64,000 nucleotides of DNA, from positions 11,971,001-12,035,000 of the forward strand of contig OU612066.1 in assembly GCA_914767715.1 (NCBI GenBank). The letters are read 5' to 3'. The first letter of the stretch is position 1. Every line of letters starts with the position of its first letter. The DNA comes from Membranipora membranacea. Taxonomy: Eukaryota > Bryozoa > Gymnolaemata > Cheilostomatida > Membraniporidae. Shown here piece after piece: positions 1 through 64,000 of the stretch. The notes below the pieces were generated by a model that was given only the letters and a program-made list of their open reading frames with translations, was not told the DNA's origin and did not search any database. Position numbers and translations under genes: made by a program.

Positions 1-135
1 AAACTGTCCCCCCCCCCTATTGTAAACTGTCCCCCCCCTATTGTAAACTGTCCCCCCCCCCCCTTATTGTAAACTGTCCCCCCCTATTGTAAACCTTCCC
101 CCCCCCCCTACTGTAAACTGTCCCCCCTATTTGTG
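1..135. repeat. Terminal tandem repeat with poly-C runs
   Basis: Six copies of a 20-23 bp unit, AAACTGT plus a C run plus TATTGT, whose length varies only in the C run. It mirrors the poly-G array at the other end of the foldback element. Confidence 0.9.
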
Positions 136-708
136 ACTGTCCATATCAAGGGCCCAGCTGTTTATCACCATTCTAAATGGGTCAGATCATCTAACTGGAG
201 CATACCATGATGTTCTGGCTGCCACTATGATGGCCAAAGTTGTACCATGGGATGGTGGTGGTATCTCATTGACATTATGAATGAGTGTATAAAGCTCTTT
301 TTCATGTGGTACTTGATAGATCTATTTTTCGCAAACACTAGTTGTTATATGAAGCTCCTATGATTCAGAGATGTCTGGTTTGCGAAGACAGGTGCACTAA
401 CCCAACAGTGTAAAAATGTGTAGTTACCACATCACAGAACGCGCTGTTCTTGGAGTGCCTTGCAAACAGTTACCATTGCCGAAGTAGGAACAATTATCAA
501 AATCGTACTTAGGCACCTTGATGATGATACACTCTCTCATGCAGTGATGGCTGAACAAACCAACTAGCGGCAATGTGTACTAGTACTGCTTTCATAATAA
601 GTTGAGGCCAGAATCTTGCTACACCTCAACAAAGCTTTGCTTAAGCCGTGCGAAAACATCCTTCCCCCAACAGATACTTTTTTGAACTGTATGCATATAG
701 ACCAATTG

Positions 709-1890
709 CTTAAGCCGCGCGAAAACGACCACCCCCCAAACTGTCTTATAAATATTACCTGTCAAAAAGTCTCAAACATAATGAACCATGATTTGGCAGC
801 CATAATGCGATTGTCATGAGGTGATTGTGTACCAAATCTCGCATTAATAGGTTAGAACTTAATGACACAATGTGTTATATGTCATTTTTTGCAGGTTCAT
901 GAGCCGCGCGAAAACAACCACCCCATTCATTCATCATAAAATCTACCTCCATCATGCATTTGGCTGTGAGTGATGGCAGTCAGACACAAGTGTGAGCGGG
1001 AGAAATAATCACTTTTGAGCTTTTCATATTGTGCGGCCTGGTATTGCACTGTAAAATATTGCTTAAGCCAAGCGAAAACAACCACCCCCCAAACTGTCTT
1101 ATAAAGATTATCTGTCAAAAAGTCTCAAACATAATGAACCATGATTTGGCAGCCATAATGTGATTGTCATAAGGTGACTGTGTACCAAATTTCAGATTAG
1201 TAGGTCAGAACTTAATGACACAACGGATGATATGTCATTCTTTGCAAGTTCATGAGCCGCGCGAAAACAGCCACCCCAGTCATTCATCTTGAAATCTACC
1301 TCCATCAAGCATTTGCCTGGGAGTGATGGCAGTCAGTCACAAGTGTGAGCGGGAGAAATAATTACTCTTGAGCTTTTCATATCGTGAGGCCTGGTATTGC
1401 ATTGTAAAATATTGCTTAAGCCACAGCTTAGTTTACTGAAAAATCATGGTTCATTCCGTTTGAGACTTTGTGACAGATCATCTTTATAAGACAGCTTGGG
1501 GGGGTGGTTGTTTACGCGCGCGGCTTAAGCAATATTTAACAGTGTAATACCAGGCCACACAATATGAAAACGTCAAAAGTAATTATTTCTTCCGCTCACA
1601 ATTGTGACTGATTGTTATCACTCCCAGGCAAATGCTTGATTGAGGTAGATTTCAAGATGAACAAATGGGGGGGGGGGGGTTGTTTTCGCGCGGCGAATGA
1701 ACTTGCAAAGAATGACATATCATCCGTTGTGTCATTAAGTTCTGAACTACTAATCTGAAATTTGGTAAACAGTCACCTTATGACAATCACATTATGGCTG
1801 CCAAATCATGGTTCATTATGTTTGAGACTTTTTGACAGATAATCTTTATAAGACAGTTTGGGGGGGTGGTTGTTTTCGCGCGGCTTAAGC
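709..1890. repeat. ~355-bp internal unit, two direct and one inverted copy
   Basis: Copy A spans about 709-1060 and copy B about 1063-1416, both forward. An inverted copy spans about 1510-1890 with extra partial sequence at 1440-1515. Each unit carries the GCGCGAAAAC motif followed by a C run twice, at its start and in its middle. The units form the stem of the inner hairpin. Confidence 0.8.
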
Positions 1891-2734
1891 AATTGGTTTA
1901 TATGCAGGATTACAGTGTTAAGTATGACAAGTAATGCAGCAGAAACCTTTTCAGTAGGACACACACAAAAATACCGAATAGCAGTGCCATTCTAGATGGG
2001 TGTTTGGGGGGGGGAGGGGTTGTTTTCGCGCGGCTCATTGAGCTTCTGTGAAACGCAAAACACCTGTTATGCTCATTACATTGCGATGCATTCATCCGAA
2101 AATGGACAAATAGTATCATTATGACGCCTACACTATGGTTGTAAAATAACATAAGATGCCACCTGGCATTTTTGAGCATACAGTTCAAAAAAGTATCTGT
2201 TGGGGGAAGGTTGTTTACGCACGGCTTAAGCAAAGCTTTGTTGAGGTGTAGCAAGATTCTGGCCTCAACTTATTATGAAAGCAGCACTAGTACAAATTGC
2301 CGCTAGTTGGTTTGTTCAGCCATCACTGCATGAGAGAGTATATCATCATCAAGGTGCCTAAGTAGGATTTTGATAATTGTTCCAACTTCGGCAATGGTAA
2401 CTGTTTGCAAGGCACTCCAAGAACAGCGCGTTCTGTGATGTGGTAACTACACATTTTTTCACTGCTGGGTTAGTGCACCTGTCTTCGCAAACCAGACATC
2501 TCTGAATCATAGGAGCTTCATATAACAACTAGTGTTTGCGAAAAATAGATCTATCAAGTACCACATGAAAAAGAGCTTTATACACTCATTCATAATGTCA
2601 ATGAGATACCACCACCATCCCATGGTACAACTTTGGCCATCATAGTGGCAGCCAGAACATCATGGTATGCTCCAGTTAGATGATCTGACCCATTTAGAAT
2701 GGTGATAAACAGCTGGGCCCTTGATATGGACAGT

Positions 2735-2850
2735 CACAAATAGGGGGGACAGTTTACAGTAGGGGGGGGGGGGACAGTTTACAATAGGGGGGGGACAGTT
2801 TACAATAGGGGGGGACAGTTTACAATAGGGGGGGACAGTTTACAATAGGC
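2735..2850. repeat. Terminal tandem repeat with poly-G runs
   Basis: Five copies of GGGGG-ACAGTTTACAATA, the reverse complement of the array at the window start. It marks the right end of the foldback element. Confidence 0.9.
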
Positions 2851-2944
2851 CTGTTTTTATTGTAAAGTGTCCCCGGGACAGTTTACAATATTGTAAAGTG
2901 TCCCGGGGTTGTTTTCGCGCGGGGGACAGTTTACAATACTACAC

Positions 2945-3055
2945 CGGTAACTCATAATATTGAGATATGGGAGCTTTTTAATTTATGAAAGGCAGCGATG
3001 CTGTCGCTGCACTGCAGAGATATTCTATAACAATACTGCCCTGCACGTTCAATAG
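2945..3055 (+). repeat. Dispersed intron repeat, partial copy
   Basis: Contains GGCAGCGATGCTGTCGCTGC followed by CTGCAGAGATA, also found at 10840-11080, 43010-43245 (inverted) and 61680-61958. Here it is cut off on the left, where the foldback element begins. Confidence 0.6.
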
Positions 3056-3209
3056 AGAAAATATTGTTTTTTTAGACTGAGCCTGATTGAATAAAACTAA
3101 CAGAAACCATATAACTGCAGCTAAATATGAAAAAAATAGTTTCAATATAAAGAGTGAGGTACTGTATGAAAGAAACTCAATGATCAGACAAAAAAAATAT
3201 TTTTTTTAG

Positions 3210-4186
3210 GGGCGCGATGGCATTCCTGGGAAAGATGGGAAGGATTATACCTCACTGAAACTGTTGAAAGATGTTATCAATGAGACTGTGGTGAAAGGTT
3301 GGTAAGCATTCACTCTCTGTGCACAGGCACAATAGTGTCATGTTTGTACTTTAGAATAAGTCTAATTCAGCTCATCTAGTTGGGTGTTTTTGAGAACTAT
3401 GAACCCACATTATTCAGAAATATTTCGGGTTCAGTAGAAGACTTGTTTTGATATCAGATAACCCTGAAGTTTAGGAGTCGCCTTTCAGTGTTTATACAGA
3501 TGTGTCACAGTCATTATTTTCACAAATCCACCATAATGTTTTCTATTTCAGAGTGGACCAAACTCTCTGACAATCTGCCTAGTTATGGAGGCTCTACTTA
3601 TATAAGATGGGGGCGTACAACTTGTCCTGCAAGCTCCAAACTTTTATACAAAGGTCAGATGGCTGGTCCGGATTTTAGGTCTGCAGGAGGTGGAGCCAAC
3701 CTTCTATGTTTGACTGATGACCCTGAGTATTATCCTGATGCACCTTCAAATGTCCCATATTCTACCCTCCGCCGTACCCAGTATGATATACGAACTAGTC
3801 TTAACATCTTTGGTAAATCATTTGGTCAATGGGAACATCAAGCACCATGTGTAGCTTGTGAAGCAGACATGAGGGTGTCTATTATGATGATCCCAGCTGT
3901 CACTCGGTGCCCCTCAAGTGATTGGACACTGGAATATAAAGGTTACCTCATGTCAACTGCAGAACGCCATTCTGCAGATACTCTTGTATCAAATCTACAT
4001 TATAGAGGGGAATATATATGCGTTGATAAGAGTGCTGAACATGTATCCATTCCAAATGAAGGCACATGGACAGGGTCCCTTATATACCCAGTGTCCGCAG
4101 GCTGCTCTGGTCAGGGGGCTCTGAAAAACTGTCCTCCGTTTAAAACAGATAATACTGCTTTGTCATGTGTTGTATGCAGTAAATAG
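3210..4186 (+). CDS. Short-chain collagen C4-like, copy 1 (last two exons, intact)
   Basis: Exons 3210-3297 and 3552-4186 join in phase 1. The first encodes the end of a collagen helix (GRDGIPGKDGKDY) and a short linker. The second encodes a ~211-residue C-terminal domain that starts EWTKLSDNLPSYGG, contains RWGRTTCP and GGGANLLCL, and ends CVVCSK-stop, with several conserved cysteines. This domain is typical of the short-chain collagen C4 family found in sponges and other invertebrates; in copy 3 it follows a type II membrane anchor and a few Gly-X-Y triplets. The exons for the anchor are not seen upstream, where a foldback element now lies, so the gene is either 5'-truncated or continues outside the window. 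It is the only copy here whose C-terminal domain has no stop or frameshift. Function of the family: extracellular or pericellular collagen; a recognition role is inference. Confidence 0.72.
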
Positions 4187-4244
4187 AATATCCATTCCTA
4201 ATGCACAGCCAGCCCCGAATAGCTGCCATTGTAGGTGCACCATT

Positions 4245-4995
4245 CTATATATATATATACTTTTATTGTCAGCAACAATTCATTATTACTAATAATTTTC
4301 ATGATGTGACATAAATGGCAAAAAAGAAAAATGATACAAACAAAGATTCAACAAAAAATAAGACTATGCCAATAAACTGAAAAAATGTTACATTAGCCTT
4401 TTCTTAAACATATCTAAAGTAAGAGCGCTTCTCGATGGAGGTTTAAGTAAGTGTGTATCTCTTCTTGGAAATCGGTTTGGTATGGTAACAAAAAAATCAG
4501 AGATGTAAGGAGGGGATAAATTATTCAGAGCCTTAAATCCTGTAATGCAAGTAAAATAATTGCTTAGTATTGGGAGGGGTAAAATTTTAAGTGATGTACA
4601 TACGTCATTAGTAGGTGACAAATAAAAAGGTATATGTTGAACATTGGCCACAATTCTCAAGGCTCTTTTTTGCTGAGTGAAAATTGGGTTTGCGATATTT
4701 GATGCACATAAGTTGTAATATATATGAATACCATAAATGAGATAACAGTGAATAAATTGAAAATAAAATTGTTTAGCAGAATGCGTGGTCAAGTCGGGTC
4801 TGCATAGATTAAGTAAGTTTGTATTTTTTGACACCTTATCCAAAACAGTCCCCACATTGACCATTCAATGAATACGAGTCAGATATCTTAAAGCCAAGAA
4901 GTTCCGTTTCAAGTCTTTGATTTATTTGGTTATTGCCAATTTTTAAATTATTAATGATGAATCTTCCCCAAAAGAACTTAGAATGTGTGATTTGT
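4245..4995 (-). mobile_element. LINE fragment, reverse-transcriptase C-terminal part
   Basis: The minus-strand frame 4388-4864 (158 residues) contains LIYGIHIYYN, QQKRALRIVANV and FKALNNLSPPYISDFF, the thumb/C-terminal region of jockey/CR1/L2-type reverse transcriptases. The frame breaks near 4866, and upstream codons to ~4990 continue the homology in another frame. The 3' end is a (TA)n run at 4245-4258. The related collagen copy at 42 kb has the same flanks without this insert, which gives an empty site. 5'-truncated and dead. Confidence 0.75.
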
Positions 4996-5029
4996 TATTA
5001 AAGGGCTGTCTGTTTTCTAATGTGGTACA

Positions 5030-5870
5030 TACATTTCATTTTTCTACTTTCGGTTCTTTGGAAACGATATTCTGTCACATTTTGAATCGTTTGCATTTGT
5101 AAGGTTTTGGAATTTCTAATAGCATATTATAAAGACATTGTGAACTCATACCTTAATTTTAGATATTGTCTTCTTTATCTCCATAAGGACACAACCAATC
5201 ATAGTGTGTTTATATTCCAATACATTGCTCCACTCACAGACCTAGTAATAGTATTAATATGACCAATGAACTAAACCCAATGTGACTGCAATTGTTCTTC
5301 CTGGGGGTTTAGTTCGTTGATATGATGTATGTCTTTAGTATGAATTAGCAAAGCCAGTTAAGGTTGCAAATTAATATGTCATAACACTCAGATGGATTTT
5401 GATATTTTCTCGTAGAGTAAGGCTACTTACTCTGTGATCTGCTGGTAATCTGCAACTTTATCAGGTGTTTACTACCATAGTACCCTTTACAACTCAGCGA
5501 TATATTATTATGACTTTGGTACGGTGGCTTATAGTACAAGTTGATTATTCCACAATGAGATTTTCGGGAATGCCCAGGTTGTTTAGACCGAATTGAACAG
5601 ACACAGCTCGACGTAATTTATGCAGGAGTCACAGGCTAAAGATTCATTGATAGAGGGTCTCATACTTCCTTTTTAATTGATGAAGTTAGCAGTTAATTCA
5701 ACAACAATACAAAATAAATTTCAATCTTGGGTTACAACTACCACTGTCATGAAGTCGCAATAATTTACTAACTTAGGCCCTGATTTCGGGTCTACAGGTG
5801 GAGGTACTCACTTTTAATGTTTATCAGAAGAGTTTAATCCAGAGTATTTTCCTGGTTCAAAACAACTAAA
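5030..5870 (+). repeat. Tandem segmental duplicate, unit 1
   Basis: Collagen 3'-flank sequence, collinear with 6630-7365 (starting TTTCTACTTTCGGTTCTT and running through to a degenerate AGGTGGAGGTACTCACTTTT block). Part of it is also found inverted at 41930-42130. Confidence 0.75.
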
Positions 5871-5965
5871 CAATTGCAGTCTGATTCTGATTGTTAGACT
5901 ATGTTACGACAGCAATCTACTGTATGGAAGAAGCCTCTTGATGAACTCAAAGATGTATTTTTTAG

Positions 5966-6625
5966 GGACGTGATGGCATAACTGGTAAAGATGGGAAGGA
6001 GTTCACCTCACTGAAGTTGTTGAAGGATGTTATCAATGAGACTGTGGTGAAAGGTTCATAAACATCAGACACAATCCTGTTGAGATATTATCTTTATCCC
6101 TTCAGAATAAGTCTTATTCGGCTTATCTAGTTGGGTGTTTTGGAGAATTTTGGACCAACATTATTCAGAAATATTTGGGTTCAGTAGAACACTTGTTCTG
6201 ATATCAGGTAACCCTGAGATTTGGGAGTCGCCTTACAGTCCCTATACAAATGTGTCACATTCATTACCCCCACCAAACCACCATACTGTTTTATATTTCA
6301 GAGTGGACCAAACTCTCTGACAATCTGCCTAGTTATGGAGGCTCTACGGATATATGATAGGGGCGCACAACTTGTCCTGCAAGCTCAAAACCTTTATACA
6401 GATGTCAGATGTCTGGTCCTGATTATAGGTCTGCAGGAGGAGCCAACTTCTTATGTTTGACTGTGACCCTGAGTATTATCCTGATGCACCTTCAAATGTC
6501 CCATATTCTACCCTCCGCCGTACCCAGTATGATGTAGGATTCAGTCCTAACATGTTTGGTCAATCATTTGGTCAACGGGAACATCAAGCACCATGTGTAG
6601 CTTGTGAAGCTAATATGAGCATACA
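5966..6625 (+). pseudogene. Short-chain collagen C4-like, copy 2 (broken)
   Basis: Exon remnants at about 5966-6055 (GRDGITGKDGKEF in translation) and about 6301-6620 match the two exons of copy 1. After the start of the C-terminal domain the frame meets two stops (GGATATATGATAGG), and a small deletion near 6463 shifts the frame. Homology stops near 6625, before the second half of the domain, where it runs into the duplicated 3'-flank sequence. Clearly non-functional. Confidence 0.8.
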
Positions 6626-6629
6626 TTTT

Positions 6630-7365
6630 ATTTTTCTACTTTCGGTTCTTGAGAAATGATAATCTGTCACACTTTGAGTCGTTAGCATTTGTAAGGTTTG
6701 TTATTTCTAATAGCAACAATAAAGACATTGCAAACTCATACATAAACTTTAGTTATTGTCTTCTTTATCTCCATGAGGACACAACCAATCATAGTGTGTT
6801 TATATTCCAAAATATTGTTCCCCTCATATACCTAGTAATAATATTATTATGAAATATGTATTGAGTCTGAATTAGCTAAGCCAATCAATACGTCAAACCT
6901 TCTGTTTTCGATATTTTGATACTTACTCTGTGCCTTGCTGGTAATCTGCTACTTTATCAAGTGTTTACTACCATAGTACCATTTATCACTCAGCAATATA
7001 CTATAATGACTTTGGTAAGGTGACTTATGGTACAAGTTGATTATTCCACAATGTGATTTTCTGAAATAACCAGGTTGTTTAGACCGAATTTGACAGACAC
7101 AGCTCGCTTTAATATATGCAGGAGTCAGGCTATAGATGCATTGAGGGAGGGTTTCATGCTTCCTTTTTAGTTGATGAAGTTAGCAGTTTAATCAACAACA
7201 ATACAAAAATAAATTTCAGTCTTGGGTTACAGCTACCACCGCCATTAAGTCGCAATAATTCAGTAAGTTAGGCCCTGATTTCAGGTCTACAGGTGGAGGT
7301 ACTCACTTTTAATGTTTATCAGAAGAGTTTGATCCTGAGTATTTTCCTGACGCTCCATTTGATTT
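6630..7365 (+). repeat. Tandem segmental duplicate, unit 2
   Basis: Second copy of the 5030-5870 block, with small indels. Together with the broken collagen remnant it shows a duplication step of about 1.6 kb. Confidence 0.75.
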
Positions 7366-8157
7366 TTATTTTCCAGCATATGATGTAGGGCCTACCCAGG
7401 ATTAATCAGGATACAGGCCTAACATATCTGCTCAATCATTTTTATCGAAATGATTTACAATCAAATCTTCGCTATTGGGGACATGAGAAGGGTCATTTCA
7501 ATTTCCAAATTATATGCTGAGCTGCTATGAAACTACCATAGCAACGATTTAGGACACAGACAAGATAACTAATTCAGCCTCTCTTCTTTACCTTGTATGT
7601 ATGATATGATACCTGTGGCTTTTCCCATGGCTAGGCTGAGTAAATATTATTGGTGATTGTAGCGTGACTTACTGGAAAACTGTTCAAAATAGAAATGGTG
7701 CAAGCAGGTGACAAGCGGACCTCCGCTAACTGGCTTTGTAGTGTCTTGTTGGCTTGTTTCTTGCTTATTTTACTGGTTATTGGTGCTTTCTGTTTTGGAG
7801 AGGTGTATGCATTGATGCGGTTTGAAAATATCGAGGATAGAATTGCCAAACTGGAAAATGTGAGTTTGTGCTATTCAGTTGTCCCACCGAAAACGATAGT
7901 TTGAGGTGGTATTATGGCAATGCCCATGAAGCAGTTCTCATAGGGGACTTCTGACAACTTATGTGGCAGTTGAGCCCTATTTTTGCACACAATAAACACC
8001 TACAGTTTTGCCCATCCATCCTCAATTATTGTCAAGTTAACAAGATTCATACCTGATCTTCTCTTTGGGAGTAGTATGAACACATGACATAGAAAACTTG
8101 CAACAGCCAGCACAGGTTTTTTGTGCAATCCTCAGTCACTCATCAGAGCAACTTATT

Positions 8158-8400
8158 AAAGCCTTGTGCCAGGGCAAAATGTGTAAAATCTGCTTTAATA
8201 AAATTTGCTCAAATAGAAATTTCTATGGTTCAAAGGCTAATATCTAAAAGAACAATAATACCTGAGCAAATCATTTAAGCCTTAGTGCCTGGGCAAAATG
8301 TTTAAAATCTACTTTAATAGTATTATCAATGGTTCAAAGCCATCTGTTCCAATAGAAATTTCTATGGTTCAAAGACTAATCACTAAAGGGGGCAGATATA
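8158..8400 (+). repeat. ~120-bp tandem duplication in intron
   Basis: Two copies (about 8158-8265 and 8276-8390) share GCCTTG/AGTGCC-GGGCAAAATGT and AATAGAAATTTCTATGGTTC. No coding signal. Confidence 0.65.
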
Positions 8401-8932
8401 CCCTCGGTGGGACAATTGTCATGTAATATGCTTTACTCATTGCTATAATTAAACTTCTCCCATGTGAGTTAAAATAACAGCAGCTATGATTTCATAATTA
8501 TTTTCATTCATTCATGCAAACTTGTCACAGATTATACTATTATTCAGTTATTCATTATTCATCTTATAGTAGCTGCCCATGTACCTGTCATTATCTTTGT
8601 CATTTAATTAATATGCTTTTTTACATTAGTTCAGATAGCGGCAATTGCAAAAAAGCCTATATAATTTGTTGTGTCGTTGCATTTGCGACGTGTAACACCA
8701 ATCATAGATATTCTTATTCGTTAAAAGCTTGCCAAAGTTCTTTTTATACCAGACAGCGTATACCATGACATGAGATGAATTATGTCTCAGTGACAATTAC
8801 CTAATGGGCTGAAAAATAAGCTGTGGGTTTAATTCTCAGACATAGTTGTGTTTGTCGGATATTGTCGGATTTTAGAATTTAACACCGCTAATTCCTATTG
8901 GGTAGAAGTAAAAGTCCTGCATAACTCTAGAT

Positions 8933-9707
8933 CAGCTGTCGGCAACCTGCGGCTTTTTTTCCAGTGCGGCCTAATGAACAATATTTTGCGGGCTGATTGT
9001 GGCCTTATGCCTAAAAAAATATATTACACATTAATTTCGATTCCCATTTCCCATTTCTCATTTAGTAATCTTGATATTCAACTACGTAGGCACAATATAT
9101 TTCAAAATAGTGGCCATTCAGCATTAAGCATGTAGCTTCCAAAGCCGTTTCTAGACATAATCATCTTAACTGTCTTGGTGTTAACTCCTTTTTCAAGTGC
9201 TTTATTTTCAAAATAACCCAGAACGGTGACCTTTACAAATCCGAATGAAAATTTTCGTTGATATCATGTACTTATTTTTTTTAGCAAATCTGTCACTTTG
9301 AACAAGAAATGCAGATGAGTATTAACAAGTTTTCATGTTAAAAAATGCTCCTGCTTTATGGCTGAAATGTTCCAGATTGCATCTAATTTTACAAGCCTTT
9401 CGCAAGAAACTTCCCCATTGCGGTAGAGCACCCCTCCCACACCCACCCTGTCCTTTTCCAAACACATGGAAAATTGGGATACAGTCATGTACCCAGCCAA
9501 ATCAAACATCACACCACCCCCCTTGAATTAGTATTTCTGTTCAGCTGAAGTTCCTTGCAGCATACCACAGCTTTTACACATAAATCTGTTTGTTTGTAAA
9601 AAATTGTTACTCCGGTTCCGATTTTATACCTGAAATATAGGTTGCGCCCTTTTGTGTTGAGCCTGTGTAAAATGTGACCTTTTTTAGAAAAAGGTTGCCC
9701 ACCCATG
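8933..9707. mobile_element. Non-autonomous hAT-like DNA transposon
   Basis: The left end reads CAGCTGTCGGCAACCTGCGG and the right end, reverse complemented, CATGGGTGGGCAACC; both share GGCAACC and start CA. They are flanked by 8-bp direct repeats, CTCTAGAT (8925-8932) and CTCTAGCT (9708-9715), one mismatch apart. A CAACCTGCGGC-type end and an 8-bp target duplication are hallmarks of the hAT superfamily. The interior of ~775 bp has no usable transposase frame. It lies in the first intron of collagen copy 3. Confidence 0.75.
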
Positions 9708-10839
9708 CTCTAGCTAGATCAATTTTGATCCATTTGCCTAAATTCGGAGTTGTTTTCCCTCCAATGGACGGGGAAGCAACTCCGAATACAGACAAATGAC
9801 GAACATCACTCTGACCAGTGAACTAAGCTATGATCTGTCCAACTGAGCCGAAGAGTTTTGCTTCTTTCAGTGGTCTCTGATCTTATCAGTTCTAGTGATA
9901 GTTATAGTGTATCATGTACCCATGCCTGTATTATCATATCATGTGTGCTCATCTGTCAAACTAGAGCATGAATGACTTTCTTGTGTTATGATGCTTAAGA
10001 TGTCAACAACTCCAACTCGAATACCAAATCGTGCGGCTATCTGTCATATGAATGTCGCAATTTGCGTACATCTTGTTTGCAGACTTGTAAGTTGCCAGCA
10101 GCTGCCGAAAGTAGCACTTCTGGCATACATGTGAGAGAAATCATATCTGAAAGTCAGAAACCAGACTGGCCGACACTGCTAACCGTAGACACTGGAAGTC
10201 CAGGGCCTGTTGGTCCTCCTGTGAGTGATTATTTTGTGGTCAACCCATATATTTGCTCTCCAACAATGAAGGATACTATAATATAATATATGTTGTGATA
10301 TAGTGGATCATTTTATCTTGTGTTGATCATTGGATTTCTAACTGTACCTATTCGTCAAACTGAAGCATGAGCAAGATGTTTAGAAGTTTCACCTAGCAGA
10401 TGTGTTGGCAATGATTGGTCATTTTGCTGTATGGGGAAACGACGGTTATCCAAACACTAATCAGAGTTAAACCATTGACTAGATCTCACTAGATTAACCC
10501 TTAGGACCACCATGCTCTTACTTTTTGGCTTTGGTTGGAAGTTAAGACATGCAACAATCCTACGGATCTACCATTGGCACACTGTGCAACAATGTGCAAA
10601 ACCTGTCACCCAATAGTTATTTTTGTAGGAATGTTTCACCTTGCAGTGTTATGAAGTGTTGTTATGTTAGGAAGCACTTCTGTCATAAAAGAGAGAGAAA
10701 TCATATCTGAAAGCCAGAAACAAGACTGGCCGACTCTGCTTAAGGGAGACACTGGTAGTCCAGGGCCTGTTGGTCCACCTGTGAGTGAAAAATATAAAGT
10801 CAATCTATATATTTGATCGCTTCAAATATGTCTGTACCA

Positions 10840-11080
10840 CTCTACATTCTGCACATGTGCAAACTGCTGAGGCATACACTTGTTTCTGTTGAATCAATTC
10901 ACCAAGTATTATTTCCTTAATTGAGAAGACAATGGAAATTCATCATCCAGATATATTTGGGAAATGATGGTGCACTGGTTCCGGTATCTCAAATCTTGAG
11001 ATGTGGAACCATCATTTCCTTATGAAAGACAGCGACGCTGTCGCTGTACTGCAGAAATATAAAATTTCTGTCCGGCATAT
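10840..11080 (+). repeat. Dispersed intron repeat, longest copy
   Basis: Starts near CTGCACATGTGCAAACTG and ends after the GACAGCGACGCTGTCGCTG stem. It matches 61680-61958 (direct), 43010-43245 (inverted) and the partial copy at 2945. The short perfect palindrome CAGCGACGCTGTCGCTG lies inside it. Confidence 0.65.
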
Positions 11081-12187
11081 TCGTTCGAGTTTGTATGCCA
11101 ATATTAACAGTGAGGTACTGAATGAAAGAAGCTCATTGATTAACAAAATATATTTTTCATAGGGGCGCGATGGCATTCCTGGTAAAGATGGGAAGGATTA
11201 TACCTCACTGAAGTTGTTGAAGGATGTTATCAATGAGACTGGTGAACTGGTGAAAGGTTGGTAAACATTCTCGTTCTGTGCACAGACACAATCCTGTTAA
11301 AGTATTATCTTTATCTTTCCAGAATAAGTCTTATTCAGCTCATCTAGTTGGGTGTTTTGCGAACTATGGACCCACATTACTCAGAAATATTTCAGGTTCA
11401 GTAGGAGACTTGTTTTGATATTGAATAACCCTGAGGTTGAAGATGTTTCACAGAAGTTATTTTCACAAATCCACCGTAATGTTATAATATGTTTCAGAGT
11501 GGACCAAACTCTCTGACAATCTGCCTAGTTACGGAGGCTCTACTTATATAAGATGGGGGCGTACAACATGTCTTTCCAGCTCCAAACTTTTATACAAATG
11601 ATAGATGACAGGTCCTGATTTCAGGGCTTCAGGAGGAGGCGCTAACTTCTTATGTTTGACTGATGACCCTGAGTACTATCCTGACGCACCTGCAAATGTC
11701 CCACATTCTACCCTCCGCCGCACCCAGTAACAAGTAGGGTTCAGTCCTAACATGTTTGATAAATCGTTCGGTCAATGGGTACATCAAGCACCATGTGTAG
11801 CTTGTGAAGCAGACATGAGAGTGTCTAAATTGATGATCCCAGCTGTCACTCGGTACCCCTCCAGTGATTGGAAACTGGAATATCAAGGTTTTTTCATGTC
11901 AACTGCAGAACGCAGTTCTGCAGATATTCTGATAAAAGATTCTTTTTTTTCAGAGTGGAATATATATGTGTTGATGAGAATGCTGAACATGTATCCATTT
12001 CAAATGAAGGCGCCTTTACAGGGTCCATTATTTACCCAGTGTCTGCAGGATGCTCTGGTCAGGGGGCTCTCAAAAACTGACCCCATTTAAAAATGATAAT
12101 ACTGCTTTGTCATGTGTTGTATGCAGTAAATAGAATATCCATTCGTATGCACAGCCAGCCCTGAATGGTGAAAGTGAAGCCAATCAC

Positions 12188-12460
12188 CAGTGATTGGACA
12201 CTGGAATATCAAGGTACCTCATGTCAACTGCAGAACGCCAAACTGAAGATCAGTTCACAGCGGATTTCCATTTCAGAGGAGAATACATTGTGTTGATAAG
12301 AATGCTGAACATGTATCCATACCCAATGAATGCATTTGGACAGGGTCCATCATTTATCCAGTGTCCGCAGGCTGCTCTGGTCAGGGGGCGCTCCAAAACT
12401 GTCCTCCATTTAAAACTGATAATACTGCTTTGTCATGTGTTGTATGCAGTAAATAGAATA
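12188..12460 (+). pseudogene. Partial collagen C4-like last exon (copy 3b)
   Basis: The second half of the C-terminal domain is repeated just after copy 3, from the codons for SDWTLEYQG to the stop near 12455. The reading frame is shifted near 12285. It is preceded by the 3' flank of copy 3 (GCACAGCCAGCCCTGAATGG), so a tandem partial duplication produced it. Confidence 0.75.
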
Positions 12461-13648
12461 TCTATATCTAATGCAGTACACATTTTTCGGTTTTCCAGAA
12501 ATAAAATTCTGTAACACTTTGATTTGCTAGCATTTGCTTTGCTTGTTCAGTCTATTTTTCTGAGCCATTAAAACAGTTATAACTTGATTCCTAATTGCTG
12601 ATACAACGAATTAACCCATTATTTAAAATTTTCTCACGTTGGGTGATGGAAAATATCCAAACAAAACAACAACAAAAAGCCAAACCATGGGATTATAAAG
12701 AATAATGAAACAAATCATTATCGTTCCCAACATAAACCAAAAAATTAAAGTTGAAAGCTTATCTAGAATTTGCGAAGAGAAGTGATATAAGGGCACCACT
12801 AAATGGATATTTTTGTCCTGCGTTAGCTGTTGTTCAATAACTAGGTTTTTTTTTTCTTTGTATCGTAAATTTCAAATTGCATTGAATAATTTCCTGATAC
12901 TTTGAAGATTTTTTTTGTCTCTAAAAGGTGCACATGCCCATTATTGTTGTCACAAATGTTTTAGGATACGGCCATGGCAAGGTCAATTTCCGAAGGCTGG
13001 CAACACATGACCACCTTACAAATAACAATCAAGATCATGATATACCATATAATTTAATGTGTTATACCCAATTCTCCTGCATTTCGGTGTAGGGAAAGCA
13101 GGTAAATGGACCAAACTTGGCCTAATAAAAACCTGGCATATTGTTCAATACTTCACTGCCAAAAACATCTTTTTTTTTAAGACCCTAGAACCAGAATGAT
13201 CACACAGGATAGTTAGTCTGCCATAATACTCTCTTGACAGTTATTATCTTTTATCAATGCTTGTCGGTTATGTCAGGTTTTGTACTTTACTTTACAAATG
13301 TTTTGACCCACAAGCTTTTTAAGACAATCGGAATTTCAACTGAATCATAGAGATTTGATAGATTCATAGATTTGCTCAAAAAGAATTGTTTCCCATCAAG
13401 AATCAACTGAGAGCAGGGATGGTAGGTGTTACATGCTATGATAGGCTTCTGGCCCACCTTTATTTGTGCCACTGTATTTTTCAATTTAAATAAAGGAGGC
13501 AATATAACTTATTAAATTGTATATTATATGAAATTAAATTTACAATCTTCATGATATTGTCGAGTTGGATATGGGATATAATGACGCAGTATACACTATG
13601 ATATGAAATACACGAGCAATCTTTCCAAAGCAAGATTCCAGTCTAATT
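12461..13648. other. No gene seen
   Basis: AT-rich sequence with several homopolymer runs. I see no convincing exon or element. Confidence 0.5.
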
Positions 13649-14865
13649 TCATATTTCTAGCTGTGAGTCCATATCAGGAAGACCGAAAGCCTTCAACATA
13701 CCATTACATCTCCTGTCAGAGTCTGGTGTTCTCAACCAAGACTTATATTCAACTCTTTTCTTGTGGCTGAAAAAAGTTCCTGCTTGACTGTCCAGCTCCA
13801 TGCTTTTGTAAGCAACATCTACTAAATCGAGTGAGATGTTCAGATGCTTGAAAAGCTCAGTTATTACACAAAGAGGATCTTTACTCAACTCCTCGTACTT
13901 CAGTGCTTTGAAGTGTATTCCATCTTCACGATACTTCTTCATCATTCTAACTTTAGCTGCCCATAGCATCACATACCACTCGAATATATTACTTTGAGGC
14001 TTATGTTCTTTCACTAGCTGCAAACAAAACTGTGAATTGTACCCATTTGTGAACCATAACCATGCAGTGCGTCCTTCATCTGAGAGTTTTCCTGTTAGGA
14101 TCTTTCCTTGAGCGTCTGAGAGATTGTTCAACTGGTTGGGCAAATGACCAAAGGCTTTGTAGTACGAAGTTGCAGATGGAAGAAAGTCTCGACATGCAAA
14201 GAGAATGCTATGTGAAGGGAAGTGCTTCTTGATGATTGGGACCATGTGCTCATCCATACCAGTAGTTTTCCAGAAGATGGAATGATTTTTCGGCGCCATT
14301 AGTACATGCATTTTGATACAGGCCACCACCATTTTTTCATATTCCTCAGTTTTTGCAAATGCCGCAACATCTAGAAACTTTTTATCTCTTACAATGCTGT
14401 AAAACATTGATTGAGATTCCGAATATGTCACCCAGTTAGGCAAGGCTGCAAACATCTGTGACCATACTGTTGATCCACATCTTACTGTGTGGAAACACCA
14501 AACAACCCTTGTGCCTTCGACGTAGTTGTGGTCCAAAATTTCGGTGAAGTTTTTTAGTGGTACAACGATGATCTTTCTCAAATGATCAATCTGTGAGTTA
14601 CACAAGATCGGATTTTTCCTAAGATTGAATATGACTGATTCAGAGTCTAACTCGATGAAAGTCACAACATCTTTATCAAATTCAAGGAAATGCACATTGT
14701 CTCTTAGAATTGTTTTGGCGGGTGCAAAGTATTCATGAGAAAATATGAAGGAGTAGAGAGATATATATGCGACATTCCCGGGCAGTGTGTACCAGTTGTG
14801 GAGTACTTGGGCGGTGTATACTTTCTCTTTACCATCCTTTATATCTTGAAGTTTGCGATTCGTGC
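13649..14865 (-). CDS. PAPS-dependent sulfotransferase-like protein (large last exon)
   Basis: An open frame of about 405 residues begins after a good acceptor (CCCACTTTCAG) and ends with TGA at 13649-13651. Residues around HTVRCGSTVWSQM match the P-loop (PxSGST-like, 5'-phosphosulfate-binding) motif of PAPS sulfotransferases. HSILFACRDFLPSATSYY matches the following 3'-phosphate-binding motif (RDP-x-S). The C-terminal third (KYEELSKDP, then LFKHLNISLDLV) has the helix pattern usual in carbohydrate or heparan-type sulfotransferases. The expected reaction is transfer of sulfate from PAPS to a sugar or small molecule. The N-terminal exon(s) with a start codon were not found, so localisation is unknown. 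The P-loop lacks the usual proline and serine (RCGST), so substrate and activity are uncertain. Confidence 0.75.
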
Positions 14866-16010
14866 CTGAAAGTGGGGAATATGCAAACAAGTGAATAATC
14901 AGAGCTATATTACAAATACTCCTATCTAGTCTGAGTGAATGACTTATATTTACTATCTTTGGCAGTGATCACATGTATCTATCTGAGTAGCCTACTATCT
15001 ATAATCTATCTGAGGCGCCAAACACCACTTGCAGTGTATTCACACAGGGCCGCTGTCTTATGTAATTGAAAAAGTATAAAACTATGATTTTTTTTAATGA
15101 TTGGAAAATCAAACAACTCCTATCTACCTATCTCTATTTGAAATTACAAGACATGGAGGTTTATCTCCAAGAATTTTCTATCCCTTTCTCAGCAAATCAG
15201 CTACAATCAGACATATATTTCCTCACCTGAAATCCTCCATACGATATTATGAATTACTAAACGCCATAAAGCTCCAATCATGTTAGAAATATCGACCAGA
15301 TTCATGTTCAACAAGGGGTAAAGCAATGGCGTGCACTCAGAATCTGTAAAAAAATACATGACTGTTTATAATGACATTCATAACAGTAGTGCAAAAATCC
15401 AGCAACGATAAAATAGTAAAAAGTGCAGCAATGTTTTGAGATCTATCAGCATGGAATTTGTGTTTAATGTATTATGTAATATGATATTTATAGTAAATGA
15501 ATTTTGTGTTTGATTAATCGGACTGTAATTTGGAGTTGTTCACTCCTTGGTTCAAATCCCAAATAATAAATATCCTCCAATTTTTTGTTTTAGAATCCGC
15601 GATATGTATGGTTCAAATAGTGCAAATGCAATGGTAGCAGATCTGGACTTATAATTGCTGATAATTTGGTTATTAGAGAGAGAGAGACTTCAGAAACACA
15701 ACTGAACTGTTGATCAACAATACCTCAGCGGTAAGTAGAGCTACTATCGTACAATGTGCGCTAACCTCAACTACTGAGCACTGGTTTAGTTTTGTGTTGG
15801 GCGCAATTCTCGATGGAATTGCCAAGGATTTATTTTCAACAATAATAACAAACTACAAATATGGTTCTAATCGTCAGGCAATAAATCAATCACTGTTTTG
15901 ACAATAACTTGGCATTTATCATTTAGTCATAAAAATACATAAACATTCAAAATCTTTATAATAAGATCATACCCTTGGTGCAAATGACCTTGAATTCTGT
16001 GTGATATCTG
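14866..16010. other. No gene seen; one isolated Pol III B-box-like match
   Basis: GGTTCAAATCC at about 15550 matches a tRNA B box, but there is no cloverleaf or clear A box. The 5' exon of the sulfotransferase gene should lie here or further right; I cannot place it. Confidence 0.4.
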
Positions 16011-16410
16011 TCGTCTTGCTGTAAATAGCAGTATCTGTAACTCTGTGTCTTAGCTCTGTTGGCTGAATTGTGTCTAATTTAAGACAATTTTCCTCGCTTG
16101 TGAATTGCGGTATCTGTATCTCTGTGTATGTCTAAACTATCTTAGACTTAGTTCCTCGCTGAAATGCGGTATTTGTAACTCTCTGTATTTTGTCAAAAGT
16201 TCTGCTGGCTGAATGTGTCTAAATGTTTTTACTTGTAGAATAGCGGTATCTGTATCTTTGTGTATATCAAAGCTCTGTTGGCTGAATGTGTCTAAATGAT
16301 TTTAGACAATTTTCCTCGCTTGTAGAATAGCGGTATCTGTACCTATGTGTATATCAAAGCTCTGTTGGCTGAATGTGTCTAAATGATTTTAGACAATTTT
16401 CCTCGCTGTG
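16011..16410 (+). repeat. ~100-bp tandem repeat, about four copies
   Basis: The unit contains GCGGTATCTGTA, TCTGTGT, GCTCTGTTGGCTGAATGTG, TCTAAATGATTTTAGACAA and TTTTCCTCGCTTGT. The last two copies are nearly identical and the first two are diverged. Confidence 0.8.
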
Positions 16411-16454
16411 AATGTGCCTCTTTGGGCTGACTAAATCAGATAGTTATCTGATTA

Positions 16455-16735
16455 AATATTATGTTTTGCTGTACGTTGTGAACCCGCCTCTTATCGCTGA
16501 CTTGAATTTGTTATCTTCTTGTTGAAGAATAGGCCTCCATGGGCTGAGTGAATCAGATGATTCTCTGATTAAATGTGTAATGCTGTGCGTCGTGAACCCG
16601 CCTCCTGGCGCTGACTTGAATTTGTTATCTTCTTGTTGAAGAATAGGCCTCCTTGGGCTGAGTGAATCAGATAATTCTCTGATTAAATGTGTGATGCCGT
16701 ACGTCGTGAACCTGCCGCCTGGCGCTGACTGATTT
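16455..16735 (+). repeat. ~121-bp tandem repeat, about 2.3 copies
   Basis: The unit contains CGTCGTGAACCCGCCTCCTG, GCGCTGACTTGAATTTG, TTGAAGAATAGGCCTCC and GGGCTGAGTGAATCAGAT. It lies right beside the previous array, with a partial shared GAATCAGAT-type end. Confidence 0.8.
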
Positions 16736-16984
16736 TTACAAGTGTCAATCAGGCTTTTATAGTGCTGGTTTGCTGTCCTGTTATTGTGCAACGTTTGCAT
16801 TTACAGGCGTAAAGGTGTTAACCTTGTTATTGCTTTTTGCCTTAATTTCGTCATTAATCTCTTTTGATTTGATTTGTTTTGTCAGTTTTGATTTATCTAG
16901 CTGTCAAAACATCGTTTGTCTGTCCTTTGCTTGACCATCCCTCATTTTTGTTTTAGTTATTTTTAGATAATAATTTATGGTGTC

Positions 16985-17215
16985 AAGTGTACCTGTTTAT
17001 CCATGGTGTAATCAGTTGGTTTTCCGATTTTGCAATCTTTTCAGGGTTGTTTCACGTGCCCAGGTTTGTTGTGGCCGTGTAATAATTCAAAGATATGTTG
17101 TAACGTGCACCTATTTCCATGGTGTAATCTGTTTGGTTTTCCAATTGTGTAATTCTTGCCAGGTTGTCACACGTGCCCAGATGTCTCATGACCATGGAAT
17201 AATGCGTAGCTATAT
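16985..17215 (+). repeat. ~118-bp tandem repeat, two copies
   Basis: Both copies contain CCATGGTGTAATC, GGTTTTCC, CAGGTTGT (or CAGGGTTGT) and CACGTGCCCAG. They are moderately diverged. Confidence 0.7.
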
Positions 17216-17289
17216 GTCAATACAATTTTGGTGTATCACTCCCTCTACTTACTTTTGTATTACTAGTTCCCATCACCGTGTAGCTTGTA

Positions 17290-20180
17290 TCTAGATAAAT
17301 TCTAATAATGATAACCTATGATGATTAAGCCCTGACCTAAACTACCTGTCACCATGCACTGAATGCCTAAGTATGTATCTGTTGGGTCTTAGTTTACCCT
17401 ATAAGCGATATAATAGTTGAATTTAAAATTATTTTCATTTACTTTGTTTGTTTGTTTACAGGTTATGTGTGGGTTAATGATGATTTCGTGTCTTCACAGT
17501 ATGCTAGCTTAATTCTCAAAAGAATACTCTACCACATAACTGCTAGAACTCTATCTTAAATCTATAAATTTGAAGTCCTTGAGTTTTGTTTAATTTTGTG
17601 TCATTTGGCTAAAGGTTATGTTCCGATGTCTGGTGACCTAAGATGAACCCTTGGTCCTAATTCCTAACCTTTTCAAGATTATCAAAAACAATAACAGACA
17701 ATAATAGATTAATTTATTTCAGCTTATTGTGTCAATTTGACAAATGTGTTTGACCCTTGAATTTTGCACTCAAGGTCATAATTAGTTGACACAAGCTCAG
17801 TACAGTTCACTTATTAATAATAAATCATTTGGGAATAAGGATACTTCGATACCATGTTTTGTTAGTGAGCGTTGCACATTCGGAAGAAAATATGGTTGCT
17901 CTTATACACTAAGGTAATTATAACACATGACGTTCTTTATGATGATTGCATAAGAAAATGTCATCTGACAGATCAAACATTATTTATTAGTATAATTGCT
18001 GAGACAGGTGCGAGTTTATGGCATTACATTATACAGCATTCAGGAATGTTTGAAGTGTAACTGCAGAAACTTGGGGGGGGGGGGTGCCTGAGCACCTTGA
18101 CTCATTAATTATCCAATCCTAATTAATGTATAGTTAACAGCTAAAATAAATTTTAGGTAATCATACCAGTTTATATTTCATTGTGCCATCATTCGACTGT
18201 TCGAGTGATATATTAGGAACAAATGATGCAGGCTTTGAGATTCTCTGGGCATCGTCCAAAAAGTGACATGCCACTAACACCGACATGCCACTAACACCGT
18301 ATGTGCTTGATACATAGTATGTATCAGGTAATATCTATGCTTTATATTGAGGTGACACATTTTTAATGCCTCGGAATGGCAGATTTCAGTCTATTCATGA
18401 TTGCTGCATACTTATTTTATCAACATAGCATTTTTTTCTTACCTTAATCATTGACAAGACCACTGTGGCAACTTAAGACGGGAGGTGATTAGTACACTAT
18501 TCCCAGTAAGTTACAAATAAGGTATACTTGAGGTATATAGAGTGAGTTGCTGGAGAGAAACATGGCCAGGGCAGGAATTAATAACTGGAAATTCGGCCAT
18601 GTTACCTTGAAAGGTGCAAAATTAAGCTCCATAATAGAGAAATTATTAAAAGAGTTCCCTCTTGCCGTAATCAAATAAAATATCAGTAATGTTTAACGAT
18701 GTTTAACGAGGCATCCGATTCCGGGTTCGTATCTGAGCTGCTGATCATCCTTTTTTTCTTGCCTAAGTTACCTCCCCAATGGCAAATCTAATGAGGTATG
18801 ATTCTTGCTTTTTTTCAGCTTGTTCTGCTAAATACTGAAGTATTCTGTTGAACTACTGAGCCTTGACGGTTTGAGCTGGAAAATGACTATTAGACATGAT
18901 TACCAATACAATATTGAAAAGATCAAAAAGGGTACATCACGTTCAGACAAGTAATGATCAGAGAGAATTGGTTGTTGTGAAAAGTGCAACAAAATAAATC
19001 ATGATTAAAAGGATCAATTTATATTATGCTTTCCAAGCGTCCAAAGATTGCCTCCAATGTAGCAGAGTACTGGTTTTTCTAATTCAAGTCTTCAATCTTG
19101 AAGAACCGAGAGAAAACTGTCTTTGAAATCCAAAATGTTTTTTGTGAATCAGTAAATTGGGTTTTTCAATAAATCACAGAGCCTACTTTAGTTATTGTCT
19201 ATGTCTAGTTAAAATAGTTTTGACGGGTTTGATAGGGATTAAATTAGCCTATAAATAGAACAGGTTAAACTTGTCAGCATTTTTTCAATATTGTTGGTAC
19301 AAAGGCTGTAAGAAAGTCTATAATAACTTTGTGAACAGTTGCTGTGGGTTGTGACATCTTGCTTTATCCAAGCTTATCCGCTTAGAGCGTCTTAATAAGG
19401 ACGACTACTGTCTCGCATGAGATCTGATTAAAGGGAAACATCTGGAGTCGAAGCATGTTTTCAATGGAAGAACTTTGATTTCAGAGTCAGCGCACATGCT
19501 ATGTCATTTTCAGCAGTGAATGCGGTGGTGAGGCTTCAATTAATGTCTAGACGTGAGAGTTTCCTCTTTATCTGTCAAAGATGATTGTGAATAAAAAACT
19601 TTCTCGCATTCAGGGATGGAATTGCCAACAAAATCGGGCCGGTGCCAGCAAAAAAATTGCATAGTATGCATAACTACTCACCAGAATGCTTCTGTAAAAA
19701 TCTTTCTTTCTGTACAGCACACCAACAGTTCAGGAGTATATGCCAGTCGGTTGAGCAACAGTTTGTGTACAACACAGCGGGTTACCAACATGTTATCAAC
19801 TGTAACTGGCAGTTGGGTTCTTTCATTTGTTTGAAATTGATTACGAAAAAATTGCAAAAAATCAGGCTTAGCGCAGTATTGTGGCTTTTCATGACAGTCC
19901 TCTCACCATAAATCACTATGCTTCTGTAAGACATACAAGTACAAAGTAACACCTTGATAAATAAATTATTGAAAAATGACATCTAAAGTCTCTGAGATAA
20001 GATAATAATAAAAAGGAACGCAACCAGCATGATTGGTAGTCAACTTAAACCACAATAAGTCGCCAAAGTAAGTGCAAAGTGGGGAAGGTAATGCATGAAC
20101 CATGACAAGACAACTATCTCATTAACAAATCATCAACTGAATCTTGTCACGTTGCTTAAGCTTTAGTTAGGTCTAAAAAA
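17290..20180. other. No gene seen
   Basis: AT-rich, with a G run at 18071-18085 and a doubled CATGCCACTAACACCG at 18270-18299. Two overlapping frames at 19616-19911 are open in different phases, but I cannot choose either as an exon. Confidence 0.4.
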
Positions 20181-20187
20181 ACATGCA

Positions 20188-20469
20188 CATCATGGGCGTA
20201 TATTCCGAAAATTTCGCGAACTTATTCGCAATATTTGACATTTTTATGGTTTTTCACCAATTAAATCCAATTTATACCCAGAAATGGGTGTATTATATGG
20301 AAAGAGCATGAAAAACTACCCTTAGAAGGTGTTTTAAGGATGAAAATCCAAAAAAAAAGAATTAAAAAAGTAATTTTTTTCAAAAAAAAAAATTTAATTA
20401 ATTTTTTTTTAATTCTAATTGAACCCATGATTTGTCATGAGTCGTGGGTGGTAATATACGCCCATGATG
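20188..20469. mobile_element. MITE-like element with short terminal inverted repeats
   Basis: The ends CATCATGGGCGTATATT and AATATACGCCCATGATG are perfect reverse complements. Both are bordered by ACATGCA (20181-20187 and 20471-20477), a possible target duplication. The interior is A/T-run rich and non-coding. Confidence 0.7.
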
Positions 20470-20477
20470 CACATGCA

Positions 20478-22553
20478 TGGGAATAGGACAGTGAGTGTGG
20501 TCATGGATAATCAACTCAACATAGTTTGAATATGATTTAGAAAAAAAAGCAATTATTGATATAGCTTGTCTTGACAAGCTTTGATGATGGGGCTTGAAAA
20601 CTATTTGAATTTGTATCAAAAGAATATAATAAGTCAGCTGTTTTAGACATGCAGGTCAACAGCGATTACAGGTGACTAAGCCAAAAGCCTGAAAAGTTTG
20701 TATCTGTAATGATATCTGGTCTGGGCATCACTACCTGGTAATCATGCCCCTATCCCAAATACAAAAGCTATGGCTTGAGATATGCAGGTTGATATTTGTA
20801 GATGCTCCTATGGCAGGTTGCGGCTCCAACAATTGGTGAAAACTTGGTGATATGACTTTTTTACTGATGGACAAGTCTGAAACATCGATGGAACCTTCAC
20901 CAAAAGAAGCGATTACATTCCAGGTTAGGAAGTTACTAAGAACAATAATGGAGATTGACTTGATTGGAATTCCACACTGATGAAGACAATAAATATACAC
21001 TATATTATCTTTCAGATGATAAAAAGAATAAATGAATTCAGGCATTGTACCTAAGCTAAAGGCGGGAGGATTTTATAACCAAAACATACAGTACTGATCC
21101 TCCTCCGTGGTTTGATCAGCAGTTGCATCCTCAGAGTGCATAGTATTTTTGCACAGCCATGTTATTAACATTTATTCATTCATATTCATAGAAGACCATG
21201 CGGTTTCCCCAGTGGGGGGGCTGTCAGGCAGGGGCCGTCGAGCGGGTGGCCGTTGGGCGTGGGGCCATTGGGAGGGGGGCCGTTGGGCGGGGGGGGGGGG
21301 GCTGTCAGACTATGTGGTACATCAAGAATTCAGGCCTCTGGTTACAATAAAGGAAGAACAATATCGGTTCAGCTAATCCTGATTGACGTGTGAATAATAG
21401 TAAATAAGCGTCTGCTGTTGTTTATTACCTTGAAAGAAGTCTGAGTGTTGACGCAATATTTTTAATAACCTACATGGTGCTGGAGCTCTATGGCTCAGGC
21501 TAGGAGGGTTACAATATTATGTTGATTAACTCATATTGATGTAATAAATAAGTAAGTAGGAAAAGTGTAATCCGTCAGTCTACTTGTCTGGAATAATGGA
21601 AATTAAGGCCTCATCCTAAACCTATCAAGAAGAAAATGGTTGTTATATTCAGGTAAAAAATCTAAAGAGTATCAGAAATTTTCAAAATTGAAACAGGCAT
21701 TATTTTTATATCAAATGCTGATAGAAGAGACCTAATATCATACAACAGCGTAAACATTATCCAATCAAAATAGGTCAGATTACATTTTCACTCTCCCTAT
21801 TCCCGTTATGAATAGGAAAGTATATAACATACATGAAAGGATGCAGGAGAAAGTGTAAAGTAACATGGTTAAAAGATCTAGGAGATTGTCTTAAAAATTG
21901 ACATTGAGAAGCATACATAATTCTAATAGGGTAGCTGAGAATTTAGTCTCCAAAATAACATCCTAAAAAAGAAAATATGAAACAAGAGACTGTTGATAGC
22001 AGCAAATAATCATCTTTTCTCAAACGTAAACCAAACGATTAAACTCCCGCATAAGATATCTTTGGCTTATTTTGCCATGGAATTCAGGGCTAGATTTGCA
22101 GTGAGGTAGGAAAGAAATTCTCTGAGTCTGTGTTGTCGAGGGGTTTTTTTGTAGAGCAATCTCTTTGGAACAGTATCAATAACTCTACATTTCATCAAAA
22201 CATCTTTACTGTGCACAGGATAGGGCAGTGTAGGTCGCGTACTGGATGGTGTTGAACTTGTCACCATGAGTTAAATGTCGACGAGGTCTCCTTGTTTAAT
22301 TGCTTTAGTTGATGTTCCTTTGTGCAGTATGCGTACCGTACCAGAGAGAAACTGCTGAAAGAATAGAAAATTGTGATTGTAAAGTCATTGACTCCCACCT
22401 GTCTTTAGCGTTAAACGGTTCCAGGTTGAAGCCAGGAGATGTCTTGCATATTGAATATAAATCTAAAGAATCTGCATTGAACCTGCATGTATGTATACAA
22501 TACAAGTCTATGGGTTGGGTTGCGTGAGTTTAATGACTTACTGAGATCTATGT
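20478..22553. other. No gene seen, apart from the G-rich patch at 21.2 kb
   Basis: Open frames are short and have AT-rich, non-protein-like composition. No clear exon on either strand. Confidence 0.4.
21205..21312 (+). repeat. Very GC-rich G-run patch with short direct repeats
   Basis: A ~100 bp island in AT-rich DNA made of GGGGCCGTTGGGCG-like units. It is flanked by two copies of GGGGGGCTGTCAG. Several G runs of three or more on one strand could form a G-quadruplex. Confidence 0.65.
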
Positions 22554-25500
22554 TCAGGGGCAAGGATGGTCGTCCACAGGAATCACAGAGGTTGTTGTAA
22601 GGTCACTGTTTTCATCTCGTCGTCCACAGCTGGCAACAGTACCTGCAGTAAATTTGTATTCAAGGGATGGTAAATTCATGGATCAGTGATAAAATATACA
22701 GTCAAAACAGAACAACATAGGACTTAGAGTAATTTAAATAATTGATATGGTATCCAAATTGAAATTGAATATCAACGACTAGTTCAACTGAAAATAGGAA
22801 AAAAATATTATAAAAAAGATTCTCTCAAATTATATGGATAGGATGTTGAAGATTGTCAGATGTATAGCGGTGAGGGCGGTAGGGGGGATGGCAAATGATT
22901 GATGAAATAATCCCGTTGGCAGTTGATACATCCAAATCAAATTGCCAAAGCTATTTACCAATATGCCTAGCTGATGTAATATCAGCAACAATTGCCAAGC
23001 CACATTTACGTTACTACTAACCATATCTTAACTTGACATTATAGAAGTCCTCTTCCTCCAGTGCTAAAACAGTAAAGGATATGTGCTGATTGTTAGCCAA
23101 CAATCATGAACTTGAGAGCTGATGGCTTGGTAAATCAATAGATAAGTGTGGGACGGAACTAATATTTTTTGTCAAAACATTCCATGAACAAACAAAACGA
23201 TGACTCATTATCAAAAGAAAGGAACGTTCCATAATGATTATAAATAGTAAAGGGCAACATTATAAAGCAAAGAAATCGTAGCCAACCTTGAACCCGGCCT
23301 TTTAATTCTGTGCTCTCACTCTTCAGGTCCTGGTAGAGTTTTCTTAAATTTTCATATTTTACATTCTGTGATATTTCATTATGCCTCAGCTGAGAGTGAA
23401 TACTAGCAGCTCCAGAAATCTGGTTTGATGGTGTTGTTGTGAGAAGACCCTTCAATTCTAGATCTGCCTTCTCAACTCGTTCTCCGTATGCACTGAGCTC
23501 AGATTTCAGCTCAGCACTTAATCTTCTATACTTCTTCTCAAACACTGCAGTCAGCTCGATTAATAACGACTCTCTCATAACAAAATAGCAACCTGAGCGA
23601 TTTGGATTCAAATGCCCCAAAATAGCGCTACAAAATATAAATTTGTTGTAGTTTATTAAGAGAAAGACGACTCAGTTTATAAATATTTCTGATAAGAACC
23701 TTTTTTTACGCTATTCAGAGTCATGGTAAAGCCTCTCACAGATTTTGCAATGCTCTCGCCAGGGTTATGGGTGAGCTCAGATGTATACATACAAAGATAA
23801 CTTGAATGTTGCCCGGCCTTAGAAGATTTCTGAAACCCTTTATATACAAACCTCTCATGGGCTGATAGTAGGCACTGAAGAGTGATCAGAGAGCCCCATT
23901 GTATGACAGCTGAGCAGGAAACACATTGAACGCTGTTCTCGTTGTTTGGAATCAGCCCTAAGAATGGAAAAAGAGTAAATTATCCTACCTGGATGTCAAT
24001 ATCACATTCCTCTTAACTCACACAAGTCTTACCTAAGTGCAACACCAAGTTTTTTTTGTAATTTTGATAGTCCTAATTAAATATAAGCGAAATGCAATGA
24101 AATGGTCAAACAAGTCTGAAATTCATCTGCAATGGTCCCCACACAGCACCAGCACTCTGGAAAACAGCTAATATGAGCCTAAATACTGGAAATTTATCTG
24201 TTCTCACCCTGTGAAGCAAATTGAAGAGCTGTAATTTTGGGATGGTTTATGTTCTTGTTGAGAACAACTCGGGCTTCCAAATCAGGGCATTTCTCATGGG
24301 TCTTCACCGCATGCTTCTGTTCAATTTCAGTATTAATAGAGAGCGTTCCGTTTTGCCCAATGTCATTCACTATTTGACGGTCATCAAAGTCTGCTTCATC
24401 GCCAGTGGTTGCTACAAGCAGTAATTTTTTTTTTCATTAAGTAGGAGCATAAAATCTGTAGGGAACAGTGTTTTGACTTGCCAAGCCCCAAAACCTGCTG
24501 TTAGTCAAGCCGTTCACTGAATGCTATGATTATCCCTTGATGCTGGTAGAAAAAATTATGGTTGTAATCGCAAGGTATCTGTCCAAAGACAAAGGAATAT
24601 TGGAGCCTAAAGGATGAGGCCGCCTTATTGGGCACCAAGTTGATCAGTTTGCAAAGGGGGTGTGCTCAGTAGTAAACTGTTCAATGATGTCAGCAACTCT
24701 ATATATAACTAAAAGCTCCCCATCTAAGCAGCTGGATTCATTCAAGAGAAATAAATCATACAAAATAGCTAGTTGTCTGCACTTTATGACAGGGAAGATA
24801 ACTCGACTGCCAAACTGGAATTAACGCGGTATAGAAAAGCTGTCAAAACCAGCAAACAAAGCAAGGAGCGAAAAACCAGCAACACAGTAGTAAAGAATTT
24901 AAAAAAACCATTAAACCATTATTGGATAGCGATTATTTTATCAAAATTAGGCCATAGAAAAGGAAACTTCCTCCCTTACTTAGATTATGAATCATGAACT
25001 TCCAATAGTAGAGTACACCGAAGCTGTGGAAAACAGACAATACAACCCTTGTTATATTATGATCAATAAAAATGACTCAAGTGTCCGAACAAGTATACCA
25101 TTTGTCATTTTACATCGGTGAACACTTAGTTTATCACTGTTTGGTTTTACCTAATGAGTCATGGAATAGAAAACAAGAGCTGCTGAATATTAGGCAATTT
25201 CGCCGACCTGTTCCACTGTAATAAAATTGATTATTAATAATCAGTGTAAAATCCCATACACATTAGCTCTCAACTGCGTATTGGATTTTACACTGATTAT
25301 TAATAAGCAATTTTATTACAGTGGAACAGGTCGGAATTGCCTATTGTGATCAAGACAATCCGATTTGGCGTATTCAAATGATGGATTGGTGTTATTATAA
25401 CAGTTTTGGCTGCATGCCTTAAATAAGACAAGTGAATATTTCATGCACAGGGCATTTTTCTAGGTTTTTGGACCCCTTCAATACAATATACAATACAATA

Positions 25501-26145
25501 CAATACAATATGATTTGAGCCAACTAAAATACATGTTTTTCTTTTTAAGAAGGTTTTCCAAGCAGCCATTAAGCTTGTGCACTGAAATTGATAGGAGTAC
25601 AATATGATATTTTATTCAGCTTTTACTTTTACTCAGCTGTTGCCCAACAATTTTCAAATTCACATAGTCATTCACATTAGGTAACTTCGCGCCCTTGGTA
25701 TCTATATTAAATAATCATTAATTATAATCATTTTCATGGGGAAATCCAACTGAATCCAACTTGAATTCAAGTTGCCTCCCTATTACCAATGAGGAGATAA
25801 TTCTAAGTTTCATGTCAATATCATTGAAAAACCGTATACCTAATCATAAAATCTATTCCAGTTGGATTTCCCCATGAAAATGATTATAATTAATGATTAT
25901 TTAATATAGATACCAAGGGCGCGAACTAGAATTAAAAGTAAAACTGGATCAATCAACAATTCAAAATAATGATGTTGTGGAAAAACCAGTCATTCGGTTT
26001 TCCCAGGTTTTCCAACGTTATTCCATGACTTTGAGAGCTGTAACAACTGAATGTTGAAAGTATTAGACTTACCCTGTAGGAAAACAGCTGTGTCTGGATT
26101 CTCATACAGTGACCTCAAGTAGGATACATTTCCACCAGCTGCCAT
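22554..26145 (-). CDS. BIR-domain protein with C-terminal coiled coil (five-exon model)
   Basis: Exons, in order of translation: 26145-26073, 24411-24208, 23957-23852, 23627-23287 and 22642-22554. All junctions keep frame (phases 1, 1, 2, 1) and give ~270 residues starting MAAGGNVSYL. Exons 2-4 encode a diverged BIR (inhibitor-of-apoptosis type zinc) domain: GLIPNNENSVQCVSC supplies the C-x2-C pair. A histidine in SAHES or GHLNPN and a cysteine in NRSGC could complete the zinc site. The BIR core exon has the same entry phase 1 (before the Gly) and exit phase 2 as both BIR core exons in the plus-strand caspase gene. After the BIR a ~100-residue Glu/Lys/Leu-rich helix (FEKKYRRLSAELKSEL and on) suggests a coiled coil. 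No RING is seen. It is divergent from the caspase gene. The start codon lies directly after an acceptor, so upstream exons may exist. The last exon is the least certain. Confidence 0.6.
25192..25342. mobile_element. Short hairpin MITE
   Basis: Arms of ~65 bp (AGGCAATTTCGCCGACCTGT and its reverse complement ACAGGTCGGAATTGCCT) surround a ~30-bp loop. It lies in the first intron of the minus-strand BIR gene. Confidence 0.75.
25686..25926. mobile_element. Second hairpin MITE, different family
   Basis: Arms of ~70 bp (TTCGCGCCCTTGGTATCTAT and its reverse complement ending GGGCGCGAA) surround a ~100-bp core that itself holds a small CAACTTGAATTCAAGTTG palindrome. It is in the same intron as the previous element and 340 bp away. 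Confidence 0.75.
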
Positions 26146-27421
26146 CTGGGAGCAAAGAACACAAATCTTATGAAATGACATCACAAATCCATAGACTGAA
26201 GACTTTTGATAAAAGCACTATTTGCTGATTCTGGTGCAATGATTGCTAATGAGTTGATCCGTCTTCATTATTATGGAAGTTTACCTCTGAAATGGCTGAT
26301 AATCCTTATATTATTGGGAAGTAGCTGTAGCAATATCAAGATGATTTGTACTGCTGTGTAATGACCTTTATCAAGCTGATGAACCTTGAGTAATGCCGAT
26401 CAACTCGCGTGTGGCTGTGGACATCGAGATTGTTCAAAACATACCTGTCATACCCACTCCTTGCATACAGTTACACTACCTAAATTCATCATTGACAAAT
26501 ATGAATAAATAAGTTTTTCTAATTTTAGATTATAATCTATGGCAGATCTGGGAACCAATATCATGGGAAATAGTGTGTGGAATAACTCAGACCACTCCTG
26601 TGATGATGTTCCTGGGATTTCCGGAAACCATTACCAGGAATTACAAAATTGTGAGCTGGGTGATCTTTTGTTGATTACTGCTCACCCCCTACCTCACTCA
26701 TATTTGCCTAAGCTAACATTTTATGGAAATCTTAGAATTCCCCCAGAAAACCAGGGTGACTCATTTCATATCAGCTGGTTGTCAAAAGAATAATCAAGAC
26801 TATTTATCCTGTGGAATGTGCGGGCAGTTTTATTCAATAATCATCTATAGAAAAGGAAGGCATAGTTTCAACATTTTCCTCAATCCAAAATCACAAAGCA
26901 CAAGTTAAAACATCGATCCATCTAATATAGACTGCCTGGCTGGTTGCCTGGATGGAGGAATATATTGACACAACAACAGAAAGGTTTGTATTATTACATT
27001 TACATCTTCAAACGAATGTTGAAGATTTTATGGTAGGAAATTTGACAATTTTCTTGACTTGTAAGGTATTGATAAATAACATGGATTTCTCAACAACAGC
27101 CTATTAAACATTGGGTCTGTCGATGATTTGACAAGTTTGAAAGTTCTTTCTTGAAATATTCTTGTGATTGGACACCCTCATTTTGGATATCCACTATATG
27201 TTTTGAAGATAACCTACAAAAAAGTGTATTATAATCATAATGATAGTAATAATTTATAAGTCAAATACACTTTTTAAAAACTTGTTATCATCGTTTTATT
27301 GGGGTTATCGATAAGCAGTAAGGAAGATAGAATAGAATATTAATGAAGCATAATATTCCATATCTGTACTTTGATGACCGCTGGTGATTTAATTTTTTGT
27401 GCATTCGATGCTTCTTTATAG
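26146..27421. promoter_or_regulatory. Divergent intergenic region between two BIR genes
   Basis: About 1.3 kb separates the two predicted start codons. A plus-strand frame at 26539-26793 (84 residues, starts MADLGTNIMG, ends WLSKE) might be an upstream exon, but it lacks a family match I recognise. No TATA box or motif pair was identified with confidence; the shared-promoter idea rests only on orientation. Confidence 0.35.
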
Positions 27422-30400
27422 ATGGAGGAATTAAAGACGATCCTTGCACAGCCAGTCTCAGTGATCACTAAGCAGCTTGCCTCACTGAGTGTGAGTTCTT
27501 TAGCGGCTATGTTAATACAGAACAGTGGCAATGGTACCATCATGCATCGTCTGGCATCGGCAGGAGAGATCGAGGCCATAGATATGATATGTCAGTCATT
27601 GTCTGAGGCTGCTGTTGTCGATATTTTGATGATCACAACAACAGGAGGACAAACAGCTCTACACGAAGCTGCATCTAAAGATCAGGTTGTTGTGATCCAC
27701 TGTCTGTTAGAGAGGATTGGTAGTGAGGACGCATTCACAATTCTCAAGATGAAGGATGTAGGGGGCGCCACAGCACTTCATACTGCTGCTAGCAAGTCAC
27801 ATGTCAGATCAGTTAGCTGTCTGTTGAATTTCCTGACCTCCCAGCAGCGATTTGATCTTCTCAATGTCGCAAACAGCAGAGGGGAGACTGTGATCGATAG
27901 ATTCTTTGAATGCTCTACCGAGACTCAAAAAGAATTACAGAAGTATTTCCATGCTGCCAGAGTTTATGTTGTGAACAGATCATTGAACAAGGAGAAAAGG
28001 TAAGTGGATGCCTTGGCTCAAATTTGTGAGATTTTTTTACATACTGCTGAAAAGAAATTTATGATTGTGTTTTAAGTTATAAAAGTTTTGCTGTTTGCAT
28101 TCAAAAACATCATGATATATCGGCTTGATTTCAGATTTTTCTCACAAATTCATGGTTGCATGTTGTAGTAACTCTTTGTTCTATATATCTTTTTTTTTGT
28201 AGATTTCCATCCAAAAAAATGGATACCAAACTGCTGGATGGTATGCTGGCTTCTTTTAATGTAAAGGTATGTCGGCAGCATCAGATGTTTGGTTGACAGG
28301 ATAAATTGCTTACATGACTTAATTTCAAGAAAAGTAGTTTTGGCTATCAGTTGAAACCTTGAATGTCATGTAAGTTCATAATTTCATCAAGTTTTCATAG
28401 TGGAATTGGTAAGATATGGAATTATTTGAAACAAAAATTGAAAGTAGGACAAAAAAATAGATTGTTGTAATTGAAATTTGTATGTCTACAGGACTCAAAA
28501 GAAGCGCTAGATTACATACTGAACAAAATGAGAGTGTCTCCTGATGTGGATAGAGACGTTCTCCGTACGATCCTGGAGGCTGTCCCTGAGCCTGATCGTC
28601 TCTGTGTTCTAAGGACACACAACATACTGGGCTCTGCTCTACACTGCGCAGCTTCAAGAGGAGAAAATAGTCTGGTCCTCTGTATCCTCGACTTCTTACA
28701 ACCAAATAACATCCATCTTGTTTTGAAAATAAGCAGAGATGATGGCAGTACAATCCTTCATACCTGCTTCTATGATAACAACACTGTGATTCTCTCCAAA
28801 GTTTTTGACCTTGTCTCGGAAGCTGACGCTTTAAAACTTCTGAGAATGAAGGACACAGCAGGGCTGACATGCATAGATTATGCAGTGCAGAAGGGACATA
28901 GCGCAGTTCTTAAATTGATGTTGGACAAAGTCAGTGTTGATGTATTGCTACTGAAAGGACTTCTGAGGACTTCAAACAAGAATCAGCTCCCAGAAAGTTT
29001 GAAAGACAAATCAGAGATTGTAGTTGCACTGTTCGGTATAAAAGAAAATGGTAGGTATTAAACTTTTCACCATTCTCTATGAGATATCTTAAAAACATTT
29101 TTTCGAGTATCAAATGGGCACACATGGTTGCGGTTAACACAACATAGGTTGGATCAAGACAATAATATATTGTTTTTTTAGCGCAGACTGATCTGGTGAA
29201 AAATTCATACAGCAAATGGATGAGACAAGAACCGATCCCTTGTGGAGTCACAAAGCTAAGTAAACTGGGTAAGTCTCTTGCTGTATTGCTCCCTGATCGC
29301 CTAGATGCATATTTCTTTGGAAAGTGATATGACTTTGATTGCACACGAGACCTTTACCTTTATATTTACCTGGTGATAAGCTGAAGAGGACATCTATTTT
29401 CTCCAATTTAATTTTTAAACTCGGGTTTTAGGTCTTACAAAAAATGAGCATGATGATGATGATAAATAAAATATCGGATCTCATCAAACAGTAGTGTTGT
29501 GATCTGACATGGTTTTTGTTTGAGCTTTTCTTATGAATGGAGGAGTGTGGACCCTGTTTTTTACAAAGTCGACTACTTTTTTTATCTGTTTCTGCCTGTT
29601 CATTGCACCATTTTCCTTTTTGACAGGGCTTAGATATATTGGTATGGATGATCTGGTGAATTGCGGTCATTGTAAGGAGACTTTTCATCTGCTGTCTAGA
29701 TCAGACCTGAAACTGGAGAGGCACCTTAAGTATGTAATACAGTAGTCTATCACTAACACAATTTATGAGATTCTTTTTAAAAAAGGGAGCTATCACAGTA
29801 TCACGTGTATGAGTTTTTCAACCAGCACAAAATTGATCTGCATTCATTTTTAGGGAAAACCACAGGGCTGATCCACGAATGAGCAAAGATTGATAATTGA
29901 TATAATTGATATTAATGTCATATGGATGGTTGATATATATAAATACCAATGTCACTCATAGTAAAATACAATCAACTTTACATAGCATCTAAAATCGCAG
30001 CAACAGACATGACCAGGTCAAAACATTGTAAATGTGTATCTATAGAAAGTAATCATGGTCCAGAAAAGGTGTGTGGATTTCTTGCCCTCAGAGATATGAC
30101 AAAGGATCAGTAGTCATGAGAAAGTTCAAGTTATTTTATAATGACAGACGTACAAACACACTTCAGTCATCAGTACTATTTTTATATAATTTTTATCACA
30201 TTTATTTTTATACATCAGTGCCCAGCCTGGCAGTTGTGTAGAGGAGCAAGATGAAAAAACTAGTAAGGTAAGATTTAAAATTATTAAGTAGAATCATTCT
30301 ATATTAAGTATAACATTTTGTAGATGTAAACCTGCTGTAACAAAAGCACACTGACTCGACATCCATAATACATTGCATAAACAGGCATTTATGAAAATAC

Positions 30401-33400
30401 AGCTTAAAAATATGGATGTTTAATTTAACCAAAATTGTTCCAATTTTGCTGTTATTTATAGGCTGAAAAGTCACAACTAGCTGAAGAAGATCAGATTTCC
30501 TTTGATGAGGCACCAACCAATCCTTCAGGTTAGTGCTGCATTTGCAATGCATCAAGTTACATAAATTAGGAATAATTTGTGCACCATATTTTCCCTGCTG
30601 TCCCTTTCGACAACAAGCGGTCTGCAGTATGCGTTGTTGACAGGATTCTATAACTTTTAGGAGTGGATTCAATACATGACCTGTAACGGTCACATCCCTT
30701 CTAATATGTTATCCGAACAGGATTACAAAGTCCCATAATACAGCATGAACGAGGAATTATCAATCAAATCAGGTCAATCTCATGAATCTTATCATTCAGC
30801 AGATAACACATGGAATCTTCCTGTGCTCAATAGATAACCTTCAAACTTGGGTATGTTTCAGAATCAAGAAAATTTGTAGTCGGACCAAAATCGGAGAAGG
30901 CTCCGCATCATTATGACAAATTTGAGAGGAGATTGGAGTCAATGCAGAAGCTCAAGTCGAAAGACTCCATGAGCATCAATCTGTACAAACTGGCTAAAAT
31001 AGGTAGGTAAAGGCAATTGTTTGTTAGAATCACACACAATAGTGCAGGGAAGGCAAGCAAAGCAACCAATTCAGAATGCAATTATATAAAGATCCTTGGG
31101 TGAGCTTCACTTGAAATTTCAGAATATTAATAACTCTCTCGATTTAATCATATTTTTTATTCATCATGATTGTTATTGTGATTAACCCATCCGGCTTGTT
31201 ACCCCAAACTCCTACATTTTGTTTTCAAATTATTTGTTGTGCGGGAGCAAACAACTGCGCAGCTCTGCTGATGCTGTTTATAACCATATTAGTCTATCAG
31301 GTCAAAGTGATATTATCAGTACTTTAGGTCCTCACCCGTATGAGAAAAGTAAAAGGAAGTAAAATTTGTGAAATCACAAAGCCTTGGATTTTTCCGCCTA
31401 CTCCGATCCACCATCGTTCAGCTATGGATTCAGACTATTGAAACATTGCTTGCAGCATATGTTTTTCTCTGATCTCCTTCAAGGATGTTACTACACTGGG
31501 ATATCTGATCTGGTCCAGTGTATATTCTGCAAAGGGAGATTCAAACTTCAGTCTAATACTGATAGAGACAAACAGCAGCTGGAGCTCCATTCAGGGTGAG
31601 AAAACTTTTTAAGAGGATCGGTTGGACACCTGGATCATCGCTTAACATCAATATCGATGATCCATTTTCATAATGCCTCGAACAGCATAAAACTACACTG
31701 TGATAAAATGAAATGACAAATCAACAAAAAATAATACTAATGAAATTAATGAAACTAATAAAACTAATGTTGTTGAATCTGTCCAGGAAAAGGGCACTGG
31801 TCAGCTGATTCATGATAGCCAGGGTATTGTTCGTGTTTACCAAGATTTTTATTCAGATTTGTATACTGCAGTTCCGACTGCTCGATCAGAGGCAGATTTC
31901 TTTTTAGATTTCTTGGGTCCTTCAGACTACGTAAATACTGATTCCACAGAGGATGGCAATAGTCCGTTTTCTATCCCTGATATTAAGCAGGCTATCATGT
32001 CAATGGAAAACAATAAAACTCCGGGCCCTGACGGTCTTCCAAAAGAGTTGTATGCTACATTTTTTGACGTTCTAGCAGATGATATGTGTGAGGTTTTAAA
32101 TAATGATTTTGAGTTAGAGGTCTTGCCTAAGTCAATGACTGAGGCTGCCACCATCCTGCTGCATAAAGGCGGCGATCAATCTGATCCCAAAAACAAAAGA
32201 CCAATATCGCTACTTAATGTTGACTACAAGGTATTAGCAAAGGTTGTAAACAAATGGCTGGGTAAACTTTTACCAACTGTAATAAGTGAAGTACAGACAT
32301 GTGGTGTAAGCGGTCGTAACATTGTAGACAATTTGATATGTTTTAGGGAATCTATTGAGTTTACTTGTAAGTTAGGTAATAGCGACACTGTATTTGTCTC
32401 TCTAGATCAAAGCAAGGCGTTTGATATGGTTGACCATAAATTTTTGTTGGCGGCTATGTCAAAGCTTGGTGTGGAAGATAAGGTATTGCGCCTTGTTAAG
32501 ACTATGTACCAAACCATTTCCACTAGGGTTCAGGTGAATGGCATGTTATCAGACCCAGTATCTATCACAAGAGGGGTTAGACAAGGGTGCCCTTTGTCCC
32601 CATCCTTGTATGTTATATACATTGAGGCGATGGTGAGAGCTATCACACAGTGCAGGCTTCTCTCCGGCTGCCCTGTGCCTGGCCCTGACAGTTGGAAGTG
32701 TTTAGCCTATGCGGATGATCTCTTGGTAGCTTGTCATGCTTCTGAGGTGGACCATGTTTTTGCATCGTTTGCTAGGTTTTTTAAGGCCACAGGTAGTTTA
32801 CTGAATAGGAGTTAAACAGAAATTCTTGCATCAGTTTCAACTGCCGGAAGACATGTAGGGTCGTTGAGCGAGTACGGGAAAGACCGCATAAGATTTTTGG
32901 GTTTGGAATTTTTAATAGACCAGTTCACAGATATGGCATCATATATTTGGAGCAAGGTATTCGAGAGAGCCAGGGAAAAGATTGAGGGATACAAATTGAG
33001 GAGACTGACCATTCCTGGGAAGATAGTTCTTCTCAACACGGCTGTTTTCCCAATGTTTTACTATTTGGCTAGTACATTTCTACCCCCAGGTGTAGTTTTA
33101 GAAAGTTTGTCACGTTTGACCTTTGAGCTTATCTGGTCCCCTGCCAAAAGGAAGATGTTAGACAAAATCTTTTTCTTTTTGCCCGAAGACAAAGGGGGCT
33201 GGGGTCTGGTTCATCTGCTGTCTAAGGCGAAGAGTCTGTTTTTTTCTAACAACTTGTCTTTTTTTAAGTACTTTTTTTCTGTGCGATGCAGGGATTTTTT
33301 TCCGACTGTGTTTGACAACACAACACCACATATCTTAGTATTAAAGGAATCGTGCCTGTATTATGGGCTCATTGAGCTGTATCGAGACATTTATGATAAA

Positions 33401-36400
33401 TTGGGAGTTATTCTCCCTTTTACACCCTCTGTAAACCAAGTATATCAATGGTTGCTCGAGCTCAAAGACATTCCTAGTCAGCTACAAGTCAAGTTCTCAG
33501 CAGGGCTTTCGGAGGAGAAGCAAATCTTGGTGTGGCGGTCTGTTCATTCTGGAGCGCTCAGCGCTAGGTATAAAGATTTCCTGTGGAGGCTCTCATCTGG
33601 TTCCCTGAAAACGGGAGAAGTCCTAGCAAGATATGCCTTGGGTGAACACCAGTGTGTCTATTGTAAAGGGGGGCTGGAGACAGTCACACACCTATTTGTA
33701 ACTTGTAAAGAACTGCAGCTAGCCCGCGACCTCCTGGCCTGGTATGCACAACGGTTTGTTGATATGGAGATAGATTTGCGAGGGAGCTTGCTATGTTGAA
33801 TGGAGTATTTTCCGATCGAGTTGGGCATAATGAAGGAGACCGCCAACTTCGGCATCTTGTTGTGGCCTTCAACAAGGTTATATGGGACATGAGGTGCCGT
33901 ATAATTTTTGACAGTGAGGTTTTTATCTTCAATGTTCTAAGGTCGATATTTTTGTCTTGCTCTTTTTCAGCAATATCATCGGAGAGAATGAGTAATTTTT
34001 TCATGTTTGATGTTTAGCGTGCATCAATAGAGATTCGTTTTTTTGTTTTTTTTTCTTCTCCCATGGTTTTTTTTCCAGCAGTCACTCTCAATGACTGATC
34101 CAAAATTTGTTTTTGTTGCCAAATCTTTAGTGAGCCACGGGACAACCTTTTCTGCCGCTAGTGTGTGTTCAGACAATCGCTGTCTGCATGAGAATTTGTG
34201 GTGAGTCGGTCACAGCATACCTAGCAAAACCTAGTACCATACACAAACCTTAATCAAATATCATCTCACTAATTTTCCTGCCTTTCACAAACATTATTCC
34301 CATGGCTCAGTAGACAGTTGAAGAGGGCGATATGGGTTCAATCCCCATTTTTTCCGAGTTTCTGGTTGAAATGTCGTCCTGTTTATCAAAGTTTTGATAA
34401 CGAAGAGGCTTTATAGACCAGTATTTTGTCGATGTTCTGGCGTGCCTTAAACAGGAAATCAATAAGCACCTTGTAGGTTTCAATATTCACAGACCTGTTA
34501 TGGTCAAATTCTATACAATTGTTGGGTTTCTCATGTTTGGATTTGACCTTATTGTTTTAGTAGGGAGAGTTGCACAATGAAGAGACACAGTGGAAACGAT
34601 TATCACTTGGAAACAAATAATTGTGAGGTAAGTCCATGTCAGTAAGATATTGAAAGTCACCAGTATCATGCTCTCCCTTACTGTTATTGTTTTTGATGGG
34701 AAAGCCAGCTACCAATCACCCCGTTGTGATTCCTATCAAACCGTTGTCCTCACCATCTTAAACATATGTTTGCAACTTAACCTCATATCTCAAAAAAACT
34801 TTGAAACTAGTTTAAAAGCCAAATGATAAAGGCGTTCCACCTTGCTGTCAATTTGTAGATTTTATGTTTAAATTTTGTAAATCTTATTTCTATCAGGTGT
34901 TTATCAAATGCCTTCAACTCGAGAAAACACTAGCAGACCTTAGACTCCCAGATCAGCCTCTGGCTACACAGGAGATGCTTCGATCCCGGCTATTAGCCGT
35001 ACCCTCAGGGAAGAGGTTAACACAACTTATGAGAAGTAATGACCTTGGTAGTATCATGCACAAAATGGCTGCAATTGAAGAAGCAGAAGATATTATTGAA
35101 TGTATCACCAAGAGTGTGGAGAGGCAAGACTATTATCGCCTCATGAAAATCCAAGATGAGTGTGGACAGACCGCGCTTCACGTAGCTGCAAGGAACAATC
35201 ACTTATTGGCAGTAGTCTGCATGCTAGAGCACCTGCTTCCTGATGACAGAGTCAGAATTCTTGAAATGAGAGATACGGGGCACCTCACTGCGTTCTATCA
35301 TCTGGCAAAAGATGAGCTGAACTGCGATTGGATAATTTTGAATCTTTTACCTTTGATTGAAGTGCAGTACCTTGAAAAGTTCTTTGAAGTGCAGCTTTAC
35401 ACAAATCAGGAGCTGTCAGTGACAATGATTGAAACCTTGAGTGCATACAGAGAGTCTCTTATCATCACCCCTCCCCCAGGTTGGATGCCTTTCACATTTG
35501 GGAAAAAATTTCCTGCTTCACCTTGTTTACAATGCAGCATAGTAGTAGTCATGACTCTTAATGCAGATAAGCCAAAACTCTTTGCATCTTGTTATTTTAG
35601 CTTTTCATCTGTTTATATTCCATGTATGTTGTTAAAGGTACAAGCAATAAGGACAACCAAAATTTGATTCATGACACAAAGTTTAATCTGTTCTCAGATA
35701 TACAGAAGCTTAGAGAGCTGATATGTGATAATGACAGGGCAAATCTTAAAAGCTTCATGAGACAGTGTGAGAATAAGCAGACAGCTATCGATGAAGCAAC
35801 GAAGCTTCCACTGACATCTGAACAGATAGAAGATCTATCTCAATACAGTGAACACTATGTTATACCTGACGATCAGACAAACTGCAGACGACAGGCTATG
35901 ATATTCTACTGTGCTAAGGACAGAGTTGGGGCCGAGGAGGAGGCAGAGAAGATGGGTGCGGCTCTGAGAACTGTAGGCTTTAATACACAGATGGAAGAAT
36001 GGCACAATTTTTACAGACTGCGGTTGATGATGAGAGAAAAAGTGAGTATTATTAGTATGTACATGTAAAATTGATCTGATCATCTGGGATATTTCATGTT
36101 AAAACTGCATTGTGGGAACTTTGTTTGCATGCCAGTTTAAATTTTTGCAATTGATTGCAGAAGTTGTCTTCTTATCCACAATGAGTACAATACGTGGTTA
36201 TCACACATAGTTATAATAATTCAATCCTTACCTGTTCCTTCCAATTAATTGTTATACTATACATCATAAGAAAATATGCCAGCCTCCAGTATTGGTATTT
36301 ATTGTGCTACGATAATAATCTGAGGCTATCAAGCAGTTTATTGTTATCGCTTATGTTTCGATGACTTTTCCATAGATAGCGGAAATCAGAGAGACGACAT

Positions 36401-37491
36401 CAGTGCTGTTAGTTTGTATCATGTCACATGGTATCAGAGGTCATGTACATGGTAATGATGAAAACTATGGCAGTATCAACACAGTTATGTACGATATGAG
36501 ATGTGAAATACCCGACTACATACCTATGGTGAGCAAGGTTTGACTACACACATCGAAAAAATGAAGTATTATGTCTGTTTTCTTGCGTGCGAAGTCTGTA
36601 GGAGAAAATATTATAACCTTTTCAGTAATCCTCGGCTTATGATAAATGTCTGATATTCTTCCCACTGATGCGGGCACAGTGAGTGTAATTATTTTTCTAA
36701 TTTGAATTGGAGGCCTGTGTGGTGTATAGTGCCATGCTAAATGCTGATTAACTGAATGCCGCTGATTCTATAGTCAGATCCCCAGAGTGGACTTTTACGT
36801 TTTTTTCATACATGAAGAGGATATTATGACAGTAATGTTGTGTTTATCTGTACAATAGATACTAATGGTACAGGCCTGTCAGACCACCCAGAGTGAAGAC
36901 GATCTCAATCATCAGACGGATAACCAACAAGCTGAATATCATATCAATTTCCATCGTCCTGCTGCGGATACAGAGCATATCATACTCAGGCGTCCACATA
37001 CAGCATTACTTCTATCAACTATACCAGGTTTGTCTCAATCATATAAATGCCATTAGTAGTTATATGTTCATGATCCCAATATAACACTGTCTTTGTCATA
37101 TCAAGATGATGTGTTTTGATGTAAATCCTGAAATAACAGTAAAATGTATAAAAGTAATCACAGATGAAGGTTTTTAAAGGTCATCAATAGTCTATCTTTT
37201 TTTCTAGCGAAATATAGTTTCTTTGATTGTGGGAGTTTAAACTATTTGCTTTCTTTACACTACTTTTATGAAAAAATTGTTTATTAAGGCGGCAGATCTA
37301 TACGTGGCTTGTACACATCAGCTTTGGCCGAAGTTCTGAGCAAATTAGAAGGGAAACACGACTTGAGGACAATACACAGCGCAGCGGTGAGAAGGATCAA
37401 GAGGAATATAGACTATGCAGCATATGAACAGATTCCAGAATATAGAGATACATTCGATAAAACATTGTTTGTATGCGGTGCTCATAACTGA
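27422..37491 (+). CDS. ANK-BIR-BIR-ANK-caspase fusion protein (15 exons, ~1112 aa)
   Basis: Exons: 27422-27999, 28203-28266, 28492-29050, 29182-29268, 29627-29729, 30219-30267, 30462-30528, 30862-31002, 31484-31595, 34561-34627, 34897-35479, 35638-36041, 36376-36528, 36859-37027, 37289-37491. All use GT-AG and all phases fit, giving one uninterrupted 3339-nt frame. Residues ~35-165 and ~255-365 hold ankyrin repeats (GQTALHEAAS, GATALHTAAS, GSALHCAASRG). BIR1 has C442, C445, H462 and C470; BIR2 (YYTGISDLVQCIFC) has C562, C565, H585 and C591, so both zinc sites are complete. A second ankyrin block is at ~655-735 (GQTALHVAARN). The caspase domain (~885-1112) has R899 (DRVG), H956 (SHG), C996 (QACQT rather than QACRG), STIPG at 1042-1046 and a p10-like end. 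The predicted role is a cytosolic protease of the cell-death/innate-immunity type carrying its own IAP-like zinc domains. Activity is unproven. An acceptor-like TTTATAG precedes the ATG, so upstream exons may exist. Confidence 0.78.
31735..34075 (+). mobile_element. Tx1/L1-like LINE, 5'-truncated, in BIR2 intron
   Basis: The reverse transcriptase frame runs from before 31768 to 33799. It includes NKTPGPDGLPKELYATFFD, SLDQSKAFDMVDH, RGVRQGCPLSPSLYVIYIEA and the YADDLL catalytic box. A single TAA (32813-32815) interrupts the frame, which then continues in the same phase. Further on, CVYCKGGLETVTHLFVTC is the Cys/His motif usual after the RT in Tx1-type elements. A frameshift near 33795 leads into the last ~70 residues (to 34017). 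No endonuclease region is present, so it is a truncated, dead copy. It sits in the ~2.97 kb intron between exons 9 and 10 of the caspase gene, same strand as the host gene. Confidence 0.9.
34125..34420 (+). mobile_element. tRNA-SINE-like repeat
   Basis: TGGCTCAGTAGACAG (about 34302) resembles a Pol III A box, and GGGTTCAATCCCC (about 34335) a B box. The surrounding ~250 bp (from GTCTGCATGAGAATTTGTGG to GGCGTGCCTTAAA) recurs at 55013-55260. The A-to-B spacing is short, so it may be a diverged SINE rather than a tRNA gene. Confidence 0.55.
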
Positions 37492-38671
37492 AATCCCGTT
37501 TGAAACTTTCCAGTAAAATTGGATGGATAATTTGTTACCATAGACTTATTTATTATTGATTATGATCATATTAATATTTTATTCAAATTAAGTACTCTGC
37601 TCCAAAAGTGACATCAATTTTACTCTTGTTCATCATACCTGGACAAAGGGGACAATTTGTCATGGTAACAAAAACTTTTACAACGGGGAGAGCTTTGATT
37701 TTTTTTAACTGACATAATCTTGGCTAGGTACAGCAGTACTTACTACCTGACCATAAAAAGCTTTGGTATATCAGTATCCTTTTAATATCAACTTCAATAT
37801 ATAATGTATCTTCTAGCTGAGTTGTCACCCTAGCAATATGCGTCGATTTACATAAACCTCAAACTTTAAAAACGTCTGCCCAGTTTGGAACCTTACTCGG
37901 ATCTCTTTCGAGTCTTTTATGCTAACCGCGAGCTGAATTTTCGAGCACAGAGCCATGTAAGGCATTCTCATGGTTTGCACAACTCCGTACATCACTCAGC
38001 TAGACCCCATGGAAACATAGTGATCGAATTACACGGCAATATACTGCTGAGTTGATATACTAGGTATTAAAGAGATTTGTATTTAGGTTTTGGAAAACTG
38101 TGTGTTGTAAGATCATTATGGGCTATCAATAGAACTGACAGTAATAAATCAAGCGAGGGATTCCTCTGTAATCATGTTTTTGCACTGAAATAATGAAAAA
38201 TTGAATTACAACACCAGCAGGCACTTTCTCAAGTTGTCAGGCAATACCAGCAGTGTCTTAGCAGTGCACTTGAACCAAAGATATTTATAAAGTTTATTTC
38301 GAAATTTAGTGACCACACCAGGAAATTAAATTTTGATCATCCAGCATGGTAGCTCGATCACATAGTAGTATTATCAAGAGTTGACAGGTTTACAGCATAA
38401 CACCTCAACAGGAGTCATTATCCTCCTAAAATCTGAACATTATGGATGGTGTCTGACTCAAAACTGATTGATTGCTGCTTCAACCTTCGTTCAAAATGCT
38501 GCAGTAAACATGATCTATACTATCGTAGTGCTGACGTTTGCCTTCTATCGTGTATCCAAAATGATCACCCGTCGACCTAAGTCATAGAAGAGATTAACGT
38601 CAAGAGCTGGACTGGCAGGAAACTGATAATCAAAATGGATATTTATCAAGAGCCATCCATAAGGGCAAGCT
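37492..38671. other. 3' flank of the caspase gene; no gene seen
   Basis: AT-rich, with a possible polyadenylation signal but no clear exon. Confidence 0.4.
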
Positions 38672-39347
38672 ATGCGGAAACGCTGTCAGACAAGATCGCA
38701 TGAAAACTCTTTCGATGCAATACCAGCTTATTTCTACATGGATTCTGAGAAATTTGCCGCATTATGTAGTCAACAACTCAGTACCAACGTAAGTCCAGTT
38801 TATTGATATTTTGCAGCAAGAAGTAGGTAATTTAATGTGGAAATAGAGAACTTCATTTGCTGTTATTATTTTTCCTGTGTTCAAGCATAGCACTCAAAAA
38901 AAGAATTTTGTGCTGCTTTGCTCCATTCTTCTAATGCAGTAGCTATTGTCAAATTTTTGCAACCAATGTGTAATTGTTGAAAAATATGTTACTGGATTTT
39001 CAACGATAGCTGTTTAAAGTTTTAAACAAATTACATCTCTAAACCATAAATAAATCATGGCATCTTTTTCACCAGGTAGGATTAGAATTGATCCCTCCAA
39101 CCTGCTGTAGGAGAGTCATCAAACATGTGAAAATTTATGTTGAAGGTACTGGGCGTATTCATCTGAAAGAAAAAAATGGCACAGATCGACGTGCGACGAT
39201 AATTCCATATGGATCTAAATCACACTGAAACCTGACCTGAATTCCAAAACAAATAAGTCCAATGCTCTGACTGATATGTATTGTATGCAGGAAAGCCTGA
39301 GCTACTGAATGCTCCACCAAAACCATTCAGATCAATAAAGGCAACAG
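38672..39347 (+). CDS. Possible small-gene exons, unknown product
   Basis: Three candidate exons agree in phase: 38672-38788 (starts MRKRCQTRSHENSFDAIP), 39076-39145 (VGLELIPPTCCRRVIKHVKI) and 39291-39347 (KPELLNAPPKPFRSIKATG). Each has a fair donor (GTAAGT, GTACTG, GTATGA) and acceptor. No stop or next exon was found, and I recognise no domain. They may belong to a gene downstream of the caspase gene, or be chance. Conservation in a related species would decide. Confidence 0.3.
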
Positions 39348-41025
39348 GTATGATATTATATTGTTCCTCAGTGGTTATAAAATGGCGAGACATGAATTAA
39401 TTCCACTTTGTGATAATATTTTTATACACCCATCTAGAAAGGGCTGCATCTTCAGTTTTATCTGATGTAACCTTAACTGAGACCAACCTTCAATGGTTCC
39501 TTTTGACGTTTTCTTGCTACCCCAGACTCTGACTTGAGACTTTAAAAGAATGCGTTATTTCAATATTATAACAAAATTAGATATCTGGTTGCTCTGAATT
39601 ATGTGAGCTCAAGTATATGTTTGAAAGCAGAATATGTGTATTTCGGACAACAAAACTGACAACCTCCGTCATTGATTGTTATCATTACAGGATAAAATCA
39701 ACCAGTGGTAACTTGCAGAAAGATTAATACATACTATGTTGCATCATCACTGATATTCCATTGCCAATTTTGAAGCGGACAAAAATCTTTTACCTTTGAT
39801 TTTAAAATAATCAGTTATCATTATTAAGTTGAAGTCCCTACACACCTGGCACAATAAGCGAAACAAAGAATTGAAACTAGATTGGTGGAATGTAGGCCTA
39901 TGAACCTTTTATCAGCTGATAAGTTATAAATTCTGCTGTGGTTTGCCCAGAGCTTTTTTAAAATTTTGTGCTTTCGTTGCATTTGGCCTGACTACATATA
40001 AAATATCATTTTCAGCGTGATATTGCAAATCAGAATCCAGAGGCGTAGTGGTATGCCTCTCCATTGCATACAATGATGAGGAAGCAAATGGATGCTATCA
40101 AAGCAAGATCGGCCAGCAGTAACCCGCAGAGTCAGTAAACCTGTGGTTTTGACGGCAGTCTTATAAAAGTATATCAACAATATTAAGAGACAGCAGTGAT
40201 GTGTGTGTAGTCTTTTTGATCGTATAACGCTACCCATTTCAGTTTGTATAGTAGTCATTTTAGTAAGTAGTAATAATTAATTGTTTATAAATTCCTGTCG
40301 TTTTAGACCCCTGCAGAACACCAAATTAATATTCGGGCATGGAATTGACTATGGGTAAAATAGCTTAGTTTCAGTTGGAACTCTTTTGTTGCATCAGGTG
40401 GCCAGCACTATCATGCACAGAGTATTATATTTTTTAATTAGAGGACAGTCATTTTAGTACAAGTCATGTGAGGTAAGAAATCTGGTTTCCAATCAAGCAA
40501 CTGCAGGATTCTGGTACGGTTGCCTTTCAGTTACACATGCCTTTGGCTACCAATCAGCAGGAATGCTTCTATTGCTTCTCAACTGTAAAGCATCATGTTT
40601 TGCAAGCCATAACAATAGTCATCTCCATGCTAAATAATAGAGAATAACACTTTTTTGTGCTTGTGTTAGATGCTTGTAACATGCGATCATATTTTATGAT
40701 TTGAAATTATCTATTTTTCACATTTTTGAAGTTTGTTTGTACCATTGGAACCTGTATCTTGGACGTGATTAGGCTTTTGGTAGGGTATGTTTGCAGTATT
40801 TAGGCCCTGTTTGATAATTATATATTATTATTGCGTATTGATAATTGAGATGTTACCTACGGGTGCTGGATATATGATCTGGACTGATCATATAATCGGT
40901 ATTGGTATTTTTAATTTATCTAGGAACAAAGTAGCCATAACTTTAGGAATTTGCAGTTGGTGATAATCATTACCTTCCTTGCATAATGAAACTGTGAAAG
41001 TTAGACCCATAAACTGAACTGTTAA
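39348..41025. other. No gene seen
   Basis: AT-rich; nothing recognised on either strand. Confidence 0.4.
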
Positions 41026-41029
41026 AACC

Positions 41030-41430
41030 GGCTGAGGGGAAACCCGACTATGGGGAAAACCCGGCTGTGGGGAAACCTGACTATGGGGAAAACCGTTATG
41101 GGGAAAACCCAGCTGTGGGGAAAACCCAGCTGTGGGATAAACCCGGCCATGGGGAAAACCCTGCTATGGGGACACCCAGCTGTTGGAAAAACCCGGCTAT
41201 GGGGAAAACCCAGCTGTTGAGAAAACCTAACTGGGGTAAACCCTGCTATGGGGAAAACCCTGCTATGGGGAAAACAAAGCTGTGGGGAAAACCCAGTTAT
41301 GGGGAAAACCTGGCTATGGGGAAAACTCGGCTGTGGGGGTAAACCCAGTTATGGGGAAAACCATGCTGTGGGGAAAACCCAGCTGCGGGGAAACCCCGGC
41401 TGTGGGGGAAACCTGGCTCTGGGGAAATGA
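41030..41430 (+). repeat. 17-bp minisatellite, about 23 copies
   Basis: The consensus AGCTGTGGGGAAAACCC (with GGCTATGG variants) repeats with few length changes. Because 17 is not a multiple of three, each long open frame here is an artefact. Confidence 0.95.
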
Positions 41431-43009
41431 CTAGCACAATAACATTTTGTAAACATTCTAAATTGTCAAAAATAGTATATATGCCTTCTTCGCAAAGATA
41501 TTGATGGCAAGCCAACTTTCATGTCAGCTCCGTGCTAGTCAATTGATTCAATTAGTTCAAAGCCAATTTTTTTTTTATCAGTAAAGCCGAAGATTCTCCC
41601 AAACCAGTTATGGAAGACAAATCACTAAGTCTGATAATTGTCTCGGTAAAATATTGATTAGCTAATCGATTCCTTCCTCTCAGGCAATCAACTGATCCAC
41701 ACAAAAAAATTGAAGGATTCTGCAAATTTTTCTCAGTCTAACCCGATTTCTTTGATACGAAAAACGTGATTTTGAAGCTGATGCTGATAGACCACAATCA
41801 AATCAAATGTTATAGTCGAGTTTTAAGACATATTAATTCGCAACCTTAGCTGACCTCACTAATTCGTACCTAAGACATGTAGCATGATCATATTATCACT
41901 AGGTCTATGAGCTGAACGATGCAATGTATTAGATTATAAACACACTATGATTGTTTGTGCCCCCCCCCCCCCCGTGGAGATAAAGAAGACAACAACTTAA
42001 ATTCACGTTCAAAATGTCTATAATGTTCAAAATGCTATTAGGAATTCCAAAACCTTTTAAATGTTAGCTATTAAAATTGTGACAGAATCTCATTTCTAAA
42101 GAACTGAAAGTAGAAAATTGAAATGTATGTACCACGTTAGAAAACAGCCAGCCCTTTTATGGTGCACCTACAATGGCAGCTATAGGTGCTGATTGGCTTC
42201 ACTTTCACCAATCAGGGCTAGCTGTGCATTAGATACGGATATTCTATTTACTGCATACAACACATGACAATGCAGTATTATCAGTTTTAAATGGAGGGCA
42301 GTTTTTGACAGTTCTCTGACCAGAGCAGTCTGCGGACACTGGGTAAATGATGGACCCCGTCCAGGCACCTTCATTTGGAATGGATACATGTTCAGAATTC
42401 TTATCAACACATATATATTCCCCTCTAACAAAAAATCTTTTATCAGATTATCTGCAGAATGGCGTTCTGCAGTTGACATGAGGTACCCTTGATATTCCAG
42501 TGACCAATCACTTGAGGGGCACCGAGTGACAGCTGGTATCATCAATTTAGACACCGTCATGTCCGCTTCACAGGCTACACATGGTGCCTGATGTTCCCAT
42601 TGACCAAATGATTTAGCAAACATGTTAGGACTGAATTGCACTTGATACTGGGTACGGCGGAGGGTAGAATGTGGGACATTTGCAGGTGCATCAATAATAT
42701 TCAGGGTCATCAGTCTAACATAAGAAGTTGGCTCCTCCTCCTGCAGACCTGAAATCAACCTTTGATAACATCTTTCGACAGTTTTAATGAGGAAAACTCC
42801 TTCCCATCTTTCCCAGGAATGCCTTCGCGCCCCTAAGAAAAAAATTTTTGTTTGATCATTGAGTTTCTTTCATACAGTACATCACTGTTAATATTGACAC
42901 TCTTGTTTTCATATTTAACTGCAGCTATAAGGTTTTTGTTAGTTCTAATCAATCAGACTCAGTCTAAAAAAAACAATATTTTCTCTATTTAACGTGCAGG
43001 ACAGTATTG

Positions 43010-43245
43010 TCATAGACTATCTCTGCAGTACAGCGACAGCATCGCTGCCTTTCATAAAGAAATGAAGCTCCCATATCAGATTATGAGATACCTGAACCAG
43101 TGTACTATTATTGCCCTAATATTGCCAGATGATTGATTTCAATTGTCTTCCCAATTTAGGAAGTGATACTGTTTGGTGAATTAATTCAACGCCTATGCAA
43201 CAGAAACAAAAATAAGCCTCAGCAGTTTCCACCTGAGCAGGATGG
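43010..43245 (-). repeat. Dispersed intron repeat, inverted copy
   Basis: Reverse complement of the 10840-11080 repeat, including the GCGACAGCATCGCTGCC stem, in the matching intron of collagen copy 4. Confidence 0.65.
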
Positions 43246-43481
43246 AGAGTGGTACAGATTTATTTGAAGAGTGCAAATGTATAGATTGACTTTATATTGT
43301 TCACTCACAGGTGGACCAACAGGCCCTGGACTACCAGTTTCTCCCTTTAGCAGCGTCGGCCAGTCGGTTTCTGACTACCAGATATGATTTCTCTCTCTTG
43401 TAGGACAAAAGTGCTTCCTCTAGCAGATAATGGCAACGTACAAGGCTACAATTAATACTGTAAGGTGAAATATTTGTACAA

Positions 43482-43592
43482 AATAAAATAAAATAAAATA
43501 AAATAAAATAAAATAAATAAATAAATAAATAAATAAATAAAATAAAATAAAATAAAATAAAATAAAATAAAATAAAATAAAATAAAATAAAA
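43482..43592 (+). repeat. (AAAAT)n/(AAAT)n microsatellite
   Basis: Pure AAAAT repeats, interrupted by six AAAT units. The frame read across it on the other strand is not a gene. Confidence 0.95.
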
Positions 43593-43988
43593 GTAACGTA
43601 CGTAAATGGTAGGTCCATAGGACTGCTGCATTTCTTTACTTCCATCAAAGCCAAAAGTTTAGAATGCGGCAGTTCTATAGGTAAGTTGAATGAAATTTAG
43701 TCAATGGTTTTACCCTGATTAGTGTTTGGGTAACTGTATTTTCCCCATACAGCAAAGTTACTTGTCAACACATCTGCTAGGTGAATCTTGTATACATCTC
43801 GCTCATGCTTCAGTTTGACGAATAGGTACAGTTAGAAATCCAATGATCAATACAAGATAAAATATATAAGCCCAAACTCACCCGCTCAAGTCTGGAAATT
43901 CTATCCTCGATATGTTCAAACCGCTTCAATGCATACACTTCTCCAAAGCAAAATGCACCAATAACCAGTAGAATGAGCAAGAAACAAG

Positions 43989-44219
43989 CATTTCAATAAA
44001 GCTGTGTGTAGACTGACCGAACTGGGTTGAACTATAGGAATGAAGCAATTTGCTCAAATTCAAACAATCAATTCATTAAAATAAAGGGTGATAAAATTTC
44101 ATTGTCCTTTATTCTGCACATAGGATATGGGGAGTTAAAAATAAGGAATATATGAGCCTTTATAATTAGTTAGGTACTTTTCTTGTTTCAGTATCCTTTG
44201 TTAGCTTTTGAGAAGATTA
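43989..44219 (-). promoter_or_regulatory. Third copy of the secreted-gene upstream block, fused to a collagen exon
   Basis: The sequence from the ATG at 43989-43991 (complement) through GAACTGGGTTGAA, TCATTAAAATAAAGGGTGAT and TTAGGTACTTTTCTTGTTTC matches the upstream regions at 52631-52860 and 57000-57236. Instead of the signal-peptide codons, the ATG is followed by the collagen membrane exon, out of frame. Confidence 0.7.
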
Positions 44220-44716
44220 AAATGTTCACCCTATAAAGTAGAAGACATTACCTATTTCACAAATTTATACATAAGAAAATATTTAAAAATAAAGCATCAA
44301 AACATATTCTTCGCCTGGTGCAAAAGTCCAATAAACACCAACGCTCCCTTAGAGGTAAATGTTCAGTAATAAAACCCTCCTTTAGGACACATTTTGGCAA
44401 AACAGCTCTCTTAAATCTGCTGCACCATTTCAGACTGAATTGCAAAACGGCTGACAGCCTACTATCTTTTAACCAATACTTTTGATAATAATCTTGACAA
44501 GTACCATAATTTTATATATATATATATATCATTTTCTTTTTCTTTTTCTATAAAGCCATATATAACTTACTTTCCCATTTCCAGATCATTGTCATTTATT
44601 TGTGTATAACCCCTTTTTTGTTGTATTTAGCTGTGTGTAAAGTTCAACAAGTTACTTTATAACTACTCTGTTATCTGTAAACTTTCTAGAAAACCTCTTT
44701 AAACAAATAAATAAAA
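44220..44716 (+). mobile_element. LINE 3' fragment (CR1/L2-like)
   Basis: A plus-strand frame to about 44485 reads HILRLVQKSNKHQRSLRGK and SFRTHFGKTALLNLLHHF, like the very C-terminus of CR1/L2-type reverse transcriptases (RTxxGKxSL...LWN). It is followed by a (TA)n run, a 3'UTR-like stretch and an AAATAAATAAAA end. It interrupts the upstream block, which continues in the other two copies. Confidence 0.5.
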
Positions 44717-46100
44717 GCGCATGCAATGATGAGGCAATGTTTAAAATATTTCAAGTTGATGTAGTTATGCATTTAGTTGCATCACAGATGAAAAATGTTT
44801 TTAATAGTTTTTTGAGAGAAAGAAACGTAGGAACAACTTTTGTGTTCAATTGTTCAATCCTTTGAAACTACCAGAGTTAACTTTTGCAACAGCATTTTGT
44901 TCTCTATCGGAAATAAATTGATGCTATAAAAATAAAAGATGGCAGCCACAAAGTGATCTAATGAGGGCTGACAATAACATCACTTTTGACATGCAGTGAT
45001 TTCAACACTGGTCTGAATTGAACTTACATACCAAACAAAATCACTCTGTAACCTAATAAAATCTGAAAATCTGAATCTGGAAATCAAGGGAAGTCGCAAA
45101 GTTCAACTATGATCAACTATGATCGCTTTTACACTCAGGCTGATTGTACACCATGTAATAAAAACTATGGGATAAAACCTACTCAGTGTGTAACATATAA
45201 ATGAGCGAGACAGGACACAGCTAGTATGGCTGGTAAGTGGCATTGGCAAAGACAATTGCTAGCCCGATAATTGACAACTTTATCACTATGATATCCTACT
45301 GAGATTTTGGCTTATTATAACAGGAACACACAGAAAATTTTTCCACGGGCTGCAATAGAAAATACCTGCAACTGATCTACATGGTGTTAATTGTGACATT
45401 TTCTGATCAAAACGGCTCTAAAAATCAAATTTGCATGCCCTATTCTGATCTTCTCAATGATAAATTCAATGATACAAGCACTAGCCATGCACAACCAGAT
45501 TGTGTCGAGTCATAGCTTTCGCAATAACTAAGTAGGAACACAACTGATGCTATTTGTGTACACATTGTCCACTCTAGAGTATACAATGTCTCTATGTATC
45601 TACCCTATTTCTGTAGCTATGCCTGATGAAGTCATAGTTATCAAATCACGATGAAAAGTAGGATGGTACACACAAATGCCAGAATGAGCCTGCACTTTGA
45701 AACAGGAACTAAGGAATTTGGAACAAACTGGAAATCAAAATTGGGTAATACAGCACACAATTTTCTCTGGTCTGACTTGTGATTCACTATGATGAAACTT
45801 AGAGAACAAGTGATGGTTTACTGGAAGACATCGATAAGCGTGATTTAACATCGTAATTAAGTACAGGCAGCTCCATCCTTTTCAGAGACAAACCAATTAG
45901 AAAAATATACCCGTTGGATCAATTAAAGGGCAACATATCGTGGGCAGCAAAGCGATAATAATACCTTGCATGAGAATCTCAGTAAAGTTCATCGTCGAAT
46001 AAACCGACTTCGTTCATTAAAGGGGGGGGGGGTGTTGTATTCAGTGAGAGAATACAGGTGATTGGAGAAAGTTTGTTTGCAGTCACACCAAGTTACATAC
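44717..46100. other. No gene seen
   Basis: AT-rich. The last part (from ~45590) is duplicated at 63270 onward. Further exons of the receptor-like gene were looked for on the minus strand and not found. Confidence 0.4.
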
Positions 46101-46500
46101 CTGGATACTTGTCGAGCTGTCGATGCAGTTTTGTAGTTGATGTGATTGTTAGAGGGTTCTACAGTCATGCCACACCACAGTACGAGCAGGAACTAGAAAA
46201 TATGTATAATGGTAATTTCTTTAATCAGTTTATTGACCTGTTTAATAAGATTTATACAGAACTAATATTCATATTTCATTGTTATTTTTGAGCCAAACAC
46301 AAAATCAATGAAATAAAGATAAAGATACAGTATTATGCTGATATTGATATAAAAATTAAAATGCAGGTCATCTTAGAATAAACCATAAACTTAATATGAA
46401 TAAACTTAATGAGGCTTTGCCAGACTTTGCAATGGTGTCATCCGAAATTTGAATTAGTGAAACATAAATCAGATTTATCCTTGTGCCTTCTTTCAGCCAC
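45590..46500 (+). repeat. Segmental duplicate of the window's right end
   Basis: Shares TCTACCCTA-TAGCTATGCC, GAATAAACCGACTT-GTT, a G run, GAGAGAATACAG-TGATTGGAGAAA, the signal-peptide exon and GCAGTATTATGCTGATAT with 63270-64000, in the same order and orientation. Confidence 0.75.
46101..46192 (-). pseudogene. Orphan signal-peptide exon
   Basis: Reads FLLVLWCGMTVEPSNNHINY on the minus strand, with acceptor (TTTTCTAG) and donor (GTATGT). It is the paralogue of exon 63678-63766 of the receptor-like gene, one codon longer. No downstream exons of that gene are seen in the next 1.3 kb, so it is probably a left-over; the open frame and good splice sites leave some doubt. Confidence 0.55.
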
Positions 46501-47245
46501 ATGAGACTTTGATTGAGTTGATATTAAAGAGATGAAGAACTCTAATCAATCACTCAGTTAGAGAGTCTAAGTTTTGTGAGTTGAAAACATAAATGCAATG
46601 ATGGCCAACCCATAACAAAGCTACGATGATGCCTACCCTGATGATGTTTGCTACATTCCGAATCATTCTGCTTATTGTTATTGTCGATGAAGTTGAATAA
46701 AGAAAAGCCTGTTGCCTCTTTATTGTGGCAGTTTCACAAAAACTATGTAACAGACGTTATACTCTAAATGCTTGAACAATAGAATCAACCGACGTTTTAT
46801 ACCACCTCTAGGCATAATCCTTATGTTTTAGTCACCACAACTCTGTGCTCATTTTTTGCAGAGACGTATAAACCCTTCAAACCTCTCCTATAAGGTTAAT
46901 ATTACGTTCAAATTGAAACTAGGAACTCTGATTGGGCCTAGCTCAACTTCATTGTTATGCTTTCACCAAAAATATATTAGTTTGTGTAAAGGTTTATGGA
47001 TTTTACATAGCAAAGTCACTACTGTCATCCGAATTTAATATTAGCAATACCATTGTCTTGCCTTGTGAGAGGATTGATGGTTTAAGACTGCACTCTCCAA
47101 AGAACAGGTGTTTGACATCCAACTAAGGTCTTCTACTACCCCTGGACAGCTTTTGGTTATTGCTGATTGAACAGTAGGACGAATATTGGACTTTAGTTTG
47201 GGATTTATGTGTGGTGTGTTTTACTTGTTGAACCTTTATTTTAGT
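46501..47245. other. No gene seen
   Basis: Short overlapping frames at 46856-47126 have no recognised features. Confidence 0.4.
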
Positions 47246-47394
47246 CAAACATGTACCGTGGCCCAGAAAGCCGGATTACATTAAACTTATCTGCTGTGAA
47301 TTTAATTTAAAAAATGCCTGAATTGAATTAAACATTTCAGTGAATTTAATCAAACTTTTCTGCATTAAACTTTTCTGCACCAAACTTTCAAGTT

Positions 47395-47590
47395 CTGCAT
47401 CAAACTTTTCTCCTCTTAATCAAACTTTTTCACTCTGAATTAAAATTTTCTGTTCTGCATCAAACTTTTCTGTTCTGCATCAAACTTTTCTGTTCTGCAT
47501 CAAACTTTTCTGTTCTGCATCAAACGTTTATACTCTGCATCAAACTTTTTGTTCTGCTGCATCAAACTTTTCTACTCTGAATCAAACTGT
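47395..47590 (+). repeat. 20-bp minisatellite (left arm)
   Basis: The unit TCTGTTCTGCATCAAACTTT repeats about nine times, with variants. Confidence 0.9.
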
Positions 47591-49257
47591 TCCGCTCCAT
47601 TGACATCAACCACCCTATATACTTGTATTTCTGTATGCAGGTCCTAAATCTACAAATTTGCCTCACAGAATATTTTGGTGCACATTTTGTTAGAAGGAAG
47701 ATGAAAGATGAGTAACCAGCTATTTTTGGGCGTTCCCAGTACAAATATTTTATACCATACATGCAGGTCTATTATTTAAGATTTGGTACCATACAGGCTG
47801 TTATCCTCAGCTTTATAAACTACAAGTTTTTAATCAGGGTATTTCAATAATACACAGGTATAAGAAATCAATACATTTATAAATATTTGTTGAATTCCCA
47901 AATAGCTTTGACAGCAAACGGAAAATCCTTACAAGTGGGACCTTTTGTCTTATACAGTCACGATGAAATTTCAATTTCATTTGTGGGCCTAACCACTACT
48001 CTTATCATACTTGTTTCGTTAGTCAGCAAAAAAGCCTAGTTTTTGGGAACAAACTTTAATAGAAACCTTTACTATTCTAAGGGCAACAGCTTATCACCAG
48101 CCCTAGACTGACTGGCCTCAGCCACAAATCTTTTTTATACTATACAAAAAGGGAATTTTCATTGCTATCTTACTAATGGTAAAGTCATAAAATTTATTCT
48201 TCCACTTATTACCAATAATCGATTTCCATGAAATTTCTATAATAACCAATATAACATTTAAAAGAAATGAAGCAATGTATAGACATTGTTTTCTGCTAGC
48301 TTGACAATACGAATTCTGCAGCAATCTAAGTGAGGTCACTACAAATAAAAGGGCTTATGGTTTTGCTGGCCACAATCCTCACCCGAAAACCTAATTCATT
48401 CTGTTAGCACAGTCTGACCCAATACCACAATTTCAAACAATTTGCCAATTTTTTAATTGATACTGATACAAACATGACAATTCACACCAGTGGGTTGCTG
48501 CATAACCACACAGGAGATAATACTACTTCGATAATATGGACAGGCTTAAATTGCAGTTCAAGAAAAAATCCCACTACATTAGGGAAATATACTGAGAGTT
48601 TTTACCTAGGTAATACATACAGATGTAATAATAGAGTATTCCAAGTGGTGCGGAGGTTTTTGCAAGGGCCAGCCTCTACTAGGGTAATTATTTTAGTGAG
48701 AGCAGGTGTAATGAAATAGAATTGACTCTGGTCAGATGCCAGCTCTTTGTTTCTATGATGTTTTATTGCTTTGCATCAGCAGAATGTTATACATTTTTGT
48801 TAGCAATCTGACTCCTACATACTCAGACTCATACATGATAATAGCTTAGCTTCAGCGTATAGCCTAACGAAATTTGTGAAAGGATGGGTCCGAAGAGAAT
48901 GAGACTTTCTGTCTGTTGAGGCAAGCAACAATTTCTATGATGATACACTTTTCACATTTATGTGCTGGACGGGTTTAGAATCCAGCATACATGAAGAAAT
49001 AATAATCTAGAAAAGCAAACAGAGGGTCTCCCTGTAGAAACCAGTTTAAATAGAGATTTCTGATATAGCTGTTCGAAATGTTTGGGAGAAACGTATTGTC
49101 CATGCTGTGTGACTGTGGCCTTGATAAAGACTGCCATGCAGTTCTATTGCAAATCATCAATGTATGAATTCAAATGAAAGCCCATTGACTATGAACTATT
49201 GGTAGACTTAGGACCTACATACAGCAATATATAATATAGGGTGGTTGATATCAGTGG

Positions 49258-49405
49258 AGCGGAAAAGTTAGGTTCAAAGTAGAAAAGTCTGATTCAGAGT
49301 AGAAAAGTTTGAGGCAGAGTAGAAAAGTTTGATGCAGAACAGAAAAGTTTGATGCAGATCAGAAAAGTTTGATGCAGAACAGAAAAGTTTGATGCAGAGA
49401 AGTTT
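49258..49405 (+). repeat. 20-bp minisatellite (right arm, inverted)
   Basis: The unit AGAAAAGTTTGATGCAGAAC, the reverse complement of the left-arm unit, repeats about seven times. Confidence 0.9.
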
Positions 49406-49558
49406 GATTAAATTCAATGAAATGTTTAATTCAATTCAGCCTTTTTAAATTAAATTCACAGCAGATAAGTTTAGTTTTATCCGGCTTTCTGGGCCACGGT
49501 AAACATGATTTACAGAAAAACTGCAACTAGAAATCGATGGCGTTAAGCCGCAGTTTTC

Positions 49559-52500
49559 TTAATGTATCCAGCAATTCCATGTATCTCTTGTACACGTATC
49601 GATGGCGGTAAACCGCAGTTTTGGAAATCTGCTTCCGAAAGCACAGAGTACACTGTTCTTTCCGCCGACTGTAAATAGAGTAAGTAATGTATTACACACA
49701 ATATTATATCTATAATATTCACTTACTACATCACTTAGACCATACACTAATTATAATTAACCAGAATACTATCAAAATATTTTATGTGAAAGTGTTTCTA
49801 ATCTCTCCCTAGAGATGTAAATTTTTCATTGTTTGATGCCAAGAGAGAAATAAAGGTTGAGTTTTTGACTTGGAAAGATTGGCCGTAGGTAAATCAGCTT
49901 TCTACATAGCATGGTCGTAATTGGCCTAGTTCCATTTGGTGTGGTTGTTATTGGTTAAACTAATTTATAACTTACTGCGGTGTTTGATGAGTCTAAAGTG
50001 GCCAAGTCTGCCAACACCGTAGAACTTTCCACCATAATCATTGATTCTTTGGAGCTCAAACACGTTATCATCACACATAGATACAATGGGTAAAGGCTTT
50101 TCTCGACTTGGCTGGAATAAGCAAATTAAAAAGAAATTTCATGGTGTATGCTTTTGGTGACCTTAGCCTATGAAAATCATGGGTTAAGTTACTGGCTGTA
50201 TATCTAAATATATCTTAAAAAATAAAGTTACATGAAAATAATAATCATTTTCATTTAATTTATTTTGACGAGAGAAACATATCATGTTTCTCTTATCATT
50301 GCATTCTCTTATTTTCCCTTTTGATATCTTAATCTACAGAAACTTTCACGTCTGTTTAGGGATAATATGAGATGGGACTGGAGGCTGGGATTCAGAGAAA
50401 GAAGAGGGAGGAAAGGTTTGGATTATTATTGCCGTAAATAAATGTTAAAACAATCATATCGATGTTTTATACTAAAATATTTCTTTTGCAGGGCATCAAA
50501 GAGGGCTGCACAAATTTTCCTTCCTCTTCCTTCCTGTTTTCAAACGATGTTGGTATTTAGAAGATTCATACCAAAGACCTCCTTACCGTTGCAATAACCT
50601 TGTAACCAGATGAAGATTCTGTCAATTGTCCACGAGAGTACATTGAATAACCACCGACCCATTTTTCATTGTAAATGTGTATGACGAAGAAAAGTCTGTT
50701 ATCTCCAGGTAGTTCATACCTATCAAAGCTTACAAATTCATTTTCACTCTCTAAAACACGATTCATTTATGAAAGGTCAGAGGTTACTGTAAAATAGAGT
50801 AAATCTATGATCTAGTAGGAAATTGTGCTATGTTGCTCCTGTATGCCAAACATCAAAATATGTGAATAGTTTTTTCATCATAGTATGCTTTCTAATGGTT
50901 GGTCTTTTTATTCTGATTTTTTTAATGTGTCACACGTTAATTGCCACAGAGTTGAAACCACTCTTGTCGAATACATTACTTGGAGGAAGAGGAAGAAGAG
51001 GAAGGAACTAGACAAAAAGTATGTATCAGTAATTTCAATTTTGGTGGTGGTTTGTAGTAAAAGATTGCCAAAATCTTAATTATCTTATTTACCAAATTCC
51101 TGAGGGTGCGTTTTTGTTATCAATATTAACTCTTTAGATACTGCAGCGAAAGAGGCTTGGACCAGAGGATAATCAACATCCCATTTTCGTAACCGGTCGT
51201 AGCTTGTTACTCTTTCTTCTTTTATCCTTAGTTCGAGGCAGGCATCAGAGAGGGCTGTCAATAAACAGTAGACTTATGAATAACATGCTACTGAAACTGT
51301 GAGACAAACAGTGTCTAGATTGTACTTTGAAAGGCAGTAATCAATAAATGGCGCATTGGAGGATCATCAATGAATCTGCTTTTGGCCTTTGCTTAAAAAC
51401 TGCAACAGGAAAAATATAAGTCATATATCAAACACATCATGGTAAAAATAAACAACCACCACTTTCATGAAGAATGATTGCAGATTAGTTTTATCTTGAA
51501 CCAAACAATTTTTTATGATTGTTATCAAAGTGAGATTTAGGGCTTTTTGTGCTATTTTTACAAGAAAAGCTAATGATGTGTAAATTAATTCAAAACGCAA
51601 GCTCTGCTTGGGTATTGCTCCCGCTCCAATAAAATACAACGTTTCCATTATTACAATGGATAATAGCCGACCAATTAAGTTTATAAGTTCATGCTCAATC
51701 ATCCATAGGCAACGTAAGCCAATGATTAATGATGATCTGGAAAAAAAACATGATATGAACATCAGTTTGAACATTCTTGCAAACCTGGGATAGATTGTAA
51801 CCCCTATACCAACACTATTGGAAAAGTGGAGCCGGAGCTCTGCAGATCCTTTCAAACTCGAATTGGATAGCAACTATAATGTTCACTGTTCACACCAATT
51901 GGCGATGAAGCCAATGGTAATATTTTTACCTTAGTCTTTAATTTCCACTACCCTTTTTTGTGAGCCAACAGATTATGTGTGATTGACCCTATGTAACAAA
52001 GAATTCCTAGTCAGCTTATCACAAGCATACAGCTACCATAATAACAGAGCTACTACTTTTTGCTAACGAATCTATAACAAAAGGAAAATGGATTATGAGC
52101 ATGTGCTCCAATTGGGCTGGCTTTAGAGGATATAATGAATAAATCCTGGAGATGAGCCATTTCTCAAATTCAGCACACTACCCAACCCTTTTAGTCATGT
52201 CTGCCTCTCCTCATTTCTATTTGCTGTATAGTTTGCTGAGGCTACACCAATCAAATCACTTTTTTGTTTGCACATCTCGAAAACTATCAAGTTTAATCAG
52301 AAGACCGTGATTTAACGTGGCTTTACAAGTTATCTGGTGTAGTGTAAATCAATAAATGCTGTCTTACTATACTACTATACTAAGGTTCCGGTTCACACCA
52401 GACTCAAACTATTTACCCGCAGCTTCTTATATGAAGACAGATCCCTATAATTTTGTTGTAAAAGACTTTCTATAAACCAACAATTAAAGATACGGTAACA

Positions 52501-52630
52501 ACTAACTGATCAGTGCAGGTTTTTTGAAAAAGTACAAAAAGAATTACTTATACACTTACTGTATTCAATAAGGTACATACTTACCTAAAATTGCTATATA
52601 GTAAAGAAGAAATTCTCTCTTAGAAGACAT
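49559..52630 (-). CDS. Small secreted protein, left copy (five exons, ~205 aa)
   Basis: Exons in order of translation: 52630-52585, 51254-51093, 50750-50587, 50111-49976, 49668-49559. All junctions are GT-AG and in phase, giving a 618-nt frame. It opens MSSKREFLLYYIAILALSDA, a signal peptide split by the first intron. The mature part contains RKWDVDYPLVQASF, FDRYELPGDNRLFF, HIYNEKWVGGYSMYSRGQL, FELQRINDYGGKFYGVG and ends NCWIH. I do not recognise the domain. The strand-turn-strand look and paired cysteines suggest a compact beta-rich extracellular domain (inference). It is the head-to-head paralogue of the gene at 57237-59980. Relative to that copy it lacks two codons in exon 2 and two in exon 4, both in frame, and one cysteine (KHR for KHC). 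The foldback element at 47250-49510 lies just past its stop. Confidence 0.65.
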
Positions 52631-52860
52631 TTCAAATAGTACTGTGTGAGGACCGGCTGAACTGGGTTGAATTGTTAAAATGTAACAAGTAACAACTTAA
52701 AATATCAATTCATTAAAATAAAGGGTGATAAAGACTCATTGTCCTTTCTTCAGTAACATGGGATTTGGTAAGTTAAAAATAGGGAATGAATTAGGCTTCA
52801 TAGGTACTTTTCTTGTTTTAGTATCCATTGTTAGCGGTTGAGGTGATTAAAAACCAGTTG
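52631..52860 (-). promoter_or_regulatory. Upstream block of left secreted-protein gene
   Basis: Immediately 5' of the ATG. Conserved in three copies (43989-44219, 57000-57236), with GAACTGGGTTGAA and TCATTAAAATAAAGGGTGAT well kept. It probably holds promoter and 5'UTR; the transcription start is not determined. Confidence 0.5.
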
Positions 52861-55800
52861 AGTTCTGCAGCTTGTGGCAATAACAGATAAATTCTGTCAT
52901 GTTGTCCTCACACATGTGTAATGGTGCTAATGTTTTAACAAACAGTAGTAAAACTTGTAATGGAAATGTCCTAAGTGAAAATTTTAAAAAAATTTGTGAA
53001 TGGCGTTTTGATCATTTTCACGTCAGTTTATGCTGATAGGAAAGTGAACTCCACGGAGCATTGATTATTATTTTGTTTATTACCTGTCTAGAACTTAATA
53101 ATCGCTGGATATAAAGAAAACTCCACATTTTTCTGATTCACAAAACCTCCGTGTGTTAGCCATAAGAGAGTAAAGTGAGATTTGCCTGTGGTAAAGAGGA
53201 ATTAGTTTCAGGCTTGTGATTAGGAGCTTGTGACCTGACAGATGGGAACATTGCTGTTTTTGCCAGGATTTCCTTAACAAAGGGCAGGTGAGTTGTGAAA
53301 ATGAGCTTCACTGGGTAGACCTTGTGACTAACACATAAGTTCATTCTGAAGATTAATTGTTTCTCAATAACCCAAAATTCTCTGAACATCTGCATACAAC
53401 AAGCAGTGTATGAAGTTCACTTTTCATCTGTGTTTTATTGGCAGCTTCATCATTTCCCATAAATGCCACGGCAATTTCACACCTATGATCTTAACAAACA
53501 TATTTATTGGCTCAATGTAAACTTTGATGACTTGATGTTGTGTGGGTAGAACTAAGCCAGTACAAAAACATTGTATATGTGGATAATTATTAACACCGCC
53601 ATTCCTACATTGTCACTGCCAGGGAAAGTTTTTTTTTCAGAGATTAATGGTAAATTAATCCTTAAATATAAAGCTGCTTTTCGACCCCAGTGCATTATTA
53701 TTAGCAGTTTTTTGCAGGTTAATTTTGTTCATAGCCTCCCATTGGGTTACTCTTATTCTTGAAGACAAAGGGATTTTCATCAAAGATTACTCATTTCACA
53801 ATTAATCCTCTAATTTACATCTGCAATTACGTAAATGCTACTTGTGATTTCCTCCTTACTTATTGTTTAACAAACCAATAGTGATAGGCTCACCTGAGAA
53901 GCTATACAATAATTTATTTCCGCACTTAGCTGTTGTGGTTTCTATAAAATGGATTTTTTGTATGCATGTCACATCTACTCTCAGGTACAAGGATGCGATT
54001 TCTCTTCCGTGTCCAGCGTTATTTATTGTTGTGCACATATCTCGGTGTGTATGGCGATTGGCATTCTCTAAACATGTTGGTAATGTAATGCCACAAACGC
54101 ACACTTGCAGCCATCTGTTTTGTGATGAGACATCGTACTCGATATGATTAAGAAAACAAACATACCACACCTATCTTATACTTATACATGTCTATGTCTT
54201 CAGTCTAGTGCTAAATTATTTCATTTCCTTATGGCATTGTTGTCTGTCAAACTTGGAGAAGGGTCGTCAACAATATATTTTGCCATGCTGTCCGATTGCC
54301 CTTTAGCTTTTTTCTATATCAATAAATAATTGTAAATGCTATTCTGATGTGTGGACTATACAGCAATATTCAATCAAGGCCAAGCAACTAAATGCGTGAC
54401 TAGATATATCACCTACGCTGGCACTACTAATGTCACATCAAAAGAGATAATCTCCTGGTGTTCATCTTGCTGACAGCAAATTTGAATGACAGCTTTCTGT
54501 CCAATATTATAGTTCAAATTTGGGATATTATTTGTTACAGGATCTGGAAGCTGGTAAAATTATTGATGGAAGTGACAGCACCCAGCCAAAATGGTATGAT
54601 ACTTTGGAAAATTTTAGTTCTTGTATGATTGAGGTTGCATTAAATGAGGGGTCAGGAATTGCCCTATTGCTGTTGAAAAAATCATTTTAAAACTCAAAGA
54701 CGGGAGGCCTAAAACATAACGTAGACAGAAATGTCCCTCTTCCAGCTAGTTCAAAGTTTCCTGTATAAGATGAAAACAAAAACTAATCAAATAACTCAAC
54801 AATAAGGGATAGAGGGCCCAATTTAAAAATGTTACTTTTTGCCCAAAACTAGAATTTCAGAGGTCATTGCCACTCGAGTATTATAAAAAAATTATCAAAA
54901 AAAAAGTATTAAAAAAAAGGTAATATATTTGGGAGGTTTGAACTGCAAAAATAACTAATAGAGATGATCACCATCGCAATAATTATTGTTGCCAACTCTT
55001 TTTTTCATCAATAGTTGTCTGCATGAGAATTTGTGGTGACTCGGTCACGGTACACCTAGTATAGACAAACCTAAAATTTCATCATTTCCCAAACTTTTCC
55101 TCCACAGACATTATTGAAGTTGAGGCCATATGGGTTCCCTTTCTAATTTTACTGAGTCTCCTGGTTGAAACACCCTCCTGATTATCATAAGTTTAATATC
55201 ATGGTGGTGCAGATCATTATTTTAGTCAATGTTGCGGCGTGCCTTAAATAGAGAGATTTATCTGAGCCCTGCTCAACGGAGAAATATAAGTAGGTAGGTA
55301 GTGGAAGATAGGTGTGGTATGTTTCTTATCTAATTCATGTTGAAAACCATCCCATCAAAACAAAAGTAAGTCTAAGTGCTCAGATGGCTGTAAGTATGCG
55401 TTTGTGGCATAACATTACCAACATGTTCAGAGAATGCCAACCGCCATACACACCGATATATGTGCACAACAATAAATAACGCTGGACGCGGAAGAGAAAT
55501 CGCATCCTTGTACCTGGAGTAGATGTGACATACATGCGAAAAAATCTATTTTATAGAAACCACAACAGCTAAGTGAGTGAAATAATTTGTTCTATAGCTC
55601 CTGAGGTGAGCCTACCACTATTGGTTTGGTAAACAATAAATAAGAAGGAATTCACAAGTAGCATTTACATAATTGCAGATGTTAAGTAAAGGATTAATTG
55701 TGAAATGAATAATCTTTCATGACAATCCCTTTGTCTTTGGGATAAGAATTACCCCATAGAAACAAAAATTCACCTACGTTGCTTGCGTTATGTAAACTAG

Positions 55801-56999
55801 CAAAAAACAGCTAATAACAATGCACTGTGGGGTTGAAAAGCAGCTTAATCTTTTAAGGATTAGTTTGCCATTAATCTCTGGAAAAAAACCTTTCTCTAGC
55901 AATTACAATACAATTACAATGTAGGAATGGTGGCATTAATAATTATTCATATATACAAAGTTTTTGACTGGCTAAGTTCTAACCATGCAACATCGAAGAC
56001 CATGTTGAGCCAACAATTAAATTTTTTGAGGTAAGGTGTGAAATTACCCTGAGAATTTATGAAAAGCATGCCAAAGAAACTGATAAAAATAATTATTGAT
56101 AAATCTATTATTGATTTTTTATTGATAACTTGCTGTATATGGTTGTTTCTTTTTCATTACTACATGGCGTTGATTAACAGCTAGTAGATGCAGCTGCTGC
56201 AGCAGCAGCAGTATATTATTCTTTTTAATGTTTCTTTAGCTCTGCTATCCTGGAGGGATAATTTTATGGGAATTTTTGGACCTTTATTTATTGTAAGAAC
56301 CATATTAATGTTGTCTGTTTATTAGCGTATCAATTTTAGGTTTCCCACTTCAAGGAGAAATAAAGAGAGGAATGTTACAAAAAACATTGATTTACCTGTA
56401 CCTGATGACCTGTACTGTTCAGTGGTACAGTGCAGTTAAGCTCAGTTAAGTGGTATGAACCACTGCTTGTTGTATGCAGATGGTCGGAGAATTTTGAGGT
56501 ATTGAGAAACAATTAATGAGCTTCAGAATGTACTTATGTGTTCCTCACAAGGTTTACCCAATGAAGATCATTGTCACAACTCACCTGCCCTTTGATAATG
56601 AAATCCTGGCAAGAAACAGTAACTCTCACATCTGCCAGGCCACAAGCTCTTAGTTGTAGGCCTTCAATTAGTTCACCCTTACTGCAGGCCAATCTCCCGT
56701 AACCCTTACAGCTAACACACTGAGATTATGCGAATAAAAAAACTTTTTTTTGTATAACCAGCAAACTGTAAGTTTTAGACAGGTATTAAACATATAATCA
56801 ATAATGCAATGGAATTCAATTTTTCATCTGCTATCAACCGTCGTAATGATCAAAATTTTGAAAAAAATTCAAATTTGCACCTTTACTTAGGACATTTCAT
56901 TTTCGAGTTTTACGACAGTTTGTTGAAACATTAGCATCACCCACCCTGTGGAAAACATGAGAGAAATTGTCTGATAGTGCCAGAAGATATAGACCTCAA
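52861..56999. other. Palindrome centre; no gene seen
   Basis: Paired non-coding sequence of the two arms around an unpaired spacer. Frames at 53863-54170, including one that reads CVCGITLPTC, are open on both strands and only in one arm, so I do not call them. Confidence 0.45.
55013..55260 (+). mobile_element. Second copy of the tRNA-SINE-like repeat
   Basis: Matches 34180-34420 from TTGTCTGCATGAGAATTTGT to GGCGTGCCTTAAA. The A-box half is decayed and the B box is altered (GGGTTCCCTTTC). It lies in the palindrome spacer. Confidence 0.5.
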
Positions 57000-57236
57000 C
57001 TGGTTTTTAATCCTCTCAAAAGCTAACAAAGGATACAAAAACAAGAAAAGTACCTAACTAATTATGAAGCCTTATATACTCCTTAATTTTAACTCCCCAT
57101 ATCCAATGTGCAGAATAAAGGACAATGAAATTGTATCATCCTTTATTTTAATGAATTGATAATTTGAATTTGAGCTACTTGCTTCATTCCTATAGTTCAA
57201 CCCAGTTCAATCAGTCCTCACACAGTACTATTTAAA
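57000..57236 (+). promoter_or_regulatory. Upstream block of right secreted-protein gene
   Basis: Reverse-complement partner of 52631-52860. It includes AGTACTATTTAAAATG at the start codon and a TTATATACT stretch ~165 bp upstream. Confidence 0.5.
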
Positions 57237-59980
57237 ATGTATACTATTAGAGAATTTCTTCTTCACTGTATAGCAATAATAGGTAAGCCAGTTCGTTATT
57301 CAATACACTAAGGGTCAATCTAGTCCTGATCTAAAAAACTGCCCGATTAAATAGGATTTGTTGTTGCTGTTTAGTTTGGAAAAGAAGAATGGGGTTTTGA
57401 GATTGAATAATTGCTTATCTCAGGATGTATTTATTGTAATATCATCTAAAGCCAGCCCGATGGGTGGGATCAACATCCATGTTCCCTTTGTTATAGATAG
57501 GTTAGCAAAAAGTAGTAGCTTTGTTATTATGCAAGCTATATGCTTCCATGCGTCACTACACTAACTCCCTATCATAATCTGACTATGAATTCCTTGTTAA
57601 ATAGCGTCAATCACAGAAAATCTGTTGACTCACAAAAAATTACCAATGGCTTCATCGCCAACTGGTGTGAACAGTGAACCTTATGTTGATCCTTAATTCA
57701 AGTTGGAAATGACCCGCTCCACACTTCTAGTGTTGGCATAGAGGTTACAATCTATCCCAGGTTTGCAACAATATTTAAACCAATGTTCCATGTTCATATT
57801 GCGGTTTTTTTTCAAATGGCATTAGTCATTGAGATCTGTTGCATATGGATGATCAGGCATGAACTTATAAGTTTTTTTGGTCTGCTATTAACTATGGTTC
57901 TACTGAAAAAGATAGTATTTTTGGAATCGGAAATAATACATAATTAGAGCTTGCGTTTCAAATTAATTTACACATTGTTTGGCCCTTAATCCCGGAATGA
58001 TAGCAATGATAAAAAATTAGTTGGCGCAAGATAAAACTGATCTGAAATCATTATTAATAAAGTGGTGTCTGCTTATTTTTTCCATAATGTGTTTGATACA
58101 TGACTTATACTTTTCCTGTTGCAGTTTTTCAAATACAATGTTATGTATAAGTTTTGTTTATTGACAGCCCTGGGCCTCTCTGATGCCTGCCCTGAACTAA
58201 GGATAAAAGAAGAAAGAGTGACAAGCTACGACAGGATACGAAAATGGGATGTTGGTTATCCTCTTGTACAAGCCTCCTTCGGTGCAGTATCTAAAGAGTT
58301 TATATTATTGATAAAAACGCACCCTCAGAGATTTGGTAAGTATAATAATAATAAGAATAATAAGAATAATAATAACATTTTAAAAATAATTAAGTTTTTA
58401 GCAATCGTTTCCTACAGACCACCACCGATCAACTGATACGTGAGAATTTATCACTTCTTGTCTAGTTCTTGGCTCTAGTGCTGCTAGCTAGCAATCAAAT
58501 TTGCTGCCAACATTTTCTAAGCTTAGTTTTCTTCTTTTGTTATTAAGTTATGTAGGCGTACAGGAATAAATTTCAGTTCAATTTCGCAAGCCGTGTATGA
58601 GAAGATAAAATTTATTTAGACCATAACATAAGCATTTAAATAGTGTTTTTAACTTGAGTGGTTTAAATTCTCTGGCAATCAACTTGTGACACAGCTACAA
58701 AACAATCAGAAGAAAAGTGACCAAGCAATAGGTGTATACTAGACGAAACAAACTATTCAAGTATTTAGATACGACATACAGGAGTAACAAAACACAATAT
58801 CATACTAGAGCATACATTTATTCGATTTACAGTAAGTCCTGACCCTTCTTATTTTAGAGAGTAGAAATGAATTTGTAAGCTTTGATAGGTATGAACTACC
58901 TGGTGATAACAGACTTTTCTTCATCATACACATTTACAATGAAAAATGGGTCGGTGGTTATTCAATGTACTCTAGTGGACAATTGACAGAATCTTCATCT
59001 GGTTACAAGGTTATCGCAACGGTATGTATATATTGAGTATGAATCATCTGTAGTCTAACAATAGGAAGGCAATGGAAGGAAAATTGGTACTACCCTCCAA
59101 ACTAAGATGCCCTGCAAAAGGAATGTTCTAGTATAAGAAAACATTAATATTTCTTATTGATTTAACAAATCAACTGAATTAACGACCATGTAATCAAAAC
59201 TTTAATCTCCCTCCTCTTTTTCCCAACCCCAGCCTCCAGTCCTGTCTCATATTCTTTCCTGTAACTGACGTTACTGAATGCTTCTGTAGATAAGATATCA
59301 AGAAGGAGAATAAAATAATGCAATTTTTTAATAAAAGGTCTGGATGAAATTGTCTTTATATTCACCCAGGATCTTAACCCATGATTGTTATAGGCTAAGG
59401 TCACTAAAAGTATACATAACAAAATGTCTTCTTAATTTACTCCCAGCCAAGTCGAGAAAAGCCTTTACCAATTGTGTCGATGTGTGCTGATAATGTGTTT
59501 GAGCTCCAAGATATCAATGATGACGGCGGAAAGTTCTACGGCGTTGGCATTGACGCACTTGGCAACTTCAGACTCATCAAACACTGCAGTAAGTTATAAA
59601 TACAGAGTAACCACCACACAAAATGAAACTTGGTCAATTATGGCTATTCTATGTAGAAAGCTGATTCACCTTTAGCCAATCTTTCCAAGTCAGAAACTCA
59701 ACATAAATTTCTCCCTTAGCATCAAACCCTTAGAAAGTAACAACTCTAGGGAGAGATAGAAAAGACTTCTTCACATAAAATATTGCGATATTATTCTCGT
59801 TAATTCAGTTTATGAGCATATTGTTGTAATAAGTGAACATATATTTATAATTTTGTTTATTCTATTCCAGTTGGGAGAAAGAAGAGTGTACTCTCTGCTT
59901 TCGGAAGCAGGTTTCCAAAACTGCGACTTAGTGCCATCAATTCGTGTGCAAGAGATACTTGGCATTGTTGGATACATTAA
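57237..59980 (+). CDS. Small secreted protein, right copy (five exons, ~209 aa)
   Basis: Exons 57237-57282, 58168-58335, 58858-59021, 59447-59588 and 59871-59980 join in phases 1, 1, 0, 1 into a 630-nt frame. The start is MYTIREFLLHCIAIIALGLS, a signal peptide with likely cleavage after SDA. The mature domain has ~190 residues with cysteines in DACPELR, SMCADN, KHC, NSC and WHC, and conserved motifs FDRYELPGDNRLFF, HIYNEKWVGGYSMY, FELQDINDDGGKFYGVG and the C-terminal WHCWIH. Family unknown to me. Exons are more alike between the two copies than the introns are, by eye, which suggests selection on the protein. Upstream sequence is shared with the left gene, so both are probably expressed in the same setting (inference). 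Confidence 0.68.
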
Positions 59981-60383
59981 GATAAAATTTTTCTCTTAAA
60001 GTCATGTCTATTAATAAAGGTCCAATAAGTAAAATACACCATGTCTCCAAAATCGCAAATATCCCAAACTCAGTCTCATATTCCATAATCACGACTGTAC
60101 TGACAACTATACTGTTTGGAACATATTTATCCTACTGTTCCATCAGCGGTGATCAAAAACCATTTTGAAGACCTTGGGTGGGTGTCAACCACCTGTTCTC
60201 CGGAAAGTACGCTCTTAAACCACGTCATATCCTCTCCCATAACAAGACTAGGGTCCTGCTATTATTGCATTCTAATTAAAGTATTGCCGTTGTTATGTAA
60301 AAGCCATAGACCTTATATATTGTTTCTCAATAAACCAAACAAGCAATTTCACACCTATAATCTCAACAAACATATTTATTGGC

Positions 60384-63300
60384 TCAATATAAACTTTGAG
60401 GATTAGGGAGGAAACTTTGATTGTCACAAGTTGAAGGGCTGTTTATTTGCCCACCTTCCTGGTCAAGCTTTGGTAGGGACAATCTTGGTCTGAAGCGGCG
60501 TGGTACTATTGGAGGCATTCCATCTCTTACTGCTGGTGTTCTTGTTACTGAGCCTTCCTTGTAATATTCACGAATATCGGACCTGTGCTCTATTTCTGAA
60601 AAGAGTAGCAAGAATTATTATTTCTGGTTCTGTCTTTTTTATTCATCAGCACATTAGGGTGTTGGCAACACAATATTCATTATTACCATATAGAGTATTT
60701 CAAATGCACTCAATAAATTTACAGACAATAGGCGCTAAACACTAGGATGAAATGTAATTCATGAGCACAAAACTACCACGCCATCCCATCTCAAGTGATT
60801 AGTTGCAGATATTGAGTCAAGATAATCATTAGATCGAGTTTGTTCACTCTGTGGTGGCAGAGGGAACAAACGTGTTCTAGATAATCACAAGGTTTCACTC
60901 ATGATTAGCAGTAGCCTTCTCAATAGGTATGGGAGGACAAGTCCATGCAAATATGACACAAATATATAACATGCAAGGTTTATCCTATAAAAACTGACAC
61001 GAGAAAGATTACTAGGTAGGTCAATTACATGCAGCTATCTTTCCGTAAATAAACAACACAACATCATTCAATAATTGAATTTTCATTCCTATCACCATGT
61101 GCCAAGTTGATATCTCAATTTCTTGGAAGACATTGCAAACTTTTTGATGATAATCAAATAGAATATATAAACACACATTCAATGGAACCAACCTTCAATG
61201 GTATTGACAGAGTGGGAGGCATTTCTGTGAGTCCTCAGAGTCTTTTTATTTGGAGTTCGTCTTTTCATCTTTCCAGCGTGGAGGCAGAAAACAGTCAGGG
61301 CAATTCCAAAAACACAAAGTAGCACTGCACCTACAGAACTCCCAACTATGACACCTGTAAAATTAACATGATAAGGTAAGCTCAAGGTCCACAATCCATG
61401 TACATTCGTATTACTACTGAATGTTCTGTGAATTACCAGTTTGCAGATCTTCAATTGGAGTGGCCTAATTGTGATCGATCGATCGTCGCATTTCTAACCG
61501 TCTGCAATGCTAAATTAGAGTAGTATTTTTTCATTTCTCTTAATCAACAGAATAAAAGTCTTGAGCAATAGATTGGATTGGAGCACCACTGGCCACTTGT
61601 CAGAAGACATTCTATAAATCTGGAATTAAATAGTGTATCAGAGAACTCACATCAATGTGCAGGTTAGAATAAGATATACTGTTCTTACCCAGTCTGCGCA
61701 TGTGCGAACTGTTGAGGCATACGTTCGTCTCTGCAGCATAGGGCTTGAACTAATTCACCTAGTCTGAGTACCTAAATTGGGAAAACAATGGAAACCCATA
61801 ATTTGGAAATATTTGGGCCTAAATGGAACACTGGTTTTGATATCTCATAACCTTGAACCCTGGGAGTTGCCTTTCTTGATGGAAGGCAGCGCCACTACTG
61901 CTGTGCTGCAGAGATAGACTATGTCACAAGGCTATCCTGCAAGCAGAATGGTTCTTACCTGTGTATGTAGAGCCATTGTCTGAAGATACCGTCTTGTCAT
62001 CATCATCATAGAAAACACTGACTGCAAAATCAACAATATCATCAATAAAAAGATTAAAAAACTTGGTGATCACTTTTGATTTTACAACAGCAGAGATATA
62101 ACTTTTATAAAAGTGCTTAGTGACGATATATACAAGATAGTAGCTTCACACATTGAAATGATCACGCTAAATATGCAAATACATTTATGCGGTAAAAGTA
62201 CAAAGAGGATTTGAATTTTAAGGTAATTTCCCTTGATTTCAGAAGTTCATAACTTCTAATGGAGATAACTTCTAAAACCATGACTTACCATTATATTTGA
62301 GGATGATTGGTCCTTGCTCTAGTTCAATAGCATACAAGTCTTTCCCTCTGGTTTGATGATCGGCCAAAGCTTTTACATGCATCTGTTTCTGACCACACTC
62401 AGAGTGATTGCAGGGCAAATTTGTCATTTCCTCTGCTACCAAAGTGTAGTCCCCAGTTTTGGTGTTGAGGAGAACCATCTCTGAGTTTTTGGCTTTACAG
62501 AGCAGTGCCGTTTCACCTATACTTACAGCTCGCAAAATTATACCAGGATTCCCTTTAAGAGCCACAGAAGTAACTTCAGATCTCAAGAAGTCCACATGAC
62601 TGACTGTAACGTTTGTACTTCGTTGAATTGTATATACCTTCGAGAAATTATTGTTAAATGCCATAGTATGAATGTTTCCAAAAGAGCTGAAATGGGGTGG
62701 TTGAGAAATTTTCTGAAAGGTTAACTTGATAGATTGTTGATTCGGCAGTGTAATATACGAGATTGTTAACAGAATCTACAGCAGTTGGGCCGATAAAAAT
62801 TGAGTTAAGTTGACTGCAGTTTAGAACTGATTGATTTGGATGGTTGTTGCAGAAAGATCCGGGTAGGTCGACTGTTTTGTTGTCTATTTTTCCAGTGAAA
62901 TAAACTTTAACATTGTTTTTTTCACTGACAAGGAACGATTCCTTACTAATCTGTTGGAAGCTTGTGATTGATTCATTGGTTTTTAGGATCCATTTTGACT
63001 TTTGCTGTGTTTGGTTCTTACTGTAAATTTTCTCATCCAATGAGTAGTAGAACTTGTCATCAAAATATCTGTCAGGCTGAATTGCTGTTATGCGCTTGAG
63101 TTCTGTCAAGTTAGCATCCAGTTTGTGAGAAACATCCAAGTGCAGAATCATGCTGCAAAGATAAAAAAAAGATTATTAAGAATGACACATACTAGGTAAA
63201 AGCTAGGTACATAAATTGGCCTTACTGAATGATGCAATATCCAGATAAGATTGACCAAAATCAAATCGAAGAGTTATCTACCCTACTTTAGTAGCTATGC

Positions 63301-63766
63301 CTTATAAAGATAGTAATATAGCAACTCGGGTCTTGTTGAATTCTTATCGTCCTCCTTTGGTTGCCAATGAAAGGCCAGTTTCTTTTAATTTAATTTTACA
63401 TCACAATTTCAGATTTCCACTAGGGTTTTGAATATTGTATAGCTCCCTGTGAAGTTCCTCATTGAATAAACCGACTTGGTTTAGTAAAGGAGGGGGGATG
63501 ATACTGTATTCAGTTAGAGAATACAGATGATTGGAGAAACTCAACAAATATGTTATATACATCAATTTTGTGTGCTGATCAAGTCATAAGTGACACATGA
63601 GACCTTGCATAAAACCTATATATATAAATTTGATCAGTTACACCAAGTCTGTTTGCAGTCACACACAATCTACTAACCTGGATACTCGAGCTGTCGATGC
63701 AGGTTTGTAGTTGAGGTTATTTTTAGAGGCTTCTCCAGTCATTCCACACCACAATACGAGTAGCAA
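60384..63766 (-). CDS. Type I membrane protein with propeller-like ectodomain
   Basis: Exons in order of translation: 63766-63678 (signal peptide, LLLVLWCGMTGEA), 63152-62289 (ectodomain), 62021-61959 (acidic stalk, YDDDDKTVSSDNGS), 61354-61193 (membrane span VGAVLLCVFGIALTVFCLHA plus basic KMKRR stop-transfer) and 60595-60384 (tail, ends NPQSLY). All phases fit. The ectodomain is ~285 residues with at least eight N-glycosylation sequons. Its repeated hydrophobic strands and YF..KFYYS, NLVYYTAEST-type motifs recall YWTD/LDL-receptor class B propellers, but I cannot assign a family. The tail is rich in Pro/Arg (PPIVPRRFRPRLSLP) and has REYYKEG, so it could bind SH3 or SH2 partners (inference). 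A one-base frame change is needed near 62700-62755; no intron solves it, so it is a real frameshift or a sequence error. A first exon with the start codon is not identified. Confidence 0.6.
61680..61958 (+). repeat. Dispersed intron repeat in the receptor-like gene
   Basis: Same repeat as 10840-11080 (CTGCGCATGTGCGAACTG, GATATCTCATAACCTTGA, GAAGGCAGCG, CTGCAGAGATAGACTATG). It ends directly at the stalk exon donor. Confidence 0.6.
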
Positions 63767-64000
63767 CTACAAAAAATGTATAATAGTAAGTTATGTGATC
63801 ATTTTAGTGACTTGGTTAGTTAGATTTAAAAGAAAATACAGAAGTAATAATTATCTATCATCGTTATTTTTGAGCCTGTTGAGGAAGCATACAAAGTTAG
63901 TAATATAAAAATACAGTTGCAGTATTATGCTGATATGGATATAAACATTCATATCATAGAACAAACTGTGCGGAGGCCTTGCCAGACCTTGCAATGGTAT
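63270..64000 (+). repeat. Segmental duplicate of 45590-46500
   Basis: Collinear with the other copy and running to the window edge, so the full length of the duplication is not known. Confidence 0.75.

What the first reader, a model, noticed from the sequence alone, without database searches (positions are those of the whole stretch)
27422..37491. A single protein joining ankyrin repeats, two BIR domains and a caspase
Fifteen exons join without any phase conflict into ~1112 codons. Both BIR domains keep all four zinc ligands, and the caspase part keeps His (SHG), Cys (QAC) and the substrate-site arginines. BIR domains of the IAP family are known to bind and inhibit caspases. Having two of them in the same chain as a caspase, framed by ankyrin blocks, suggests a self-restrained protease or a sensor whose ligand frees the protease. 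I know of no well-described protein with this order.
Basis: partly seen in the sequence, partly recalled or inferred. Interest (0 to 1): 0.93.

Follow-up and report, generated by a model that had tools for sequence, protein, structure and literature searches.

The report
Gene fusing ankyrin, BIR and caspase
An animal gene appears to encode one long protein that joins ankyrin binding repeats, two domains of the kind found in caspase inhibitors, and a caspase-type protease domain, a combination for which I found no described example.

Summary
Fifteen GT-AG exons on the + strand (27422-37491) join into 1112 or 1113 codons, stop included, without frame conflict. Pfam recognises ankyrin repeats, two BIR domains and a caspase above curated cut-offs. 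All 11 exons kept out of training score best of six frames in the predicted frame, exon 2 with a score of zero. The two BIRs lie on three-exon modules with identical intron phases; two of three ankyrin exons share theirs.

Self-inhibition is less supported. Zinc-ligand spacing is unusual in both BIRs; both lack the pocket tryptophan; the caspase linker has no Asp-Ala site. Catalytic dyad and substrate arginines are kept, but the pentapeptide is QACQT and one loop is five residues short. I favour a sensor-fused caspase activated by proximity.

No BIR-caspase chain appeared in three protein searches, in the listings of ten literature searches, or in the passages seen of eight papers. No transcript was available, and the own-genome search did not complete (15 tries), so paralogues are untested.

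The parts
27422..27999 (+). Exon 1: ankyrin block 1 (first ATG; an upstream exon is not excluded)
   Evidence: Pfam Ank_2 37.9 bits for exons 1-2 alone; phase in 0, out 2
28203..28266 (+). Exon 2: linker
   Evidence: GT-AG, in frame; lowest coding score of the 11 tested exons, about 0, still best of six frames
28492..29050 (+). Exon 3: ankyrin block 2, phase 0 to 1
   Evidence: Ank_2 34.9 bits alone; phases
29182..29268 (+). Exon 4: first part of BIR1
   Evidence: BIR1 33.8 bits over profile 3-66 of 70
29627..29729 (+). Exon 5: BIR1 core, C-x2-C and His ligands
30219..30267 (+). Exon 6: BIR1 last Cys (H-x7-C) and tail
30462..30528 (+). Exon 7: linker, phase 0 to 1
30862..31002 (+). Exon 8: first part of BIR2
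   Evidence: BIR2 30.1 bits over profile 1-59 of 70
31484..31595 (+). Exon 9: BIR2 core, C-x2-C and His (x19 spacing)
31712..34014 (+). Stop-broken LINE-like reverse transcriptase inside intron 9 (not part of the protein)
   Evidence: RVT_1 3.9e-31 and zf-RVT 1.7e-8 in two successive ORFs; a third ORF 33763-34014 was only listed
34561..34627 (+). Exon 10: BIR2 last Cys (acceptor 34561 or 34564)
   Evidence: of 5 acceptors listed (Cys near the expected place, consensus-like donor, right phase) these 2 are the only ones outside the LINE; positive coding score
34897..35479 (+). Exon 11: ankyrin block 3, phase 0 to 1; weak donor GTTGGA
   Evidence: tblastn to exon 1, 28% over 167 columns, E 2e-12; Ank_2 23.8 bits alone, below cut-off; phases and donor
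35638..36041 (+). Exon 12: linker without recognised domain, then start of caspase p20 with substrate-site Arg (DRVG)
   Evidence: Peptidase_C14; alignment to 1m72
36376..36528 (+). Exon 13: p20 with catalytic His (SHG)
36859..37027 (+). Exon 14: p20 catalytic Cys (QACQT), inter-subunit linker, start of p10
37289..37491 (+). Exon 15: p10 with substrate-site Arg (SIR), QIP, and stop
   Evidence: p10 19.0 bits, below cut-off alone; alignment to caspase-3 p12

Best explanation
A sensor-fused caspase of an invertebrate that works like an initiator caspase. The ankyrin blocks bind a ligand or partner; the BIR pair acts as a docking and assembly module rather than as a classical IAP groove; when several chains gather, their caspase domains dimerise and switch on by proximity, linking recognition directly to proteolysis or cell death. 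Shown: one open frame with these domains in this order, catalytic and substrate residues, shared exon phases. Inferred: one transcript, protease activity, proximity activation, ligand role of the ankyrin blocks, and that the animal is an invertebrate.
For: Domains and order. Dyad and substrate Arg positions retained. No CARD or DED in the Pfam scans of the whole protein and of the segment before the caspase, so the ankyrin-BIR part stands where a recruitment prodomain would be. Precedent: amphioxus LRR-caspase and TNFR-caspase chains, the latter supported by cDNA (PMC2575513, passages), and two oyster caspases with dsRNA-binding prodomains (PMC7836458, passages). BIR1 is nearest, among solved structures, to BIR3 of the sensor NAIP (E 7e-4). 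Pocket residues changed and no Asp-Ala site, which speaks for docking rather than classical cis-inhibition.
Against: No transcript and no usable structure model; three protein searches found no relative with this order, so conservation cannot be shown. QACQT and a loop five residues shorter than in caspase-3 may mean weak or no activity. The fit to NAIP is weak (23 bits whole sequence, 18.5 for the domain), and XIAP, a caspase inhibitor, is almost as good a match for BIR2.
Confidence: 0.45

Rival explanations
1. Self-restrained protease: the BIR domains bind the caspase of the same chain and hold it off until a ligand of the ankyrin blocks frees it.
For: After NAIP, XIAP is the best solved match on BIR2 (E 3.2e-5), among them entries 1i3o, 1i4o, 1i51 and 1kmc that also hold caspase-3 or -7 chains (that this is XIAP BIR2 is recalled); an acidic residue of the pocket is kept in both BIRs (its role is recalled).
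Against: Both BIRs lack the pocket tryptophan and the strict Type I/II marker residues; no Asp-Ala in the linker; zinc spacing unusual, most in BIR2.
Confidence: 0.2
2. Catalytically weak or dead caspase fold used as an assembly or decoy domain.
For: QACQT instead of QACxG; in a two-sequence alignment to caspase-3 (24% identity) five residues are missing after SIR and seven more columns are gapped further on; p10 alone is under the Pfam cut-off and found no solved structure.
Against: His, Cys and both substrate Arg positions kept; caspase part 64.3 bits over nearly the full profile; other bivalve caspase homologues also vary in this motif (PMC7836458, passages).
Confidence: 0.17
3. Two neighbouring genes or transcripts: an ankyrin-BIR gene, and an ankyrin-caspase or caspase gene starting in the LINE-bearing intron 9, in exon 11 or at ATG 35622.
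For: Intron 9 is 2965 nt and holds a sense LINE; AATAAA at 31757 and 32012; in-frame ATG 35622 just before exon 12; exon 11 has a weak donor and exon 12 a weak acceptor tract.
Against: BIR2 itself straddles intron 9 and, outside the LINE, only exon 10 completes it under the filters; exon 10 has a positive coding score; read-through beyond exon 11 scores -0.28 bits per codon while all 15 exons are positive, though those exons trained the score; exon 11 shares its phases with exon 3.
Confidence: 0.15

Closest known systems
Amphioxus LRR-caspase and TNFR-caspase hybrids (PMC2575513, passages seen)
   Same: A recognition module fused directly to a caspase, bypassing adaptors
   Different: The paper gives QACxG for them; BIR is mentioned there only in a domain list and for NLRs, and ankyrin not at all
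Oyster caspases with two dsRNA-binding domains (PMC7836458, passages seen)
   Same: Caspase with an unusual prodomain in an invertebrate
   Different: Prodomain type. The paper's tally of 46 bivalve caspases (CARD, DED, death domain, dsRNA-binding, or none) leaves no BIR or ankyrin member
NAIP (BIRC1)
   Same: BIR domains on a cytosolic sensor; nearest solved match of BIR1
   Different: NAIP has NACHT and LRR and no caspase domain (recalled); neither NACHT nor LRR was found here
XIAP and other IAPs; bivalve IAPs (PMC8917759 passages and section 7; PMC7831173 passages)
   Same: BIR fold; a BIR split by an intron, as in clam IAPs
   Different: No RING match here; pocket tryptophan lost; fused to a caspase

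Membership tests
Caspase (Peptidase_C14) | p20 and p10 in one domain above the Pfam cut-off | tested here: met
   64.3 bits, profile 15-232 of 233
Caspase (Peptidase_C14) | Catalytic His and Cys | tested here: met
   SHG and QAC aligned to 1m72
Caspase (Peptidase_C14) | Substrate-site arginines | tested here: met
   DR aligned to SR of 1m72; SIR aligned to SWR of caspase-3; their role is recalled
Caspase (Peptidase_C14) | QACxG pentapeptide (usual, not universal) | tested here: not met
   QACQT. Motif as in PMC2575513. PMC7836458 counts homologues with QARQG, QICQG or a lost RG as caspases, so I treat it as a warning about activity, not as exclusion
Caspase (Peptidase_C14) | Protease activity | not testable with these tools
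   needs purified protein
Initiator caspase | CARD or DED prodomain | tested here: not met
   no such match; hence 'works like', not 'is', an initiator caspase
IAP family | At least one BIR domain | tested here: met
   two, 33.8 and 30.1 bits
IAP family | Canonical zinc-ligand spacing | tested here: not met
   H-x7-C in BIR1; x19 and H-x5 or x4-C in BIR2 (read); canonical spacing recalled; one search also needs a gap before the last Cys of BIR1. Zinc binding itself not testable
IAP family | Type I or Type II marker residues | tested here: not met
   residue before His is R and L; third after His is A and R (criteria: PMC8917759 section 7). With acceptor 34564 BIR2 has Ser four after His, one loose 'Type I-like' mark. 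Numbering is uncertain because the spacing departs
IAP family | Caspase inhibition | not testable with these tools
   needs assay
NAIP/NLR | NACHT domain | tested here: not met
   no match at E <= 1
Ankyrin-repeat protein | Ankyrin repeats above cut-off | tested here: met
   whole protein and blocks 1 and 2; block 3 alone below cut-off

The most novel reading that the evidence does not exclude
A sensor, an IAP-type control module and the executing caspase in a single chain: an all-in-one switch in which BIR domains control the attached protease in cis by a surface other than the IAP-binding groove.
Probability: 0.2. Interest if true: 0.9.

Novelty: new variant of a known kind. Interest (0 to 1): 0.62.

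Why it matters
Caspases and BIR proteins are known as enzyme and inhibitor on separate chains (established knowledge). A natural fusion would let one test whether BIR domains can serve as assembly or control modules of a protease in cis, and would add to the invertebrate shortcuts that join recognition straight to a caspase.

Tried and rejected
Whole model: 2 hits with E <= 0.001 among 7992 scored (a capped list), with ankyrin-type and other Pfam accessions, neither PF00653 nor PF00656. Caspase part: none with E <= 0.01 among 2859. BIR part: none with E <= 10 among 389. Only proteins of 0.55-1.75 times the model's length sharing exact words were candidates, so distant or shorter relatives can be missed. 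Scans of viral contigs (caspase: no pattern match; BIR: 1 match, not confirmed) and of genome contigs (caspase: 7 matches, none confirmed) gave no relative; these are viral and prokaryote collections, so this says little about animals.

Folding: two single-exon pieces (exon 1 and exon 12) gave poor models (mean pLDDT 53.8; 42.6), so no fold search was run.

Target-site duplication of the LINE: between 31590-31760 and 33850-34560 only two 8-nt repeats, not convincing. Three alternative exon 10 acceptors inside the LINE were set aside because they lie in its reverse-transcriptase frames. The bacterial promoter scan of the 3' side is not meaningful here. Rfam and tRNA scans of the window gave nothing. 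NCBIfam gave nothing useful. Of 31 downstream ORFs printed none was scanned.

I saw listings with starts of abstracts, several of them cut (for example 20 of 166), and passages of eight papers: PMC8917759 (also its section 7), PMC7831173, PMC2575513, PMC9334734, PMC3196919, PMC12909245, PMC2246300, PMC7836458. No paper was read whole and no supplement was seen. The library holds open-licence papers only. The source organism was not identified.

Full report
What was checked. The stretch was listed and read. From hand-placed exon edges, a script tried every GT and AG within 3 nt of each edge and kept only paths without an internal stop. Two paths survived, identical except for one residue at the start of exon 10; the other edges had one candidate each. 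The protein has 1112 (or 1111) residues and its stop ends at 37491. All 14 introns are GT-AG by construction; most donors look like the usual consensus, the weakest being GTTGGA after exon 11. Searches were trial assemblies.

Is it more than chance. Codon log-odds were trained on exons 1, 3, 11 and 12 against this gene's introns (LINE intron left out); the other 11 exons were tested. In 11 of 11 the predicted frame scores best among six; exon 2 scores about zero. The sum is 83.2, against a mean of -34 (sd 21, maximum 35.5) in 2000 draws of equally long segments outside the gene with an open frame, each given its best open frame. Two biases remain: exons were chosen to be open, and stops lower the other frames. 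Exons are 43% G+C, introns without the LINE intron 33%.

Domains. Whole protein: Ank_2 68.1 bits, Peptidase_C14 59.6, BIR 53.5 with two stretches. Pieces: BIR1 33.8, BIR2 30.1 (cut-off 22.9); ankyrin blocks 1 and 2 pass, block 3 does not on its own; p20 39.5 and p10 19.0 bits against a cut-off of 21.4. Block 3 matches exon 1 by tblastn at 28% over 167 columns, E 2e-12; away from the exons the best tblastn match in the window on either strand is chance-level (best E about 0.7, antisense within exon 3; others 3.9 to 6.8), so no second copy lies in the window.

Exon modules. Exons 4-5-6 (BIR1) and 8-9-10 (BIR2) have the same phases: 1-1, 1-2, 2-0. Exons 3 and 11 (ankyrin) are both 0-1; exon 1 (ankyrin) is 0-2 if its ATG is the start. 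The gene thus reads, after exon 2, as ankyrin (0-1), BIR (1-0), linker (0-1), BIR (1-0), ankyrin (0-1), caspase (1-). This is what exon shuffling and duplication would give. BIR1 and BIR2 align along their cores. A BIR split by an intron into about 80 and 120 nt is described for hard clam IAPs (PMC7831173, passages).

The long intron. Intron 9 (2965 nt) holds a reverse transcriptase in broken frames (RVT_1 3.9e-31, zf-RVT 1.7e-8). It separates the first three candidate ligands of BIR2 from the last. A search for acceptors giving a Cys near the expected place, with a consensus-like donor in phase, listed five: three inside the LINE frames and the two versions of exon 10.

The BIR domains in detail. 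BIR1: Cys442, Cys445, His462, Cys470, spacing C-x2-C-x16-H-x7-C. BIR2: Cys562, Cys565, His585, Cys591, spacing C-x2-C-x19-H-x5-C, or H-x4-C with the other acceptor. The canonical spacing, recalled, is C-x2-C-x16-H-x6-C. In the HMMER alignments the tryptophan of NAIP BIR3 faces Leu of BIR1 and that of XIAP faces Gln of BIR2, while an Asp is kept in both; the roles of these residues in the peptide pocket are recalled. By the strict criteria of PMC8917759 section 7 neither is Type I or Type II; with acceptor 34564 BIR2 would carry one loose Type I-like mark, and the numbering is uncertain because the spacing departs. BIR1's best solved match is NAIP BIR3 (E 7e-4). For the two-BIR stretch the best are NAIP (E 4.9e-6) and XIAP (E 3.2e-5), the aligned part lying on BIR2.

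The caspase in detail. The alignment to the chain 1m72, named Caspase-1 (of an insect, recalled), keeps the p20 Arg, the His of the SHG and the QACQ (E 2.8e-4). p10 alone found no solved structure at E <= 10. The pentapeptide ends in Thr where the usual motif has Gly. Asp residues of the linker are followed by D, L, N and T, none by Ala.

Single gene or more. The strongest rival split is at the LINE or before exon 12, where ATG 35622 lies in frame. Against it: BIR2 spans the LINE intron, exon 10 has a positive coding score, read-through from exon 11 has a negative one (there the exons trained the score), and the phases match. AATAAA occurs at 29465, 31757 and 32012 inside introns and at 38143 after the stop; the hexamer is common in such A+T-rich DNA. 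Only RNA can settle it.

Novelty. No BIR-caspase chain came up in three protein searches, in the listings of ten literature searches or in the passages seen of eight papers. Fusion of a caspase to a recognition module is known in amphioxus (PMC2575513) and unusual prodomains in oysters (PMC7836458), so the kind is known and the combination is what appears new. The limits are real: exact-word seeding, a length window, a capped candidate list, open-licence papers only, and an own-genome search that did not complete.

Verdict. A well-supported gene model with an unusual domain order. By homology it is a caspase-domain protein; it is not filed as an initiator caspase (no CARD or DED) nor as an IAP. 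A sensor-fused caspase that works like an initiator is the most likely reading (0.45), with self-restraint (0.2), a weak or dead caspase fold (0.17) and two genes (0.15) as rivals.

Noticed in passing
window 31712-34014: A sense-strand LINE-like reverse transcriptase with broken frames sits in intron 9, between the exons that carry the candidate zinc ligands of BIR2.
   Followed up: partly
window 98-694 and 2176-2772: Inverted repeat with 597-nt arms, 98% complementary, 1481 nt apart: perhaps a recent element with long terminal inverted repeats.
   Followed up: no
window 3067-4218, 5949-6619, 11096-12475 and 42212-42972: A dispersed repeat in several direct and inverted copies, about 79-92% alike over the better-matched stretches.
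   Followed up: no
window 41024-41427: Minisatellite with a 17-nt unit, about 24 copies, 75% matches; open in more than one frame.
   Followed up: no
window 47350-47569 and 49237-49416: Two arrays with 20-nt spacing that are in part inverted copies of each other, 79-83%.
   Followed up: no
window 13652-14968, minus strand: A 439-codon open frame with a sub-threshold match to a sulfotransferase family (23 bits against 27).
   Followed up: no
window 23162-23671, minus strand: Sub-threshold match to the occludin/ELL domain (18.7 bits against 31.2), possibly an exon of a neighbouring gene.
   Followed up: no
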